In this document: positions 1 through 64,000 of the stretch, in pieces
Layout: each line of letters starts with the position of its first letter
Numbering within the stretch: the stretch's first letter is position 1
NCBI RefSeq assembly: GCF_018398315.1
Contig: NZ_JAHBRW010000002.1
Location: 1,348,637-1,412,636 of the forward strand
From: Chelatococcus sp. YT9
GTDB lineage: Bacteria > Pseudomonadota > Alphaproteobacteria > Rhizobiales > Beijerinckiaceae
Direction: 5' to 3'
DNA length: 64,000 bases
Program-made: the position numbers and the translations under genes
The notes under the pieces: model-generated
What the model was told of the DNA's origin: nothing
Databases searched by the model: none
Seen by the model: the letters and a program-made list of their open reading frames with translations, nothing else

Positions 1-105
1 GACGCGGCCGAGCGGGCATGTTGCTGTTGAGCCTGGAACTGTTGCGATTGACAGATACATAACATCTGTCATTCACATGGCTTTTCGCCACGACTGAGAC
101 GACGT

Positions 106-417
106 ATGGGCACCGCCACTGACGCTCCCAACCCCATGGCATGGCGCGACTTCGTGATGTGGGCCTACGACAACGACATCATGCGTCACGCCTTCCAGAG
201 GGAAACCGGCATCATGCTCGCCCCCCAGGACCTCGATATGCTGTCGAAGATGATCGTTGATGCGCTCGGCAAGACCTCCGACGATATCATCGCGTTCATG
301 TCGTGGGTCTCGGTTCGCTACTACGGGCTGGAGCACGTGCCTGATCAAGCGCGCACCCGGGTTGAGGATTATCTGCGTGCGAACCCTTCGAGCGACGGAT
401 GGGCTCGAACGCATTGA
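106..417 (+). CDS. Hypothetical protein, 103 aa
   Basis: A small acidic, Trp/Met-rich soluble protein that I do not recognise. It has no signal peptide, membrane segment or cysteine motif. The middle (about residues 30-80) looks helical. The ATG at 106 follows a purine-rich stretch (gagacgacg), a weak ribosome site. It ends 173 bases before the hydrolase gene on the same strand, so it may be cotranscribed with it or belong to an upstream unit outside the window. Codon use resembles its neighbours, which is the main reason to accept it as a gene. Confidence 0.55.
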   Translation: MGTATDAPNPMAWRDFVMWAYDNDIMRHAFQRETGIMLAPQDLDMLSKMIVDALGKTSDDIIAFMSWVSVRYYGLEHVPDQARTRVEDYLRANPSSDGWARTH

Positions 418-590
418 GCGAGCGAAGGTCGTCTATCCTCAGACTTTCATGCTTTGAGGGCCATTGGTACGACTTTGGAGTGGGCGCTCGCGGCCATATT
501 TAGTTTAGGCTTGAAATTTTTTAATCTGGACCTCTTGACCAAGCCCGCCCCGGTTGGCCATTGCTAAGGCACCGTCGACGGGAGGACCCC

Positions 591-1457
591 ATGCTCGAGT
601 ATTCCATCGAGGACTGGGACAGTGCTTACTCGAACAGTGACAACATCGCTGGCGGTGAGCAATGGCCAGCGCGCTGGATCGATGCGGCACAACAATTTCG
701 CGATGGTCTCTCAGCCGCTGGTCGTGCTGGAATGGATGTCGCCTACGGCAGCGCCCCACGCCAGCGGCTCGATCTTTTTCTGCCCGCAGCCAAGCCGAAG
801 GGGCTGATGGTTTTCGTCCATGGTGGCTATTGGATGGAGTCCGATCAACTGGCTTGGTCGCATCTCGCGGCCGGGTCGGTGGATAGCGGTTGGGCTGTCG
901 CAATGCCGGCCTATACCCTGTGCCCTCACATCAGAATTTCCGGCATTGTGCGCGAGATTGGCGAGGCGATCGCGACGGCTGCGGCCCTGATCGAGGGTCC
1001 GATCGTGCTGAGCGGACATTCGGCGGGCGGACATTTGGTCAGTCGGATGATTTCCGCGACATCACCTCTGGACAACGCCGTGCGGGATCGCATCCGAAAC
1101 GTGGTCTCAATCTCAGGGCTTCATGACCTGCGTCCCTTGATGAAGACGAGCATGAACGAGGTATTGCGGATCGATGAGCCTGAGGCGACGGCCGAAAGTC
1201 CTGCGTTGCTGTGGCCGATGGTCGGAGCACGGATCCTCTGTTGGGCGGGCGGGGCGGAACGCCAGGAGTTTCTCCGCCAGAACGCGCTGCTCGCGAATAT
1301 CTGGGGTGGGTTGGGAGCCGCGACGACGGTTATCGTTGAGCCAGATCGTCATCATTTCGATATCGTCGATGGGCTTGCGGATGCGAAGCATCCCCTGACG
1401 CGGGCCTTGCTCGGTTGCGATTGCAGACCAGACGCACGTGAAAAAGCCGAAATCTAA
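591..1457 (+). CDS. Alpha/beta hydrolase, AFMID-type kynurenine formamidase candidate
   Basis: A 288-residue cytoplasmic alpha/beta hydrolase. It has the oxyanion-hole motif HGGYW (His77 onward) and the nucleophile elbow GHSAGG with Ser144. A C-terminal His lies in the DRHHFD segment and is the likely triad base. HGGYW is characteristic of the animal/fungal AFMID type of kynurenine formamidase, which hydrolyses N-formylkynurenine to kynurenine and formate. Tryptophan dioxygenase and kynureninase are encoded about 10 kb downstream, so that reaction would close the pathway. The start at 591 has a good GGGAGGA site 5 bases upstream; an in-frame TTG at 561 is less likely. Another small-ester hydrolase activity remains possible. 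Confidence 0.75.
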   Translation: MLEYSIEDWDSAYSNSDNIAGGEQWPARWIDAAQQFRDGLSAAGRAGMDVAYGSAPRQRLDLFLPAAKPKGLMVFVHGGYWMESDQLAWSHLAAGSVDSGWAVAMPAYTLCPHIRISGIVREIGEAIATAAALIEGPIVLSGHSAGGHLVSRMISATSPLDNAVRDRIRNVVSISGLHDLRPLMKTSMNEVLRIDEPEATAESPALLWPMVGARILCWAGGAERQEFLRQNALLANIWGGLGAATTVIVEPDRHHFDIVDGLADAKHPLTRALLGCDCRPDAREKAEI

Positions 1458-1589
1458 AAAATGAGGCCGTCCGCGACAGCCGCATTGTGAAACGGCTCGC
1501 GATAAGGTCACATAGTGGCTGCAAATTCTTGGAAGCGGACGCGAGACTGGAAAAATCCACAGCGTTCCAGGATGGTAAGAGGGGAACTG

Positions 1590-2786
1590 ATGGGACAAGC
1601 AATCAAGGGGCTTCTGGTCGCGTCCATGTCGTGCTTGGCGCTGTCGAGCATGGCCAATGCCGCTGACGTGAAGATCGGCATCGAAATGGGCTTCACCGGC
1701 CCTATCGAGACGCTGACGCCGCCGATGGCGCAAGCCGCTGAACTTGCGATGAAGGAGGTCAGTGATTCCGGCATTTTTCTGGATGGGGCCAAGGTCATCC
1801 CGGTCCGGGGTGACGAGACCTGCATCGACGCTGGCGCGGCCACTGCTGCGGCGGAGCGGTTAGTCACGTCCGACAAAGTGGCCGGTATCATCGGGCCTAC
1901 CTGCTCAGGCGCCGCGAGCGCAGTCCTGACGAATGTCGCCATTCCCAACGGCATGGTCCTGATCTCGCCGTCGGCCACATCGCCGGGCCTCTCGACGATC
2001 GACGGTAAGGGCCTGTTCTTTCGCACGGCGCCCTCCGACGCTCGTGAAGGCGAGATTCTCGCGAAGATCATGACGGATCGCGGCATCAAATCCGCTGCAA
2101 TCAGCTACACCAACAACGACTATGGGAAAGGCATCGCTTCTTCCATCCAGTCCGCCTTCGAGAAGCTCGGCGGCAAGATTACGCTCAGCGCCCCCCATGA
2201 AGACGGCAAGAGCGATTATTCGGCGGAGATCGGCGCGCTCGCGTCCGCTGGCGGCGATGCGATTGTCGTGGCGGGCTATGCCGACCAGGGCGGTGCCGGT
2301 GTCGTTCAGACAGTGCTCGATACGGGAGCCTTCTCTAAATTCGTCTTCCCCAACGGCATGTGGGGCGAAAGTCTGATCAAGAAGTTCGGCAAGCAGCTCG
2401 ACGGTGCCTTTGGCGACCGTCCCGGCTCCGATAGCCCGGGGGCTGCGAAGCTTATGGACATGACCAAGGCAGCAGGCATCAACGGCACGGCGACTTTCGT
2501 CCCCGAAACTTATGATGCCACAGCAATTATGCTGCTCGCCATGCAGGCGGCGGGATCGGCGAAGCCGGCTGACTACAAGAGCAAGATCATGAGCGTCGTG
2601 AATGCTCCGGGTGAAAAGATCTATCCCGGCGAACTTGCCAAGGCGTTGAAGATTCTCAAGGATGGCGGCGACATCGATTATGTCGGTGGCTCCGCGGTCG
2701 AGTTCATCGGCAAGGGTGAAAGTGCTGGTTCCTACCGCGAGATCGTGGTGGAGAACGGCGAAATGAAGACGGTGAAGTTCCACTGA
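1590..2786 (+). CDS. Branched-chain amino-acid-type ABC transporter substrate-binding protein (LivJ/K family)
   Basis: A 398-residue periplasmic binding protein of the type I fold used by Liv transporters (Peripla_BP_6). The N-terminus is a typical Sec signal peptide ending at about ANA-A near residue 24. The mature part starts VKIGIEMGFTGP and includes the GPTCSGA and SYTNNDYGKG segments of the family. The ATG at 1590 is preceded by AGAGGGGAACTG; starting at 1515 would put 25 charged residues before the signal peptide. It precedes livGFHM, so it is the receptor of that transporter. The ligand cannot be read from sequence. The nearby kynurenine genes make an aromatic amino acid or acid worth testing. 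Confidence 0.9.
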   Translation: MGQAIKGLLVASMSCLALSSMANAADVKIGIEMGFTGPIETLTPPMAQAAELAMKEVSDSGIFLDGAKVIPVRGDETCIDAGAATAAAERLVTSDKVAGIIGPTCSGAASAVLTNVAIPNGMVLISPSATSPGLSTIDGKGLFFRTAPSDAREGEILAKIMTDRGIKSAAISYTNNDYGKGIASSIQSAFEKLGGKITLSAPHEDGKSDYSAEIGALASAGGDAIVVAGYADQGGAGVVQTVLDTGAFSKFVFPNGMWGESLIKKFGKQLDGAFGDRPGSDSPGAAKLMDMTKAAGINGTATFVPETYDATAIMLLAMQAAGSAKPADYKSKIMSVVNAPGEKIYPGELAKALKILKDGGDIDYVGGSAVEFIGKGESAGSYREIVVENGEMKTVKFH

Positions 2787-2805
2787 TAGCTCACGCCAGC
2801 GGTGG

Positions 2806-2829
2806 CCCATTGCCCGAAGGGGCAGTGGG
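2806..2829 (+). terminator. Stem-loop after the Liv binding-protein gene
   Basis: Arms CCCATTGCCC and GGGCAGTGGG (9 of 10 paired) enclose a GAAG tetraloop, 19 bases after the binding-protein stop and about 170 bases before livG. There is no U-tract. It is more likely an mRNA-stabilising or partial attenuation hairpin that raises the binding protein over the membrane components than a full terminator. Confidence 0.45.
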
Positions 2830-3000
2830 GCAACCGCAGCCTATTGCGAACAGACCGGAATTGGCCGGCTGAGCAAAACGTTTCGCTTCAACACGATAGG
2901 GCGTCATTCGCCGTCGAGGCGCTCAGCTGCGGCGGATGATGCTCTAGCCGATCTGCCGGAAGGCGCCACGCCTGGCGGTCTCGGAATCGGCGGGGGATGG

Positions 3001-3816
3001 ATGATCGTTTGTCATGATGTTCACAAGCATTTCGGCGGCTTTCGGGCTGTCGACGGTGTTTCGCTGACGATCCCGGACGGAGCTATCACGGGATTGATCG
3101 GGCCGAATGGCGCCGGCAAGTCGACGCTGTTCAACGTCATCGCCGGTGTTCATAAGCCGACGGCAGGCAGCATCACCATGGCGGGCGAGGACATTACCGG
3201 GTTGCCGCCGCACGTGCTCTTTGCCCGGGGCGTGCTGCGCACCTTTCAGGTCGCCCACGAATTTCCCACCATGAGCGTGCTGGAGAATTTGATGATGGTG
3301 CCAGGCAACCAGAGCGGAGAGACGCTCTGGAACACCTGGGTCCATCGACGCAGGATTGCCCGTGAGGAGAATGAGCTACGCGCCAGGGCAGAGGAGGTGC
3401 TCGCGTTCCTCGAACTCGGCCACCTACGTGACGCTCTGGCGGGGAATCTGTCCGGCGGCCAGAAGAAGCTGCTCGAGATCGGCCGCACAATGATGGTCGA
3501 CGCACGCATCGTCTTTCTGGATGAGGTAGGCGCGGGCGTGAACCGGACTCTCCTTCGAACGATCGGCGACGCGATCGTGCGCTTGAATAGGGAGCGTGGC
3601 TACACCTTCTGCGTCATCGAGCACGACATGGATTTCATAGCGCGCCTTTGCGACAGGGTTATCGTCATGGCTCAGGGCAAAATGCTCGCAGAAGGGCGAC
3701 CGGCGGAAATCGTGCGCATCGAGCTGGTGATAGAGGCCTATCTCGGCACTGGCTTGAAGAACAAGCTCGTTGGCAAGGACATTTCAGAGGCGATGATTGG
3801 CGGAGCCGAACCGTGA
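3001..3816 (+). CDS. livG: Liv-type ABC transporter ATPase (LivG)
   Basis: A 271-residue cytoplasmic ABC ATPase with Walker A GPNGAGKS near residue 37, the signature LSGGQKK, and the H-loop in VIEHDMD. Length and the LivG-style C-terminus fit the first ATPase of branched-chain amino-acid transporters. The Walker B end reads LDEVGAGVN where the family normally has LDEP-AG-N. The catalytic Glu is kept but the following Pro is Val. Its stop overlaps the GTG start of livF (GTGA), so translation is coupled. The ATG at 3001 has only a G-rich leader, so the start is moderately sure. Confidence 0.9.
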   Translation: MIVCHDVHKHFGGFRAVDGVSLTIPDGAITGLIGPNGAGKSTLFNVIAGVHKPTAGSITMAGEDITGLPPHVLFARGVLRTFQVAHEFPTMSVLENLMMVPGNQSGETLWNTWVHRRRIAREENELRARAEEVLAFLELGHLRDALAGNLSGGQKKLLEIGRTMMVDARIVFLDEVGAGVNRTLLRTIGDAIVRLNRERGYTFCVIEHDMDFIARLCDRVIVMAQGKMLAEGRPAEIVRIELVIEAYLGTGLKNKLVGKDISEAMIGGAEP

Positions 3817-4544
3817 CGGCAAGCCTTACTGCGGGCGCCTCGCCTTTTCTGGTCGGCGCGAGCATGACAGGTGGCTACGGCGGCGCCGACATCCTCAACG
3901 GCTGTAGCATCGCGGTCGAGAAAGGCCAAATCGCTGTCATCGTCGGTCCCAATGGCGCGGGCAAATCAACGGCCATGAAGGCCATCTTCGGCATGCTGCG
4001 ATTACGTGAGGGAACCGTGCAGCTAGGCGGCGAGGATATAACCCATCTTCGGCCGCAGGAGCGCGTCGCCAGGGGCATGGCTTTCGTGCCGCAGACAGAA
4101 AATGTGTTTCCTTCCATGACGGTGGAGGAAAATCTCGAGATGGGAGCCTTCCTGCGGCGCGATGATTTCAAGGCGACAATGGAACAGGTCTATTCCCTGT
4201 TTCCCGTGCTCAGAGACAAGCGCTTCCAAGCCGCCGGCGAGCTGTCAGGCGGGCAGCGCCAGCAGGTCGCGGTCGGCCGGGCCCTGATGACCGAACCGTC
4301 CGTCCTCCTCCTCGACGAGCCGACGGCCGGCGTCAGTCCGATCGTCATGGATGAATTATTCGACCGCATCATCGATATCGCTCGGATCGGCGTCACGGTT
4401 TTGATGGTGGAGCAGAACGCCCGGCAAGCCCTCGAGATCGCCGATCGTGGCTATGTGCTGGTGCTGGGTGCGAACCGCTTCACCGGAACAGGCAAGGAAT
4501 TGCTCGCCGACCCCGAGGTGCGCAGCACCTTTCTGGGGGGCTGA
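3813..4544 (+). CDS. livF: Liv-type ABC transporter ATPase (LivF)
   Basis: A 243-residue ABC ATPase and partner of LivG. It shows Walker A GPNGAGKS, signature LSGGQRQQ, Walker B LLLDEPTAGVSP and H-loop VEQNARQAL, all typical of LivF. A GTG start at 3813 overlaps the livG stop by four bases and gives the family's normal N-terminus; a start at 3648 would read out of frame through livG. It is followed after four bases by livH. Confidence 0.93.
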   Translation: MTASLTAGASPFLVGASMTGGYGGADILNGCSIAVEKGQIAVIVGPNGAGKSTAMKAIFGMLRLREGTVQLGGEDITHLRPQERVARGMAFVPQTENVFPSMTVEENLEMGAFLRRDDFKATMEQVYSLFPVLRDKRFQAAGELSGGQRQQVAVGRALMTEPSVLLLDEPTAGVSPIVMDELFDRIIDIARIGVTVLMVEQNARQALEIADRGYVLVLGANRFTGTGKELLADPEVRSTFLGG

Positions 4545-4548
4545 CGGC

Positions 4549-5559
4549 ATGGATGTGCTCAACGCGCTCGTCGCCTTCACGAATTTCGTCCTGCTGCCGG
4601 CCATGACCTATGGCTGCCAACTGGCGCTCGGCGCGCTGGGGGTGACCCTGGTCTATGGCATCCTGCGCTTCTCGAATTTCGCGCACGGCGACACCATGGC
4701 CTTCGGCACCATGGCGACCATCCTGACGACATGGGCGCTGCAGGCGGCCGGGGTGAGCGTTGCGCCGCTGCCGGTCGCGCTGCTCGCCCTGCCCGCCGGC
4801 GTCATCGCCACCATCCTGGTGGTCCTGGCGACCGACCGGCTGGTCTATCGCCCCTATCGCATGAAGCGGGTCCATTCCATCACGTTGGTGATGACCTCGC
4901 TGGGCGTCATGTTCGTCATGGGCGGGCTGGTCCGCATCTTCATCGGGGTCGATGATCGCCAGTTCGCCGACGGGGCGCGTTTCATATTCACCGCGGCGCA
5001 GTTCCGCCAGTGGACGGGGCTGGCGGAGACGATGGCGCTGCGCACGACGCAAGTCATCACGCTCGCGACCACGGTCATCGTCGTCGGCTGGCTGCACTGG
5101 TTCCTGAAATGCACCCGTACCGGCAAATCCATGCGGGCCTTTTCCGACAATGAAAACCTCGCCCTGCTTTCGGGCATCGATCCCGAGCGCGTCGTGAGGA
5201 TCGTCTGGATCGTGTCGGCGGCGCTCGCCACGCTCGCCGGGGTCCTCTACGGCCTCGACAAGTCATTCCGGCCGATCACCTATTTCCAGCTCCTGCTGCC
5301 CGTTTTCGCCGCCGCCGTCGTCGGCGGGCTCGGCAATCCGCTCGGCGCCGTCGCCGGCGGCTTTGTCGTTGCCTTCTCCGAGATCGTCTTCACCTACAGC
5401 TTCAGGAAGGTCGCAGCCTACCTGCTCCCCGCCGGCTGGGAGCCGGAGGGACTGCTGCAGCTCCTGAGCACCGACTACAAGGTCGCGGTCAGCTTCACGG
5501 TTCTCGTTCTCGTCCTTCTGTTCCGGCCAACCGGCATCTTTCGCGGCAGGGCGGCATGA
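4549..5559 (+). CDS. livH: Liv-type ABC transporter permease (LivH)
   Basis: A 336-residue inner-membrane permease with about eight hydrophobic helices. It carries the LivH motif ALGVTLVYGILRFSNFAHGD close to the N-terminus and GGLGNPLGAVAGG near the C-terminus. The latter is part of the coupling region that contacts the ATPases. The ATG at 4549 begins four bases after the livF stop, and the stop overlaps the livM start (ATGA). With LivM it forms the translocation pore. Confidence 0.92.
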   Translation: MDVLNALVAFTNFVLLPAMTYGCQLALGALGVTLVYGILRFSNFAHGDTMAFGTMATILTTWALQAAGVSVAPLPVALLALPAGVIATILVVLATDRLVYRPYRMKRVHSITLVMTSLGVMFVMGGLVRIFIGVDDRQFADGARFIFTAAQFRQWTGLAETMALRTTQVITLATTVIVVGWLHWFLKCTRTGKSMRAFSDNENLALLSGIDPERVVRIVWIVSAALATLAGVLYGLDKSFRPITYFQLLLPVFAAAVVGGLGNPLGAVAGGFVVAFSEIVFTYSFRKVAAYLLPAGWEPEGLLQLLSTDYKVAVSFTVLVLVLLFRPTGIFRGRAA

Positions 5560-6860
5560 ACCCGGCGACACGCAACCTCCTGCTTTTCCTGGCGGTCGGC
5601 GTGCTGATCGCGCTTACCGGCCTGACGCAGAGCTGGAACGCGGCGCTGACGATCGTCAACATGGGCCTGATCTCCGCGATCATGGCGCTCGGGGTCAATA
5701 TCCAGTGGGGTTATGCCGGCCTGTACAACGTCGGCACGATGGGTTTCGTCGCCCTCGGCGGTCTCGCGACGGTCCTCGTGGCGCTCGATCCCGTACCCGG
5801 CGCCTGGCAGGCCGGAGGTTTCTGGATCCTGGCAGCCTTGCTGTTCGGCGCGGCCGTCATCGCCGCCGCGGCGCTGCTTCATCGCCGGCTGCCGCGAGGC
5901 CGGGCGCGGATCCTCGCCGTAGCCGTGCTGCTGATCTCCGGCCTCGTTGTCTATCGCTGGATCCTCGATCCCGCCGTCGCCGCCGTCGAGGCGATCAATC
6001 CCGCGCTGCAGGGCAATATCGGCGGTCTCGGGCTACCCGTGCTCCTGTCATGGCCGGTCGGCGGCCTGCTCGCGGCGGGTGCCGGCTGGCTCATCGGCAA
6101 GACCGCGCTCGGGTTGCGCTCGGATTATCTCGCCATCGCGACGCTCGGTATTGCCGAAATCGTCATCGCGGTGATGAAGAACGAAGACTGGCTGGATCGC
6201 GGCGTCAAAAACGTTGTCGATATTCCCCGTCCCGTTCCTTTCGAGGTGGACCTTCAGGCCAGCCAGAGCTTCCTCTCGCTGGCCTCATGGATGGGGGCCG
6301 ATTCCGTCGCCGCCTCGGCCGTGGCCATCAAGCTCATCTATGCCGGCATGTTCCTCGCGGTGCTGCTGGTGCTCGTCTTGTTGTCGGAGGCAGCGCTGCA
6401 TTCCCCCTGGGGTCGCATGATGCGCGCCATCCGCGACAACGAGGTGGCCGCCGCCGCGATGGGCAAGGACGTGACGCGCAGGCACCTGCAGATCTTTGTC
6501 CTCGGCTGCGCCGTGCTGGGCATTGCGGGCGCGATGCTCGCCACCCTGGAAGGGCAGCTCACCCCCGGCGCGTTCCAGCCTCTGCGCTTCACCTTCCTGA
6601 TCTGGGTGATGGTCGTGGTCGGCGGCTCCGGCAGCAATCTTGGCGCGGTGCTGGGAGGCTTTCTGATCTGGTACCTGTGGGTTCAGGTCGAGCCTTGGGG
6701 CAATAGCCTGATGGCCTTCGCCACAGCCGGCATGGCCGACGGATCGGCTCTCAAACAGCATCTGATGGAAAGCGCCGCACATATGCGGCTCCTCGTGATG
6801 GGTGTGATCCTGATTGTTGTGCTGCGGTTCAGGCCTCAGGGCCTCATACCGGGAAAGTGA
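5556..6860 (+). CDS. livM: Liv-type ABC transporter permease (LivM)
   Basis: A 434-residue membrane permease, longer than many LivM proteins. It has an Ala/Val-rich hydrophobic N-terminal half, the QWGYAGLYNVGTMGF segment, LGLRSDYLAIATLG, and the cytoplasmic coupling region SPWGRMMRAIRDNEVAAAAMG. Insertion of hydrophobic sequence around residues 85-190 accounts for the extra length. It is the last gene of the unit. A hairpin lies between it and the convergent Rid gene. Confidence 0.92.
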   Translation: MNPATRNLLLFLAVGVLIALTGLTQSWNAALTIVNMGLISAIMALGVNIQWGYAGLYNVGTMGFVALGGLATVLVALDPVPGAWQAGGFWILAALLFGAAVIAAAALLHRRLPRGRARILAVAVLLISGLVVYRWILDPAVAAVEAINPALQGNIGGLGLPVLLSWPVGGLLAAGAGWLIGKTALGLRSDYLAIATLGIAEIVIAVMKNEDWLDRGVKNVVDIPRPVPFEVDLQASQSFLSLASWMGADSVAASAVAIKLIYAGMFLAVLLVLVLLSEAALHSPWGRMMRAIRDNEVAAAAMGKDVTRRHLQIFVLGCAVLGIAGAMLATLEGQLTPGAFQPLRFTFLIWVMVVVGGSGSNLGAVLGGFLIWYLWVQVEPWGNSLMAFATAGMADGSALKQHLMESAAHMRLLVMGVILIVVLRFRPQGLIPGK

Positions 6861-6868
6861 CCGGGAAG

Positions 6869-6916
6869 CCCCTCAGATGTCATCAGCGGTTTCTCTCCGG
6901 TAACGACATCTGGGGG
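6869..6916. terminator. Candidate bidirectional terminator between livM and the Rid gene
   Basis: CAGATGTC (6874-6881) pairs perfectly with GACATCTG (6905-6912), extended by C-rich and G-rich flanks with one bulge, around a 23-base loop. It sits exactly between two convergent genes. There is no clear U-tract, so strength is uncertain. Confidence 0.4.
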
Positions 6917-6938
6917 AATGCTGCATGTCCACAGACCG

Positions 6939-7316
6939 CTACACGCGCGTCGAGGCCGTCACCTCGATCTCTATTTTGGCACCGGGTGCGGGAAGCTGGC
7001 AGACAAGGAGCGTGTTGGTCGGGCGGATATCCCGGAAGACCTCGCCCAGGACGAGCGCCACCTCCTTGAGATAACCGGGATCTGTGATGTAGACTCGGCA
7101 GGCGACCGCGTTCTTCAGGCTGGCGCCTGCCTTGACCAGTGCCGCGTCGATGGAGGCGAGCGCATTGCGTGCCTGTTCCGTCACGCCTTCGGGCAAGGCT
7201 CCCGTGGCATCCTGCCCCATCGTGCCCGAGACATAAATCGTCGGGCCGTCGATCACCGCCTTGGCATAGCCGGCGAAGTCCTCGGACGGTGCTCCGGAGA
7301 AGATCCGGTTCTTCAT
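6939..7316 (-). CDS. Rid family (YjgF/YER057c/UK114) protein
   Basis: A 125-residue single-domain Rid fold protein with the family motifs IYVSGTMGQD, ACRVYITD and the C-terminal KIEIEVTA. These proteins form trimers that deaminate enamines/imines or related unsaturated amines. The position of the RidA Arg105 appears to be Asn (in RPTNTL), so archetypal 2-iminopropanoate deaminase activity is doubtful. 2-Aminomuconate deaminases such as NbaF also belong to this superfamily. It lies downstream of the UbiD gene on the same strand, separated by a repeat element, and beside kynurenine-pathway genes. A role in an amino-acid or aminomuconate branch is therefore plausible but inferred. Confidence 0.85.
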   Translation of the reverse strand: MKNRIFSGAPSEDFAGYAKAVIDGPTIYVSGTMGQDATGALPEGVTEQARNALASIDAALVKAGASLKNAVACRVYITDPGYLKEVALVLGEVFRDIRPTNTLLVCQLPAPGAKIEIEVTASTRV

Positions 7317-7338
7317 AGGTGAAGCTCCTCATGTTGCT

Positions 7339-7440
7339 GCGGCATCGGGCCGTTTCCGGCCCGGTGCCGCAGCTCTTTGTTCGTGCATCGGCTTTGCCCA
7401 AAAAGAGGCGTTCCACTTTTCGGGCCGATGCTCTGGAGGA
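7339..7440. repeat. Intergenic palindromic repeat, copy A
   Basis: A perfect-looking stem (GCGGCATCGGGCCG, loop TTTC, CGGCCCGGTGCCGC; one mismatch) is followed by 69 bases that align without gaps to 25069-25137. Shared blocks are CTCTTTGTT-GTGCATCGGCTTTGCC and CACTTTTCG. Copy B also has a hairpin just upstream. Here it lies between ubiD and the Rid gene, inside a probable operon. Confidence 0.7.
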
Positions 7441-7559
7441 GACCTTAACGAAGGCCGGCGGGCGCGGAATGCCGGGCGCTTGCGCAATCGGGCGAAGCTT
7501 TTAAGCGACCGGCACAACGGATGCGCTATGTGGCGAAGCCGCGCCTGAAACGGGTCGCA

Positions 7560-8891
7560 TCACGCCAGCCATTGGCTGAGATCGACCGCGTCCTCGCCGG
7601 GGATGGTCTTGCGCGCGAATTCTGCCTCGCGGCCGAAGGGCATGGTCGCGTCGATGCAGAGCCGACCCCAATGATCCTTGTGGGGGTCACGATAGAAACC
7701 GGGAATGTCGTTCAGGATCATGGCCCGGGTATCGGCGCGGCCGCGCGTCATATAGGCCCACATCACGTCGTCGAGATCGTAGATGTCCACGTCCTCGTCC
7801 ACCACGATGACGACCTTGTTGTAGTCGAGATGGGAGCCAAGCGCCGCGAGGATGGCATGCTTGCCCTGGCCCTCGTAGGTTTTTCGGATTTTGATGATGG
7901 AAATCATCACATTGGGGCGGCAGCAGACATCGATGACGCCAGGCATCTGAGAGGCCACGTGGCGATAGATGCGGGCCGCGGTGACGGCCTCCAGGGGCCG
8001 CAGGTCCTCCGGCGAGCCGCACACCAGCCCGTGGAAGACGGCGCCGGGCCTGTAGCTCACATGGCTGACCTCGAAGACATGGTTGTCGCCGACGCCGACA
8101 TAATTGCCCATGAATTCGCCGAACGGTCCTTCCGGCCGCTTGACGTTGGGCAGGAAGCGGCCTTCGACGACGATATCCACCGAAGCGGGGACGTCGAGAT
8201 CGATCGTCTCACAGCGCCGCATCGCGAGCTTGCCGCCGCTGATCTTGGCGGCCATCGCCAGTTCCGACGCCTCGTAGGGCAGGGAGGCGCAGGCGGCAAG
8301 GAAGATGTCCGGCGGGCAGGACAGGAGCAGTGCTGCCTCCAGCGGCTGCCCGCGCTGTTCCGCCTTGGCCTGGTAGCGGGCGAGGTCGTGCGTTGAGCCG
8401 AGGCGGACCCGCAATTCCTCATCCGAGACCTGCATGGCGCGGTGGAAGGACAGGTTGGGCACGCCGCTGTCGGGCTCGCGTGCCAGGAAGATGGCCGATG
8501 TGAAATAGGGGCCCGCATCCCGGGCGTGGTAGGTGACAGCCGGCAGGTCCGAGAGCCGGCCCGCGACGAATTCCGCCTGGACCGAGGCGGGCGCCTGTTC
8601 CAGCACGTCGTCGTCCTGCGCGGCGATACAGGCGTCCGTGAGTTCGATCCAACGCTGGCAGAAGGTCTTGCCGTCGCCGGCGCCGATCAGCCGGCAAAGC
8701 CGGTCGTGGCTGCCGTAGAGATTGGATACGACCGGGAGGTCCGTGCCTTCGACGGTCTCGAACAGTACCGCCTGCTCGCCCGCCTTCTGCACGGCCTTGG
8801 TGACGGCCGCGAGTTGGTGGCGCGGATCGACCGGGCGGCGCACAACGCCAAGTTCGCCGCGTTGGGCCAGATCTTCGATGAATCGCCGCAT
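7560..8891 (-). CDS. UbiD family decarboxylase
   Basis: A 443-residue protein of the prenylated-FMN-dependent UbiD family, which reversibly decarboxylates aromatic or alpha,beta-unsaturated acids. Visible family features are NLSFHRAMQ (Arg of the active-site triad) and PEGPFGEFMG (the two Glu residues of the E-x4-E pattern). The C-terminal DLDDVMWAYMTRGR and WGRLCIDATMPFGRE elements are also present. The ATG at 8891 has a GAGAAGGAGACG ribosome site. A longer reading to 9104 would run into the promoter region of the divergent aldehyde dehydrogenase gene. Cofactor could come from the UbiX homologue at 57.7-58.3 kb. The substrate is unknown; kynurenine context suggests an aminoaromatic or aminomuconate-type acid. 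Confidence 0.9.
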   Translation of the reverse strand: MRRFIEDLAQRGELGVVRRPVDPRHQLAAVTKAVQKAGEQAVLFETVEGTDLPVVSNLYGSHDRLCRLIGAGDGKTFCQRWIELTDACIAAQDDDVLEQAPASVQAEFVAGRLSDLPAVTYHARDAGPYFTSAIFLAREPDSGVPNLSFHRAMQVSDEELRVRLGSTHDLARYQAKAEQRGQPLEAALLLSCPPDIFLAACASLPYEASELAMAAKISGGKLAMRRCETIDLDVPASVDIVVEGRFLPNVKRPEGPFGEFMGNYVGVGDNHVFEVSHVSYRPGAVFHGLVCGSPEDLRPLEAVTAARIYRHVASQMPGVIDVCCRPNVMISIIKIRKTYEGQGKHAILAALGSHLDYNKVVIVVDEDVDIYDLDDVMWAYMTRGRADTRAMILNDIPGFYRDPHKDHWGRLCIDATMPFGREAEFARKTIPGEDAVDLSQWLA

Positions 8892-9060
8892 GGTCGTCTC
8901 CTTCTCGGTTCCGCCAGTTAATCCGCTTGCGGCAGCCGATAACAGCTTTCGCTTTTTCTTCGCCAGCCCTAACTTTTTGGAATTCGGCAGGACGCGACAC
9001 GCGCCCCTTTGCAGGAGCGGGACGCTCGGCCATCTTCTGGTCGAGACAAGAGGATGCACG
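8892..9060. promoter_or_regulatory. Divergent promoter region ubiD / aldehyde dehydrogenase
   Basis: These 169 bases separate two divergent units and must hold promoters for both. A T-rich motif at 8951-8987 resembles (25 of 37 bases, ungapped) one at 19151-19187, which lies in another divergent promoter region. I could not assign reliable -35/-10 boxes. The AraC regulator encoded at the end of the rightward unit is a natural candidate to act here. Confidence 0.4.
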
Positions 9061-10452
9061 ATGACCCGCACGCTCGATATCCGCAATCCGCGTACCGGCG
9101 CCAATGACTATGCGATAACGCCCCTGAGCCGTGAGGCGCTGGAGGCGCGCTGCGCGGAACTGCGCGCTGGCCAGCCTGCATGGCTGGCGTTGGGCATCGA
9201 TGGCCGGGCGAAGGCGATGCTGGCCCTGTGCGATGCGGTGGACCGCCACTATGACGCGATCCTTGAGGCGCTCTGCGCCGACACCGGTCGTTACGAGTGG
9301 TCGGTCAATGAAATCGAAGGCCTCAAGGGCATCACGCGCATGCGCTGCGCCACGGCAGCCGAGGCGCTCGCGGAGGCGACGGGCTCTTCCTCCGATCCGA
9401 CGCTGCGCTTCCAGCAGCAGCACGTGCCCTACGAACTGGTGGGCATCATTTCGCCGTGGAACTACCCCCTTATCCTCTGCATGATCGACGCGATCACGGC
9501 GCTGCTCGCCGGCTCGGCCGTCGCCATCAAGCCGTCTGAGGTCACGCCACGCTTCATCAAGCCTTTCCGCGCGGCTATCGCAGAGGTTGAGCATCTGCGG
9601 GACGTGCTCGACGTCTTCGAGGGTGACGGGGAGACGGGTGCGATGATCGTTGATCTCACCGACACGCTGGTCTTCACGGGCTCGGTGCGTACCGGCCGTA
9701 AGGTGCAGGAGCGCGCCGCCGCCCAGTTCAAGACCGTGTTCCTCGAACTCGGCGGCAGCGACCCGGCTGTCGTGCTGGACAGTGCCGAGCCCGATTTCGC
9801 GGCGGAGATCATCGTGCGCGGGTCAGTGGAGAACGCGGGCCAGCTCTGCTGCGCCATCGAGCGCGTTTATGTACAGCGTGGCGTCTACGAGGCCGTATGC
9901 GAGCGGGTCGTCGCGCGCATGAAGGCGCTCATCATGAACACCGCCGACATCAAGCAGGGGGAACTCGGGCCGGTGATCTTCGCCCGTCAGGCGGACATAC
10001 TGCGCGACCAGCTCGCCGATGCGCTCGCCAAGGGCGCCAAGGTGCTGACCGGTGGCCGCATCATCACCCATGGCGGCGGGCTCTGGTGCGAACCGACGGT
10101 TCTGGTCAACGTCACACAGGACATGGCCATCATGCGCGACGAGACCTTTGGTCCCATCATCCCGATCATGGCCTTCGACACGGAAGAGGACGCGATCAGA
10201 TTGGCCAATGACACGGAATTCGGGCTGTCCGCAGCAGTCATCGGCGAGGAGGCCAAGGCCATCGCGATCGGCAGCCGCATCAATGCCGGTGGCTTGTGGA
10301 TCAACGATTTCGACACGATGGGCGGTGTCGGGGCCCGCGCCGAGAAAACGGCCTTCGGCTGTTCGGGCCTCGGGGGTACGCGCTATGGTTATGGGGGCTT
10401 TCGCCGCTTTCTACGCAAGAAGGCGATCGTCATCCGTTCGGTGGCTGCTTGA
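9061..10452 (+). CDS. NAD(P)-dependent aldehyde dehydrogenase
   Basis: A 463-residue cytosolic ALDH superfamily enzyme that oxidises an aldehyde to the acid. Seen: ISPWNYP near residue 130, the FTGS coenzyme loop, ELGG with general-base Glu229, and the catalytic cysteine region GQLCC (Cys263/264). ETFGPI is also present. The ATG at 9061 follows ACAAGAGGATGCACG. It is the first gene of a unit with kynureninase (16-base gap) and tryptophan dioxygenase, so an aldehyde in tryptophan breakdown is likely. 2-Aminomuconate semialdehyde dehydrogenase is the attractive candidate, but coniferyl-aldehyde-type enzymes look similar. Confidence 0.88.
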   Translation: MTRTLDIRNPRTGANDYAITPLSREALEARCAELRAGQPAWLALGIDGRAKAMLALCDAVDRHYDAILEALCADTGRYEWSVNEIEGLKGITRMRCATAAEALAEATGSSSDPTLRFQQQHVPYELVGIISPWNYPLILCMIDAITALLAGSAVAIKPSEVTPRFIKPFRAAIAEVEHLRDVLDVFEGDGETGAMIVDLTDTLVFTGSVRTGRKVQERAAAQFKTVFLELGGSDPAVVLDSAEPDFAAEIIVRGSVENAGQLCCAIERVYVQRGVYEAVCERVVARMKALIMNTADIKQGELGPVIFARQADILRDQLADALAKGAKVLTGGRIITHGGGLWCEPTVLVNVTQDMAIMRDETFGPIIPIMAFDTEEDAIRLANDTEFGLSAAVIGEEAKAIAIGSRINAGGLWINDFDTMGGVGARAEKTAFGCSGLGGTRYGYGGFRRFLRKKAIVIRSVAA

Positions 10453-10467
10453 TCTGGACCTGGGCGC

Positions 10468-11661
10468 ATGATCGACTTCACGAAAACCCGCGCAGCCTTC
10501 CACCTCCCTGAGGGTGTCGTCTATCTGGACGGCAATTCGCTCGGGCCTCTGCCCGTCGCGGCTGGCGAGCGCCTGGCGCGGATGTTGACGCAGGAATGGG
10601 GTGACCAGCTCATTCGCGGCTGGAACACCGCCGGATGGTATGTGCAGCCCCGCAAGGTCGGCGACCGGGTGGCACGGCTGATCGGCGCGGCGCCAGGCAC
10701 CGTGGTGATGGGCGATACCTTGTCGATCAAGGTCTATCAAGCGCTGTCCGCGGCGCTCGAATTCGTGCCCGAGCGGCGCGTCGTGCTGTCCGATAGCGGC
10801 AATTTTCCGTCCGATCTCTATATCGCTCAGGGACTTTTGGCTTCTCTCGGGCGTGGCTACGAACTGAAGATCGTCAAGCCTGAGGAGATTGAAGATGCCA
10901 TCGACGAGCGTGTTGCCGTCACGCTCATCACTGAAGTCGACTATCGCACCGGCCGTCTCCACGACATGAAGCGCCTCACCGCCAAGGCCCATGCGGCCGG
11001 AGCGGTGACGGTCTGGGATCTGGCGCATTCCGCCGGAGCCCTCGACGTCAATGTGACGGAAGCGGACGCGGATTTCGCGGTCGGCTGCACCTATAAATAT
11101 CTAAATGGTGGGCCCGGCGCGCCTGCCTTCATCTATGTCGCGCCTCGGCACGCCGACCAGGCGCGCCCGAGCCTGTCCGGCTGGATGGGTCATGATGCGC
11201 CTTTCGCCTTCGATCTGGACTATCGCCCCGCGCCCGGAATCGAACGGATGCGCGTCGGCACCCCGCCTGTCATAGCCTTGACGGTGCTCGATACCGCTCT
11301 CGACATCTGGGAGGGCGTCGACCTGCGCGATGTACGAGCCCAGTCGATCAATCTAAGCGAGCAGTTCATCGCCGGGGTGGAAGCGAACTGCCCGGGCCTC
11401 GAACTCGGCAGTCCGCGCGACCCGGCGGCGCGAGGCAGCCAAGTGTCCTTCCGCCACCCCCACGCCTATGCCGTCATGCAGGCTTTGATCGCCAGAGGTG
11501 TGATCGGCGACTTCCGGGCACCGGATTCCATGCGTTTCGGCTTCACGCCCCTCTATCTCGGCGAGGCCGAAATCGACAAGGCGGTGACCGTGCTGGCCGA
11601 GGTTCTGGACAAGCGGCTGTGGGACACGCCTGATTACCATCACAAGGCAGCCGTGACATGA
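10468..11661 (+). CDS. kynU: Kynureninase
   Basis: A 397-residue PLP enzyme of the kynureninase family, splitting L-kynurenine (or 3-hydroxykynurenine) into anthranilate (3-hydroxyanthranilate) and alanine. The N-terminus [13 protein letters not shown] is diagnostic. The PLP-contact motif WDLAHSAGA is followed by the Schiff-base lysine Lys210 in [16 protein letters not shown]-like [10 protein letters not shown] and the C-terminal RFGFTPLY also match. The stop overlaps the start of kynA (ATGA), indicating tight coupling. Confidence 0.96.
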
Positions 11662-12491
11662 CCGAGCCTTACGATCCCTCCGTCGAAGGCGCGGAAATGT
11701 CCTTCGACCGCAAAATGTCATACGGCGATTATCTCCATCTCGACGAGGTGCTGGGCGCGCAGAGGCCGCTTTCAGGAGCGCATGACGAGCTTCTGTTCAT
11801 CATCCAGCATCAGACCTCGGAATTGTGGATGAAGCTTGCCATCCATGAGATGCGCTCGGCTTCGCGTGCGCTGCGGGATGACCAGTTGCAGCCGGCCTTT
11901 AAGATGCTGACGCGGGTCGCCCGCATCTTTGATCAGCTCAATTCCGCCTGGGATGTGCTCCGGACCATGACGCCGTCCGAATACAACATCATGCGGCCAT
12001 CGCTCGGTCAGTCCTCCGGCTTCCAGTCATGGCAATACCGGGCCATCGAATATTTGGCGGGCAACCGCAACTTGGCGATGCTGCGGCCGCACGAGCACAG
12101 GCCGGAAACGCTCGGCCAGCTGGAGAGCATTCTGTCCGAGCCCTCCATCTACGACGAGGCGATCGCGCTTCTCCGGCGCAACGGCTTCGACGTGGGCGAC
12201 GAACCGCGGACCGATATCCGCCAGACCAGAGCTATCAATCCGAAGGTGCGGGAGGCGTGGCGGCAGATTTATGCCGACCCCCAGCACCATTGGCCGTTGT
12301 ACGAATTGGCTGAGAAGCTCGTCGACTTCGAGGATTATTTCCGCCGCTGGCGCTTCAACCACGTGACCACGGTGGAGCGCATCATTGGCTTCAAGCGCGG
12401 CACCGGCGGCACCGGCGGGGTTTCCTATCTGCGCCGGATGCTCGAGGTAGAGCTGTTCCCCGAACTCTGGCATGTCCGATCCGACCTTTAG
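11658..12491 (+). CDS. kynA: Tryptophan 2,3-dioxygenase
   Basis: A 277-residue haem dioxygenase converting L-tryptophan to N-formylkynurenine. The sequence shows the family hallmarks [29 protein letters not shown] (substrate-site residues), SGFQSWQYR and the haem-ligand histidine in [13 protein letters not shown]. The Gly-rich GTGGTGG loop and C-terminal FPELW are present too. Length is normal for bacterial TDO. It is translationally coupled to kynU, and the AraC regulator gene follows immediately. Confidence 0.97.
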
Positions 12492-12584
12492 GCGATGCTG
12501 TCCACCGAAGGGAGCGGGCTGCGTGCCGAATCTTCACAATCGATGATAATTTGTCCGGACCGTGCGAGCGGGCTGGAGACAAGT

Positions 12585-13646
12585 ATGGACGATTGTGAAG
12601 ACGCGGCTGGTGCAAGGGGGCTGTTCCGCGCCTATTTCGGCGGGCCGGAGGGAACGGTTGCCGCCACGTTTCGCAACCTGGCAAAATCCGAAGTGTACCT
12701 TGAGGTCGACAAACGGCTCGGCCTGTTCCACGCATGCTTTGATCTGCCTCAGGAGGAGGGGAGAGGGGGGTGGCGTTTCCTGTCCCCTTCCGAAGGCATA
12801 TTCGTGGTTCTGACTGACTGCGAATACACCACGATGCGCCATGAGCGCGTGGCCGCGGAGGGCTTGCTCGAGTTTCATTTCCTGCTCGCGGGTCCGGTCG
12901 AGCTCTCACTTCCCCAGGAGCGAGACGCGACCGCCCCGACCAACGTTTCGCTGATCGTCTGTCAGCAGGCGGAAGGGATGGCTTACGACGTGGTCTGTCA
13001 GCCCGGAACCTACAAGATGGCGAGTTTCTACGTCAGGCCGGAGCTCCTCAAGGAGAGCTTTGGCATGGATGTCTCGCACAGCATGGCACGGCAGTTGCTG
13101 TCGCCCCGCGAAGGCACCATGGCCATGTCCGAGCAAAAGATCGATCCCGAATTCCTGCGTCTCCTGCGCGATTTGTTCGAGATGAAGTTTACCGGCCCGA
13201 GGGATCTTCCGCTCGCGGCCGCCCGCATCATCGAGCTCCTCGTGCTCTCCGTCGATGCCATCGACCGCGGCGGCAAGGCTGAGGAGCAATCGATTGTTTT
13301 CACCGCCCGCGAACTCGCCATGTTCGATCGCGCACGGGACGTTCTGGCGAGCGACTTCTCGGAATCGCAGACCATTCCGAGATTGGCCCGGAAGCTCGGC
13401 ACGAACGCGACCAAGCTGAAAAGCGGATTTCGGCTACTGTATGGGACGACGATCTTCGCATATCGCAACCGCCATCGCATGCGTTGCGCCATGCAATTGC
13501 TGGCGGAAAGCGACACACCGATAGCCACTGTCGCCCAAGCTGTCGGCTTTCGGCATCAGGCCAGCTTCACGTCGGCATTTCGCGCGCATTTCGGGTTGAC
13601 GCCGAAGCAGGCGCGCCAGCGGTTGGTGCCCACGGACCCGCCCTGA
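12585..13646 (+). CDS. AraC family transcriptional regulator
   Basis: A 353-residue regulator with an N-terminal sensor region (cupin-like, no motif I can name) and a C-terminal AraC/XylS DNA-binding domain. The two helix-turn-helices span about residues 255-345, including IATVAQAVGFRHQASFTSAFRAHFG and LTPKQARQ. I chose ATG 12585 because GGAG lies 6 bases upstream. An in-frame ATG at 12495, just after the kynA stop, would add 30 residues of low-complexity leader. It probably controls the upstream ALDH-kynU-kynA unit, perhaps in response to tryptophan or a kynurenine intermediate. Confidence 0.9.
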   Translation: MDDCEDAAGARGLFRAYFGGPEGTVAATFRNLAKSEVYLEVDKRLGLFHACFDLPQEEGRGGWRFLSPSEGIFVVLTDCEYTTMRHERVAAEGLLEFHFLLAGPVELSLPQERDATAPTNVSLIVCQQAEGMAYDVVCQPGTYKMASFYVRPELLKESFGMDVSHSMARQLLSPREGTMAMSEQKIDPEFLRLLRDLFEMKFTGPRDLPLAAARIIELLVLSVDAIDRGGKAEEQSIVFTARELAMFDRARDVLASDFSESQTIPRLARKLGTNATKLKSGFRLLYGTTIFAYRNRHRMRCAMQLLAESDTPIATVAQAVGFRHQASFTSAFRAHFGLTPKQARQRLVPTDPP

Positions 13647-13707
13647 GAGCAGGGGACCGCACAGCCAAGGCGACGGCACGCGGAAGTCACGGCCAATCGG
13701 CCCTGTC

Positions 13708-14517
13708 CTACTCGGTGAACGCGGAACGCCCCGACCCAAGCGGCGTATCCGGATCGGGCACGGGGATGGCGTCGATCAGCGTGCGGGTGAATTCATGCTG
13801 CGGATTGCGCCAGACCTCATAGGCTGGCCCTTCCTCGACGATCTTGCCCTTGTACATCATGGCGACCCGGTCAGCGAAGTTCTCGACGAGCATCAGGTCG
13901 TGGGTGATGAACAAATAGCTCATGCCGAGATCGCGCTGGAGTTCCCAGAGCAGGTTGATGATCTGCGCCTGGACGGACACATCAAGAGCGGAGACGGGCT
14001 CGTCGCAGATGAGCACGGCGGGCCGCAGCGAGAGCGCCCGTGCGATTCCGATGCGCTGGCGCTGGCCGCCGGAGAACTCATGGGGGAAGCGCCTGCCCCA
14101 GTCCGGCCGCAGGCCGACACGCTCCATCAGCTCGCGCACCTGTCGGCGCCGCTCAGCTGCCGTTCCGATGCCCTGCACGTCGAGCGGCTCGCGGATCAAG
14201 TCCTCCACCCGCTTGCGCGGGTTGAGCGAGGCAAAAGGATCTTGAAAGACGCACTGCATGCGCGGCCTGTGCCGTCTGGCCTCGCGTCGCGACAGACCGA
14301 CCAGATTGTCTCCGTCCAGCAGCACTTCGCCGGATGTCGGCTTCTGGAGACCAAGAATGCAGCGCGCCAACGTCGTCTTGCCACATCCCGATTCCCCCAC
14401 GAGCGCCAACGTCTCCCCCGGATGGAGATCGAGGCTCACGCCCTGCACCGCGTGGACCGGCCCGCGTGTCGTCGCGAAACTGCAATGGAGATCGCGCACC
14501 GCCAGGATCGGGGTCAT
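13708..14517 (-). CDS. Dipeptide/oligopeptide-type ABC transporter ATPase (DppF/OppF-like)
   Basis: A 269-residue ABC ATPase with Walker A GESGCGKT, signature FSGGQRQRIGIARAL, Walker B ICDEPVSALD and the OppD/F-type C-terminal region (LGSGRSAF). It is the last gene of a leftward five-gene transporter and overlaps the preceding ATPase gene by four bases. The C-terminus is shorter than that of many DppF proteins, ending soon after the substrate-subfamily helix. Confidence 0.92.
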   Translation of the reverse strand: MTPILAVRDLHCSFATTRGPVHAVQGVSLDLHPGETLALVGESGCGKTTLARCILGLQKPTSGEVLLDGDNLVGLSRREARRHRPRMQCVFQDPFASLNPRKRVEDLIREPLDVQGIGTAAERRRQVRELMERVGLRPDWGRRFPHEFSGGQRQRIGIARALSLRPAVLICDEPVSALDVSVQAQIINLLWELQRDLGMSYLFITHDLMLVENFADRVAMMYKGKIVEEGPAYEVWRNPQHEFTRTLIDAIPVPDPDTPLGSGRSAFTE

Positions 14518-15494
14518 AGCGCAAGCTCCCGGGAGGCAGCTGCGTGGTGGCAGGCGACGCCATTAACAAACGGTGGATCATCCTGACTGCACTCACTAGT
14601 GGCCAGCGTGCAGCGGGGCCGGAAACGGCAGCCCGACGGCATGTCGGTGATCGCTGGAACAACGCCAGGAATCTCCGTCAGCGGAGGCTCACCGGGTCGG
14701 CGCCGCCCTGGCCGAGGTGTCGCAGCCAGAAGTCCGCGCGTGTAGGGATGCTGTGGCCGGGCGAATAGCGTGCGCGTCGTCGCTTCCTCGACCTTGCGTC
14801 CTGCATACATCACAGCGACGCGGTCTGCCGTTTGCGCCACCAGGCCGAGATTATGGGTAATCAGCAGGATCGCTATTCCCGTTGCCTGCTGCAGGTCGTG
14901 CAGCAGCCCCATGATCTGCGCCTGCACGGTGACATCGAGCGCCGTCGTGGGTTCGTCCGCAATCAGCAGGTCCGGTCGGCAGGCCAGCGCCATGGCGATC
15001 ACCACGCGTTGCCTTTGCCCCCCAGAGAGGCGATGCGGATATTCGTGAATGATGCGGGCCGGCTCTGGCAAGCGTACCTGCGCGAGCAGGTCGACGACGC
15101 GCGCCATAGCCTCGGCACGGCTCACCGTCTCGTGCTCATGAATGACCTCGGCGACCTGGTCACCGATGGAAAAGACGGGATTGAGAGCGGCCATCGGCTC
15201 CTGAAAGACCATTCCGATGCGACGTCCCCGGATTTTGCGCATGGCCTCGTTGTTCGTCACCGGAAGATCAGCGCCATCGAAGCGGATAAGGCCTCCATGC
15301 TTCTCAAGGCCGTCGGGAAGAAGGCCCATGACCGAAAGTGATGTGAGGGACTTGCCGCATCCGCTCTCGCCAACCACCGCCAATGTCTCGCCGCGGTCGA
15401 TGGACAGGGAAACCCCGCGCAGCAACTGTGCCTCCGGGTTGCCGCGAATGCGGACCTTAAGGTCTTCAACGCTCAGCAAGGGGGAGACCATCAT
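14514..15494 (-). CDS. Dipeptide/oligopeptide-type ABC transporter ATPase (DppD/OppD-like)
   Basis: A 326-residue ABC ATPase with Walker A GESGCGKS, signature [15 protein letters not shown] and Walker [12 protein letters not shown]. The C-terminal CRFRPRC...C region is the Cys-rich OppD/F extension often binding an iron-sulphur cluster. It overlaps both neighbours by four bases, so the ATPases and permeases are made from one message. Confidence 0.94.
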
Positions 15495-16327
15495 CCCTTC
15501 CTTTGCTTCAGGCGTGGGTTGAGCGCGTCATTGAGGCCCTCACCAACCAGATTGAGTGCAAGTGCGGTGAGCAGCAACGCCACGCCGGGAATGGCGATGA
15601 TGTACCAGGCGTCCCGCAACTGACCACGCCCCATGCCGATCATGGTGCCCCACGTCAGCACATTCGGGTCTCCGAAGCCAAGGAAGGAGATCGCCGATTC
15701 CATGAGGATCGCCGTTGCGACCAGGATTGTGGACATGACGATGATGACCGGCACGACGTTGGGCAGGATTTGGGCAAAGATGATGCGCAAGTCGCTCATG
15801 CCGGCGACGATACAGCCATGCACGAAAGCTCGGTCGCGCATGACCATGAATTCGCCGCGCACGAGCCGCGCGACAGCCGGCCAGGATACGGTGGCCAGCG
15901 AAAAGATGATGACCGTGACCGACGGCCCGAGGACGGCGACCACAGCGAGCGCCAGCATGAACTGCGGGGTCGTCTGGAACAGCTCCGTGATGCGCATCAG
16001 GACGTCATCGGTCCATCCGCCATAGTAGCCGGCAAAAGCACCGACGATGACGCCCACCGTCGCTGCCACGAAGGCGGAGGAAAAACCGACCAGCAGCGAC
16101 ACTCGGGCGCCGTAGAAGAGCCCGGCCGCCATGTCGCGGCCGAGACTGTCGGTTCCGAGTAGGGTTTCGGGCTCCTGCCCGGGCCAGGTGAGGGGCACGC
16201 CTACCATCTCGTAGGGATCGCTTGGAAAGACCAGATGCGCGGTCAACGCCATCATCACGACGGCAGCCAGCAGCAGGATGCCGAGCGCTGTCGTCCAGTT
16301 GCGCAGGACAAGCCAGACGTAGCGCAT
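15491..16327 (-). CDS. Dipeptide/oligopeptide-type ABC transporter permease (DppC-like)
   Basis: A 278-residue inner-membrane protein with six predicted helices. The N-terminal DppC region is followed by LLGTDSLGRDMAAGLFYGAR and the coupling-loop segment HGCIVAGMSDLRIIFAQILPNV. SFLGFGDPNVLTWGTMI is typical of DppC/OppC. The start codon overlaps the stop of the DppB-like gene (TAATG). Confidence 0.93.
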   Translation of the reverse strand: MRYVWLVLRNWTTALGILLLAAVVMMALTAHLVFPSDPYEMVGVPLTWPGQEPETLLGTDSLGRDMAAGLFYGARVSLLVGFSSAFVAATVGVIVGAFAGYYGGWTDDVLMRITELFQTTPQFMLALAVVAVLGPSVTVIIFSLATVSWPAVARLVRGEFMVMRDRAFVHGCIVAGMSDLRIIFAQILPNVVPVIIVMSTILVATAILMESAISFLGFGDPNVLTWGTMIGMGRGQLRDAWYIIAIPGVALLLTALALNLVGEGLNDALNPRLKQRKG

Positions 16328-17319
16328 TACCGCAGCTCCACCGTCGGGTTGATCACAGGATAGAGCAAGTCCACCAAGAGATTAGCAAGCACAACGAAAA
16401 CCGAACTAAGAACCAGGATTGACAGCAGCAGATTGAGATCGCGCTGCATCATCGCGTCAAACATCAGCCGGCCGATCCCCGGCCAGGAGAACACGGTTTC
16501 CGTCAATACCGCGCCGCCGAGAAAGCCGCCGATGTTCGTTCCAACCACAGTAATGAGGGGCAGCACCGCGTTGCGGAGCGCATGCCGGTAGGCGATGCGG
16601 CGCTCCGAGATGCCTTTGGCGCGGGCGACGCGGATGTAGTCGAGGCTCAGCACCTCCAGCATGCCCGCGCGCACCAGCCGCGTGTAGATGGCAAGATAAA
16701 AGAATGCCTGGGTCAAAGCAGGAAGGGCGAGGTGGCGGAGCACGTCGAGCACGCCAGCTATGCCGCGGTCCTGCGCGGTAATGTCACGCATGCCACCTGT
16801 CGGTGCCCACCCGAGCCACACCGAGAAGACGAGGATCATCATCAGACCGATCCAGAAAGGGGGCGTGGCATAAAAAAGAAGTGCCAACAGCGAGATCAGC
16901 CGGTCGGGTAGGCGATTGAAGTAGCGCGCGGCCGTCACGCCGAAAAGGACACCGAGCATGAGTGCAATGAGGATGCTTGCGACCATGAGCAGCAGTGAAG
17001 CCGGAAGTCTATTCAAGATCAGTGTGGAAATGGCCTCGCCATAACGAAAGGAATAGCCGAGGTTAAATGTGGCAAGCCGCATGAGAAAGGCTGCGAGTTG
17101 TTCCCACAGGGGGCGGTCAAGACCGAATTCTCGTCGGAGATTGGCCAGGTATTCCGCATCAGCGGTCCCCGCCTCGCCAGCCAGCGCGTCCGCCGCATCG
17201 CCCGGCGCCAGTTGCAGAAGAAAGAAATTGATGATCGCAATGCCGAGGATCGTCAGCAGGGCCTGGAGAAGTCTCCTGCCGATGAAACGGAGCGGCAGCT
17301 TGCGTCGCGGTGCTGACAT
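16327..17319 (-). CDS. Dipeptide/oligopeptide-type ABC transporter permease (DppB-like)
   Basis: A 330-residue permease with an N-terminal helix, the FGLDRPLWEQ periplasmic segment, and the coupling loop RLVRAGMLEVLSLDYIRVARAKG. LTETVFSWPGIGRLMFDA of the DppB/OppB family is present. The ATG at 17319 puts the first helix near the N-terminus; an in-frame ATG at 17394 would add 25 hydrophilic residues. The ribosome site is weak at either. The binding-protein gene begins upstream after a 127-base gap. Confidence 0.9.
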   Translation of the reverse strand: MSAPRRKLPLRFIGRRLLQALLTILGIAIINFFLLQLAPGDAADALAGEAGTADAEYLANLRREFGLDRPLWEQLAAFLMRLATFNLGYSFRYGEAISTLILNRLPASLLLMVASILIALMLGVLFGVTAARYFNRLPDRLISLLALLFYATPPFWIGLMMILVFSVWLGWAPTGGMRDITAQDRGIAGVLDVLRHLALPALTQAFFYLAIYTRLVRAGMLEVLSLDYIRVARAKGISERRIAYRHALRNAVLPLITVVGTNIGGFLGGAVLTETVFSWPGIGRLMFDAMMQRDLNLLLSILVLSSVFVVLANLLVDLLYPVINPTVELR

Positions 17320-17446
17320 CAGGTTCTCGTTTGATCGGGCTGGCGCATCGGGACTGCAGGGTTCGCGCAGACGAGCCCGAGTGCGCCCGTCCATGGCTAC
17401 GCACTCGTTCAGCGGCCCACTGCTAACGTTGGAACGTGGCTCCGCC

Positions 17447-19054
17447 TCATCCCAGGCTCAGTGTTGAATAATGACTGCGAACACCCTCTGGTCCGGTGAC
17501 GAAATGTTGCACTTTAGCGCTCGCGACCGTGACGTAAATCGGCCTCACCAGCGGAAGAATGGGCAGATCCTCCATGGCAATCTGTTGAAACCGTTTGAAC
17601 AATTCCGCGCGCTTGCCCGGGTTGGGCTCAACGGCCGCCTTGGACAAGACATTGTCCATCTCCGCATTCTTGTAGCCGGACGCATTCACGAAGGGTGTGC
17701 CCTGCTTTGCCGCCGTGGAATGGTAGAACCGCTGCAGTCCGATGGAGGGGTCGGCAGTTACCGAGGCAGGCACCATCGAGAGATCAAAATCATACTCACC
17801 GTAGACCCGCCGGATGAATGTCGGCACATCAGCCGCCTGCAGGTCCAAGTCGATGCCGACCTTCCGGAATTGCTGGCGCAGGTACTGTCCCGCGCGATCA
17901 TAGGTGTCGCCGGTGGTCGGATAGATGAGCCGGAGCTTGAAACGAGTACCTTTGCCGTCCTTCTTGTATCCCGCCGCGTCTAGCAGCGCCTCTGCCTTGG
18001 CTACATCGAACGGATAGGACGGCACGTCCGCGCTGTAGAAGTGGGGTAGCGTTTGTGGAATGGGGCCGGTCAGCGGCTGGGCCAGGCCATACCACACCGT
18101 CTTCACCATGAGGTCGCGGTTGATGGCGTGCATCAGTGCCTTGCGCACCTCGGACTTGGCAAGATGCTCGTTGCGCAGATTCGTTTCCAGCACGTCAAGG
18201 CTGTTGTTCATCTCCGTGCCGCGCGTTTCCACCTTGAACGCCGGATTGTCCTGGAATTTCTTGACCTCGTTGAGCGGGATCGGTCCGTCGCCGCCGAGGT
18301 TCAATTCGCCGGCCTCGAAAGCCGCGACGCGCGCGCTCGGCTCGGGATAGATCCGCACGATCAATTTATCGAGGAGCGGTTTGCCCTTGTCCCAATAGTC
18401 GGAGTTCTTTTCCAGGATGATATGGCTGCCGCGCTGCCATTCCACGAACTTGAAGGGGCCTGTACCGATCGGCGCGTTGTTGGCGGGGTTCTTGAGAAGC
18501 TCGCTGCCTTCGTAGACGTGTTTCGGCAGCATCGGCGATTCCCAACCCGCCAGCGCATAGATCATGGCAGGGGTTGGTTCGCTGAGCTTGATGATCGCGG
18601 TGAGGGGATCGGGCGTTTCGACGGCCGTTACCTTGGCAAAGACGCCACGGCCGCGCGGGTGGTGCTGCTTGAGAATCTCCATGATCGAATAGGCTACGTC
18701 AGCGGAACTGAACGGCTTGCCGTCGTGCCATTTGACGCCATCCCGCAGCTTGAAGGTCATGGAGAGGCCGTCCGGCGCAATCTCCCATGACGTCGCGAGC
18801 TCCGGTTGCGGATTGAGCTCGAAATCGTAGTGGACAAGCCCTTCCGTCATCTTGCCCGAGATCACGGCGACGGGCGAGGCCGTGTTGAATGCGCTCACCA
18901 TCGCATTCGGTTCGGGATTGATGGTCATCACGAGCGTACCCGTCGCGGCAGATGCCGTCTTCGACAGCATGGTGCCGGAGAGCAGAGCCGCTGAACCGAA
19001 TAGCAGCAATTGACGGCGGTCCATCGGGATTGCGGAATTGGCCTCGTCACTCAT
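17447..19054 (-). CDS. ABC transporter substrate-binding protein, family 5 (peptide/opine type)
   Basis: A 535-residue periplasmic binding protein of SBP family 5. The N-terminal MDRRQLLLFGSAALLSG stretch is a signal peptide with a Tat-like Arg pair. The mature part shows FELNPQPELATSWEI, FKLRDGVKWHDGKPFSSADV and APIGTGPFKFVEWQRG, core motifs of the family. The ATG at 19054 was preferred over an in-frame GTG at 19066. It is the first gene of the leftward transporter operon, divergent from the ThDP enzyme gene. Ligands of this family include peptides, glutathione, opines and sugars; nothing here decides. Confidence 0.92.
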   Translation of the reverse strand: MSDEANSAIPMDRRQLLLFGSAALLSGTMLSKTASAATGTLVMTINPEPNAMVSAFNTASPVAVISGKMTEGLVHYDFELNPQPELATSWEIAPDGLSMTFKLRDGVKWHDGKPFSSADVAYSIMEILKQHHPRGRGVFAKVTAVETPDPLTAIIKLSEPTPAMIYALAGWESPMLPKHVYEGSELLKNPANNAPIGTGPFKFVEWQRGSHIILEKNSDYWDKGKPLLDKLIVRIYPEPSARVAAFEAGELNLGGDGPIPLNEVKKFQDNPAFKVETRGTEMNNSLDVLETNLRNEHLAKSEVRKALMHAINRDLMVKTVWYGLAQPLTGPIPQTLPHFYSADVPSYPFDVAKAEALLDAAGYKKDGKGTRFKLRLIYPTTGDTYDRAGQYLRQQFRKVGIDLDLQAADVPTFIRRVYGEYDFDLSMVPASVTADPSIGLQRFYHSTAAKQGTPFVNASGYKNAEMDNVLSKAAVEPNPGKRAELFKRFQQIAMEDLPILPLVRPIYVTVASAKVQHFVTGPEGVRSHYSTLSLG

Positions 19055-19278
19055 TTCACGTTCCACTCTCTTGTCCGCTCTCGGCGCGTACTGCGTGCGG
19101 ATTTTTTCAGCATGAAGTATCGGCGGCGAGATGCGCTCTGACTAGAGCACGACTTTTTTCTTCCGGGCCTAGCTTTTTCGAAATCCGTCCATTCCCGATC
19201 CCTTCGGCTTGGCCAGTGGTTGCGGCGATGGTGGCGTCTGCGACAAATGAAGCCGTAACGAGGAGGGAAGGAGAAGCG
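19055..19278. promoter_or_regulatory. Divergent promoter region SBP / ThDP enzyme
   Basis: These 224 bases separate the leftward transporter from the rightward ThDP-enzyme unit. They contain a T-rich motif at 19151-19187 resembling one at 8951-8987, and a strong ribosome site (AGGAGGGAAGGAG) for the rightward gene. No -35/-10 pair is convincing by eye. Confidence 0.4.
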
Positions 19279-20925
19279 ATGCCAGAACAGGCGGGGATGA
19301 CAGGAGCGGAGCTTTTCGCGCGGACGCTGAGCCATTGGGATTGCAGCCCCGTGTTCCATGTGCCCGGGGAAGGGATCCTCGAAGCGCTCGATGCCCTAGC
19401 CGATAGCGGGGCTACGCTGATCTCCTGCCGCCACGAGGCTGGTATGGCTTTCATGGCGCAGGCGGCCGGACACGCGCGGAACAAGCCGGGCATCTGCTTG
19501 GCGGGGCGCGCGCCGGGTGCGCTCAACGCTGCGCTGGCCATTCATACGGCCTTCACTGACGCCGCCCCTATGATCCTCGTCGTCGGCCAGCCGCCGGTGC
19601 GCCAGTCGGGGCGGGAGCCGTTCCTCGACAACGATTTCTCGCTGGCTTTCGCTCCGGTCGCGAAGTGGATCGGAACATGCTCCGATGCCGCCCGCCTGCC
19701 CGAAATGCTCTCGCGTGCCTGGGCAACGGCCATGACGGGACAGCGCGGACCCGTTGTTGTTGCCGTCAACGAGGACGTCTGGACCCAGACCGTTGACGCG
19801 CCGGCCCTGTCCCCTCCCGTCATCGCGCGGCCGCATGTCCCCGCGGTCGACGCTGATGCCATCGCGGTGCTGCTCGCCAGGGCCAGCAATCCCGTCCTTG
19901 TCGTCGGGGGTACCGGGTGGTCGCAGACGGGCGTCGCCGCGCTGCGAAACCTCACGCAGGCCACGGGCCTGCCGGTCGTGACGTCCTATCGCCGGCGCGA
20001 TCTCATGTCCGCCGATCATCCCTGCTTCGCCGGGGAGTTGGGCATAGGGGCCGATCCTGCGGTGCTCGATGCGGTCGCGCGGGCCGATCTCGTCATCGTG
20101 GCGGGCATGCGGCTCGGGGAAATCAATACGTTCGGTGCCGGGGTCTTCGAGGGCTTCCGCCTGCTCGCGGCGCCGCAGCCGGCCCAGACGCTGGTCCATA
20201 TTCACCCCGACGCCAGCGAGCTCAATCGCGTCTATCGCGCCGCGCTGCCCGTTTGCGCCGAGGCCGAGACGCTGTTCGAGCCGCTTGGCCATTCGCTGTC
20301 CGCGCATAGCCTGCCCGACTGGTCACCCTGGCGGAGCGCGCTGCGTGCGGCGCGGGAGGCGTTTACCGTCGGCCGGCCGGGGAAGGGGCCGATCGATATG
20401 CGCGAGATCTGCCGGGTCCTGCGCGAGGCGCTGCCGGCGGATGCCATGCTCACGGTGGGGGCGGGCGCCTACGCCCATTGGCCGCAACGGTATTTCCCCC
20501 ATACCCTCCATGGCACGCAGCTCGGTCCCAAGAGCGGGGCAATGGGCTACGGATTGTCCGCGGCGATCGGCGTGCAGGCCTCCTGCCCGGGACGGCGCGT
20601 CGTGGCGATGGCGGGCGACGGCTGCTTCCTGATGCATGGTGAGGAACTCGCCACCGCCGTGCTGCACAAGCTCCCCGTGGTTGTCATTGTCGTCAACAAC
20701 AGCAGCTACGGCGCCATCGCAGCCAGCCAGAGCAGGCATTTCGGTCGCACGGTCGGAACGGATCTGTCGCCTGTCGATCTGGCGGCCTATGCGCGGGCCT
20801 TCGGCGCGCATGGCTTCCGGGTCGAGAGCACAGAGGCCTTCGCGCCGGCCCTGGCATCGGCCTTGGCGGCGGACGGTCCCGCGCTGATCGAACTCATCAC
20901 CGGGCCGGAGGCGCTGCGGCCGTGA
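19279..20925 (+). CDS. Thiamine diphosphate-dependent enzyme, acetolactate-synthase-like
   Basis: A 548-residue ThDP enzyme with the usual three domains. The N-terminal PYR domain has the cofactor-activating Glu53 in CRHEAGMAF. The central domain covers about residues 190-320. The C-terminal PP domain has the metal motif MAGDGCF...VVNNSSYG. The family includes acetolactate synthase, benzoylformate decarboxylase and similar 2-keto acid enzymes. No small regulatory subunit gene is present, so a catabolic role is more likely than valine synthesis. AGGAGGGAAGGAG precedes the ATG. The stop overlaps the GTG start of the flavoprotein gene (GTGA), implying a two-step pathway. Confidence 0.88.
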   Translation: MPEQAGMTGAELFARTLSHWDCSPVFHVPGEGILEALDALADSGATLISCRHEAGMAFMAQAAGHARNKPGICLAGRAPGALNAALAIHTAFTDAAPMILVVGQPPVRQSGREPFLDNDFSLAFAPVAKWIGTCSDAARLPEMLSRAWATAMTGQRGPVVVAVNEDVWTQTVDAPALSPPVIARPHVPAVDADAIAVLLARASNPVLVVGGTGWSQTGVAALRNLTQATGLPVVTSYRRRDLMSADHPCFAGELGIGADPAVLDAVARADLVIVAGMRLGEINTFGAGVFEGFRLLAAPQPAQTLVHIHPDASELNRVYRAALPVCAEAETLFEPLGHSLSAHSLPDWSPWRSALRAAREAFTVGRPGKGPIDMREICRVLREALPADAMLTVGAGAYAHWPQRYFPHTLHGTQLGPKSGAMGYGLSAAIGVQASCPGRRVVAMAGDGCFLMHGEELATAVLHKLPVVVIVVNNSSYGAIAASQSRHFGRTVGTDLSPVDLAAYARAFGAHGFRVESTEAFAPALASALAADGPALIELITGPEALRP

Positions 20926-22241
20926 GCGGGCAACGCATCGTCGTCGTCGGCGCGGGCATTGCCGGGCTTGTTGCGGCGCGCAGGCTCGCGCAGGCGGGGC
21001 ATCACGTGCGCGTGCTGGAGGCCGGGGAGGCGCCCGGCGGTCGCGTCGGCGACCGGCAGGTCCGGGGCATTCGCTTCAATGCCGGCGCCCGGCTTCTCTA
21101 CGCCTTCAGCCGGCCGTTCAATAGCCTGCTCGATGAAATCGGCCTGACGCCGGCGCTGATCCCGGTGCGGCGTCTCTCGGCCGAATGCGTGGGCGCGGAC
21201 GGTCGTTGGACGGTCGAGCTGATGCCGGGGGTGAAAAGCCTCTTCACGCCGGGCCTGTCGCTGGCGGAGCGGCTGCGTTTCCTCACCTTCGGCCTGCACG
21301 CGATCGCCGCACGTGCCCATACCGATCCCGATGACGCGGCGTCGGCGCCGGCCGAGGATGACGTCACCCTCGCCGCCTACATCCGCCAGGCGCTTGGTCC
21401 GGGCGTGCTCGCGCGCATGATCGAGCCCGTCTTCCGTGGGACACGCAGCTGGAACACCGAGGATGTCTCGGCGGCCTTTTTCGCTTCGGTCACGCCGCAC
21501 ATGGTCGGGCGTGACACCGTCCACGTACTCGCCGGCGGCATGGGCAAGCTACCGGCAGCGCTTGCCGCGGGAATGACCGTTGACTGCAACACGCGCGTCG
21601 TGGCGATCGAGACGCCTGATGTGGGCCCTTGCCGCATCCACGCGGAGCGGCAGGGCGCGGCGATCCTGCATGAAGCCGATCTTGTTGTCTGCGCGACTGA
21701 GGGCTCGCTTGCCGGCGCGCTCTTCCACGATTTGGGGGACGAAGACCGGCGTTTCCTTGATGGAGTGCGTTATAACGCGCTTGGCATCGTCCATTACCAG
21801 CTCGGCCGCCAGGTGGGACCAGCGATGAATTTCTTCACCCGCGACGCGTCCGGTCCGCTCGCCACATGGCAGCAGGTTCCCGGCAACGATGCGACGGGAC
21901 AGGCCCCGCAGCTCTATGCCCAATTATCGCCGGAAGCGGTGGAGGATGCGTCAAGCCGCGGCATGACCGAGAGGCTCGATGAGCTGGTTAAGGAGCGTGT
22001 GCTCGCGCTCTACCCGACGCTCGACCGCGACTGCGTCGACATCCACAACCAGTGGATCGCGCGCAAGCTGCCGGTCTTCTATCCCGGCTATGCCAGCACC
22101 GTCGCCCGCTTCCGCGACCGCCAGTCGGGGGCCCGGCGCCGGGTCTATTTCTGCGGCGATTATCTCGCGCAATCGCTGGTCACGGGCGCGGCCGCGAGCG
22201 GCGAGCGCGCGGCCGCGGACATCGCGCGGCATTGGTCTTGA
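20922..22241 (+). CDS. FAD-dependent oxidoreductase, amine oxidase / PPOX-like
   Basis: A 439-residue flavoprotein. It begins with the FAD dinucleotide-binding motif VVVGAGIAGLVAARRLAQAGHHVRVLEA, followed by GGRVGD. A protoporphyrinogen-oxidase-like substrate domain follows, and the C-terminal FAD motif is VYFCGDYLAQSLVTGAAASG. It uses a GTG start overlapping the ThDP gene stop. Haem synthesis is unlikely as its role, since no haem genes are near. Coupling to a ThDP enzyme suggests oxidation of the product, or preparation of the substrate, of that enzyme. Substrate unknown. Confidence 0.85.
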   Translation: MSGQRIVVVGAGIAGLVAARRLAQAGHHVRVLEAGEAPGGRVGDRQVRGIRFNAGARLLYAFSRPFNSLLDEIGLTPALIPVRRLSAECVGADGRWTVELMPGVKSLFTPGLSLAERLRFLTFGLHAIAARAHTDPDDAASAPAEDDVTLAAYIRQALGPGVLARMIEPVFRGTRSWNTEDVSAAFFASVTPHMVGRDTVHVLAGGMGKLPAALAAGMTVDCNTRVVAIETPDVGPCRIHAERQGAAILHEADLVVCATEGSLAGALFHDLGDEDRRFLDGVRYNALGIVHYQLGRQVGPAMNFFTRDASGPLATWQQVPGNDATGQAPQLYAQLSPEAVEDASSRGMTERLDELVKERVLALYPTLDRDCVDIHNQWIARKLPVFYPGYASTVARFRDRQSGARRRVYFCGDYLAQSLVTGAAASGERAAADIARHWS

Positions 22242-22276
22242 GATGCTATTCGGTGTGGGCCGGCCTCGGCCGCAGA

Positions 22277-22322
22277 CCCTCACCCTGTCCCTCTCCCGAT
22301 TGGGGGAGGGACAGGGTGAGGG
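22277..22322. terminator. Strong bidirectional hairpin between convergent genes
   Basis: A 21-base arm beginning CCCTCACCCTGTCC pairs 20 of 21 with its partner around a GATT loop. It lies in the 88 bases between two convergent stops. The CCCTCACCCT...AGGGTGAGGG form is a repeat frequently seen between alphaproteobacterial genes, so it is probably both a mobile palindrome and a terminator. Confidence 0.7.
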
Positions 22323-22329
22323 ATCGCCC

Positions 22330-23403
22330 CTAACCTGAAATCCCGGCGATCCCCAGGCCCACGACTTCCAGGCCGCGGGTGACGACGGCGGCGCGCCATT
22401 CGGCCTCATCAGGGCAATAGGCATGGAGCATCATGGCCTTGACCGCGCCGGCGCGGGGGTTTGATGCACCGCCGTTCAGGTGGAGCCAGCCGTCGAAGCG
22501 AACGGCGTCGCGCACCACCTGTTCCGATCGTGTCCCGAATTCAAGCCCGATCGGTGTCCAGACCGGCCAAGGGGCTGCGCGCTTGTAACCGTCCAGGATA
22601 GAGGCCGCGCTGCCCGCATAGTCGGTCTTCGGGCTTTTGGTATGGGCGACATGGCCGTACCAGGCGGTGCAGCGCCTGCCCTCTTCACTATCCGGCGCCA
22701 TGCCGCTGAGACATTCCCCGAAGCCAAAGGGGCCGAGCCCGGTATGGACATCGATCAAGCCGCAGATTTCGGCCGCGCGGAGATGCTCCTCCGCAATGCG
22801 CTGCACCGTGCGAGCTGACCAGGAGGGCGTCAGGCCGCCATAGTAGAGTCCCTGCGGGTGTGAATACTGGCCGAGCTTGATCGCCGAGCGCAGCGCCTGT
22901 TCGCCCTTCTCCTGGCGGTAGGCTTCGAGTTTCGCGTCCGAAGCGGCAAGCGCCTCCGCGGAGAAATCAGCGGGGATCACGATATCGGCGATATCGCGAT
23001 ATCCGGGATTGTCGAGGCTGCCCGGCGCGTCCCAATCGATGAAATGCCGGTTGAGGTCGATATTGTCCTCGTTGAACCGGCGGTTTGAAGCGAACCCCCA
23101 GGGGTTGATGGCGTGGACGAGCAGCAACGCCACGTCGCCCCTCGCGGGCAGCTCGATCTCGTCCAGCGCCGCGAGCTGGATGGCCGAGCCGGCGTAGCCC
23201 TCCACCCCGTGCAGCCCGGATTCGAGAACCAGCACCCGGCGTGCCGATGCGGGACCGATGCGCGCCACGTCGGTGAGCAGGGCCTCACCAGCGGGTCCTC
23301 GCGCCGGATTTTCATACGTCGCGACCGCGATATTTCTCGCTTCCGCCCCCGCAAGGAAACGCTGCCGAGCCTCGGAATAATCTTTTGAAAAATAGCGTTC
23401 CAC
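22330..23403 (-). CDS. DUF2817 protein, M14-like zinc carboxypeptidase fold
   Basis: A 357-residue cytoplasmic protein of the DUF2817 family, related to M14 metallocarboxypeptidases and succinylglutamate desuccinylases. Seen: VLESGLHGVEGYAGS (first zinc ligands His and Glu), NPWGFASNRRFNEDNIDLNRHF (Arg/Asn of the M14 motif) and the later DVHTGLGPFG histidine. The GTG at 23403 has AAGGGAG nine bases upstream and gives the usual ERYFS start; an ATG at 23436 is the alternative. It is divergent from a peptide-type ABC operon, suggesting it trims an imported peptide or amide. Confidence 0.82.
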   Translation of the reverse strand: MERYFSKDYSEARQRFLAGAEARNIAVATYENPARGPAGEALLTDVARIGPASARRVLVLESGLHGVEGYAGSAIQLAALDEIELPARGDVALLLVHAINPWGFASNRRFNEDNIDLNRHFIDWDAPGSLDNPGYRDIADIVIPADFSAEALAASDAKLEAYRQEKGEQALRSAIKLGQYSHPQGLYYGGLTPSWSARTVQRIAEEHLRAAEICGLIDVHTGLGPFGFGECLSGMAPDSEEGRRCTAWYGHVAHTKSPKTDYAGSAASILDGYKRAAPWPVWTPIGLEFGTRSEQVVRDAVRFDGWLHLNGGASNPRAGAVKAMMLHAYCPDEAEWRAAVVTRGLEVVGLGIAGISG

Positions 23404-23490
23404 GCTGGACTGCTCCCTTCTTGCCCCCTCCGACATTCTAAGTATAAGCAAGGGAGCGCAAGTAATGTGGCTTATGAAGGGAACAAAGGC

Positions 23491-25022
23491 ATGAAGAATC
23501 GACTCATTCGGTCCACGCGCTTTCTGTTCCTTGCTCCACTCGTTCTGAGTGCCGCAGCGGCGTTGGCCGGTCAAGCCGACGACACGCTCCGCGTTGCCGT
23601 CTCACGCGAGACGGATTTCGTCGACTCGATCCACACCAGCAGCGCTGATTCCGACCTCTTCGGAACAATCATCTTCGACACGTTGATCTACGCCGATCGC
23701 GCCACGGGGGAATTCAAGCCACTGCTCGCGACATCCTGGACATGGACGAACGACAAGACGGTCGAGTTCAAGCTGCGCGAGGGCGTCAAGTTTCAGAATG
23801 GCGAGCCCTTCAACGCCGACGACGTCGTCTACACCTTCCGCCAGTTGATGGACATGGACAACAAGTTCCGCCAGCAGCAGCAGGATTTCGGCAATATTGC
23901 CGCTGTTCAGAAGATAGACGATTTCACGGTGAAGCTGACGCTGAAGCAGCCGGAGCCGACCTTCGAGAACGTTTTGGCCTCACGTGTCGGCATCTGGCCA
24001 ATGAGTATACTGAAACCAACGGGCACATGGTCCATGCGACCAAGCCGGTCGGTACAGGCCCCTATGCGCTCAAAGCCATGCAGAAGGGCTCCTCCTACAC
24101 GCTGGTCAAGAACAACGATTATTTCAGCGGCCCGCGCGCGAAGCCGACCATCGGGACGATTGAGGTCCGCGTCATTCCGGAGACCCAGACCCAGATCGCT
24201 GAACTCATGTCCGGCGGCGTTGACATGGCGCTCTCCCTGACGGCAGCGGACACGGCCGCCCTACAAGGCGCTCCAGGCCTCGTCATCGAGACGGGCCAGT
24301 CCACCCGCATGTATTTTCTCAGCATGAATGTCGCGGGCAAGGAGAACAATCCGCTTTCCAACGCCGATGTGCGGCGGGCGATCTCCTACGCGGTCAATAA
24401 GCCTGAAATGGTGCACGGCCTCGTTAGCCCCGATGCGGCCGTCCTGGCGACGAATTGCAATCCATCGCAACGCTTCTGTATCACCGATGTGAAGCCGGTT
24501 TATGATTTCGATCGCGAGAAGGCCAAGGCCCTGATGAAATCGGCCGGCTATGCCGATGGCTTCCCTGTGACCCTGATGGCGGAGGCGAGCCTGCGCCCGA
24601 TCGGCGAGGCGCTGCAGGGCTATCTGTCGGCGATCGGCATCAAGGTCAATCTCGAAACCTTGCCACTCCCGGCCTGGCGCGAACGCTACATCAAGGGCGA
24701 GTCGCAGATGAGCATCGTCGGTTGGGGAAGCGGCGTGTCGTCGCTCGACGTCTCCAACTCGCTCGGCATCTTCTTCAACGGGTCGTCGACCGATTACGTC
24801 AAGGACAAAGATATCACCGCGTGGAACGCGACCGCGGCGCGCACCATGGACAAGGCGGAGCGAGAAGCGCTCTATCGCAAGACGCTGACGCGCATCAACG
24901 AGGAAGCCTATGTGCTGCCGCTCTATGGTGCGGTGGCGACCTATGTGACCTCCGATCAGGTGAAATTCCCGGTGCCGGCGATCGACTTTCCTGATATTTC
25001 GCTCGCGACCTGGGCGAAGTGA
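23491..25022 (+). pseudogene. ABC transporter substrate-binding protein, family 5, frameshifted
   Basis: A binding-protein gene read in two frames. The first part (from ATG 23491, Sec signal peptide ending about ALAGQA) runs through the core region FKLREGVKFQNGEPFNADDV to VGIWP near 24000. The homologous reading then continues one frame back from about 24000 (NEYTETNGHMVHATKPVGTGPYALK) to the stop at 25022. One missing base, most simply an A in CCAAATGAG, restores a full family-length protein of about 510 residues. Both halves look otherwise intact, so this is a recent mutation or a sequencing error. It heads the operon of the DppB/DppC-like permeases at 25146-26953. Confidence 0.85.
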
Positions 25023-25032
25023 CACGGCGACA

Positions 25033-25140
25033 GCATTGGATCGGACATCGTGTCCGCCCGATGCTATCGCTCTTTGTTTGTGCATCGGCTTTGCCTGGCA
25101 ACCCGCGTTGCACTTTTCGAGCTGGTGGTCTAGCGGACGA
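25033..25140. repeat. Intergenic palindromic repeat, copy B
   Basis: A hairpin (25033-25064, loop TCG) is followed by 69 bases aligning ungapped with 7372-7440. The core GTGCATCGGCTTTGCC and CACTTTTCG blocks are conserved, while the 9-base middle differs. It fills the gap between the binding-protein gene and the DppB-like permease gene, so the transcript must carry it. Confidence 0.7.
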
Positions 25141-25145
25141 AGGCA

Positions 25146-26072
25146 ATGTGGGGCTTCATACGCAGCAAGGTGATCGTTTCACTGCTCGTGATGCTGACGG
25201 TGTCGCTGGTGGGATTTGCACTGCTGCATCTCTCCGGCGATCTGGCCGCCACGCTCGCCGGTGAAAATGCCACCGCCGAGCAGATCGAGGCCGTCCGCCG
25301 CCAGATGGGTCTCGATCAGCCTCTACTCACGCAATATGCGCATTGGCTGGCGGGCGCTTTCCGCGGCGATCTCGGCGAGTCGTTCTTCAGCCGGGAGGCC
25401 GTGTCGTCGCTGTTTCTGGCGCGCGTCGGCACCACGGCCATTCTCGCCGTCGGCGCGTTGATCCTGGCGATCGCGGTGAGCCTGCCGCTCGGCATGCTCG
25501 CGGCGCTTCGCCCCAATTCCTGGCTCGATCGCGTGGTCAGCGCCCTGGCGCTTGCCGGACAGGCCGTGCCCAGCTTCTTTCTGGCCCTGATGATGGTGAG
25601 CCTGTTCGGCGTCACCTTGCGCTGGCTGCCGATCTCAGGCTCTACCACACCGCTCCATTACGTCATGCCGATCGTCGTTCTGGCGATCGGTGCCATTCCT
25701 GCCCTGATGCGCATGACCCGTTCCGGGATGCTCGAGGTGCTCGACCAGGACTATATCCGCACCGCGCGTTCCAAGGGTGTCTCCGGCACGCGCATCATGG
25801 TGCGGCATGCATTGCTCAATGCCATCCTACCGCTCATCTCGCTGTCGGCGGTGCAGCTTGGCACCCTGCTCGGCGGATCGGTGATCGTCGAATCCGTCTT
25901 TGCGATCGACGGCATCGGCCTCCTCACCTACCGCTCGATCCAGCGGGGTGACTTTCCGGTCGTTCAGGCGACGCTGATGTTTGTCTCGGTGAGCTATATC
26001 GTTCTCACGCTCCTCGCCGACATCCTGAACGCCTGGCTCGATCCACGGCTGCAGCAGCGGCGGGCGGGCTGA
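25146..26072 (+). CDS. Dipeptide/oligopeptide-type ABC transporter permease (DppB-like)
   Basis: A 308-residue permease: N-terminal helix, the MGLDQPLLTQYAHWL segment, the coupling loop RMTRSGMLEVLDQDYIRTARSKG and ESVFAIDGIGLLTYRSIQRGD of the DppB family. The stop overlaps the start of the DppC-like gene by one base (TGATG). It is the second DppB in this window and clearly different from the 16.3 kb one. No ATPase gene follows the permease pair. Confidence 0.92.
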   Translation: MWGFIRSKVIVSLLVMLTVSLVGFALLHLSGDLAATLAGENATAEQIEAVRRQMGLDQPLLTQYAHWLAGAFRGDLGESFFSREAVSSLFLARVGTTAILAVGALILAIAVSLPLGMLAALRPNSWLDRVVSALALAGQAVPSFFLALMMVSLFGVTLRWLPISGSTTPLHYVMPIVVLAIGAIPALMRMTRSGMLEVLDQDYIRTARSKGVSGTRIMVRHALLNAILPLISLSAVQLGTLLGGSVIVESVFAIDGIGLLTYRSIQRGDFPVVQATLMFVSVSYIVLTLLADILNAWLDPRLQQRRAG

Positions 26073-26953
26073 TGGCCGAAACCTACGTCCCCCCTCTGCC
26101 CGACCGGCGCCTGCGGCTACGCCGGGCGCTTCGCCACGGCGGCTTCGTCTTCGGTGCAACCATTCTTCTTCTGGCGGTTGCGGTTGCTGTCTTCGCGCCT
26201 CTGCTCGCACCCTATGACCCGGTCGCCCAGAACCTGACCGGCCGCCTGCTCCCGCCCTCCTGGATGCAGGGCGGCCGGCCCGATCACCTGCTCGGCACGG
26301 ACCATCTCGGCCGCGACTATCTCAGCCGGCTCATCTATGGCAGCCGCATCTCGCTGATCGTCGGCTTTTCGACCATGCTGATCTCCGGGGTCATCGGCTC
26401 GACGCTTGGCTTCATCGGCGGCTATTTCGGCGGGCGTGTCGACGACGTCGTCACCTATATCATCAACAGCCGCCTCAGCATGCCTGGCCTTCTGGTGGCT
26501 CTCGCGGTGATCTCCCTCGTTGGTGGCTCACTGCTGACGATTGTCCTGGTGCTCGGGTTCTTGTTCTGGGATCGCTATGCCGTTGTGGTGCGGACCGCGA
26601 CACAGCAGGTCCGCAGCGCGGATTTTGTCGCGGCCGCCCGGGTCTCGGGCGCGTCAGCGCCATCGATCATCTGGCGACAGATTCGGCCGAATGTATTCCA
26701 CCACATCCTCGTCATCGCGACGCTCGAAATGGCGATGGCGATCCTCAGCGAAGCGAGCCTGTCCTTCCTCGGTCTCGGCATTCGCGCGCCAACGCCGTCC
26801 TGGGGGCTGATGATCGCCGAGGGACGGACCTATCTGTTCGCCAAGCCGTATCTCGTATGGATCCCCGGGATTGCGATCTTCTTACTCGTGCTTGCGACTA
26901 ACCTGCTGGGCGATGGCCTGCGGGATTTGTCCCAGCCCGAGCGACGCAGATGA
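26072..26953 (+). CDS. Dipeptide/oligopeptide-type ABC transporter permease (DppC-like)
   Basis: A 293-residue permease with the DppC features LLGTDHLGRDYLSRLIYGSR, coupling segment AARVSGASAPSIIWRQIRPNV and SFLGLGIRAPTPSWGLMIAEG. It ends the operon, only 16 bases from the stop of the convergent Crp/Fnr gene. The system therefore has binding protein and two membrane subunits but no nucleotide-binding subunits of its own. Confidence 0.92.
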   Translation: MAETYVPPLPDRRLRLRRALRHGGFVFGATILLLAVAVAVFAPLLAPYDPVAQNLTGRLLPPSWMQGGRPDHLLGTDHLGRDYLSRLIYGSRISLIVGFSTMLISGVIGSTLGFIGGYFGGRVDDVVTYIINSRLSMPGLLVALAVISLVGGSLLTIVLVLGFLFWDRYAVVVRTATQQVRSADFVAAARVSGASAPSIIWRQIRPNVFHHILVIATLEMAMAILSEASLSFLGLGIRAPTPSWGLMIAEGRTYLFAKPYLVWIPGIAIFLLVLATNLLGDGLRDLSQPERRR

Positions 26954-26969
26954 GGGACTAACGGATCGC

Positions 26970-27713
26970 CTAGGCGAGCACGCCTTGCGGTTGGTCCCGA
27001 TCGGACAGCGAACCGAGAAGCCGGCCGTACTCAAGCTCAGGGGCGCCATAAGCGTCGGCCGCGAATTCCTCCAGGGCCTTGCGATCGCGGAGAATCACGC
27101 GCCCCCTATCGGAATAGATGAAACGGTTACCCTCCAGGACATGAAGCGCTGTGGTGACGCTGGCGCGCCTTACCGCGAGCATGGTTGCCATATACTCGTG
27201 AGTGAGCGCGATCTCTCCGTCATCCACCCGGTCGAGACACATGAGAAGCCAACGCGCCAGTCGCTCCTCAACCGTATGAACCGCGTTTGAGAGCGCGGTG
27301 TGTGCTGTCTGGATCCACATCGTGTGTGCGAACCGACCCATAATCTGCCGAACGTGCAGGCGGGCGGCCAGAATATCGCGGAACGCATCACTCTCGATTT
27401 GCAGCCCGTGACCCTCCACTTGCATGACAATGTCGTGGGTACTTGTCCAGACATCCAAGGCAAAGGCGACGGGTAGCACTCCCTCGCGACCGACCAGGCC
27501 GGTTTCGGCCCTCTGTCCCTCGGGGGAATGGGCAACAATGGACCCGATACCCGCCTCAAGAAAATAGGCGTGCGTCATGAGTTGCTGCGCATGGGCGATG
27601 CGGTAGCCCTTAGGCAGAACTATCGGCAGAAGATGCGGAGCAATCGCGGAAAAATCGTCGTCCTGGAGCAGTGAGAGAAGACGATTGCGTATCTCTGATT
27701 GCAGCATCGCCAT
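26970..27713 (-). CDS. Crp/Fnr family transcriptional regulator
   Basis: A 247-residue regulator with an N-terminal cyclic-nucleotide-binding-like beta-roll (about residues 10-130) and a C-terminal winged helix with ALTHEYMATMLAVRRASVTTALHVLEG as recognition region. No Fnr-type cysteine cluster is visible, so oxygen sensing by 4Fe-4S is unlikely. The ATG at 27713 has GAGGAA upstream. A GGAAC-N16-CGCT sequence on this strand (27815 down to 27791) is one base off an EcfG promoter, fitting the stress-gene neighbourhood. Confidence 0.9.
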   Translation of the reverse strand: MAMLQSEIRNRLLSLLQDDDFSAIAPHLLPIVLPKGYRIAHAQQLMTHAYFLEAGIGSIVAHSPEGQRAETGLVGREGVLPVAFALDVWTSTHDIVMQVEGHGLQIESDAFRDILAARLHVRQIMGRFAHTMWIQTAHTALSNAVHTVEERLARWLLMCLDRVDDGEIALTHEYMATMLAVRRASVTTALHVLEGNRFIYSDRGRVILRDRKALEEFAADAYGAPELEYGRLLGSLSDRDQPQGVLA

Positions 27714-27790
27714 TGGACATTCCTCGTTGCTCTGTTTGAAAGCACTGGTCCTTCTGCCGGCCCCACCGTCAGAGCAATTCTCGTGATGAA

Positions 27791-27815
27791 AGCGGCTGCG
27801 GTGGGGTCCGGTTCC
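27791..27815 (-). promoter_or_regulatory. Possible EcfG-type promoter of the Crp/Fnr gene
   Basis: Read on the minus strand: GGAAC, 16 bases, CGCT, against the alphaproteobacterial general-stress consensus GGAAC-N16/17-CGTT. It lies 78 bases before the Crp/Fnr start. One mismatch in a four-base -10 makes chance occurrence possible. Confidence 0.3.
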
Positions 27816-27942
27816 GTACGGAGGCCAGCGGCGCGTACGTTTTCGCATAAGACTGGGTTCGAGCGGCGTCGCACCGCTATGCCGCATAGTGGGAACCGCT
27901 CGGGCCGTCTGTGCCGCCGCCCCGATACAGCAGGAGACGGCG

Positions 27943-28173
27943 ATGAGTGATGATATCACCGCGGAAGCTTCCGACTGCAGCGGGGCCGAGCAATTGAACC
28001 TCGCTTTCCGTCAGCTCTTCATCAACGCCATCACTAGTCGCAATCCCATAAATGCCGGTGCCGAAGCAGCCCGAATTCTCCGCGAGCTGCCCGAGCGGGG
28101 AAGAACCGAAGAGGACATTCGGCGCGAGATCGTGGCTGCCGCTATCGCACGGGGAATTCCGATCCAGCTTTAG
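27943..28173 (+). CDS. Hypothetical protein, 76 aa
   Basis: A small acidic protein, probably two or three helices, with no membrane segment or cysteine pair motif. I do not recognise it. The ATG at 27943 has a good CAGGAGACGGCG ribosome site and codon use fits the genome, so it is likely real. It is divergent from the Crp/Fnr gene and precedes another small gene on the same strand. Confidence 0.65.
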   Translation: MSDDITAEASDCSGAEQLNLAFRQLFINAITSRNPINAGAEAARILRELPERGRTEEDIRREIVAAAIARGIPIQL

Positions 28174-28286
28174 AGCGCGCGCCGAGCAGGACAATAGCAT
28201 GGCTGCCTATGTACAGCATCTACTGGATATTCCTGATTTTGCACGCTAAGTAACCCTGATCGATATCGGGGATGGGGCGGCACTGC

Positions 28287-28565
28287 ATGAACGAAGACGA
28301 CATACGCTATTGGCGAGCTAACGCGCATTTCAACGCCCTGCTAGCCAATGCGCTCCATGCCGTTGTCGTCATCCTGATGCAGCGATCGGCCGGGGTTCCC
28401 AATTTTCCCGAACAGTTCGACGAGATAACGCGTGAGGTAATCAAAGGGATCAAGAATTTTCAGCCACTCGTGCCTCTGCCCGTTGAAGACGAAGCTGATG
28501 CGGCGCGCGAGGCCATTGAATACCTGGAACGGCGCTTCGCTGAACTGAGGCAATCTCTGGGCTGA
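28287..28565 (+). CDS. Hypothetical protein, 92 aa
   Basis: A small helical protein with a hydrophobic helix at about residues 16-32 (amphipathic rather than a clear membrane span) and a charged C-terminus. I do not recognise it. ATG 28287 is preceded by GGGGCGG, a modest ribosome site. It converges on the small membrane protein gene at 28613. Confidence 0.6.
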   Translation: MNEDDIRYWRANAHFNALLANALHAVVVILMQRSAGVPNFPEQFDEITREVIKGIKNFQPLVPLPVEDEADAAREAIEYLERRFAELRQSLG

Positions 28566-28612
28566 ACGTACGAGATCCTCCCGCAAGGGGTCGCCGGAGG
28601 AGGTCTGCGTCG

Positions 28613-28840
28613 TCACGAAGCGAAGACCTCAACAGCTACCCACGCTATCATCGCGAGCGCCAACCCAGCGGCCAACACCGCCAAAACAGGCCGATCCAGA
28701 AAGCCTTGCCGCGCCTCGACAGGGGTTTCCACGGCCGGACGCTCCGGGGAATGGTCATCCGCTTGCAGAGGAGGTATAGGCGCCCCACCTTTTAAGTCTT
28801 CGGTTTGGCTTTTCGCGCGCAGTTCAGCATCTTTTTCCAT
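28613..28840 (-). CDS. Small single-span membrane protein, 75 aa
   Basis: A hydrophilic N-terminal 50 residues (charged, Pro-rich) is followed by one C-terminal transmembrane helix (PVLAVLAAGLALAMIAWVAV), giving a tail-anchored topology. No family is recognised. GGGAGACATTTT precedes the ATG, a good ribosome site. Its place among stress-type genes suggests an envelope or stress role, but that is only context. Confidence 0.65.
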   Translation of the reverse strand: MEKDAELRAKSQTEDLKGGAPIPPLQADDHSPERPAVETPVEARQGFLDRPVLAVLAAGLALAMIAWVAVEVFAS

Positions 28841-29387
28841 AAAATGTCTCCCATGTCCTGCGCCGATCTAGAGTTGCGGCACCGAGGTGGCAAAAGCGAC
28901 CGCGCCATCCTTTCGGTGTCCTTGGCGTAATCGCCTGACGCCACGTATGACAGAAAGTTGAACCGTTAGACTAAGTTCGTTCCTTTCTTAAATCTGTCAT
29001 TGAAGCTCCACGTCTGACACGCGTCCTCGCGAGCGTCCGTACATTAATACGAACACATTTGGTGAATACTCGTTCCGACATGCTATTCGATTTTATTGTC
29101 ACGCTCGCGAAGAGGACATCCTCTCAACCGCTACGGCGGAGCCGATTAGGATCACATATGTTCGTTGCGGCGCCGAGCGGTAGCCCTTGCGTAGCCGGGA
29201 ACATCAGGGCGGGTGGTTGGTTAAAACCTCAGAATCAGCACATCGCGATACGGCGATCCATGCGTTCCGCGTGAGGGGGCCGGGGGGCCAAGGTTTAGGC
29301 ATGCTGCTGGCGTGAACGCGCGCGGCACCGTGCGCAAGCAGGCGCTTCCGTTTTCCCGCTGCCACCATCCGCGGAAGGAGTAGGTTT
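28841..29387. other. 547-base intergenic region
   Basis: This is the longest gap in the window. It holds the leader of the small membrane protein gene on the left and the promoter region of the SDR gene on the right, including a GGAAC-N16-GGTT element at 29198-29222. It is less GC-rich than the surroundings between 28960 and 29110. I see no convincing gene, RNA or long repeat. Confidence 0.5.
29198..29222 (+). promoter_or_regulatory. Probable EcfG-type promoter upstream of the SDR gene
   Basis: GGAAC, 16 bases, GGTT: one base from the EcfG consensus with the right spacing. It lies 165 bases before the SDR start. The distance is long but no gene intervenes. Confidence 0.4.
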
Positions 29388-30278
29388 ATGGCGACGTCCG
29401 GCTTGGTTGATCCACGAACGCTTTATCCTAAGCCTCCATTTCCCAGCCAGCCGCAACCTGTGCCTGGCTTGGCGCAGCAAATGGTTCCAGCTCCAGACCA
29501 TGGCGAGCGCACCTACCGTGGCTCCGGGAAGCTGGAGGGGCGGAGAGCCCTCATTACGGGTGGTGATTCCGGCATTGGCCGCGCCGTCGCCATCGCCTTC
29601 GCGCGCGAGGGCGCGGATGTCGCGATCGCCTACTTGCCTGACGAAGAGCCAGACGCGCGGGAAGTCATCACCTTGATCGAGGCCGAAGGGCGGAAAGCCC
29701 TGTCGCTTGCTGGCGATATCAAGGACGAAGGTTGGTGCCGGAAGATCGTCGCTATGACCGCCGAACATTTCGGAGGACTGGACCTTCTCGTCATCAATGC
29801 AGGGCGTCAACAGTATCGTGAGCACGTCGAGGAACTCTCGACGGCGGATTTCGATCGAACTCTCAAGACCAATCTCTATGCCTTGCACTGGATCACTCAG
29901 GCAGCGGTTCCGTATCTCGAGCCGGGCTCCGCAATCCTGACGACCGCCTCGGTTCAGGCCTATCAGCCGTCTCCCATCCTTCTCGATTATGCGACGACCA
30001 AGGCCGGGATCGTGGCGTATACGAAAGCGTTGGCGAAGCAGTTGATCCGGAAGGGCATTCGCGTCAATGCCGTCGCGCCCGGTCCGGTCTGGACCGTCCT
30101 GCAGCCGAGCGGCGGGCAGCCCGACGAAAAAGTCCGCCACTTCGGTGAGGAGAGTGACTTCGGACGGCCGGCACAGCCCGTCGAGCTCGCCCCGGTCTAT
30201 GTGCTGCTCGCGTCGCAGGACGCTAGCTTCATCAATGGCGAGGTTTACGGCGTAACCGGCGGCAAAGGGATCGCTTGA
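29388..30278 (+). CDS. SDR family oxidoreductase (general-stress-protein-39-like)
   Basis: A 296-residue classical short-chain dehydrogenase. About 45 residues of Pro-rich N-terminal extension precede the Rossmann motif TGGDSGIGRAVA. NAG is in the VINAGRQQ segment, catalytic Ser in TTASVQAY, and YATTKAG gives Tyr/Lys. The extension and PGPVWTVLQP are typical of the YdaD/YhdF-type stress SDRs. GCGGAAGGAG precedes ATG 29388. It lies just upstream of ku-ligD with EcfG-like promoters before both units. Physiological substrate unknown. Confidence 0.9.
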   Translation: MATSGLVDPRTLYPKPPFPSQPQPVPGLAQQMVPAPDHGERTYRGSGKLEGRRALITGGDSGIGRAVAIAFAREGADVAIAYLPDEEPDAREVITLIEAEGRKALSLAGDIKDEGWCRKIVAMTAEHFGGLDLLVINAGRQQYREHVEELSTADFDRTLKTNLYALHWITQAAVPYLEPGSAILTTASVQAYQPSPILLDYATTKAGIVAYTKALAKQLIRKGIRVNAVAPGPVWTVLQPSGGQPDEKVRHFGEESDFGRPAQPVELAPVYVLLASQDASFINGEVYGVTGGKGIA

Positions 30279-30340
30279 AGTCCGCAGAGGAGTGCCGGCC
30301 GCCGTAGGTTGCCTCTGCGGAGGGGTTGACCTTGCGAGCG

Positions 30341-30365
30341 GGAACGGGAAGGCGCCACGCGCGTT
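30341..30365 (+). promoter_or_regulatory. EcfG (general stress response) promoter of ku-ligD
   Basis: GGAAC at 30341-30345 and CGTT at 30362-30365 with exactly 16 bases between: a full match to the alphaproteobacterial sigma-EcfG consensus. The -10 element ends 48 bases before the ku start, an ordinary leader length. Confidence 0.65.
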
Positions 30366-30413
30366 CTCCCCGGTGCCTCGTGCAGGCGGCGAATACGGAC
30401 GGAGGAGCATGCC

Positions 30414-31352
30414 ATGGCAGCGTCATCGGGTACGCGTGCGAATTGGAAAGGCGTCCTCCGGGTTGGAGAGCTGAGTTGTCGCGTCGCCCTTTACACCGCC
30501 GCCTCAAGCTCTGACCGCATCGCTTTCCATATGCTCAACAGGCGCACCGGCAACCGGTTGCAGCGTCAATTTGCCGACAGCGAAACCGGCGCCGTCGTCG
30601 AGCGGGAGGATCAGGTCAAAGGCTACGAATCAAATTCGGGGGACTACATCGTCCTCGAACCAGAAGAAGTGGCCGCGGCCGTTCCCGAGAGCGACAAGAC
30701 ACTCGCCGTCTCAGCCTTTATCCGCTGTAGCGACGTCGACGACATCTATTTCGACCGGCCATATTTTCTCGCGCCTGCTGACCGTGAGGCTGATGAGGCT
30801 TACGAGCTCATTCGGGCGGGGATGAGCCGGAAGAAGGTGGCCGCTCTGGCACAGACCGTTCTGTTCCGGCGTGTCCGCAGTGTCCTTATCCGTGCTGAGG
30901 GCGATGGCCTCGTGGCCACGACTTTGAATTTCAATTATGAAGTGCGCTCCGCGGAGAACGCCTTCAGTGATGTGCCTTCGCTGCGTATCGAGGGTGAGAT
31001 GCTCCAGCTTGCCGAGCACATCATCAAGACGAAAGCGGGCACGTTTGATCCAGCGGCATTCGACGACCGCTATGAAGCCGCGCTCGCCGAACTCGTGAAA
31101 GCCAAACTCGAGGGCCGGAAGATCGTGGCACCCAAGCGTCCTCGTACCGGCAAGGTCGTCGATCTCATGGAAGCCTTGCGCGAAAGTGCAGGCCTGAGTG
31201 GAAGCAACCGCAAGTCTGCGCAACGCAAAAGTGCGCAACCAACGAAAGAAACCAAGTCCGCTGCGAAGGGTGGCAACACCCGCAAGACCGCTCGTCGTGC
31301 AGACAGCAAAACGGCGGCTAAGACCGCGCCAGCTCGACGGCGCGCGGGTTGA
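30414..31352 (+). CDS. ku: Non-homologous end joining protein Ku (first copy)
   Basis: A 312-residue prokaryotic Ku. The Ku core covers about residues 8-265, with WKGVLRVGELSCRVALYTA at the start, HMLNRRTGNRLQRQ, and the later LRIEGEMLQLAEHIIKTK segment. The last 50 residues form a basic Lys/Arg/Ala tail typical of extended bacterial Ku C-termini that contact DNA. It homodimerises on broken ends and recruits LigD. It lies 15 bases upstream of ligD on the same strand, with an EcfG promoter in front. ACGGAGGAGC precedes ATG 30414. Confidence 0.96.
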   Translation: MAASSGTRANWKGVLRVGELSCRVALYTAASSSDRIAFHMLNRRTGNRLQRQFADSETGAVVEREDQVKGYESNSGDYIVLEPEEVAAAVPESDKTLAVSAFIRCSDVDDIYFDRPYFLAPADREADEAYELIRAGMSRKKVAALAQTVLFRRVRSVLIRAEGDGLVATTLNFNYEVRSAENAFSDVPSLRIEGEMLQLAEHIIKTKAGTFDPAAFDDRYEAALAELVKAKLEGRKIVAPKRPRTGKVVDLMEALRESAGLSGSNRKSAQRKSAQPTKETKSAAKGGNTRKTARRADSKTAAKTAPARRRAG

Positions 31353-31367
31353 TAGGGGCGGCTTGAT

Positions 31368-33941
31368 ATGGTCAATCAACTCGAGCCCTACCGCAGCAAA
31401 CGTAACTTCCGGGCGACCACGGAGCCGCGCGGACGGCAGTCCCGGACGTCAGGTGACAGTTTCGTCATCCAGAAGCATGACGCGCGCCGGCTTCACTACG
31501 ACTTCCGTCTCGAGATGGATGGGGTGCTCAAGAGCTGGGCCGTGACAAGAGGCCCGAGCCTCGTGCCTGGGGAAAAGCGACTGGCTGTTCATGTCGAGGA
31601 TCACCCGCTCGAGTATGGTGATTTCGAAGGCACCATCCCGAAAGGGGAATATGGGGGAGGCGCCGTGATTGTATGGGATCGCGGCACGTGGTCGCCGATA
31701 GGTGATGCCCGCAAAGGTTACGCCAAGGGCGACCTCGAATTTGAGCTTCATGGAGAAAAGCTTCAAGGGCGCTGGCACCTGGTGCGCATGCACGGCAAGC
31801 CTGGGGAAAAGCGCGAGAATTGGCTGCTGATCAAGGGGGACGATGAATTTGCCCGGACGGGAGACGACGCCGATATCCTGACGGAGCAGCCCGCGTCTGT
31901 TAAGTCTGGCCGAGACGTGGGCGACGTCACTGGGGAGCCGCCTGGCTGGTCCGCAAAGACCGGACGGATCAGAAAACCGCTGAAGACGTCCGCCGAGTCG
32001 GCGCCATCGGCGAAGCGGGATGGCGAAGCGGCATCCAGAAGAAAAACCATGCAGCCCTCACTGATAAAGGGCGCGAAAAAGGCGCGAATGCCCGATTTTG
32101 TTCCGCCGATGCTTGCCACGCTTGTCGCCAAAGCACCGATCGGCGAGCAGTGGCTCCATGAGATCAAGTTCGACGGCTACCGGCTCCAAGCGCGTATCGA
32201 GGCCAATAGCGTCAAGCTACTGACCCGCAGCGGGCTGGATTGGACTGAGAAATTCGGCGAGGCAATTCCGACCTCGCTGAGGACACTTCCGGTTGATAAC
32301 GCCATCATCGACGGCGAACTGGTCGTTGAAACGGATGCCGGGGCGTCTGATTTTTCGGCCCTGCAGGCGGCGCTCAGCGAGGGGCGTAGTGATCACTTCC
32401 TCTTCTATGTCTTCGATCTGCTCTATCTGGACGGCTATGATCTGCGGCCCCTCGCTCTGACCGCGCGCAAAGATCTGCTCGAACAGATCGTTGCCGGCGA
32501 TCATGCCGGCCATATCCGGTATAGCAGTCATTTCATGGACAGCGGCGCCATGGTTCTGCGCCATGCTTGCAGGCTGAGCCTAGAGGGGATCGTCTCGAAG
32601 TTGCGTGACGCCCCGTATCGGGATGGCCGCAGCAAAAGCTGGGTCAAATCCAAATGCTCTGCGCGGCAGGAATTCGTGGTTGCCGGCTATGTTCCGTCGA
32701 CGATTTCCCGCCATGCTATCGGTTCGCTCATACTTGGGGTTTATGAGGACGGCGAGCTCCATCACGTCGGCCGCGTCGGCACCGGGTTCACAGGGGCCGT
32801 GGCGGAGGAGCTGTTTCGCAAGCTGGAAGGTCTTCGCGTCGAAGCGAGCCCCTTTGGGCACCGCCTGACAGCAGAGGAAAGGCGCCAGGCTCGATATGTG
32901 CAACCCACCCTGGTCGCGGAAATCGAGTTCCGCGCCTGGACTGCCGACGGGCATTTGCGCCATGCTTCGTTCCGTGGGCTGCGCGAGGACAAGGATCCCC
33001 GTGAGATTGTGCGCGAGGCGCCGAAACAAGACGCCGCCAAAGCGCCGTCTCCGCCGCGCCGCACCGTCAAGCTCACCCATCCCGATCGCCTGTACTGGCC
33101 GGACGAGGGCGTCACGAAAGAGGGGCTCGCGAACTATTACACCGAGGTCTGGCGCCATATCGCCCCGCATCTCGTGGGAAGACCTCTCGCACTTTTGCGC
33201 TGCCCTAACGGCATCACAGGCGAGAAGTTCTTTCAGAAGCATGCTTGGAAGGGACTGAATCCAAAGATCACGTTGGTCAAGGATCCTACGGACGGGGATG
33301 AACAGCCGCTCATCAGCATCAGCGATCTGGACGGTCTTATCGGGCTCGTCCAGTCGGCCGTCCTCGAAATCCACCCCTGGGGATCAACTGTGACTGATTG
33401 GGAGCATCCGGACAGGATCGTGATGGATCTCGATCCCGGCGAGGGCGTGTCGTGGCAGGCGGTCATCGATGCCGCGCAGGAGGTCCGTCAGCGCTTGACG
33501 GACGTGGGACTAGCCCCCTTCGTCAAAACGTCTGGCGGCAAGGGACTGCATGTAGTTGCGCCGCTCAGACCGAAAGCGGACTGGCCAGCCGTCAAAGCCT
33601 TCACCAAGGCGCTCGCCGATGCCATGGCTTCTGACGATCCCAGCCGCTACGTCTCCACCATCACGAAATCAAAGCGGCGCGGCAAGATCTTGGTGGACTA
33701 TCTGCGAAATCAACGCGGCATGACCGCAGTCGCGGCTTATTCCACGCGCGCCCGCCCCGGCGCTGCGGTCTCGGCGCCCATCACGTGGGAGGAGCTTGGG
33801 CCAGCCATTGGTCCGGATTATTTTACGGTCGAGACAATGCCGACGCGCTTGGCTGCGCTGACCCGGGACCCTTGGGACGGCTTCCATCGCGCAGCCGCGC
33901 CCTTGGAGATCGCGCCCCGCGGCCGAAGAAAGCGCGGTTGA
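31368..33941 (+). CDS. ligD: Multifunctional DNA ligase D
   Basis: An 857-residue NHEJ enzyme with three domains in order. Residues about 25-150 are the 3'-phosphoesterase domain (HDARRLHYDFRLEMDG, DHPLEYGDFEG). Residues about 240-540 are the ATP-dependent ligase domain with adenylation motif EIKFDGYR (Lys267). From about residue 565 is the primase-polymerase domain (THPDRLYWPDEGVTKEGL, MDLDPGEGVSW metal-binding Asp pair, KTSGGKGLH). PE-Lig-Pol is the usual order in proteobacteria such as Pseudomonas; mycobacterial LigD starts with Pol. It is probably cotranscribed with the upstream ku and converges on the second ku with a two-base gap. Confidence 0.97.
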   Translation: MVNQLEPYRSKRNFRATTEPRGRQSRTSGDSFVIQKHDARRLHYDFRLEMDGVLKSWAVTRGPSLVPGEKRLAVHVEDHPLEYGDFEGTIPKGEYGGGAVIVWDRGTWSPIGDARKGYAKGDLEFELHGEKLQGRWHLVRMHGKPGEKRENWLLIKGDDEFARTGDDADILTEQPASVKSGRDVGDVTGEPPGWSAKTGRIRKPLKTSAESAPSAKRDGEAASRRKTMQPSLIKGAKKARMPDFVPPMLATLVAKAPIGEQWLHEIKFDGYRLQARIEANSVKLLTRSGLDWTEKFGEAIPTSLRTLPVDNAIIDGELVVETDAGASDFSALQAALSEGRSDHFLFYVFDLLYLDGYDLRPLALTARKDLLEQIVAGDHAGHIRYSSHFMDSGAMVLRHACRLSLEGIVSKLRDAPYRDGRSKSWVKSKCSARQEFVVAGYVPSTISRHAIGSLILGVYEDGELHHVGRVGTGFTGAVAEELFRKLEGLRVEASPFGHRLTAEERRQARYVQPTLVAEIEFRAWTADGHLRHASFRGLREDKDPREIVREAPKQDAAKAPSPPRRTVKLTHPDRLYWPDEGVTKEGLANYYTEVWRHIAPHLVGRPLALLRCPNGITGEKFFQKHAWKGLNPKITLVKDPTDGDEQPLISISDLDGLIGLVQSAVLEIHPWGSTVTDWEHPDRIVMDLDPGEGVSWQAVIDAAQEVRQRLTDVGLAPFVKTSGGKGLHVVAPLRPKADWPAVKAFTKALADAMASDDPSRYVSTITKSKRRGKILVDYLRNQRGMTAVAAYSTRARPGAAVSAPITWEELGPAIGPDYFTVETMPTRLAALTRDPWDGFHRAAAPLEIAPRGRRKRG

Positions 33942-33943
33942 AT

Positions 33944-34747
33944 TCACCGGCCCTTCGTTTGCCGCTCCGCGGCGATGCTCTTCTTCAGGGCTTCCATAAT
34001 GTTGATCACGTTGGAGGCGGGCTCGGGCCCGCTCTTTCGCGCCGCCGGGCGCTTGCGCCCCTTTTTCTTTGCGGCGATGATCTCCAGAAGCTTGTCCTGC
34101 ACCGGGTCCTCCGCCATGGAGGGATCCCAGGGACGTGTGCGCTCCTCGATCAACTGGCTGACCAGGCGCAGCAGCTTTTGATCCGGCTTGTTCTGGGACG
34201 GATCGGGCCAATGGCCAGCGCCATCCCGCACCTCGTCGCCGTATCGCAAGGTCCAGACCACGATGCCGTTGTCATGGGGCTTCAGCAGGACGGCTCGTTC
34301 GCGCCGATACATCACCACCCTTGCGATCCCGCCCGTGTTCGTGGCCGCCATCGCGTCACGGATGACCGAATAGGCCTCTTCGCCAACTTTGTCGTCGGGC
34401 GTGAGATAGTGGGGCCGATCATACCAGATCCAATCGATGCTCTCGATCGGTACGAAGGTGTCGATATCAATTGTGCGGGTGCTTTCAAGCGCGACCGCCT
34501 CGAGCTCGTCATCCTCCAGCATGACATACTCATCGTCGCCCCGCGGGTAGCCCTTGACCGCATCGTCTTCGTCAATGGGCTTGCCGCTGCCTGAATCGAT
34601 GTATCGGCTGACAACCCGGTTTCCTGTCTTGCGATTGAGCGTATGGAACCGCACCTTCTCGCTCTCGGAGAGAGCGGGGGTCATCGAGACGGCACAGGTG
34701 ACGAGCGAGAGCTTCAGATAACCTTTCCAGAAGGAGCGTTGGGCCAT
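33944..34747 (-). CDS. ku: Non-homologous end joining protein Ku (second copy)
   Basis: A 267-residue Ku with core motifs WKGYLKLSLVTCAVSMTPA, FHTLNRKTGNRVVSRY and DWIWYDRPHYLTPD. It lacks the long basic tail of the first copy, ending about 15 residues after NVINIMEALKKSIAAE. It is transcribed towards ligD, so the two ku genes flank ligD in opposite orientation. Multiple Ku proteins are known in rhizobia and can form hetero- or homodimers. CGGAGGTATACGCG precedes the ATG. Confidence 0.96.
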   Translation of the reverse strand: MAQRSFWKGYLKLSLVTCAVSMTPALSESEKVRFHTLNRKTGNRVVSRYIDSGSGKPIDEDDAVKGYPRGDDEYVMLEDDELEAVALESTRTIDIDTFVPIESIDWIWYDRPHYLTPDDKVGEEAYSVIRDAMAATNTGGIARVVMYRRERAVLLKPHDNGIVVWTLRYGDEVRDGAGHWPDPSQNKPDQKLLRLVSQLIEERTRPWDPSMAEDPVQDKLLEIIAAKKKGRKRPAARKSGPEPASNVINIMEALKKSIAAERQTKGR

Positions 34748-34794
34748 CGCGTATACCTCCGACGGCTCAATCCTTCGCAGGCTTTACGGTTCCA

Positions 34795-34816
34795 TGGAAC
34801 GCATTCTGGCGTTCCA
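34795..34816. terminator. Perfect inverted repeat between cupin gene and second ku
   Basis: TGGAACGC and GCGTTCCA are perfect complements separated by ATTCTG, 8 bases beyond the cupin stop and about 50 bases before the ku start (both leftward). It may be a short terminator for the cupin gene or an operator for ku. There is no U-tract. Confidence 0.4.
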
Positions 34817-34823
34817 ACATATG

Positions 34824-35309
34824 TCATGATCCGCTTGTTTCATCCGTTGCCCGGACGGGAGGTCCGAGGAACTCCACGTTCCAGCGCTCACCGAACGCGC
34901 TGAGGCGCGACGGGGTCGGAATGCCATCCTCCATGATCTGTCCGAGCTCGGTAAAAAATCGGCTCGCGTCGAACGCCGGCATGATCATGACCAACTGTCG
35001 CGCGGGCCGGCTCGTGACGTTGACGAAGCCATGGGCAGCACCTCCCGGGATGCTGACAATGTCCCCTTCGTCGACGAAGAAACGACGGCCGTCGATTTCA
35101 TAGAGATAGCGGCCTTCAATAACGCGGAATACCTCGGCTTCGGGATGGCGATGCCTGGGTGGTCCAGCGTTCGGCGCGTTGACCGTCTCGATGATGCAGA
35201 TGGCGCCAGCGCTCGCCTGAGGAGGCATACGGACGAAGAGCTCAAGCCCTATGGCCGGGATCTTGATCGGTGACTCGGTCCCGCGAGAATGGAGAAAGGC
35301 TATGCTCAT
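34824..35309 (-). CDS. Cupin domain protein
   Basis: A 161-residue single-cupin protein. Motif 1 reads GPPRHRHPEAEVFRVIEG with His-His-Glu metal ligands, and motif 2 is PGGAAHGFVNV with the final His. No signal peptide. The family includes metal-dependent dioxygenases, isomerases and sugar-binding proteins; I cannot choose between them. It is leftward, 109 bases downstream of the SorC gene, and may end that transcript or stand alone. Confidence 0.85.
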   Translation of the reverse strand: MSIAFLHSRGTESPIKIPAIGLELFVRMPPQASAGAICIIETVNAPNAGPPRHRHPEAEVFRVIEGRYLYEIDGRRFFVDEGDIVSIPGGAAHGFVNVTSRPARQLVMIMPAFDASRFFTELGQIMEDGIPTPSRLSAFGERWNVEFLGPPVRATDETSGS

Positions 35310-35418
35310 GGATTGCCCTCACTTCATGCTGGCCACGCGATAGTCTCGCATTTCTGGTCCGAGAGGGGAACGCGGTCCACCTGCGCCGCGGTTGCCTTCG
35401 CCGGACTTCCACGAAATC

Positions 35419-36420
35419 CTATGAGACGGAAAGAATTTGTTCTGCCGTCTGTTCGTCGGTGACGAAAACCGTCGCGAGCCCACGCGCCAGCGCGGCACGC
35501 AGCGCCAGGACTTTGCCTGAGCCCGCGCCTGTCAGAATGACCTCCGGCACCGCGGCGAGATCGTCGAATCCGAGCCCGATTTGCCGATGATTGAGCTCGT
35601 GGTCGACAATCTGCCCGTCAGCGTCGATGAAGGTGCCGAGAACGGCGCCGACCGCGCCGCGTTCGCGCAGGGCCTTCGCCTCGGCAGGACTGATGTAGCC
35701 ATAGCCGACAAGACCGCCGTCATCGGTGATGCGGCTCGCGGTGAGGATCGCGAGGTCGCAGGCCGAGGCGCGGCGCAGGACCGCCTGGACCATGGGCAGG
35801 CGCGCAAATAGCTCATGTTCCTGCGCCGTTCGAGCATAGCTTGGCGCCGCCAGCTGGTAGCAACTCGCCTGCAGGGTCAAGGCCAGGCGCGCCACCGTCT
35901 CGTAAGGTGCCATACGGCCTTCAGCCGATAGGCTGCCTTTCAGGGAGACCACGGCGGTGTCCGGCATAACCGCGGGCTTCAGGCCCTGGAACATGGCGTG
36001 GGGCGAGCGCCCGTGATGCACGCCCACGGTCATGCCATTGGCGAGGCGCCGATTGAGGTAGCTGCCGAGCGCATGGCCGACGACCACGTCGAACTGGTCT
36101 GGTTTCGACGGGGTCGGCGCCAATATCACTTCCCGCAGGCCGAAGGCGGCCCGCAGGCGTCCTTCGCAATCGGCGCCCGTCCGGAAGGGCGAGGTGATAT
36201 CGATGCGCACCATGCCCTCCTCCCGCGCCGCAGCGAGCAGGCGATTGACGCGCATGCGGCTGATGCCCAGGGCGACCGCGATGTCCTCTTGCTTCAACCC
36301 TTCGATGAAATACATCCAGGCGACGCGGGTGGCGAGCTGGAGCCGGCTTTCCTCCCCCAACCCGAGCAGCAGCGCTTCGCCATGGGCGGGCTCCTGTTTA
36401 TCTCTCTCCGGGCGTGTCAT
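35419..36420 (-). CDS. SorC/DeoR-type sugar-binding transcriptional regulator
   Basis: A 333-residue regulator with an N-terminal helix-turn-helix (LKQEDIAVALGISRMRVNRLLAAA) and a C-terminal sugar-phosphate-binding domain of the SorC family (PDTAVVSLKGSL, GVGAVLGTFID-like GAVGAVLGTFID, EVILTGAGSGKVLALRAAL). Such proteins sense phosphorylated sugars or polyols. It overlaps the metallophosphoesterase gene by four bases and ends the transporter-phosphatase operon, so it probably controls the promoter before the binding-protein gene at 42.2 kb. Confidence 0.92.
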   Translation of the reverse strand: MTRPERDKQEPAHGEALLLGLGEESRLQLATRVAWMYFIEGLKQEDIAVALGISRMRVNRLLAAAREEGMVRIDITSPFRTGADCEGRLRAAFGLREVILAPTPSKPDQFDVVVGHALGSYLNRRLANGMTVGVHHGRSPHAMFQGLKPAVMPDTAVVSLKGSLSAEGRMAPYETVARLALTLQASCYQLAAPSYARTAQEHELFARLPMVQAVLRRASACDLAILTASRITDDGGLVGYGYISPAEAKALRERGAVGAVLGTFIDADGQIVDHELNHRQIGLGFDDLAAVPEVILTGAGSGKVLALRAALARGLATVFVTDEQTAEQILSVS

Positions 36421-37283
36421 GGGGCGACTGGCTGCTCCGGGCCGGCCGCCGCCGAACCATACTCCTTCGCGTAAACGTAGGATTCGTGTCGGAACAGCAT
36501 GTCGCGTCCAACGAGACGCTGCCGCAGGCCACCACTTTCACCCAGGCGAATGTCCACGAAGCCGACTTCGCGCAAGCCCCACATCTTCACCTCTGGCGGG
36601 TGATTGACGGCGCTCGTGGCGGGCGCCCAGATGTGGATGATGCCGTTGATGCCAAACGATCGATACTGGTGCTTGTGACCGCAGGCGACCAGCTTCAGCG
36701 ATTTGTCGGCAAAAGGGCGCAGCAAGCGGTGGCGTGCTTCGGGATCAAGGCAGTCCGAGGTGACGCCAGCCTCCGACGGATGATCCATAAACAGGGGCTT
36801 GTGGACGAAAAGCGCGATTGGGCGTTCGCGCGGTATCTCTGCGAGCGTTCGTGTGAGCCATGCGCTCTGCTCCTCCTCCGCAGGAAACCCGCCGGAGTTC
36901 AGAATCTGTGCATTGACGCCGATCGCCGTCCACGCGCCACAGGTCTGCTGCCAATAGTCGGGTCCGAAGAGATCAAGCCAGCGCTGCCGCCGTTCCGCGT
37001 CGACCGATTTGGCCATCCCACCCGAGACCACGTTGTCTCCGATATCGTGGTTGCCTGGGATGACCCGCCAGGGCGCGCTGATGCGGTTGAGCTGACGCCG
37101 CGCGAAAACGAGGTCGTCGACTTCGTCGGGATCGGATAGGGCCACATCGCCACTGACCACGACAAGGTCGGGCTTCTCAGCGTCAATCCATTCGAGCGTG
37201 ATCTCCCAATTGTCCTGGTAGCGCCCGCGTTTGCCGCTCAGGTGCAGATCTGAGACCTGCACGATGCGAAATTCTTGTGCCAT
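36417..37283 (-). CDS. Calcineurin-like metallophosphoesterase
   Basis: A 288-residue cytoplasmic two-metal phosphoesterase. All motifs are visible: DLH near residue 11, SGDVALSD, PGNHDIGD, VHKPLF and CGHKHQ. The closest named types are CpdA/GpdQ-like phosphodiesterases. The ATG at 37283 was chosen over an in-frame TTG at 37292; no good ribosome site, so translation may depend on the gene before it. In an operon with a Ugp-like transporter it may hydrolyse an imported phosphodiester or sugar phosphate. Confidence 0.9.
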   Translation of the reverse strand: MAQEFRIVQVSDLHLSGKRGRYQDNWEITLEWIDAEKPDLVVVSGDVALSDPDEVDDLVFARRQLNRISAPWRVIPGNHDIGDNVVSGGMAKSVDAERRQRWLDLFGPDYWQQTCGAWTAIGVNAQILNSGGFPAEEEQSAWLTRTLAEIPRERPIALFVHKPLFMDHPSEAGVTSDCLDPEARHRLLRPFADKSLKLVACGHKHQYRSFGINGIIHIWAPATSAVNHPPEVKMWGLREVGFVDIRLGESGGLRQRLVGRDMLFRHESYVYAKEYGSAAAGPEQPVAP

Positions 37284-37301
37284 GATTGTCAAAATCCGCT
37301 G

Positions 37302-37891
37302 TCAAAGATGGATTGCGCCGGTCAAGTCCATCACCTGCCACCCCTCATTCGTCCGGCTGAACGCCAGCGGCGCGGCATTCCGCACGAGGTCGTCGGAAAT
37401 CGCCACGCCGAGCATGAGGCCGAGCACGCGCAGGACACCGCCGTGGGCCACCAGCAAGGACGAGGACGTGCCGAGATGACGGCCGAGGGCGCGCGCGAGG
37501 CGACCGGAGAAGACCTCTAGGGTCTCCATGCCCTCTGCATCCCTCGACCAGAGCCCTTGGATCGCCGGCCCACCCTCGAATGGACCAAAGCCGCGTTCGC
37601 GCAAATCCGGATCAAGCAGAAGTGGCAGTCCAAGGCGGCTCGCCACCGTCTGCGCCGTCGTGCTGGCCCGCGACAGATCACTTGAGACGATACGGTCGAT
37701 CGATCCATGGCCGAAAAGAAACTCTGCGGCATAGACTGCCTGCTCGCGCCCCACCGCGTCCAGCGGGATGTCAGTATGGCCCTGAACGATACGCTGCAGA
37801 TTGTAGGCGGTGCGACCGTGGCGCAGGAAAAGGAATCTTGAGATCGATGGGTCAAGGTTCAACCGGCGAACGGATTGAGGAGCCAATGCGT

Positions 37892-37895
<4 letters not shown>
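37302..37895 (-). CDS. Histidine phosphatase family protein
   Basis: A 197-residue phosphoglycerate-mutase-like phosphatase. The RHG motif (FLRHGRTAYN) carries the phosphorylated His, and the second His is in LLVAHGGVLRVL. An Arg in SSDLSRASTTAQ and Glu in RERGFGPFEG complete the site. The ATG at 37895 overlaps the stop of the transporter ATPase gene (ATGA); a longer reading would run antisense-like through that gene. Probably removes phosphate from a small metabolite handled by the operon. Confidence 0.88.
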
Positions 37896-38962
<1,067 letters not shown>

Positions 38963-38965
38963 GGC

Positions 38966-39790
38966 TTATCCTTTGATGCCGACAGAGACGAAGGTGTTGA
39001 TGATCTGGCGCTGGAAGAGGACGAAAACGGCGACCGCCGGCAGACTGATCAGCGTGACCGCCGCCATCAGGGGGCCGAGATCGTCGCCGCGTTCCGCGTC
39101 GAGGAAGCGGCGCACCCCGATCTGCGCGGTCATGGCGTTCTCGGTCTCCGTCACGACCAGCGGCCAGAAGTATTCATTCCAGCAATCGACGAACAGGACG
39201 ATGGTCAATGCCGCCATGACCGGCTTGATGTTGGGCAGGACGATGGACCACAGGGTGCGCAATTCACCCGCGCCATCCATTGAGGCGGCGTCGTAGAGCT
39301 CGCGCGGAAATGATAAAAGGTGCTGGCGGAGCAGGAAGACGGCCAACGGCATGGCGAGGTTGGGCACGATCAGCGCCGCCCAGCTGTCGAACCAACCCAG
39401 CTTGTTGACGAGGAGATAAACCGGCAGGAAAGTGAGCTGGTGCGGGATCATCATCGCGCCAAGCACCAGAGCGAAGATGAGGCCCCGGCCGCGGAATGTA
39501 TAGCGCGCGAAGGCATAGGCGGCGAGCAGCGCGATGATGAGCTGGCCGCTGACACGCAGGGTGGTGGTTGCGGCACTGTTGAAGAGATAAGCGCCGAACG
39601 GCAGCTTGTCGAACACCTCCGCATAATTGTCGAATGTCGGATTGAGCGGCCAGGGATAACCGGCATAGATCTCGTTCGCGGGCTTGAACGACGTGCCTAG
39701 CACGAGCAGCAGCGGCAGCGCGATGGACAGCCCGGTGATGAAGAGGACGATCTGCCCGGTGGCAGCCCAGGGCCGCGAGAGTTTCAGCAT
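38966..39790 (-). CDS. Carbohydrate ABC transporter permease (UgpE/MalG family)
   Basis: A 274-residue permease with six helices and the coupling motif ELYDAASMDGAGELRTLWSIVLPNIKP. C-terminal NTFVSVGIKG is the signature ending of UgpE/MalG-type subunits. It lies between the other permease and the ATPase with gaps of 10 and 3 bases. Confidence 0.94.
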   Translation of the reverse strand: MLKLSRPWAATGQIVLFITGLSIALPLLLVLGTSFKPANEIYAGYPWPLNPTFDNYAEVFDKLPFGAYLFNSAATTTLRVSGQLIIALLAAYAFARYTFRGRGLIFALVLGAMMIPHQLTFLPVYLLVNKLGWFDSWAALIVPNLAMPLAVFLLRQHLLSFPRELYDAASMDGAGELRTLWSIVLPNIKPVMAALTIVLFVDCWNEYFWPLVVTETENAMTAQIGVRRFLDAERGDDLGPLMAAVTLISLPAVAVFVLFQRQIINTFVSVGIKG

Positions 39791-39800
39791 GGGGCGGCCT

Positions 39801-40727
39801 TCAGGAGTAGTGCACGCGCTTCTCGAGCACCAGCACCTTGAAGACGGTCAGCGCGCCGAGAAAGACGAACAGGATGACAGTGCCGGCGGCGGAGAAGCCG
39901 ACATTGAAGCTCTGAAACATGTATTGGTAAACGACGTAAAACAGGTTGGTGGTCGCATTCAGCGGGCCGCCCTCTGTCATGACGTCGATAGGCGTGAAGA
40001 CCTGCTGAATGGTGAAGACCACGGTCGAGATGAGCACGAAGAAGATGGTCGGCGAGAGGAGGGGTATGATGAGTCGCCGCAGGACAGTCCAGTCGCCCGC
40101 GCCATCGAGGCGCATGGCTTCGATATAGTCCCGCCCGATGCTCGACAGGCCGGCCAGATAGAGCAGTACATTGAAGCCGATAAGCTTCCAGGCGCCCACG
40201 CCGATGATGACGTAGATCGCCGTACCGACATCGGACAACAGCGCCGGCATCTGCAGGCCGAACGGGCGGATGAGCGACTGGAACAATCCCATCACGGGAT
40301 TGAGCAGCCAGATCCACACGATGGAAACGACCACGAAACTGAGAAGTGTCGGCAGAAATAGAAGTGATTTGTAGATGTTCGCGGCGCGTTCACCGATCGT
40401 CCAGATGAAGACCGCCAAAGGAATCGGTAGAAGAACCTTCAACGGAATCGATACGAATACGTAAGTCAACGAATTGATCGCGGCGTCGTGGAACTGGCTG
40501 TTATCAAGCACGCCCCGGAAATTGTTCAGTCCGACAAAGCTCGCAGGCGCATTGGTATTGAGCTTCATGAAGCTGAGATAGACTGTATCGATCAAGGGCC
40601 AATAGGTGAACACGCCGAGCAGAACGATGAAGGGCGTGAGAAAGACGGCAGGCCGGATGTCGAGCCGTCGGCGGCGGCGTGTCGGCCGCGCGATGGCGAC
40701 GGAGGCGGTGTTGATCGCTTCAGTCAT
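39801..40727 (-). CDS. Carbohydrate ABC transporter permease (UgpA/MalF family)
   Basis: A 308-residue permease. The N-terminal 30 residues are hydrophilic with an Arg cluster, then six helices and the coupling motif DYIEAMRLDGAGDWTVLRRLIIPLLSP. PLNATTNLFYVVYQYMFQ near the C-terminus is typical of UgpA-type proteins. ATG 40727 was taken because earlier in-frame starts read into the upstream repeat element. Confidence 0.93.
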   Translation of the reverse strand: MTEAINTASVAIARPTRRRRRLDIRPAVFLTPFIVLLGVFTYWPLIDTVYLSFMKLNTNAPASFVGLNNFRGVLDNSQFHDAAINSLTYVFVSIPLKVLLPIPLAVFIWTIGERAANIYKSLLFLPTLLSFVVVSIVWIWLLNPVMGLFQSLIRPFGLQMPALLSDVGTAIYVIIGVGAWKLIGFNVLLYLAGLSSIGRDYIEAMRLDGAGDWTVLRRLIIPLLSPTIFFVLISTVVFTIQQVFTPIDVMTEGGPLNATTNLFYVVYQYMFQSFNVGFSAAGTVILFVFLGALTVFKVLVLEKRVHYS

Positions 40728-40795
40728 GGAGGTTCGTGGGCATTCCGGCGATGGCGGGAGGGAGCCGGCGCATGTTGATTTCACACGGCCACCTG

Positions 40796-40944
40796 GTCAT
40801 TTCGGGGCGGGCCGGAAGGCCCGAGCCCGGAACCCATGAACACGACGGTAAACCAGAGAGTGCCGGTCGGCCCGATGCATCTTCTTGTGTGGCCTCGTGT
40901 TCATGGATTCCGGGCTCCTCGCTGGCGCGAGGCGCCGGAGTGAC
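40796..40944. repeat. Mosaic palindromic repeat element between binding protein and permease genes
   Basis: Long arms GAGCCCGGAACCCATGAACACG (40823-40844) and its complement at 40896-40917 match 21 of 22 around a 51-base centre. Each arm is flanked outside by its own small hairpin (GGGCC-GGAA-GGCCC and CTCGC-TGGC-GCGAG), and the ends GTCAT/GTGAC are near-complementary. This GTCATTCCGGGG...CCCGGAATCCATGAACAC style is a dispersed repeat type seen in Hyphomicrobiales. It sits inside an operon. Confidence 0.75.
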
Positions 40945-40952
40945 GGCAGGCA

Positions 40953-42203
40953 TCAGCTGCCCTGGGCGATCAGGCGGGTGATCTCGGCTTCCGCCGCCGG
41001 CACCAGTGCGGAGGCGGGAGCCTTGCCCTGCCAGAGCGCCTGGACCATGTTCTCGAGCACGATCTGGATCTCGACGACGCGGCTGCCGGGCCAGCGGGCC
41101 GTGGCGACGAGGTCGTCCATCTGCGAGACGGCGACGCCCCAGCGCGGCTCCTTGGCGACGGCTTCCTTGATGACCTCCGCCTGCTGGGCGCCAGGCGCGA
41201 TCGGCAGATAGCCGGATTCGACAGCCCAGCGGTTGCTGACCTCCGGCTGCATCAGATAGGAGAGGAAGCGGAATGTCGCCTCGCGGCGCTTTTCATCCTG
41301 CGAAAACACCATCAGCGCCGCGCCGGAATTCGGGACGCGCCGCGGCTTGTCCTTCCAGGTCGGATAGTGGCCGACGCCGAGCTCGAAGACGCCTTCGGTG
41401 CTGCGCTTAGCGCCCTGAAAGCTGGCAACCGATGTCACCATCATGCCGATCTGACCGGCCATGAAGAGCGAGGTGTTCTCGCGCTCCGTGAACACTGCCA
41501 GCGACTTGTCGGTGACGGCCATGTCCTGCCAGAGCTGCATGGAGGCAATCGCGTCCGGCGTGGCGAATGTGGCGCGCGTGAAGTCGTCGGACAGCATGTC
41601 GGCGCCGGTATTGACCATCATCTGCTGCGGGCCGACGTCACGTCCACCAGTGGAAACGAACAGGCCGTGCTTACCCGTGTTCGTCTTGATCTGACGCGCG
41701 ATGTCGCGCATCTCCTGCCAGGTGCGCGGCGGCTTCTCGGGGTCGAGCCCGGCGGCCCGGAACAGGTCCTTGTTATAGTAGACGATCGGCGTGCCGAAGG
41801 AATGCGGCACCGCATAGGGATGGCCCTGGTAGGTTCCGATGGCGAGGAAGTTCGGCGCGACGTTCTTGAGGAACGCGCCCTTGTCCGGGCCGCTGTCGAG
41901 GGCAGCGGGCTTCGTATTCATGACAAGGCCGATCGTGAGGCGGCTGAGCAGTTGCGCCACGTCCGGCGCGCGGCCGGCAAGAGCCGCCGCCTGCACCTCG
42001 GTCGCCAGATTGTTGTTGTCCTTGAACTGCTCGCGAACCTTCACATCAGGGTTTTTGGCCATGAAGTCATTGATGGTTCTGGTCAGATCCTCGCGATTGG
42101 AGGTCTGGTAATGCCAGAAATTGATAGTCACGGGATCGGCGGCCTGCGCCGGAGTGACGGCAAATAGGGCCAGTGCTGCCATGGGGGCGAGAAGACGGCG
42201 CAT
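40953..42203 (-). CDS. Carbohydrate ABC transporter substrate-binding protein (UgpB-like, SBP family 1)
   Basis: A 416-residue periplasmic protein with Sec signal peptide (MRRLLAPMAALALFAVTPAQA). The mature start TINFWHYQTSNR and the segment YAVPHSFGTPIVYYNKDLFRAAGLDPEKPPRTW identify SBP family 1, closest in style to glycerol-3-phosphate receptor UgpB. ATG 42203 has CAGGAG seven bases upstream. It is the first gene of the leftward operon; a 225-base gap with a palindromic repeat separates it from the permeases. Phosphatase and phosphoesterase genes in the same unit support a phosphorylated ligand. Confidence 0.92.
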   Translation of the reverse strand: MRRLLAPMAALALFAVTPAQAADPVTINFWHYQTSNREDLTRTINDFMAKNPDVKVREQFKDNNNLATEVQAAALAGRAPDVAQLLSRLTIGLVMNTKPAALDSGPDKGAFLKNVAPNFLAIGTYQGHPYAVPHSFGTPIVYYNKDLFRAAGLDPEKPPRTWQEMRDIARQIKTNTGKHGLFVSTGGRDVGPQQMMVNTGADMLSDDFTRATFATPDAIASMQLWQDMAVTDKSLAVFTERENTSLFMAGQIGMMVTSVASFQGAKRSTEGVFELGVGHYPTWKDKPRRVPNSGAALMVFSQDEKRREATFRFLSYLMQPEVSNRWAVESGYLPIAPGAQQAEVIKEAVAKEPRWGVAVSQMDDLVATARWPGSRVVEIQIVLENMVQALWQGKAPASALVPAAEAEITRLIAQGS

Positions 42204-42343
42204 GCGAACTCCTGTCATCGACGCGACGGACGCTAGCGACGCTGCATGTCAGCCATCTTGCACATTTGTAACGGTTCTGTGATTTTGATCGGCGACCTGC
42301 CGAAGGGCCGCTCGCGGTCACGTACGGGAAGCCCGCCTCATGG

Positions 42344-43825
42344 TCAGGCGGGGAGGGGCCTTCTGAACTGCTTCCGCGCCACCGGCCAAAGCAAGGCGAG
42401 CAGCGTGACAGCCAGAAAGGTCATCGCGATCGGGCGATCGAGAATGACACCAATTTCTCCGCCGGACGCCATCAGGCCAGTCCGCAGATGCTGTTCTGCG
42501 AGGGGGCCGAGGACGAGCCCAACGACGAGAGGGGCTATCGGAACCTTGCAGTATTCGAGAGCATAGCCGACAACCCCGAAGGCAAGCATCACCCAGACAT
42601 CAAACATCCGGCCGTTGACGGTATAGGCGCCGATCACGCAGATCACCAGAACGACCGGGAAGATCCAGACGCGTGATATTTTCATCAGTTGTGCGAAGAG
42701 AATAACGCCCGCGGTCATGAATATGAACATCAGCACATGGGCAACCAGATGAGCGGCCATGATGGCGTTTACAATTTCCGGGTTGTGGACATAGAGCATG
42801 GGCCCCGGCGCCAGATTGTGGATCATCAATGCGCCGAGCAGTACCGCATCGGCGAGGCCCCCAGGGATGCCAAGCGCCAGGAGTGGAATGAGCGTTCCGC
42901 CCGTGGTTGCATTGTTGGCAGCTTCCGCGGCAACGATCGCCTCCTCGCTGCCCTGACCGAATTGCTCCGGATGCCGTGATACATTCTTGGCAGTCGTATA
43001 GGACACCACCGAGGCGATCGTCGCGCCGACTCCCGGCAAAATGCCGATACCGATGCCGATCAACGCGGACCGTATCATGTTCCAACCGTGAGTGACGTAG
43101 TCCCGCACCGAAATCAGCACACCTTTCATCGTGACCTTCAAACGGCCCGCATTTTCCTCCTCGATGTTCACGGTATCGGACATCAACTGGCTGATCGCAA
43201 AAATCCCTAGAATGACAGGAAGAAGATCAAGGCCAGCAGTCAGTTCGATCCAGCCGAACGTCAATCTGTTCGCGCCCGATGAGGGATCGAGACCTGGCAT
43301 TGCCACTAGCATGCCGAGGAGGGCCGAGATCAGGCCCTTCAGCAACGAGCCACGGCTGAGCGAGGCGATCAGCACCAGTGCCATGCAGACAACCGCGAAG
43401 ATCTCCCACGGCCCGAAGACCACAGCAACACGTGCGAGGGGAGGCGTGAGGACCACCAGCGCCACCCAGGAGAGCGCCCCACCCACGATCGATGAAGCGT
43501 TTCCAAGACCGAGGGCGCGTCCGGCAAATCCCGCCTTGGCGAGCGGGTAGCCGTCCATGCAGGTCATGACGGCATTGGGTTCGCCTGGAATTCGCATCAG
43601 TGTCGCAGTCACCAGGCCACCGCTTACCCCGCCGACGAACAGGGAGATCAGCAACACCACGGCGTCAACGCTGTTCATTGAGAAGGTGAAGGGCAGCACA
43701 AGCACCATGAGCGCGCCGGTATTGATACCGGGCAGGACGCCAATGGCGATCCCCAAAAGAACTCCTCCGCACATCATCAGCAACATGGATGGCGAAAGGA
43801 GATGAACAAATGCATCGACAAGCAT
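42344..43825 (-). CDS. tctA: Tripartite tricarboxylate transporter large membrane subunit TctA
   Basis: A 493-residue inner-membrane protein with about twelve helices. It carries TctA hallmarks GVLPGINTGALMVLVLPFTF near the N-terminus, the second copy GILPGVGATIASVVSYTTAK and LGIPGGLADAVLLGALMIHNLAPGP. It uses an ion gradient to import carboxylates delivered by TctC. The gene is the last of a leftward tctCBA unit; a small hairpin (42332-42352) overlaps its stop. Confidence 0.95.
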   Translation of the reverse strand: MLVDAFVHLLSPSMLLMMCGGVLLGIAIGVLPGINTGALMVLVLPFTFSMNSVDAVVLLISLFVGGVSGGLVTATLMRIPGEPNAVMTCMDGYPLAKAGFAGRALGLGNASSIVGGALSWVALVVLTPPLARVAVVFGPWEIFAVVCMALVLIASLSRGSLLKGLISALLGMLVAMPGLDPSSGANRLTFGWIELTAGLDLLPVILGIFAISQLMSDTVNIEEENAGRLKVTMKGVLISVRDYVTHGWNMIRSALIGIGIGILPGVGATIASVVSYTTAKNVSRHPEQFGQGSEEAIVAAEAANNATTGGTLIPLLALGIPGGLADAVLLGALMIHNLAPGPMLYVHNPEIVNAIMAAHLVAHVLMFIFMTAGVILFAQLMKISRVWIFPVVLVICVIGAYTVNGRMFDVWVMLAFGVVGYALEYCKVPIAPLVVGLVLGPLAEQHLRTGLMASGGEIGVILDRPIAMTFLAVTLLALLWPVARKQFRRPLPA

Positions 43826-43843
43826 TCAGTACGCCCTTGGTGC

Positions 43844-44344
43844 CTAAGGCAGCGCCACGACAAGAATATGCCCGAAGATATAGGTGAGGATGGCGCTGGC
43901 GCTCGCGCCCACGGCAAGCGCCGCGAGCAGGGTGCGCTTGACCAGGCTGCGGCTCAGCAGCAGAGAGGCCGCCACGATATAGGCCGCGGTTGGCCAGGTG
44001 AAGTGCACCGGTGCAAATTGGAGAACACACACATAGGCGATGGTTGAGAGATAAAGCGCGACGGCGAGCCACGGATGCTGCCTGTATGGCGTCTCCTGCC
44101 CGACGCCCGTCAGCAACGACGTTTCCGCCCGCCCGAGGGAATGGCCGAGAAGCGCTTTCACGATGCCGAAGGCCGTCAGGACCAGAAGCAGGACGCAGAT
44201 CCCCAGAGGAAATGCGCCAGGTCCGAGAGGATCAAATCGGGATGCCGGTAGGCGGCTGGCTTCCACCAGTACAACAGCGCTGACGGCAAAGACGATGATC
44301 ATAAAGACAAGGTCAGATCGCCGTTCTCGAGCCGGGGATGCCAT
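43844..44344 (-). CDS. tctB: Tripartite tricarboxylate transporter small membrane subunit TctB
   Basis: A 166-residue membrane protein with four helices, starting with RSDLVFMIIVFAVSAVVLVEASRLP and the FDPLGPGAFPLGICVLLLVL segment typical of TctB. ATG 44344 follows GGGGAGAGAGGTATTGACC, a good ribosome site. It lies between tctC and tctA. Confidence 0.92.
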   Translation of the reverse strand: MASPARERRSDLVFMIIVFAVSAVVLVEASRLPASRFDPLGPGAFPLGICVLLLVLTAFGIVKALLGHSLGRAETSLLTGVGQETPYRQHPWLAVALYLSTIAYVCVLQFAPVHFTWPTAAYIVAASLLLSRSLVKRTLLAALAVGASASAILTYIFGHILVVALP

Positions 44345-44395
44345 GGTCAATACCTCTCTCCCCGCCACATGGGAGCATCTTGTCTCAAACGATGC

Positions 44396-45340
44396 CTATT
44401 TCCCGCCGAGCGCCGCGCCCATGGGCTTCACAAGCGCGGTAATATTGGACAGCTTGTCGGCGAGTGGAGCCCCGCGGAGAAACACGGGATTGATTCCCTG
44501 CTTCTTGAAGGCTTCCTGGAGTTCGGCATCGCCCATTGCCTTCTCTACGGCATTGGCGAGCGTCTCCACAACGGCCGGAGGCGTATCGGACGGCGCAAAC
44601 CACCAGACATCGACCGATACATCGACGGGGTAGCCCAGTTCGGCGGTCGAGGGAACATCCGGCCAATCAGGGCTCCGTTCAGATCCCAAGACCGCCAGCG
44701 CCTTGATGCCGGTGCCCGAGAAGCCCTTGTATTCCGGGGGCGAAACGACTGTATAGGCGGAGTGACCGCCCAGCACGGATTGTAGGCGCGACGGTCCGTC
44801 ACCCACATGGACCACACGAGGTGTGTAGCCAGACGCTTGCGCAAGGGCCAGCGTCGCGATGTGACTGGCGCCGCCAATGCTGTTCGCCTCGGTGATCTTT
44901 GAGGGGGCCGCCTTGGCGGCTTCGACGAGAGATTTCAGGTCAGGGTAGGGGCCCTTCTCTGCAGCGACGATAAGGAAAGCGGTGCTACCCGTCTGCGCGA
45001 TCGGTTTGAACGCTTCGGCGCCGAAACCGATCTTGCCAACAGCCTGCGTCCCCATCAAACCGATATGATAGACGAGCAGGTCGTGACCGTCCGGTCGAGC
45101 GTCCTTGACGCGTGTTGCTGCGATGGGGGCGCTTGTCTGGTTAACTACGACCGCGGGCTGGCCGAGAGTTCCCTGTTTCTCGATCTTATTCAGAACAAGG
45201 CGGGCATTGGTATCGGTCGATGAGCCCGGACCGGCGGGAATAACCACCGTGATAGGCTTGGCAGGAAATTTCTCCTGCGCCAGTGGCGCCGCTATAGATC
45301 CAAGTAGAGTAGCAACGAATATACTTACCGTCCACCTCAT
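44396..45340 (-). CDS. tctC: Tripartite tricarboxylate transporter substrate-binding protein TctC (Bug family)
   Basis: A 314-residue periplasmic receptor with signal peptide (ending about LAQE) and Bug-family motifs FPAKPITVVIPAGPGSSTDTNAR and VVVNQTSAPIAATRVKDARPDGHDLL. SVDVWWFAPSDTPPAVVE near the C-terminus also fits. Bug proteins bind carboxylates such as citrate, tricarballylate or aromatic acids. AUGGAGGAACGCG precedes the ATG. The upstream 60 bases are unusually AT-rich, likely the promoter. Confidence 0.93.
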   Translation of the reverse strand: MRWTVSIFVATLLGSIAAPLAQEKFPAKPITVVIPAGPGSSTDTNARLVLNKIEKQGTLGQPAVVVNQTSAPIAATRVKDARPDGHDLLVYHIGLMGTQAVGKIGFGAEAFKPIAQTGSTAFLIVAAEKGPYPDLKSLVEAAKAAPSKITEANSIGGASHIATLALAQASGYTPRVVHVGDGPSRLQSVLGGHSAYTVVSPPEYKGFSGTGIKALAVLGSERSPDWPDVPSTAELGYPVDVSVDVWWFAPSDTPPAVVETLANAVEKAMGDAELQEAFKKQGINPVFLRGAPLADKLSNITALVKPMGAALGGK

Positions 45341-45745
45341 CGCGTTCCTCCATATTATAGTTTTTATAGAGCAGGATATTCTATCTTATAACGATCTGTC
45401 TTTAGACGCCCGTTGCGGTGGGCCAGTATTTCAAGAAAGCCAGCGATCGCGTTTGGAATTGTGGATCCTTACCGACATTGATGGACAGCGCTATCCATCG
45501 AAAGATGCGCCGTTGGGACCCTGAGAGATCCGAGCGGCAATATCTGATTTAGACCGCAAATGCCATGGCGAACCCGACTTGGATAACGCTATCCAGCAGG
45601 TTCGATAGCCGAGATCCCTGGGCCCGTCAAGTTTGGGTGGTGGGCGCATAGAAGCCTAAGGCCGCTCATCCCGAGGGGCTTTACATCGAGCGCAAGTCCA
45701 AGCGCGTGCGAGCCGTTTCGCGCGGGGCGCTTGGTCCTTCCATGC
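45341..45745. other. 405-base intergenic region, tctC promoter side
   Basis: No gene supported. The part next to tctC (45350-45400) is AT-rich, reading on the minus strand TATAAGATAGAATATCC and TATAAAAACTATAAT. It is the most promoter-like stretch in the window. The remainder up to the FAD oxidoreductase stop shows no clear structure. Confidence 0.5.
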
Positions 45746-46963
45746 CTACTGAAACAGCTCTGTGTCCGGATCTGGCTTTTGGTTGATCATGGCAGGGATG
45801 ATCTCTGCCGCGATCTTACTGAAGGTAAAGCCGTTGCCGCCGTAGCCCATGACAGTATAGACATTTTTCAAGCCGGGAACCTCGCCTATGATCGGCAGGC
45901 CGGTCGGTGTACTTCCGAAGTCGGCCGACCATGCATAATCGGGCGCGCCGACCCGGCAGTCGAGCAGGTCGCCGACTTTCTCGGCGATGATGCGGGCCTT
46001 GGTCTTGAGCTTGCTTTCCGACAAATAGGCGTCAGCGCTTTCTTCATCCTCACCGCCGGCGATCAATCGCCCATCCGACGTCGTCCGGAAATAGAGATAT
46101 GGATCGGCACCCTCCCACACCAGCGCCTCGGACAGCCACGGCGGCAGCTTCAGTCCGGGTTTGCTCGCAATGGCCCAGGTTGAAATGATGCGATGGCGCT
46201 TGTGGGCAAGAGGCTTGAGAAATTCATAGCCGGTGCAGAAGATCACATGTTTTGCCAGGAGAAGGTGGCCGCTTGAGGTCGCAAGGACAACCTCGCCTCC
46301 GGCAGTGAGGTCCGTAATCTCCAGGGGCGTGACGATCTCGCAGCCGCGTTTGCGGGCGTGCCGCAGGAGGCCTGCGGCCATTTGGGCGGGATTGGCCGAT
46401 GCGGAAATGGAGCTGATGATCGCCGCCGGGCGCTCGATGCCGAAAGTTTGCTGTAGTTCCCCGGCATCGAGATATTTGGCGTTTATTCCCGCATTGGTTC
46501 GCGCCTTGGTTTCCCTGCGGAGAGCGCGAGGGCCATAGGCTTTGCCGGCAAGGTACAGCGTGTTTTTGGCTTCGAGTTGGCAAGAAATGCCGAGGCTCTT
46601 CACCAGCTTTGTCAAACCTTCGACAGCTTGGGCCGATCGCCGCCAGACACGTTCGGCGCGAGAGTTCCCGATGGCTTGCGAGAGCTTGAAAAGCGGCGTG
46701 TCGATCTCATGCTGGATCATGGCCGTGCTGGCCAAGCTGGAGCCCTTGACGGCCCCGCGCCGATCCACCACGAGGATGGATCGCTTCCCATCAGCCAGGG
46801 CGTCGGCCATGAGGGCGCCGCTTATACCCGCGCCCACGATGATCACGTCGTAAGCGCGCTTACGCGGAGATTTCTGTGTAACCACTGAAATGTGCGGAGT
46901 ATCAACCCATAGCGGGCGGTCCGCTCGAAGAACGCGCTTGGATGTAACCGACTGCTTCGTCAC
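45746..46963 (-). CDS. FAD-dependent oxidoreductase (DAO family)
   Basis: A 405-residue flavoprotein of the D-amino-acid oxidase/glycine oxidase fold. The FAD motif VIIVGAGISGALMADALAD follows a 35-residue N-terminal lead (RPLWVDTPHIS). The substrate domain includes STAMIQHEIDTPLF, and C-terminal GLPIIGEVPGLKNVYTVMGYGGNGFTFS completes the FAD site. GTG 46963 has TGGGGA upstream; an ATG at 47029 would add 22 residues. Substrate unknown, an amine or amino acid by family. It is divergent from the MarR gene. Confidence 0.88.
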   Translation of the reverse strand: MTKQSVTSKRVLRADRPLWVDTPHISVVTQKSPRKRAYDVIIVGAGISGALMADALADGKRSILVVDRRGAVKGSSLASTAMIQHEIDTPLFKLSQAIGNSRAERVWRRSAQAVEGLTKLVKSLGISCQLEAKNTLYLAGKAYGPRALRRETKARTNAGINAKYLDAGELQQTFGIERPAAIISSISASANPAQMAAGLLRHARKRGCEIVTPLEITDLTAGGEVVLATSSGHLLLAKHVIFCTGYEFLKPLAHKRHRIISTWAIASKPGLKLPPWLSEALVWEGADPYLYFRTTSDGRLIAGGEDEESADAYLSESKLKTKARIIAEKVGDLLDCRVGAPDYAWSADFGSTPTGLPIIGEVPGLKNVYTVMGYGGNGFTFSKIAAEIIPAMINQKPDPDTELFQ

Positions 46964-47273
46964 CAAATTCCCCACGCGGATGCTTCGAGCAAAGCTTAAA
47001 CCTGGCGAGAGCCTGTTGGTTCCCGACAAGTGCCCCTTGCTCTGTTGCCCCGCGGGAGGCTGGCTTGTCGAGCGAGCGGTGACACGCGATGAGGACGCCC
47101 GGGGCGATGACAGTCAAGACGCGCTGGCTTAGCGGGTGCCGGGACATGAAGACGCCCATCAGCGTCTCAGAGAGCTCACGCTACGGATCGGCGAGGCGCT
47201 CACGCCGCCTGGCTGTTTGTGGTTGACTAGGAAACAGAAAGGCGTAGTTTCCTAGCCAACTATCGGAGGTGCC
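46964..47273. other. Divergent intergenic region FAD oxidoreductase / MarR
   Basis: These 310 bases hold promoters for both genes. The only clear structure is the MarR-side palindrome at 47223-47259, listed separately. If the oxidoreductase starts at 47029, the gap shortens to 244 bases. Confidence 0.45.
47223..47259. promoter_or_regulatory. Operator palindrome upstream of the MarR gene
   Basis: TTGACTAGGAAAC and GTTTCCTAGCCAA are complementary at 12 of 13 positions across an 11-base spacer, ending 14 bases before the marR start. The left arm begins with a -35-like TTGACT. Arms of a 37-base dyad over the promoter are the usual arrangement for MarR autoregulation. Confidence 0.7.
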
Positions 47274-47735
47274 ATGGCATCGAACTCACCTGTCTCCGAT
47301 CTGACCTCCCATCTCGGCTATTGGCTGCGCATGGTGTCCAATCACGTCTCACATGCCTTCGCAGCCAAGCTTGTCGAGAAGGAGGTTACCGTCGCGGAGT
47401 GGAGCTTTATGCGCGCGCTCTATGGAGAGGAGCCTGCGCCGCCAACCCGTCTCGCGCGCAAGATGGGCATGACAAAGGGGGCCATCACGAAACTGGCCGA
47501 TCGACTGATCGCCAAGTCGCTCGTCGAGCGCGCGGCGAATGCGGCCGACGGGCGCGCGCAAACGCTTGCCTTGACGGCGCGGGGCATTGACCTCGTTCCC
47601 ACGCTGGCGGCTCTTGCTGACGACAACGATGCGGAATTCTTCGGATGTTTGACTGTCGCTGAGCGCGCACTCCTCGAAGGGCTTCTGAAGCGCATGGTCC
47701 AGCACCATCGGCTTGCGACGATGCCGTTGGAATAA
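47274..47735 (+). CDS. MarR family transcriptional regulator
   Basis: A 153-residue winged-helix repressor. Helices 3-4 read LARKMGMTKGAITKLADRLIAK, followed by wing ADGRAQTLALTARG, and helical dimerisation ends. CGGAGGTGCC precedes the ATG. It likely represses itself through the palindrome just upstream, and possibly the divergent FAD oxidoreductase or the following DUF1398 gene (30-base gap). The inducer is probably a small phenolic or other lipophilic compound by family, not by evidence here. Confidence 0.92.
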   Translation: MASNSPVSDLTSHLGYWLRMVSNHVSHAFAAKLVEKEVTVAEWSFMRALYGEEPAPPTRLARKMGMTKGAITKLADRLIAKSLVERAANAADGRAQTLALTARGIDLVPTLAALADDNDAEFFGCLTVAERALLEGLLKRMVQHHRLATMPLE

Positions 47736-47765
47736 TCGCGATCCAACATCCAACATAGAGCGGAA

Positions 47766-48176
47766 ATGACGGCCATGAATGATAACCAGAGAATTACAGC
47801 TCAAGCCTGCCTCGAGGGCGCAGAAGCCAACACACTGACGTTCCCCCAAATTATCGGAAAGTTGATGGGAGCAGGCTTCGAAAGTTATGCAGTTGACTTT
47901 CGACGGCAGGCCGCAACTTACTATCTTCCGGATGGTGAATCCGTTGAATTCATGATACACAAGATTACGGCGCCGGTCGCGGAGACATTCAACCCACGCA
48001 GCTTGCAAGAGGCGATCCGAGAAGCGCAGCAAATGGTCCCGGGATATACTTACAAGGGCTTCTGCAAAAAGGCGGTTGCCGCCGGATGTGCCGGCTACGT
48101 CGTTTCCTTTTCAGGGCGGCGGGCCCTTTATATCGGCCGCACAGCAGAAACCCACGTGGAATATTTCCCGGACTAG
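47766..48176 (+). CDS. DUF1398 family protein
   Basis: A 136-residue protein similar to the YbcV/DUF1398 family, with the segments ACLEGAEANTLTFPQIIGKL, ESYAVDFRRQAATYYLPDGE and the C-terminal AGYVVSFSGRRALYIGR. No biochemical function is established for the family as far as I know. ATG 47766 or 47775 are both possible. It is transcribed with or after the MarR gene. Confidence 0.8.
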   Translation: MTAMNDNQRITAQACLEGAEANTLTFPQIIGKLMGAGFESYAVDFRRQAATYYLPDGESVEFMIHKITAPVAETFNPRSLQEAIREAQQMVPGYTYKGFCKKAVAAGCAGYVVSFSGRRALYIGRTAETHVEYFPD

Positions 48177-48543
48177 TGCGTCCCTGTGACCTCGCGTCGA
48201 GAGCTTCATCCAGGGCGGGCATTCCCCTCCACGCCGGTAAAAGCCGCGAGAGTTTCCGCCTGATGAGCGGCAACGGACGGCTTAAATCGTAGCAATCTGC
48301 GAAGAAGCTGAGTTAAGCGACTTTCCCGATGAAACTGCAGTAACGATTGGCGGCGCATGCTGCCGAGGGCGGAGGGCGGCCACGTGAGGGGCGAGGTAAG
48401 GCCCTCGCGGAGCCCGCAGAAGCAGACCGGGATATCTTGTAATAAATGTTGACTACATGTTCGGAGGGTCGCTACAAGGCTCGCGCAATCGAGTGCCCGA
48501 CCAACCGCGAGCGGGACATAGAAGGCTGTGGGGAAGAAGCGCG
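48177..48543. other. 367-base intergenic region before the sugar kinase
   Basis: No gene is supported. The right part carries the promoter-operator candidate at 48437-48463; the left part shows no structure I trust. Confidence 0.5.
48437..48463 (+). promoter_or_regulatory. Promoter/operator candidate of the kinase-aldolase unit
   Basis: The 27 bases here align ungapped at 20 positions with 50477-50503. Both contain TGTAATA, then TTGAC as a -35-like box, then ACA-GTT. The first 20 bases from TGTA to TACA show partial dyad symmetry. It lies about 80 bases before the kinase start. A site for the FCD-type GntR regulator of the cluster is the simplest reading. Confidence 0.5.
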
Positions 48544-49452
48544 ATGGCTGCAAAACGTATCGTCACTCTTGGAAATGCCTTCCTCGATACGATCGTCTAT
48601 TTGCCCCGCCTTCCGACTGAACCTTGTAAGTTTCGCGCCAACAATGTCCTGCGCACCGGCGGGGGTATCGCGGCAACGGCGGCTTACGCGACCGCTCGCC
48701 TCGGCGCGGACACCCAGTACTGGGGGCGTCTTGGCCAGGATGCCGCGGGCGACGATATTCTGGCGCGCCTGCGCGTCGCCGGCGTTCATACGGACCACGT
48801 TCGGCGGGTGGAAGGTGGCGTTAGCCCCATCGGCACTGTCCTCGTCTCCCCGAACGGGGAGCGCATGGCCTTCGGCTTCATCGGCCGGGATCTCGGCGAT
48901 GATGCCGATTGGCTCCCGCTCGGCATGCTGGATGGCGTCGATGCGGTAATGGCCGACTATAGCTGGTGGCAGGGCGCTGCGGCGGTCTTTCAGGAAGCCC
49001 GCACGCGTGGCATCACCACCGTGCTCGATGCGGATGTGGGTGACATGGACGCCGTCATGCGCCTGCTATCCTTACCGGATCATATCGTCTTTTCAGCCGC
49101 ATGCCTCGAGCGGCTTACGGAGACGACAGACATAGCCCTTGGACTGCGTCGCGCCGCACCGCTTTGCCGCGGCATCATCTCGGTCACGATCGGCGAGAAG
49201 GGCTTCTGGTGGTTGGACGGCGACACACCGCGTCACGTCCCGACCTTCAACGTGGCGGCGGTGGACACGAACGGGGCCGGGGACATTTTCCACGGTGCCT
49301 ACGCGCTTGGCCTCGCTGAGGGGCTGGATGTCGAGGGCGCGGCGCGGCTGGCCAGTGCCACCGCGGCGCTCAAATGCGCGCGTGGCAGCGGTTGGGAAAG
49401 CATTCCCGACCGGGCGGCGGTCGATGCCTTATTGATGAAAGGTGTGCCATGA
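48544..49452 (+). CDS. PfkB family sugar kinase, YihV (sulfofructose kinase)-like
   Basis: A 302-residue ribokinase-fold kinase phosphorylating a sugar from ATP. Seen: N-terminal LPTEPCKFRANNVLRTGGG with GGGIAATAAYATARLGA, and the C-terminal PfkB signature DTNGAGDIFHGAYALG with catalytic Asp. The N-terminal region (LPTE, GGG-AATAA-A-ARLGA) resembles E. coli YihV more than general ribokinases. GGGGAAGAAGCG precedes ATG 48544. The stop overlaps the aldolase start (ATGA). A ketose-type substrate that becomes cleavable after phosphorylation is likely; sulfofructose itself is not supported by other genes here. Confidence 0.87.
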   Translation: MAAKRIVTLGNAFLDTIVYLPRLPTEPCKFRANNVLRTGGGIAATAAYATARLGADTQYWGRLGQDAAGDDILARLRVAGVHTDHVRRVEGGVSPIGTVLVSPNGERMAFGFIGRDLGDDADWLPLGMLDGVDAVMADYSWWQGAAAVFQEARTRGITTVLDADVGDMDAVMRLLSLPDHIVFSAACLERLTETTDIALGLRRAAPLCRGIISVTIGEKGFWWLDGDTPRHVPTFNVAAVDTNGAGDIFHGAYALGLAEGLDVEGAARLASATAALKCARGSGWESIPDRAAVDALLMKGVP

Positions 49453-50492
49453 AGATTTCGCCCGGCAAGCTCTGGGGCCTTCGCCGCCTCGCTGACGACA
49501 ACGGCCGCTTCAAAATGCTGGCGATGGACCAGACGGGCCCCATCGTCAATCCCATCAAGGAAAAGCGCGGTCTTAATAAAGCACCCTATACCGATGTCGC
49601 CGCGGTCAAGGCCATGCTGGCTCGCCGGCTTGCGCCCCACGCCTCGGCGGTTCTGCTCGACCCGCCTTTCGGCTATGCCGCGGCGATCAATGATATTCCC
49701 GCGCGGACGGGTCTCGTCATCGGCAGCGAATGGGCAGTTTGGGAGGTGACGGAAACCGGCCGTAAGTCACGCAATGTCCCCGGCTGGGATGCTGGCGTCA
49801 TCCGGCGTATCGGCGGCGATGCGGTGAAGGTCAATCTGTGGTTTCGGTCGGACGTCAGCCCCAATGTCCGCAGCCACCAGATCGCCTATCTAGACAGCGT
49901 CAGGAAAGCTTGTGAGGCCAACGACATCGCGTTGGTTCTGGAGTTTCTTGTCTACCCGTTCCCGGACGAAAGTGCGGACGTCTTTGCCGAACGCCGCGTT
50001 GCTCTCGTTCTCGAGGCGCTGGCGGATAGCGACGTCATGAACCCAGCCGGCGTCGATCTCTACAAACTGGAGCCGCCCGTCGCGGTGCATAACGTTCCCG
50101 ATCCTGACGGACCTGAGGGCACCACCGTGCAGGCGGCCTTTGACCGTATCGCGCGCGGTATCCAGCGGCCATGGGTCCTGTTGAGCGGTGGTGCCAGTAC
50201 GGCCGACTTTATGCGGCTGCTGACTTATGCTTATCGTGCCGGCGCCAATGGCTATCTTGCGGGCCGCGCCATCTGGGCAGACGCTTTCAGCCATTTCCCC
50301 GATATGAAGGCCATGGAAGAGGACTTGATCCAATCCGATGTCATGGAGCAGCTCAACGCGCTCACCGATCGTCTGGCCACGCCTTGGAGCGACCATAGAT
50401 GCTGGGCCGGCGTGGTGGAGATGAGCCCGAGCGGCCGTGATTTCGTCGCTTCCTACGGCGGCGACGATCTCTCGACATGTAATATTTATTGA
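49449..50492 (+). CDS. Class I aldolase, LacD/YihT (tagatose-bisphosphate) family
   Basis: A 347-residue TIM-barrel aldolase. The N-terminus GKLWGLRRLADDNGRFKMLAMDQ, the Schiff-base lysine Lys206 in VDLYKLEPP, and WVLLSGGAS plus NGYLAGRAIWADAF at the phosphate end match the LacD/YihT family. It would cleave a ketose phosphate from the neighbouring kinase into two three-carbon pieces, or a longer sugar into unequal pieces. It is about 20-50 residues longer than LacD or YihT, including a C-terminal extension. The last codons overlap a promoter-like element for the downstream transporter. Confidence 0.88.
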   Translation: MKISPGKLWGLRRLADDNGRFKMLAMDQTGPIVNPIKEKRGLNKAPYTDVAAVKAMLARRLAPHASAVLLDPPFGYAAAINDIPARTGLVIGSEWAVWEVTETGRKSRNVPGWDAGVIRRIGGDAVKVNLWFRSDVSPNVRSHQIAYLDSVRKACEANDIALVLEFLVYPFPDESADVFAERRVALVLEALADSDVMNPAGVDLYKLEPPVAVHNVPDPDGPEGTTVQAAFDRIARGIQRPWVLLSGGASTADFMRLLTYAYRAGANGYLAGRAIWADAFSHFPDMKAMEEDLIQSDVMEQLNALTDRLATPWSDHRCWAGVVEMSPSGRDFVASYGGDDLSTCNIY

Positions 50493-50503
50493 CGACAAGT
50501 TGT
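50477..50503 (+). promoter_or_regulatory. Promoter/operator candidate of the amino-acid-type ABC unit
   Basis: Matches 20 of 27 bases of the element at 48437-48463, including TGTAATA and TTGAC. It overlaps the last five codons of the aldolase gene and lies about 70 bases before the permease start. It would allow the transporter half of the cluster to be transcribed on its own under the same control. Confidence 0.5.
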
Positions 50504-50572
50504 GCGCGCCCATAGAGTGCCCGGCAACATCAAGGAGCAAGCACCGCGCGCTTGCATCCGGGAGGACGAGGA

Positions 50573-51244
50573 GTGGACTATCTCGATTTCAGTGGTGTTC
50601 TGGCCAGAGGCGACCTGCTCGCCAAGGGCCTGCTGCTGACGGCGCAGATCTCGCTGATTTCGATGGCTATCGGCCTTGTCATCGGTGTCCTATCCGCTTG
50701 CCTGACCCTGAGCGGCAACCGCGTGCTTCGTCTCGTGGTGCTGGGCTATATCGAGGCGATCCGCAACACGCCCTTTATCGTGCAGGTCTTCCTGATCTAT
50801 TTCGGCTTGCCGGCGCTCGGTTTGCGCCTTGATCCAATCACCGCCGCGATCACGGCGATGTCCATCTACGGCGGCGCCTATATCAGCGAGATCGTGCGGG
50901 CCGGGATCGAGGGCATCAACAAGGGTCAGATCGAAGCGGCGCGGGCACTGGGGCTCTCCGGCTACCGCACCTTCCGGCATGTCGTCCTCAAGCCGGCGCT
51001 GGCGGCCGTTTTTCCGTCGCTGTCGGCGCAATTCATCCTGCTCCTTCTGTCGTCGAGCGTCGTCTCGGCCATTTCGGTTCCAGAGCTCACGGGCGTTGGC
51101 AATGACATCCAGGGCATGACGCTGCGCAATATGGAGATCTATCTCGTCATCGCCGTCATCTATGTGGCCCTTGTTGCCCTTCTGCGCGGCCTGATGCTCG
51201 GTATCGAGCGGTGGGCCTTCGGCTACAAGTTCGTTGGTCGTTGA
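50573..51244 (+). CDS. Polar amino-acid-type ABC transporter permease (first)
   Basis: A 223-residue permease of the HisM/Q family with five helices and the family motifs LGYIEAIRNTPFIVQVFLIYFG, SEIVRAGIEGINKGQIEAARALGLS (coupling loop) and PSLSAQFILLLLSSSV. GTG start with GGGAGGACGAGGA upstream. It is two bases from the second permease gene. Confidence 0.92.
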   Translation: MDYLDFSGVLARGDLLAKGLLLTAQISLISMAIGLVIGVLSACLTLSGNRVLRLVVLGYIEAIRNTPFIVQVFLIYFGLPALGLRLDPITAAITAMSIYGGAYISEIVRAGIEGINKGQIEAARALGLSGYRTFRHVVLKPALAAVFPSLSAQFILLLLSSSVVSAISVPELTGVGNDIQGMTLRNMEIYLVIAVIYVALVALLRGLMLGIERWAFGYKFVGR

Positions 51245-51246
51245 CG

Positions 51247-51900
51247 ATGTTTCAGCCCTACACTTGGAACCATGTGTTCTTCATGTTGGGTGGTCTCGGC
51301 ACGACCATCTGGCTCGCCGCGATCGCTCTGGTAGGCGGCTCGATCGCAGGATCCGTTCTGGCACTGGTTCGGGTGGCTCACAACCCGGTGCTGAGGAACG
51401 CAGCGCGCTTCTACATTTTCGTGGTCCAAGGCACCCCGCTCCTGGTGACCCTGTTCATTGCTTATTTCGGCGCGCGGTGGCTCGGTATCGATGTCGCGCC
51501 GATCGTCGCGATCGCTGTCGCCTTTTCCTTCTACGCGGCCGCCTTCCTCGGCGAGATCTGGCGTGGCGCGATCGAATCCGTGCCGAATGGACAGCGTGAA
51601 GGTTCGCATGCGCTCGGCCTGAGCTACGCGGATTCGATGCGCTTCATCATCGTTCCGCAGGCGATCCGCATCGCTACGCCGCCGACGGTCGGGTTCTTTG
51701 TCCAGTTGATCAAGAACACCTCGCTCGCTTCCGTTGTCGGCATTGTCGAATTGACGCGTACATCGCAGATCGTGAGCAACGCCACCTTCAAGCCGTTGGA
51801 CGTTTATCTGACCGCGGCGACGTTCTATTTCGTCGTTTGCTTTCCGCTCACCCTTCTCAGCCGTTATCTCGAGCGGCGTCTCGGTACCCAAACAAAGTAG
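51247..51900 (+). CDS. Polar amino-acid-type ABC transporter permease (second)
   Basis: A 217-residue HisM/Q-family permease with FYIFVVQGTPLLVTLFIAYFG, GEIWRGAIESVPNGQREGSHALGLS and PPTVGFFVQLIKNTSLASVVG. Length and motif order pair it with the first permease. The binding-protein gene follows after 16 bases. Confidence 0.92.
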   Translation: MFQPYTWNHVFFMLGGLGTTIWLAAIALVGGSIAGSVLALVRVAHNPVLRNAARFYIFVVQGTPLLVTLFIAYFGARWLGIDVAPIVAIAVAFSFYAAAFLGEIWRGAIESVPNGQREGSHALGLSYADSMRFIIVPQAIRIATPPTVGFFVQLIKNTSLASVVGIVELTRTSQIVSNATFKPLDVYLTAATFYFVVCFPLTLLSRYLERRLGTQTK

Positions 51901-51916
51901 TTCCAGGAGGAATGCA

Positions 51917-52741
51917 ATGGGCATGTCTGCAATTGGTGGTTATCTCAAGAAGGCGGCTGTCGTCTGTGCTGCCGCGATGATGGTGACGGGGCTCGCGGCT
52001 GGCGCTGCGCAGGCGGCTGATGCCACCGGCAAGGCCTTTGACGATATCATCAAGCGGGGCAAGTTGATCGTCGGCATCTCGCTGTCGACGCCGCCTTACG
52101 GCATGACCGACGCCAACATGAAGCCGGCGGGCTTCGATGTGGCGATCGCCAAGCTCCTGGCGCGCGATCTCGGTGTTGAGCTTGAGATCGTGGACCAGGT
52201 GTCGCAGGCACGCATTCCCAACCTCACGAGCGGCAAGGTAGACATCCTCGTCTCGTCCTTCGGCATAACGGCCGAGCGCGCGAAGGCCGTGATGTATTCG
52301 AATGCCATTTATGTCGACGAGCAGATGGTCATCGCCCCGGCGAAGTCCAATATCACCAAGCTCGAGGACCTTGTCGGCAAGCGGGTCGGCGTGACGCGTT
52401 CGACCACGAACGACACCATCATCACCGAGAAGGCCGTCAAGGGCACCAATATCCAGCGCTTCGATGATGACGCTGCGACCAACCAGGCCCTCTTCTCCGG
52501 CCAGGTCGATGCCATCGTCTCGGGTGTCGCGGCGGCCAACGCGATCAACAAGCAGACGCAGGAATTCGAGCGCAAGTTCGCTGTCCGCCAGTCGCCGATG
52601 GGCGTTGGCGTGCGCCGTGGCGAATTCGATCTGCTGCAGTGGCTGAATACCGAAATCATGCTGCTCTGGAACTCCGGTGAGATCCAGGCTGCCCAGAAGG
52701 AATGGCTCGGCATCGTCAACGAGAACCTGCCGCGCTTCTGA
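51917..52741 (+). CDS. Polar amino-acid-type ABC transporter substrate-binding protein (SBP family 3)
   Basis: A 274-residue periplasmic receptor with signal peptide ending about AAQA-A, and mature motifs GKLIVGISLSTPPYGMTD, GFDVAIAKLLARDLGVELE and GKVDILVSSFGITAERAKAV of family 3. CCAGGAGGAATGCA precedes the ATG. Some family-3 receptors bind opines or Amadori compounds instead of free amino acids. That would fit the adjacent sugar kinase and aldolases. Confidence 0.92.
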   Translation: MGMSAIGGYLKKAAVVCAAAMMVTGLAAGAAQAADATGKAFDDIIKRGKLIVGISLSTPPYGMTDANMKPAGFDVAIAKLLARDLGVELEIVDQVSQARIPNLTSGKVDILVSSFGITAERAKAVMYSNAIYVDEQMVIAPAKSNITKLEDLVGKRVGVTRSTTNDTIITEKAVKGTNIQRFDDDAATNQALFSGQVDAIVSGVAAANAINKQTQEFERKFAVRQSPMGVGVRRGEFDLLQWLNTEIMLLWNSGEIQAAQKEWLGIVNENLPRF

Positions 52742-52794
52742 TTGACCTGTGCGGCGGAGATGGCTCCGCCGCTTCTCCCGAAAGGTTTGCTCCC

Positions 52795-53817
52795 ATGTCC
52801 CGCATCACGCTCCGTCAATTGCTTGATCACGCCGCCGAACATCAATACGGCGTTCCTGCTTTCAGCGTGACCAATATGGAGCAGATGCTGGCGGTGATGT
52901 CGGCGGCCGATGCCGTTGACGCGCCCGTCATCCTGCAGGTCGGCACAAAGGCCCGCGCCTATGCGGGCGATATCATGATCGAGCATCTCTTCGAGGCGCT
53001 CATCAAGATGTATCCGCATGTGCCGCTCTGCATTCACCAGGATCACGGCAACAGCGAAGCGACCTGCGCCACCGCGCTGCAGCGCAAGTTCACATCCGTG
53101 ATGATGGACGGCTCGCTGCAGGAGGACGGCAAGACCCCGTCCGATTTCGACTATAACGTGCGTGTCACCTCCTCGGTCTCGCGCTTCGCTCACTTCATGG
53201 GAGCTTCGGTGGAAGGTGAGATCGGCGTGCTCGGCAAGCTCGAACACGGCCGCGACGAACGGCTGCTGACGGACCCCGATCAGGCGGTCGAGTTCGTGAA
53301 GGCCACCAAGGTCGATGCGCTCGCCATCGCTATGGGCACTTCGCACGGCGCTTACAAGTTCTCTCGCAAGCCCGACGGCGAAGTGCTCGCCATGGATCGC
53401 CTCGAGGAAATTCACCGCCGCCTGCCCGATACGCATCTCGTCATGCACGGCTCCTCCTCGGTTCCGCAGGAACTGCAGGACATCATGAACAAGTACGGCG
53501 CGAACATCCCCCAGACCTGGGGCGTGCCGATCGAGGAGATCCAGCGCGGCATTCGCCACGGCGTGCGTAAGGTCAATATCGACACCGACAATCGCATGGC
53601 ACTCATTGGCCAGATCCGCCGCGTCATGCAGGAGGACCCGGGCGAGTTCGACATCCGCAACATGATGAAGCCGGGCATGGAAGCAATCGCCAAGCTGTGC
53701 CGCCAGCGGCTTGAGGAGTTCAACACCGCGGGGCAGGGTCCGAAGATTGAGGTCATCCCGATGGGCGACATGGCGCGTCGTTACGCGTCCGGTGCGCTGG
53801 ACCCGAAGATCAACTGA
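52795..53817 (+). CDS. fba: Class II (zinc) fructose-bisphosphate aldolase family protein
   Basis: A 340-residue TIM-barrel metal-dependent aldolase. Zinc ligands appear in CIHQDHGNS, in MGTSHGAYK and in VMHGSSSVP. The active-site region DALAIAMGTSHG and KVNIDTDNRMA (phosphate binding) fit the Calvin-type FBA group. It lies inside an amino-acid ABC transporter operon, between receptor and ATPase genes, which is unusual for a housekeeping aldolase. A role in the sugar pathway of this cluster is likely. Tagatose-bisphosphate or a related phosphoketose is an alternative substrate. Confidence 0.88.
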   Translation: MSRITLRQLLDHAAEHQYGVPAFSVTNMEQMLAVMSAADAVDAPVILQVGTKARAYAGDIMIEHLFEALIKMYPHVPLCIHQDHGNSEATCATALQRKFTSVMMDGSLQEDGKTPSDFDYNVRVTSSVSRFAHFMGASVEGEIGVLGKLEHGRDERLLTDPDQAVEFVKATKVDALAIAMGTSHGAYKFSRKPDGEVLAMDRLEEIHRRLPDTHLVMHGSSSVPQELQDIMNKYGANIPQTWGVPIEEIQRGIRHGVRKVNIDTDNRMALIGQIRRVMQEDPGEFDIRNMMKPGMEAIAKLCRQRLEEFNTAGQGPKIEVIPMGDMARRYASGALDPKIN

Positions 53818-53839
53818 TATCGCAGTCCTAGAGCATCGC

Positions 53840-54577
53840 ATGACCCAAACGATGATCGAGGCCATCGGCCTCAACAAATACTTTTCCGATTTTCACGTCC
53901 TGCGGAATATCGATCTGCAGGTGAAGAGCGGTGAGCGGGTCGTGTTGTGCGGACCATCCGGATCAGGGAAGTCCACCCTGATCCGCTGCCTCAACGGTCT
54001 GGAGCCCCATCAGGGAGGCGAACTTTCGGTGTGCGGCATCGCGCTGACCGACAAGCGCAAGTCGATCGATCTCGTGCGTCGCCGGACCGGCATGGTGTTC
54101 CAGAACTTCAATCTCTTTCCGCATATGACGGCCGTCGAGAATTGCATGGTTGCGCCGATGCGGGTGAGGGGGCTGAAGCGTGAGGAGGCACGGGCCGTGG
54201 CCGAGAAATACCTGCGCCGCGTGCATGTCGAGGATCAGATCAACAAATATCCGTCGCAGCTTTCGGGCGGCCAGCAGCAGCGCGTGGCAATCGCGCGTGC
54301 TCTCGCGATGAGCCCCGACGTCATGCTGTTCGACGAGCCGACGTCCGCGCTTGATCCGGAAATGGTGGGTGAGGTCCTCGACACCATGACCGAGATTGCG
54401 AACGAAGGCACCACCATGATTTGCGTGACCCATGAGATGGGCTTTGCGCGCAAAATTGCCGACCGCATCATCTTCATGGATGCCGGCGCGATTGTGGAGA
54501 CCGCGCCGCCGGAAGAGTTCTTCACGAATTCACGGACGGCCCGCGCGCGTGAGTTTCTCTCGTGGGTGATGCACTGA
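53840..54577 (+). CDS. Polar amino-acid-type ABC transporter ATPase
   Basis: A 245-residue ABC ATPase of the HisP/GlnQ group: Walker A GPSGSGKST, Q-loop FQNFNLFPHMTA, signature LSGGQQQRVAIARALA, Walker B VMLFDEPTSALDPEM and H-loop VTHEMGFARKIA. It completes the transporter begun at 50.6 kb. Its last 48 bases overlap the 3' end of the convergent regulator gene, so the two proteins share coding DNA on opposite strands. Confidence 0.94.
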   Translation: MTQTMIEAIGLNKYFSDFHVLRNIDLQVKSGERVVLCGPSGSGKSTLIRCLNGLEPHQGGELSVCGIALTDKRKSIDLVRRRTGMVFQNFNLFPHMTAVENCMVAPMRVRGLKREEARAVAEKYLRRVHVEDQINKYPSQLSGGQQQRVAIARALAMSPDVMLFDEPTSALDPEMVGEVLDTMTEIANEGTTMICVTHEMGFARKIADRIIFMDAGAIVETAPPEEFFTNSRTARAREFLSWVMH

Positions 54578-55378
54578 ACTGTCGGTTGCATCGTCCAGGA
54601 GGCTGTCGGGCGTATCGAAGTGCTCGCGCTCCAGGTGGTGCACATCCGTGACAGCGGCGCGCGCCTGGTAGAGGTGGTGGCGCATATAGGCGGCCGCGCA
54701 CTCACCGTCCTGCGCGACAACCGCGTCGTAGACCTTGCCATGTTCCTCGACGACGCGCAGGCGGCGGGCCGGCGAACGCTCGCGGGCGAGCTCCAGGCCG
54801 ATCGCCATCGTACTGACGACCGGGCGGCGCAGATCATTGAGCAGTGACGGAAAGTAGTCGTTGCCGGTAGCCTCCGCGATGGCCTCGTGAAAGGCGATAT
54901 CCTCCTCCGTCCCAAGATTGCCGGCCAGAATCGCAGCACGCAGCGCCTCGATCGTGTCGCGCATGAGCTTGAGCTGCGTGTTCGTCCGCCGGCTCGCCGC
55001 GAGCCGTGCCGCCTCAGCCTCCAGCACGATGCGCGGCTCAAACGTTCTGAGATATCCGGAGAGCTCAGTGGCGCTCACCAGTTCTGGCAGGCGGCTGGAT
55101 GGGCGACGGGAGACAAATGTGCCAATGCCCCGGCGGGCTTGCACGAGCCCATCCGCCTGAAGGCGCATCAACGCCTCCCGGATCACCGGGCGCGATACCT
55201 CGAAAGCCAATGACAGCTCGGCCTCAGACGGCAACTTGTCTCCTTCGCCATAGTTGTCAGCCAGAATCTGCTCGAGAATCTGCCCGTATATGATTTCTCC
55301 CAGGCGCTCCTTGCGCGCGGGCCGAATTGTGGAAGCTTTCATAGGAACAACAGGGCCGATCGGATTGATTTCGCTCAT
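54530..55378 (-). CDS. FCD-domain GntR (FadR subfamily) transcriptional regulator
   Basis: A 282-residue regulator. The winged helix is in about residues 25-95 (EGDKLPSEAELSLAFEVSRPVIREALMRLQADGLV). The all-helical FCD ligand domain follows, with metal/acid-binding His and Asp residues (EEDIAFHEAIAEATGN). FCD proteins sense organic acids or sugar acids. ATG 55378 or 55342 are both possible, neither with a strong ribosome site. It probably controls the kinase/transport cluster through the matched sites at 48437 and 50477. The C-terminus overlaps the ATPase gene by 48 bases. Confidence 0.9.
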   Translation of the reverse strand: MSEINPIGPVVPMKASTIRPARKERLGEIIYGQILEQILADNYGEGDKLPSEAELSLAFEVSRPVIREALMRLQADGLVQARRGIGTFVSRRPSSRLPELVSATELSGYLRTFEPRIVLEAEAARLAASRRTNTQLKLMRDTIEALRAAILAGNLGTEEDIAFHEAIAEATGNDYFPSLLNDLRRPVVSTMAIGLELARERSPARRLRVVEEHGKVYDAVVAQDGECAAAYMRHHLYQARAAVTDVHHLEREHFDTPDSLLDDATDSSVHHPREKLTRAGRP

Positions 55379-55719
55379 CATACGATAACAGACGTGGGAG
55401 CTCAAAGCGCCCACGCCAACCTGTTGATCAGTTTGCGGCATGCGCGCGCTTATTTCGGCTGCAAACACGATGTGTCCTCATGGCGTCGGCCGCGGCGCCT
55501 CTGCCATGGGCTCTCTCGACCGCCCGAGTGGATCTTTATATTTGCCGGCTGTCTTGCTTAAACGGCTTACGGGAAAGGCGGACGTCTTTTCCGCGGCATG
55601 GGCGCGCGACAGTTTCGTTCGTTCGTGACAAGGTGCGTGATGCCTGGGTGGCCAACCACACTCACATGTCGCTGATGTGCGGCCCCCCTTTCCTCATCCC
55701 ATGGCAACAGGGAAGCTTG
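55379..55719. other. 341-base divergent region GntR regulator / gamma-glutamyltransferase
   Basis: No gene is supported. The reading frame of the transferase stays open upstream to 55480, but that stretch has no ribosome site and atypical composition, so I treat it as leader. No operator like 48437-48463 is visible here. Confidence 0.4.
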
Positions 55720-57309
55720 ATGGACTACGACCTCCCATATCCCTCGCAACGCTCCCCTGTGCTCGGGCGAAACATCGTCGCCACATCGCAACCGCTTGCG
55801 GCCCAGGCCGGCCTCCTGATGCTCGCGCGCGGCGGCAATGCGATTGATGCGGCCATCGCCGCCGCCATGGTGCTGACAGTCGTGGAGCCCACCGGCTGCG
55901 GTATCGGCAGCGACGCCTTTGCCATCTTGTGGGATGGCAAGGAACTGCATGGCCTCAACGCCTCCGGTCGAGCACCTGCGGCATGGACGCCGGAGCGCTT
56001 CGGGCATCTCAAGCAGATGCCGGAGCTCGGGTGGGACAGCGTAACCGTGCCGGGCGCGGTTTCGGCCTGGATCGCGCTCTGGGAGAGGTTCGGCAGTCTG
56101 CCGCTCGCGGAGATCGCGGCTCCTGCTATTGGCTACGCGCGCGACGGCTATCCTCTGAGCCCGATCATCGCGGTGCAATGGGAGCTTGGCGCCCGGCGGC
56201 TCGGCAAGGAACCGGGCTTCGCGGATGCATTTATTCCCGCAGGAGCTGTTCCCAAGGCTGGTGAGATCGTGCGGCTGCCCGATCACGCGCGGACCCTCGA
56301 GGCCATCGTGGCGAGCAAGGGGGAAGATTTCTACCGCGGCGACCTCGCGAAGCGCATGGTGGCACACAGTGCCGCCCACGGCGGTGTGATGAGCCTTGAG
56401 GATCTCGCGGAGCACAAGGTCGATTGGGTCGGAACAGTCTCACAGCGCTTCGCCGGTGCGACAGTGCATGAGATCCCGCCGAACGGGCAGGGGATCGCGG
56501 CCCTGATCGGACTTGGAATTCTCGATGCGCTCGGGATTGGAGACAAGCCGGTCGATGATATTGAAACGCTGCACCTATCGATCGAGGCGACCAAATCGGC
56601 GCTGGTCGACATCGCCGCCCACGTCTCCGATATCGATTCGATGCAGTTGCGGCCGGAGGAGTTGCTTGACCCCGCCTACATTGCGGCTCGTGCTGCGCTG
56701 ATCGATCGCAACCAGGCGGGCGATCCAGGCCACGGAGCCCCGCGATCGGGCGGCACGGTGTATCTTGCGGCCGCGGATGCCGCCGGTCGTATGGTGTCGT
56801 TCATCCAGTCCAATTTCGCCGGCTTCGGTTCGGGCGTCGTCGTGCCCGGCACCGGTATCAGCATGCAGAACAGGGGCAAGGGTTTCAGTCTGGGGCAGGG
56901 CCATCCCAATGTGGTGGCTCCACGCAAGCGCCCCTTCCATACGATCATACCCGGCTTCGCCACGGACCATGCCGGCAACCCCCTCATGGCCTTCGGCGTG
57001 ATGGGCGGCCCGATGCAGGCGCAGGGACATCTCCAGATGGCCCTGCGTATTCTGCGATATGGCCAGAACCCGCAGACGGCGGCCGACGCACCGCGCTGGC
57101 GCGTCATGCAGGGGCGCAAGGTTTCGGTGGAGGCCAACTTCAATCCCGCGCTGGTCGAGGCTTTGCGCCAGCGCGGCCATGAGGTGCTCGTCGAAACGCC
57201 GGACGCCGTGTTCGGCTTCGGTGGGGCACAGGCGATCCTGCGCGATGGCCCATTGTCCTATGTCGCCGGATCCGATCCGCGCAAGGATGGGCAGGCCGTG
57301 GCGTTCTAG
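55720..57309 (+). CDS. Gamma-glutamyltransferase family protein (Ntn hydrolase)
   Basis: A 529-residue member of the gamma-glutamyltranspeptidase family, normally a proenzyme cut before a catalytic Thr. That Thr is most likely Thr346 in SGGTVYLAAAD, giving large and small subunits of about 345 and 184 residues. Further motifs: ARGGNAIDAAIAAAMVLTVVEP, TGCGIGSDAF, and the C-terminal MGGPMQAQGHLQ. No signal peptide is apparent from the chosen start (GGGAAGCTTG before ATG 55720), unlike secreted GGT. Many such cytoplasmic homologues hydrolyse gamma-glutamyl or other amide/acyl substrates. Confidence 0.88.
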   Translation: MDYDLPYPSQRSPVLGRNIVATSQPLAAQAGLLMLARGGNAIDAAIAAAMVLTVVEPTGCGIGSDAFAILWDGKELHGLNASGRAPAAWTPERFGHLKQMPELGWDSVTVPGAVSAWIALWERFGSLPLAEIAAPAIGYARDGYPLSPIIAVQWELGARRLGKEPGFADAFIPAGAVPKAGEIVRLPDHARTLEAIVASKGEDFYRGDLAKRMVAHSAAHGGVMSLEDLAEHKVDWVGTVSQRFAGATVHEIPPNGQGIAALIGLGILDALGIGDKPVDDIETLHLSIEATKSALVDIAAHVSDIDSMQLRPEELLDPAYIAARAALIDRNQAGDPGHGAPRSGGTVYLAAADAAGRMVSFIQSNFAGFGSGVVVPGTGISMQNRGKGFSLGQGHPNVVAPRKRPFHTIIPGFATDHAGNPLMAFGVMGGPMQAQGHLQMALRILRYGQNPQTAADAPRWRVMQGRKVSVEANFNPALVEALRQRGHEVLVETPDAVFGFGGAQAILRDGPLSYVAGSDPRKDGQAVAF

Positions 57310-57728
57310 TTTCCGCTGCGCGCTCTCACAATTGTCGCCGGCCGGGTATGCGCCTGTCGGCTCCAGTTCTCACGGTCAGCCCTCCGCATGGGCTGATCGG
57401 TGTCGCACGGCAGATCCTCGTCATTATCTCGGCTCACACGGTGCAAGGCGGGATTTGAAAGTCCCCGTCACCAGCGCAGGCACGCCATCGGGGAAGGCCA
57501 AGGCTGATGAGGGCTCCTGGCGTGGCCTGCTCGAGTTCCTCGAGCAAGTCCGTCCGTCGAAGGGCTCTCCTTTAGGACGATAGGGGAACCAGCGGATGTG
57601 TTCAGGGACATCGCGCACCGCCCTGAAAGGCCGCTGCCGCCCCCGGATGACGTGATGCACGAGCGCGCGTGCGCCGGTCGCGGCGGCCGTTTCTCGCGAC
57701 GCCGTACGAAGCCGAGCTGCGCAGGGGA
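57310..57728. other. 419-base gap between convergent genes
   Basis: No gene is supported between the transferase stop and the UbiX stop. Open frames exist on both strands (57424-57753 minus) but show neither family motifs nor ribosome sites. They may be remnants. A small palindrome CTCGAG-TTC-CTCGAG lies at about 57531. Confidence 0.45.
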
Positions 57729-58328
57729 TCAGGGGGGCGCCGGTTCGCCCCATCGGCGGACCGTGCCTGCGTCGATGTCGAAGAGATCGAGAGCACGCCC
57801 CACGCTGTGGGCCACCATCTCGTCGAGGCTCTGCGGGCGCGCATAGAAGGCGGGTACGGGCGGCATAACGATGGCGCCCATTTCCGTGACCTGCGACATG
57901 CTGCGCAGATGGCCCAGGTGCAGCGGCGTTTCGCGGACCATGAGGACGAGGCGCCGGCGCTCCTTGAGAACGACATCGGCCGCGCGACTGAGCAATCCCG
58001 AGGTTACGCCGCTTGCGATTTCCGACAGGCTACGGATCGAGCAGGGCGCGACCAGCATGCCCATGGTGCGGAAGGAGCCGGAGGATATCGCGGCGCCGAT
58101 ATCCTCCGCCTTGTACACGACGCTGGCCAGGGCATGAACGTCCGCCACTTTCAGCGACATTTCATGCGCGAGCGTGATCTGCGCCGAGCGGGTCATCACG
58201 AGATGCGTCTCGATTCCGATCTGGCGCAGAATTTCCAGCGCACGCACGCCATACACGATGCCGGAAGCACCGCTGATGCCGATGATCAGCCGGCGCGTCG
58301 CCTCACCGCCGTGCGTTGCGCGCGACAT
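57729..58328 (-). CDS. ubiX: UbiX family flavin prenyltransferase
   Basis: A 199-residue flavoprotein that attaches dimethylallyl phosphate-derived carbon to FMN, making the prFMN cofactor of UbiD enzymes. Diagnostic: GISGASGIVYGVRALEILR at the N-terminus, GSFRTMGMLVAPCSIRSLSEIASG, and RRRLVLMVRETPLHLGHL near the C-terminus. It is the last gene of a leftward operon, seven bases after the binding-protein gene, that begins with a UbiD homologue beyond 63.8 kb. It may also serve the UbiD at 7.6-8.9 kb. Confidence 0.94.
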   Translation of the reverse strand: MSRATHGGEATRRLIIGISGASGIVYGVRALEILRQIGIETHLVMTRSAQITLAHEMSLKVADVHALASVVYKAEDIGAAISSGSFRTMGMLVAPCSIRSLSEIASGVTSGLLSRAADVVLKERRRLVLMVRETPLHLGHLRSMSQVTEMGAIVMPPVPAFYARPQSLDEMVAHSVGRALDLFDIDAGTVRRWGEPAPP

Positions 58329-58335
58329 GCTGCCC

Positions 58336-59334
58336 TCACGCCTTCGGCAGGAAGTCGTTGGTATAAAACACGGAGACGTCGGCCTCGGTCTTCGTGAGGC
58401 CCCCGAACTCCTTCATCAGGGTCTGCGCTTCTTCCCAGCGTTTCTTGCTGGAGTAGCCAATCCCGTGGGCCTTGGTTTCCGCGGTTTCCAGCAAGGGCGC
58501 GGTTGCCTTGAGTTTCGCCACCTCGACCTCGGCCTTGAGGCTGGGCGAGCGCTTGATCAGTGCGGCGACGGCCTCCTCCGGATGCTCGATGGCATAGCGA
58601 TAGGCCCGGATGCTGGCCTTGACGAAGCCAGCGACCACCTTCGGCGAGGAGGCGATCGTATCCTTGTGCGCGGCAATGCCGTCGCCCATGGTATCGATGC
58701 CAAAGTCCGAATAGGCGAAATACTGGACCTCGTTGTTGGTCGTTGCCGCGAGCCCAATGTAGGAATCGTTGGTGAAGCCGGTGATGGCCTGGGCGCGCTT
58801 GGCAAGGAACGTCTGGGTGCGGGTGCCGCCGTCCGATGCGACGATCTGCACGGCGTTGCGCTGCACGTTGTTCTTGGCGAGAAGCGCGTAAAGCATCGTC
58901 GTGGTCGTGTCGCCTTGCAGCGTCGCCACCACCTTGCCGACGAGGTCGGACGGCTTGGTGATATTCTGATCCTTCCAGCTGATCAGCGCGTTCGGGCTGA
59001 TCTGATAGATCTGGGCGACCGTCCGCACCGGCATGCCTTGCGCGGCGCCGAGCATGAGCGAGGGCGGATCGACGATGGTGAAGGTGTCCTGCCCGCTGGC
59101 GACGAGCTGCATGGAGGAGGTGACGCCCTTGCCCTCCAGCACTTCGACGTCGAGGCCTTCCTCCCGGTAGAAGCCCTTGTCCACGCCCAGGAGATAGGGC
59201 GAACGATGGCCGTTGTAGTTGAAGGCGAGCCGCACCGTCGCCTTGGTCAGACCTTGCGCGCGGGCGAAGCCGCCGGTGAGCCCGCAAACGCCGGCCGCCG
59301 CTGTGCCGGCAAGTAATGAACGTCTTGAAAGCAT
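58336..59334 (-). CDS. NitT/TauT-type ABC transporter substrate-binding protein
   Basis: A 332-residue periplasmic receptor of the SsuA/THI5-like family. The signal peptide has a Tat-like SRRSLL start. The mature part shows VRLAFNYNGHRSPYLLGVDKGFYREEGLDVEV. Homologues bind sulfonates, taurine, nitrate, thiamine precursors or aromatic acids such as phthalate. The UbiD/UbiX partners favour an aromatic or unsaturated carboxylate. The ATPase gene is 17 bases upstream. Confidence 0.9.
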   Translation of the reverse strand: MLSRRSLLAGTAAAGVCGLTGGFARAQGLTKATVRLAFNYNGHRSPYLLGVDKGFYREEGLDVEVLEGKGVTSSMQLVASGQDTFTIVDPPSLMLGAAQGMPVRTVAQIYQISPNALISWKDQNITKPSDLVGKVVATLQGDTTTTMLYALLAKNNVQRNAVQIVASDGGTRTQTFLAKRAQAITGFTNDSYIGLAATTNNEVQYFAYSDFGIDTMGDGIAAHKDTIASSPKVVAGFVKASIRAYRYAIEHPEEAVAALIKRSPSLKAEVEVAKLKATAPLLETAETKAHGIGYSSKKRWEEAQTLMKEFGGLTKTEADVSVFYTNDFLPKA

Positions 59335-59351
59335 GCTCTCTTACCCCTCTG

Positions 59352-60131
59352 TCAGTATTTCTTGAGAACGCCGTGGCGCTCGAAGAGATGGCGCACATGC
59401 GCCACGATCTCCACGAAACGCCGTGATTCCATGGTTTCGGGCCTGCGCGGGAAAGGCAGGTCGACCTCCACGATCTCCGCGATGCGGCCGGGACGGGGCG
59501 TCATCACCAGGACGCGCTGGGCGAGCAGGATCGCCTCCTGGATGTCGTGCGTGACGAACATCACGCTCTTGCGTTCCCTCAGCCAGAGCTGATGGAGCTC
59601 CATGACCATCTGCTCGCGCGTCAGGGCATCGAGCGCGCCGAAGGGCTCGTCCATGAGAAGGAGCGGCGGATTGTGGATGAGCGCCCGGCAGATGGACACC
59701 CGCTGGCGCATGCCGCCAGAGAGCTCGTAAGGGTATTTGTCCTCGAAACCGGCGAGGCCGACGAGCGCCAGCAAGTCGCGCGCCTTCTGCTCGTGGGCTT
59801 TCAGATCGAGCCCGCGGATCTGCGGCTGGATCATGACATTGTCGAGCACCCGCCGCCAGTCAAGCAGGACATCGCTCTGGAAGACGATGCCGATATCGGT
59901 CACCGGCCGATCGATGCGCCGGCCCGCCTGTTCGACCGTTCCGGAGGTCGGAAATTCGAGCCCCGAGGCGAGCGACAGCAACGTACTCTTGCCGCAGCCG
60001 CTCGGCCCGAGAATGGAGAGAAACTCGCCCTCGGCAATACGGAAATCGATGCCGTCCAGGGCCTGGACCGGCCCGCTCGCGGTGCGGTAGACCTTGCCGA
60101 CTTCGGTCAGCGCGAGTGCGGGCGCGGTCAT
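59352..60131 (-). CDS. NitT/TauT-type ABC transporter ATPase
   Basis: A 259-residue ABC ATPase of the SsuB/TauB group: Walker A GPSGCGKST, Q-loop FQSDVLLDWR, signature LSGGMRQRVSICRAL, Walker B LLMDEPFGALD and H-loop VTHDIQEAI. ATG 60131 overlaps the permease stop (ATGA); an in-frame ATG at 60170 would lie inside the permease gene. Confidence 0.93.
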   Translation of the reverse strand: MTAPALALTEVGKVYRTASGPVQALDGIDFRIAEGEFLSILGPSGCGKSTLLSLASGLEFPTSGTVEQAGRRIDRPVTDIGIVFQSDVLLDWRRVLDNVMIQPQIRGLDLKAHEQKARDLLALVGLAGFEDKYPYELSGGMRQRVSICRALIHNPPLLLMDEPFGALDALTREQMVMELHQLWLRERKSVMFVTHDIQEAILLAQRVLVMTPRPGRIAEIVEVDLPFPRRPETMESRRFVEIVAHVRHLFERHGVLKKY

Positions 60132-60910
60132 TGCCCGCCTCCGTGCTTCAGACGCTGCGACACGTGCCAAGGCAGCGCCCAGCGCTCGACCCGGTCGACG
60201 ATCGCGAACAGGGCGACGCCCATGAGGCTCAGAACGACGAGCACGGTGAAGGACAGAGTAATGTCGAGCGAGCCGTTAGCGACGATGAGCTGGTAGCCGA
60301 GGCCGCGGTCGGCGGCCACGAATTCGCCGACGATGGCCCCGACGATGGCGAGCGTGCTCGCGACCTTGACGCCGGCGAAGATATGCGGCAGTGCCGCCGG
60401 GACCTGGAAATTCACGAAGGTCTGCCAGCGCGAGGCGCCCATGGAGCGCGCAAGCCAGCTGACTTCCTTCGGTGCCGAGCGGAAGCCGACCAGCGAATCG
60501 ACGACGATCGGGAAGAAGCAGATCAGGAAGGCGATGAGAACCTTCGGCATGAGGCCGAAGCCGAACCACACCACGAGCAACGGCGCGATGGCGACCTTAG
60601 GAATGGTCTGCGAGGCCACGAGCACGGGGTAGAGCATCCGCTCCGCAATACGGATCTGGGCAAGAAGCGCCGCAAGCGGAATGCTGATGACGATCGCGAG
60701 CAGAAACCCGATCACCACCTCGATGGTCGTGGCCCCGAAGTGATAGAGGATCGAGTCCCAATCCGTGAAGAGACGCTGCGCGATCGCCGAGGGCGGCGGC
60801 AGGAGATAGGCCGGGACGCCACCAATCCGCACACCGGCTTCCCAGAGGACGAGAATAAGAACGCCAACGATGGGACCATCGAGCGAGGTAGGAATGCGAA
60901 ATTGGTCCAT
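60128..60910 (-). CDS. NitT/TauT-type ABC transporter permease
   Basis: A 260-residue inner-membrane protein with six helices and the coupling loop RSMGASRWQTFVNFQVPAALPHIFAG, characteristic of SsuC/TauC-type permeases. It lies 17 bases after the PLP enzyme gene and overlaps the ATPase gene by four bases. Confidence 0.93.
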   Translation of the reverse strand: MDQFRIPTSLDGPIVGVLILVLWEAGVRIGGVPAYLLPPPSAIAQRLFTDWDSILYHFGATTIEVVIGFLLAIVISIPLAALLAQIRIAERMLYPVLVASQTIPKVAIAPLLVVWFGFGLMPKVLIAFLICFFPIVVDSLVGFRSAPKEVSWLARSMGASRWQTFVNFQVPAALPHIFAGVKVASTLAIVGAIVGEFVAADRGLGYQLIVANGSLDITLSFTVLVVLSLMGVALFAIVDRVERWALPWHVSQRLKHGGGQ

Positions 60911-60927
60911 GATGCCTCCAAGACCTC

Positions 60928-62028
60928 CTAAGCGATGGTCCGGATGGCCGCAACGAGTCTCTCGTTGTCCGCCCGTGCGCGTAGTGACACTCTCAGCGAG
61001 CGGTGGCGCTCCAGCCCGCGGAATGAAGTTGCGTCAGCGACGACGATACCCTGCGCGGCAAGAGCCTCGGCCGCGACAGCGGAAGTGTGATGGGCCAGAT
61101 CCATCAGGATCATGTTGGCGTTGCTGCCGCGAATGGAGATGCCGGGGATCGCCTCTATGGCCGTGATGAAGAAGTCTTTCTCCGCTGCGAAAGTGGCTTT
61201 GCAGCGTGCGAGGAATTCTTCGTCCGCAAGCGCAGCCACCGCCGCATCCACGGAAGGGACGGCAAGGTTGAAAGGCGGACGCCCGACCTCGGCGACGGCG
61301 ACAAGCTGGGGATCGGCCACGGCATAGCCGATGCGCAGGCCCGCCAAGCCGAAATATTTGGAGAAGGTACGCATCACCACGACGTTGCGTAGGCGCTTCG
61401 GCAGGGCCATCGCGCCGTCCTCGACCGGATTGATCAAGGCCTCGTCGACCACGAAGATCGTGTCCCCGTGGCGGGTCGCGAGATCGGCGATGGTCTCGAC
61501 CGCAAAACGTTCGCCGGTCGGGTTATTCGGCGAACAGATGAAGGCAAGCGCTATGGTTTCCCGTGCAAGCGCCGCATCGAAGGCCGCGAGATCCGTCTTT
61601 TCCGGCGACGGGCTCTCGACGGCGACGACACGGCAGCCGCGCAGGTTGGCTTCCAGTTCGTAGCGCGGAAAGGTCGGCAGATGCACCAGCACCGCGCAGC
61701 CTTCGCTCGTCCAGGCATGGATCAGGAGCTTGATGACGTCGTCGAGGCCGGCGCCGAAGAAGAGCATGTCTTCCGGCACATCATGCCGCAGCGCCACAGC
61801 TTGGCGGAGCCGGCCGAACCGCAGGTCCGGATAGAGATGACACGAGCCCAGCGCGGCTTGGGCCGCAGCGATCGCCGCCTTGGGCGGGCCGAACGGATTG
61901 ATGTTCAGGGAGAAGTCGAGAATCTCGGCGGGATCGAGGCCATGCCGGGCGGCGATGGTCGCGACCGATGTCTCGGCCTCGTAGAGCCTGACCGAGGCAA
62001 ATTCTGCATTGCGGGGATTGAGCGTCAC
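60928..62028 (-). CDS. PLP-dependent aminotransferase, HisC/CobD-like
   Basis: A 366-residue fold-type I PLP enzyme. Seen: ILDFSLNINPFGPP, YPDLRFGRLRQAVA, FICSPNNPTG (Asn contacting PLP), FVVDEALI and the Schiff-base lysine in TFSKYFGLAGLRIGYA. This matches the histidinol-phosphate aminotransferase/threonine-phosphate decarboxylase (CobD) branch. No histidine or cobalamin genes are near, so a catabolic transamination or decarboxylation of an amino acid is more likely. The start overlaps the previous gene (ATGA). Confidence 0.88.
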   Translation of the reverse strand: MTLNPRNAEFASVRLYEAETSVATIAARHGLDPAEILDFSLNINPFGPPKAAIAAAQAALGSCHLYPDLRFGRLRQAVALRHDVPEDMLFFGAGLDDVIKLLIHAWTSEGCAVLVHLPTFPRYELEANLRGCRVVAVESPSPEKTDLAAFDAALARETIALAFICSPNNPTGERFAVETIADLATRHGDTIFVVDEALINPVEDGAMALPKRLRNVVVMRTFSKYFGLAGLRIGYAVADPQLVAVAEVGRPPFNLAVPSVDAAVAALADEEFLARCKATFAAEKDFFITAIEAIPGISIRGSNANMILMDLAHHTSAVAAEALAAQGIVVADATSFRGLERHRSLRVSLRARADNERLVAAIRTIA

Positions 62029-62747
62029 GCCAGGAGCCTCCCGTAACCCTGGAGTTGTGGTGCGATGTCAAGCGCCCGGAAGATGCCCCAGAGCGTGACC
62101 TGGTTGCTGGTCAGCACCGGCTTGCCGAGTTCCGCTTCCAGGGCGCCTGCCACTTCCAGCGCCCGGAAGTCCGTGCAGCTCACGAAGACTGCCTCGCTGT
62201 CAGGTGTGTTGGTGGCGCGCACGAGGGCCGCCACCTCGGCGGGGGACACCTCACGGATCGCCTTGCCGGAAAGTCCGAGCCCGCGCACGGCCGTGACTTC
62301 GATGCCATGGCTCAGGAGAAAGCGGCTCTCAGCCTCGTTGATCACGTCGAGATAGGGCGTCGCCAGTGCCACGCGCCGCAAGCCGAGAGCCGAGCAGGCC
62401 TCGATGATGGCCCGCGATGTCGCGACCACCGGGCAGCCGGTGACACTGCCGATGGTCTCGATCTGCCGCGCGAGGCCGGCCTCGCCGTCGATGAAGCTGC
62501 CGCTCGTGCAGGCGAAGGCAACGACCTCGGGAGAGACTGAGGCGATGAGTGCGGCCGCCGCGGCGACGCCTTCATTCATCGCGCGCAAACCTTCGGGAGT
62601 GGTCTCGCGCAGCATCACGCGGGTGGCGTGGAACGTCAGGCCGGGCGGGGCCACGGCGGCGCAGTCAGGCTCGATGACGGCATTGACGGAGGGGATGATG
62701 AGCCCCACCCGGCGCGCGCTATCCGGCCTTGCGGACGCAGTTTTCAT
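62025..62747 (-). CDS. Asp/Glu racemase superfamily protein, maleate isomerase/arylmalonate decarboxylase-like
   Basis: A 240-residue two-domain protein. The two active-site cysteines are visible in AFACTSGSFIDG and VFVSCTDFRALE. The N-terminal VGLIIPSVNAVIEPDC is typical of maleate cis-trans isomerases and arylmalonate decarboxylases. Members isomerise, racemise or decarboxylate small dicarboxylates by Cys chemistry. It overlaps both neighbours by four bases. With UbiD and DUF4392 in the same operon, an unusual dicarboxylate or amino-dicarboxylate route is implied. Confidence 0.88.
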   Translation of the reverse strand: MKTASARPDSARRVGLIIPSVNAVIEPDCAAVAPPGLTFHATRVMLRETTPEGLRAMNEGVAAAAALIASVSPEVVAFACTSGSFIDGEAGLARQIETIGSVTGCPVVATSRAIIEACSALGLRRVALATPYLDVINEAESRFLLSHGIEVTAVRGLGLSGKAIREVSPAEVAALVRATNTPDSEAVFVSCTDFRALEVAGALEAELGKPVLTSNQVTLWGIFRALDIAPQLQGYGRLLA

Positions 62748-63781
62748 CTCAGTTTCTGCCAGGAGGTCTGGTAGCCGGCAATGTTGCCGCTTTCGCGCTG
62801 GCTCAGCACGACGAGGGAGCGCAGGAGATCCACCAGCGCGGCGTTCGTGCGGGCATCGGTGCCGTCCACATAGAGGCGGAGCTGGCCGCCGACAGGGTCG
62901 ATCGCGCCAGCGCGCACGCAGGCCTCGATCAGCCGGACTTCCTCGGCGCCATCATGGAAGGCGGCGTCATTGCCGGTGAGCGCGGCGAGGCAGGCGGCGA
63001 TGCCATAGGCGCCCCAGTTGGAGATATTGGCAATGACGGCGACATCCGCCGGCTGGACCGCCGCGATGGTCTCGCCGAGCGGCACCTCGCGCCGCACATC
63101 ATCGGCGACGATGCCCATGCCGAGCTCGTTGCCAAGATCGCCCACCCCGATGGTCGGAATACCGCGCTTGCGCGCCTCGGCGAAGAGGATGTCGGTCTTG
63201 GCCGTGAAGGACGAAATCTCGAAGCCGCCGCCACCGTGATATTCGCCGTCGCTGCCGGCGCCCGGCCGCTCCACGGCGACCAGGGCTTTCGGCTGCAGGC
63301 GATCGAGAAGCGCGATCGCCGCGGTCTCCGCCTCGGCGGCATCCACGGGAAACCCGACGAGTGCGCAACGATTGCGGCCGGAATGGAGTTCGTCGAGGGA
63401 GGCCGGGATGAGCCCGGTCGTCGCGAAACAAGCCTCCATGCAGGGCACGACCGAGTCCTCGGACACGCCGACCGGGATAGCCCCGAGGCTGACGGCGAGG
63501 GCCTTGGCGATGACCGCGGCGCCGATCGGCCCGTCGGTCTCCGGCCGGTCATAGCCGCGCATGATGAAGCCCGAGAGCACGAGCACCGCGTCGCCTTCGC
63601 CGACGTTGTCAGCGAGCAGCCGGCTCGCGGCGAGCGTCAGCGGCTGGCCTCCAGCCTTCTCACGGGCCGAGGCGTACAGCTTGAGCAGCGGAATGCCCTT
63701 GAGGATCGTCCAGTTCGACATCGGCGCCGTGACGAGGTGGTCAAGGGCCTCGCCGATCCGCTCAATACTAATGCCCGACAT
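62744..63781 (-). CDS. DUF4392 protein, D-glutamate cyclase C-domain-like
   Basis: A 345-residue protein of the DUF4392 family, homologous to the C-terminal part of mammalian D-glutamate cyclase (DGLUCY), which makes 5-oxo-D-proline from D-glutamate. Family motifs seen: RGYDRPETDGPIGAAVIAKA, VERPGAGSDGEYHGGGG and GVGDLGNELGMG, the last two likely forming the metal/substrate site. ATG 63781 overlaps the upstream UbiD stop by 14 bases. Whether the bacterial protein cyclises D-glutamate or acts on another substrate is unknown; its operon partners are not typical D-amino-acid genes except the racemase-fold protein. Confidence 0.82.
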   Translation of the reverse strand: MSGISIERIGEALDHLVTAPMSNWTILKGIPLLKLYASAREKAGGQPLTLAASRLLADNVGEGDAVLVLSGFIMRGYDRPETDGPIGAAVIAKALAVSLGAIPVGVSEDSVVPCMEACFATTGLIPASLDELHSGRNRCALVGFPVDAAEAETAAIALLDRLQPKALVAVERPGAGSDGEYHGGGGFEISSFTAKTDILFAEARKRGIPTIGVGDLGNELGMGIVADDVRREVPLGETIAAVQPADVAVIANISNWGAYGIAACLAALTGNDAAFHDGAEEVRLIEACVRAGAIDPVGGQLRLYVDGTDARTNAALVDLLRSLVVLSQRESGNIAGYQTSWQKLR

Positions 63782-64000
63782 CGATGTAATCCTCCAGGCG
63801 GACGGTTTCCTCGCCCGGGAAACGCCTGCGCTCGAACAACCCCTTAAGATGCATAGGCACGGTGGCGTCAATGCCGACCTTGCCGCGATGGACATCGCGC
63901 ACATCCTCGCGCGTGTAGCTCGGGATGCGTGGGACCATATACACCCCCGTTTCCGGCGTGCAGCGCGTCTGGATGGCCCAGAGAACGTCGGCGGCGTTGA
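63768..64000 (-). CDS. UbiD family decarboxylase, C-terminal part (gene runs past the window end)
   Basis: The last 77 codons of a gene entering from the right edge. The translated end contains NAADVLWAIQTRCTPETGVYMVP, GKVGIDATVP and FERRRFPGEETVRLEDY before TAG at 63768-63770. DVLWA-QTR and KVGIDAT are hallmarks of the UbiD C-terminal domain. It is the first visible gene of the leftward operon that ends with ubiX. Its active-site residues lie outside the window. It differs from the UbiD at 7.6 kb. Confidence 0.85.
   Translation of the reverse strand, partial: NAADVLWAIQTRCTPETGVYMVPRIPSYTREDVRDVHRGKVGIDATVPMHLKGLFERRRFPGEETVRLEDYIDVGH

Follow-up and report, generated by a model that had tools for sequence, protein, structure and literature searches.

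A nine-gene block of Chelatococcus sp. YT9, composed of eight tightly packed genes and a divergent IclR regulator gene, is real and conserved, and the order of its genes is not due to chance. The reading we favour, at about even odds, is that the operon takes up and breaks down, under regulation, a carboxylate that bears nitrogen and is either unsaturated or heteroaromatic.

Organization, conservation and spread of the block

Most of the block lies within the window, the stretch of 64,000 nt that we analysed (contig NZ_JAHBRW010000002.1, 1,348,637-1,412,636, forward strand), whose own numbering is used below. The eight leftward genes described in the original prediction are all present as open reading frames on the minus strand at 57729-64000, and the measured spacing between neighbours, from a 14-base overlap to a 17-base gap, agrees with the overlaps or gaps of at most 17 bases given there. 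Protein families were confirmed with Pfam and NCBIfam, the NCBI cut-offs deciding membership.

57729..58328, minus strand: UbiX family flavin prenyltransferase, 199 aa (TIGR00421, 231.5 bits, cut-off 108.9)
58336..59334, minus strand: periplasmic receptor, NMT1/THI5-like, 332 aa (PF09084, 170 bits)
59352..60131, minus strand: ABC transporter ATPase (PF00005)
60128..60910, minus strand: ABC transporter permease (PF00528)
60928..62028, minus strand: fold-type I PLP enzyme between HisC and CobD, 366 aa (hisC and CobD scores; Lys224, Asp195, Asn169)
62025..62747, minus strand: arylmalonate decarboxylase (AMDase)/maleate-isomerase-like protein with C80 and C191, 240 aa (PF17645, 138.7 bits; alignment to AMDase)
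62744..63781, minus strand: DUF4392 protein (GLUCM-like_C, TON_0340 family), 345 aa (PF14336, 247.1 bits against 27.9; six acidic metal ligands)
63768..64000 and on to about 65111, minus strand: UbiD family prFMN decarboxylase, gene end in the window (TIGR00148, 345.1 against 244.85)
about 65165-65193, past the window end: candidate IclR operator, upstream of the UbiD gene
about 65244-66104, plus strand, past the window end: divergent IclR regulator gene (PF01614 and PF09339)

UbiD and UbiX, both already recognized from the window, score above their NCBI cut-offs. Extension of the same contig past 64000, one of the checks proposed at the outset, yielded the rest of the UbiD gene up to about 65111 (approximate, the start being one choice among several codons) and then the divergent IclR gene.

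Another proposed check, a search for the same gene order in other genomes, was positive: the eight genes and the divergent IclR gene keep their order in 9/9 opened loci with a DUF4392 gene of this type (the window, L027, L028, L038, L039, L040, L050, L091 and L092). These loci belong to four lineages, namely Chelatococcus, Rhizobiales 64-17, Afifella and a conjugative plasmid of Pseudohalocynthiibacter. The flanking genes vary by lineage, with no strong match between lineages beyond the block. The UbiD and DUF4392 genes overlap by 14 bases in all seven copies measured, and the active-site residues of UbiD, DUF4392, the AMDase-like protein and the PLP enzyme are intact in the seven copies checked. 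We found no support for a chance cluster or an annotation artefact, a reading whose probability is negligible given that gene order and operator layout are the same in all nine opened loci and four lineages.

The presence of the block is patchy, with 3/11 genomes of the Afifella family and 3/60 of the family of Chelatococcus sp. YT9 carrying it. On plasmid pRR4-35_4, a TIGR02444 gene and an IS6 transposase precede it, 851 bases separate it from the end of the record, and an IS21 pair is located at the record start. Judging by this plasmid copy, the trait appears to pass from one alphaproteobacterium to another. Our preferred explanation, at about even odds, is that the operon is a self-contained, horizontally mobile catabolic unit with its own IclR regulator.

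Predicted enzymes and importer

The AMDase-like protein carries cysteines at both catalytic positions (C80 and C191) in 7/7 copies, whereas arylmalonate decarboxylase has a single catalytic Cys188 together with Gly74, according to PMC4996985; the operon protein has a cysteine at the Gly74 position and scores below the cut-off of the NCBI AMDase model. It also remains far below that of EutA (TIGR02990, 129.1 against 318). What it has in common with arylmalonate decarboxylase, maleate isomerase and EutA is the PF17645 family and the dioxyanion-hole residues, Tyr132 and a Thr-Ser pair occupying these positions in the alignment to AMDase. The pattern is that of two-cysteine Asp/Glu racemases and maleate isomerases and marks the protein, by sequence, as being of the racemase/isomerase type, in line with the Cys-Cys maleate isomerase/AMDase relative originally predicted. 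Decarboxylation is therefore assigned to UbiD.

The PLP enzyme retains Lys224 (the PLP lysine), Asp195 and Asn169 in 7/7 aligned copies. It was initially called HisC-like; it is indeed a PLP enzyme, but falls below the curated cut-off for HisC (TIGR01141, 239.7 against 276.55) as well as that for CobD (TIGR01140, 231.5 against 290.55). Its predicted reaction is more likely that of an aminotransferase than that of a decarboxylase. Another HisC-like gene is present on C1.

The description of the importer as TauABC-type holds at the superfamily level only, as the TauA, TauB and TauC models score far under their cut-offs (35.4 against 304.25, 231.4 against 357 and 87.9 against 342, respectively). 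The nearest solved receptors are 4nmy (E 1.3e-22) and the ThiY-type 3ix1 (E 6.3e-20), compared with E 5.8e-4 for the taurine receptor; in sequence terms, the operon receptor is nearer to the ThiY type than to TauA. Reading a ligand from the receptor structure was abandoned because the predicted model was too poor (mean pLDDT 41.8).

The DUF4392 protein belongs to the TON_0340 di-metal family. It shares with TON_0340 of Thermococcus onnurineus the fold (predicted structure, TM-score by target 0.82-0.88) and all six acidic metal ligands, present in 7/7 aligned copies; in contrast to this stand-alone relative, to which it is about 30% identical, it is about 75 residues longer and shares its operon with importer and UbiD genes. 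The di-metal protein TON_0340 shows a very low Mn-dependent phosphatase activity in vitro, and its authors left open the natural substrate of a family with relatives from archaea to humans (PMC5132392). Of the D-glutamate-cyclase-like DUF4392 protein first proposed, the DUF4392 assignment is confirmed, whereas cyclase activity is not established for the stand-alone domain, the relative TON_0340 being a weak phosphatase. Elsewhere in the order, eight non-operon DUF4392 loci from seven genomes have no match to the operon UbiD, AMDase-like or PLP proteins, a count that leaves out three further genomes with a match (G146, G173 and G314); a distant pair in L041 has no such matches either. Among seven non-operon plasmid stretches with DUF4392 that we opened, six have a gene for a PLP enzyme or an aldehyde dehydrogenase, and in five an importer adjoins DUF4392 or lies in the same run. 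Their contexts are mixed: two have tripartite tricarboxylate importers and one stretch has no importer.

Regulation and related operons

The IclR gene diverges from UbiD in 9/9 loci, all of which also have, upstream of UbiD, a candidate operator of the layout CAAC-N3-GTTG-N9-CAAC. With mononucleotide shuffles (200 per copy, L091 and L092 not included), the inverted-repeat score was reached by 0/200 for the window, L038 and L039, and by 2, 3 and 4 of 200 in the Afifella copies, in which the second and third half-sites form the best repeat; it was reached in 45/200 for the plasmid copy and 8/200 for L070, neither being significant alone. The perfect palindrome occurs once in the 6.7 Mb genome, the next best having three mismatches. 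A regulon search for more pathway genes was discarded on these counts: at three mismatches there were six further places, against three for a reversed-pattern control. A looser operator layout gave three places in the genome and none in the control: the operon, a site just upstream of a gene that by eye resembles IclR (L090) and one within an ORF (L088). The layout may therefore be common to IclR proteins generally. PcaU has an operator of three repeats, on which we found nothing in the open-access literature. A ligand could not be read off the nearest regulator families, as the operon IclR is below the NCBIfam cut-offs for BhcR (140.9 against 350) and PcaR/PcaU (113.2 against 284.75).

The same operator layout is found in a sibling operon on pRR4-35_1, in the strain carrying pRR4-35_4. 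This operon (IclR-receptor-ATPase-permease-UbiD-UbiX) has a regulator with 49% identity and a UbiD of 40% identity in which position 309 is Glu; its stretch has no DUF4392, AMDase-like or PLP match. Plasmid 1 of Paracoccus denitrificans carries a UbiD-UbiX-Asp/Glu racemase-FAD oxidoreductase operon; similar operons occur in S. meliloti and, at a distance of about 20 kb, in the genome studied here. They share UbiD, UbiX, a racemase-family protein, a possible amine-removing enzyme and nearby ABC importer genes with our operon, but have FAD and 2Fe-2S proteins instead of the PLP enzyme, no DUF4392, another type of regulator and a UbiD only 38-40% identical. In this genome and in P. denitrificans, the UbiD/UbiX/racemase operons include an oxidoreductase that is either amino-acid-oxidase-like or FAD-dependent.

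Proposed pathway and alternatives

We propose that a small carboxylate, nitrogen-bearing and either unsaturated or heteroaromatic, would enter through the ABC importer and lose one carboxylate group as CO2 through UbiD, with prFMN supplied by UbiX. A carboxylate intermediate may be racemized or cis-trans isomerized by the two-cysteine enzyme, the PLP enzyme may remove or transfer an amino group, and the di-metal DUF4392 enzyme could catalyse hydrolysis, ring (lactam) closure or phosphate release, its product entering central metabolism. In favour of this proposal we count the ThiY-like receptor, the comparison of UbiD with HudA given below, the oxidoreductases of the UbiD/UbiX/racemase operons and the genes found near DUF4392 on other plasmids, whereas the mixture of DUF4392 contexts counts against it. 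There is no ring-opening oxygenase among the nine operon proteins; an aromatic ring would therefore need genes located elsewhere. The import and breakdown of an unsaturated or aromatic (amino)carboxylate envisaged from the window is upheld in that the operon is dedicated, conserved and apparently regulated and encodes a PLP enzyme and a two-cysteine isomerase/racemase-type protein besides a prFMN decarboxylase and the enzyme making its cofactor; the cyclase, HisC and TauA labels have changed. As also anticipated, we found no paper on this gene set in the open-access literature.

The catalytic R164, E267 and E272 of UbiD are present in 7/7 copies and shared with HmfF and AnInD, an indole-3-carboxylate decarboxylase, which are its best solved relatives. 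HmfF, a furan-2,5-dicarboxylate decarboxylase, is the best match (297.5 bits) and could point to HmfF/HudA-like breakdown of a furan or pyrrole acid, some genes of the operon then being passengers; we regard this as improbable. The specificity Arg of HmfF, which we take to be Arg304, corresponds to Ile317 and its specificity His to Asp309 in 7/7 operon UbiDs, whereas a neighbouring second UbiD in L039 does have His and Arg; furan dicarboxylate was rejected as substrate on this ground. The His is H297 according to PMC7976604, which places HudA N318, matching the Asp309 position, near a ring nitrogen and reports that N318D still fully decarboxylates pyrrole-2-carboxylate. Position 309 is Asp in seven, Glu in four and His in two of 13 non-operon UbiDs, and the neighbours of the Asp type vary (three loci viewed, one neighbour tested and the others judged by eye). 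With Asp common in such mixed neighbourhoods, Asp309 is weakened as a marker of an N-H ring and therefore says less in favour of any one ring than it does against furan dicarboxylate. No hmf oxidoreductase is present among the nine operon proteins. The conserved gene overlaps argue against passengers.

An equally doubtful D-amino acid route, in which the two-cysteine enzyme racemizes an acidic amino acid, DUF4392 acts as D-glutamate cyclase and UbiD/UbiX perform a side reaction, would suit the cysteines at racemase positions and the DUF4392 domain of mouse D-glutamate cyclase (DGLUCY; PMC5339696). That protein also includes DUF1445, which Pfam did not detect in the eight operon proteins, and the available part of the same source gives the activity for the two-domain protein without assigning it to a single domain; the block has no 5-oxoprolinase, and UbiD/UbiX are left unexplained. 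An alternative in which the operon salvages or makes a heteroaromatic compound resembling a cofactor is unlikely, though somewhat less so: the ThiY-like importer would bring in a precursor of the ring, UbiD would trim a carboxylate, and phosphorylated amino intermediates would be the substrates of the PLP enzyme and of a phosphatase-like DUF4392. HisC and CobD, between which the PLP enzyme falls, both use phosphate esters, and the ThiY-like receptor and the TON_0340 phosphatase fit as well. Against this, that activity is very low (PMC5132392), no kinase is found among the nine proteins, and patchy presence with a conjugative plasmid copy better suits an accessory catabolic trait.

We tentatively suggest that the operon encodes an undescribed catabolic pathway in which prFMN decarboxylation is coupled with a di-metal step by DUF4392, which is possible rather than probable. 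Only a handful of UbiD enzymes have been characterized in detail, according to PMC8988006. As this small, self-contained operon has its own importer and regulator, the roles of UbiD and DUF4392 can be put to the test, since both the ligand of the receptor and the inducer would point to the substrate. If the suggestion is true, the operon partners could reveal on which natural substrate the DUF4392 family, which includes mammalian D-glutamate cyclase, acts.

Organization and conservation of the gene block

Eight tightly packed leftward genes had been predicted at this locus, and the packing is confirmed: from UbiD to UbiX, neighbours are separated by -14, -4, -4, 17, -4, 17 and 7 bases. The window corresponds to C2:1348637-1412636 in a genome comprising 6.74 Mb in 7 contigs; reading the same contig past position 64000 completed UbiD and revealed a divergent regulator. 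The block comprises:

UbiD, 63768 to about 65111 (running past the window end), leftward
DUF4392 protein, 62744-63781, leftward
AMDase-like protein, 62025-62747, leftward
PLP enzyme, 60928-62028, leftward
Permease, 60128-60910, leftward
ATPase, 59352-60131, leftward
Receptor, 58336-59334, leftward
UbiX, 57729-58328, leftward
IclR regulator, 65244-66104 (beyond the window), divergent from the eight leftward genes; ninth gene of the block

A gamma-glutamyltransferase family gene (55480-57309), scoring below the NCBI equivalog cut-off, adjoins the UbiX end and lies outside the conserved block.

Using the nine block proteins as queries, we recovered all nine in order, with IclR divergent, in three genomes sharing a genus label and all called Afifella here (G028, G138 and G107; loci L027, L028 and L029). 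The same arrangement occurs in Chelatococcus asaccharovorans (L038), Rhizobiales bacterium 64-17 (L039), Afifella marina (L040, counted with L029 as one locus), two further genomes from the same genus as the window (L091, L092) and plasmid pRR4-35_4 of Pseudohalocynthiibacter aestuariivivens (L050), typed as conjugative by MOB-suite. The order was thus kept in 9/9 opened loci with an operon-type DUF4392, window included, and is not due to chance. In seven aligned copies, identity to the window is 78-94% for UbiD, 73-94% for DUF4392 (94% with C. asaccharovorans DSM 6462), 68-94% for the receptor, 62-89% for the AMDase-like protein and 59-89% for the PLP enzyme, and the 14-base UbiD/DUF4392 overlap is present in 7/7 copies measured. 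When flanking ORFs of the window, L027, L028, L038, L039 and L040 were compared, strong matches outside the block occurred only within lineages (window with L038 on the IclR side; L027, L028 and L040 mutually). Between lineages only transporters, regulators and UbiD paralogues matched, at no more than 43% identity, so the conserved unit is the nine genes.

This unit is rare. PF14336 is present in 14/397 genomes of the order; of the 11 examined, four carry the operon (the window genome, G028, G107 and G138) and seven have DUF4392 without it (eight loci). Operon-type DUF4392 (cut-off E 1e-60) was found in 3/11 genomes of the Afifella family (3/5 of the genus) and in 3/60 of the window's own family, all in its genus. 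When 385 genomes of the class were searched with a UbiD profile (E cut-off 1e-100), the block's own UbiD scored 997 bits and no match in another genome exceeded 352 bits. A scan of genome contigs with two narrow peptide patterns picked up the operon at three loci, along with one distant relative. DUF4392 matches came from 72 plasmid records: the operon copy, at 60-80% identity, and 71 others, all below 60%. This patchy presence, together with the plasmid copy, points to spread by horizontal transfer.

Enzymes of the block

The closest solved relatives of the block UbiD are 6h6v (297.5 bits) and AnInD (7p9q, 208.3 bits), and residues R164, E267 and E272 are kept in 7/7 copies. Arg304 of the decarboxylase HmfF, which we take to be a specificity residue, aligns with Ile317. 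6H6V is HmfF (PMC8988006), whose furan specificity is described as set by histidine H297 (PMC7976604); this residue (296 by count in the PDB chain) aligns with Asp309. The matching residue of HudA, N318, lies at hydrogen-bond distance to the nitrogen of bound imidazole, and only wild type and N318D are reported to convert pyrrole-2-carboxylate completely (PMC7976604). Asp309 would thus fit a substrate bearing an N-H group but does not prove one, since among 13 non-operon UbiDs this position holds Asp in seven, Glu in four and His in two. In Rhizobiales bacterium 64-17, a second UbiD adjoining the operon (L039:6232-7701) has the HmfF-type His and Arg and so may be a furan-dicarboxylate decarboxylase. 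Across the window genome, PF02441 matched two UbiX-sized frames, both in UbiD operons on contig C2, plus a single frame of 421 aa on C1, so the UbiX-sized pair may supply prFMN to the remaining UbiD proteins of the genome.

DUF4392 resembles TON_0340 of Thermococcus onnurineus in sequence (E 4.7e-32), in predicted fold (mean pLDDT 79.0; TM-score by target 0.82-0.88 among the 15 TON_0340 chains listed) and in the six acidic residues reported to hold its metal (PMC5132392), whose equivalents E81, D83, E171, D215, E219 and D306 are present in 7/7 copies. A very low, Mn-dependent phosphatase activity is described for TON_0340 (PMC5132392), and D-glutamate cyclase activity for a mouse DUF1445 + DUF4392 protein (PMC5339696). 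We opened seven of the 71 non-operon plasmid records: six stretches carry a gene for a PLP enzyme or an aldehyde dehydrogenase, and in five an importer run adjoins DUF4392 (two of tripartite tricarboxylate type), while L056 has a lone receptor gene some 7 kb away and L054 no importer. DUF4392 genes also occur as close pairs (L053:6923-10376, L055:6986-9123, L041:5987-9419); in the Sinorhizobium pair, a gene annotated as selenocysteine synthase lies in between.

The AMDase-like protein is, as predicted, a Cys-Cys relative: C191 occupies the Cys188 position of AMDase and C80 that of Gly74, where a second cysteine is described as the mark of racemases in this family (PMC4996985). The supposedly HisC-like protein is indeed a PLP enzyme but scores below the curated cut-offs of HisC and of CobD. 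It carries two near-C-terminal arginines, R350 and R352, in 7/7 copies; by eye, the genome's other HisC-like ORF lacks them. For the receptor, the nearest relatives are 4nmy and the ThiY-type receptor 3ix1.

Candidate operator and related UbiD operons

The motif CAAC-N3-GTTG-N9-CAAC lies upstream of UbiD in 9/9 loci, once per stretch searched, and also at a sibling operon on plasmid pRR4-35_1 (L070: IclR, receptor, ATPase, permease, UbiD, UbiX). In the window genome the core of this candidate operator is a perfect 21-base palindrome (65173-65193) occurring once genome-wide; allowing three mismatches gave six further places, versus three for a control. The loose layout occurs at three places versus none for the control, one of them directly upstream of a gene that is IclR-like by eye. 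The repeats were reached by 0/200 shuffles for the window, L038 and L039, 2 to 4/200 for the Afifella copies and 8/200 for L070. In the pRR4-35_4 copy the repeat alone is within chance (45/200), and its two arms differ jointly (ACCAAC-ATC-GTTGGT).

A second operon (L005:4057-11012 and on), on C2 from about 1428 kb and with its UbiD some 20 kb away from that of the block, encodes a GntR-type regulator (by eye), UbiD, UbiX, an Asp/Glu-racemase-family protein (assigned by eye; PRK07475 in NCBIfam), an FAD oxidoreductase, a further FAD enzyme and a TIGR02444 protein; divergent from it, by eye, are an ALDH, a ThDP enzyme and an ABC importer. This layout recurs on Paracoccus denitrificans plasmid 1 and largely in Sinorhizobium meliloti, where the racemase row is absent from an incomplete gene table. 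The block shares UbiD, UbiX, racemase-family and importer genes with the second operon and that of P. denitrificans, whereas the latter include an FAD-dependent oxidoreductase. This related design suggests that UbiD catabolic operons form a broader class.

The uncharacterised TIGR02444 protein lies near UbiD operons at five loci (L005:4057-4566, L050:10189-10707, L068:12450-13016, L069:13454-13993, L070:2839-3375). At L069:10726-11040, PLSDB labels a (2Fe-2S)-binding protein gene as the resistance gene poxtA (100% identity); its position within an operon of catabolic type suggests that this label is wrong. Elsewhere in the window, 6939-13646 groups RidA, a UbiD decarboxylase (7560-9104), aldehyde dehydrogenase, kynureninase, tryptophan 2,3-dioxygenase and an AraC-type regulator; a possible substrate for this UbiD is an aminobenzoate or aminomuconate intermediate in tryptophan degradation. 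A DNA ligase D gene lies between two Ku genes at 30414-34747 (an NHEJ set).

Proposed function

The block is real and conserved, and its enzymes are all members of known families. It is most simply explained as a regulated unit for import and breakdown of a nitrogen-bearing unsaturated or heteroaromatic carboxylate. The importer would take up this compound. Among the proposed enzyme steps, UbiD decarboxylation using prFMN made by UbiX is the best supported, and isomerisation or racemisation by the two-Cys enzyme ranks second. Transamination by the PLP enzyme and a step by DUF4392 are more tentatively proposed. In agreement with the original prediction, the literature searched yielded no described pathway with this gene set. 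The block is chiefly useful as a way into DUF4392 function and orphan UbiD chemistry.
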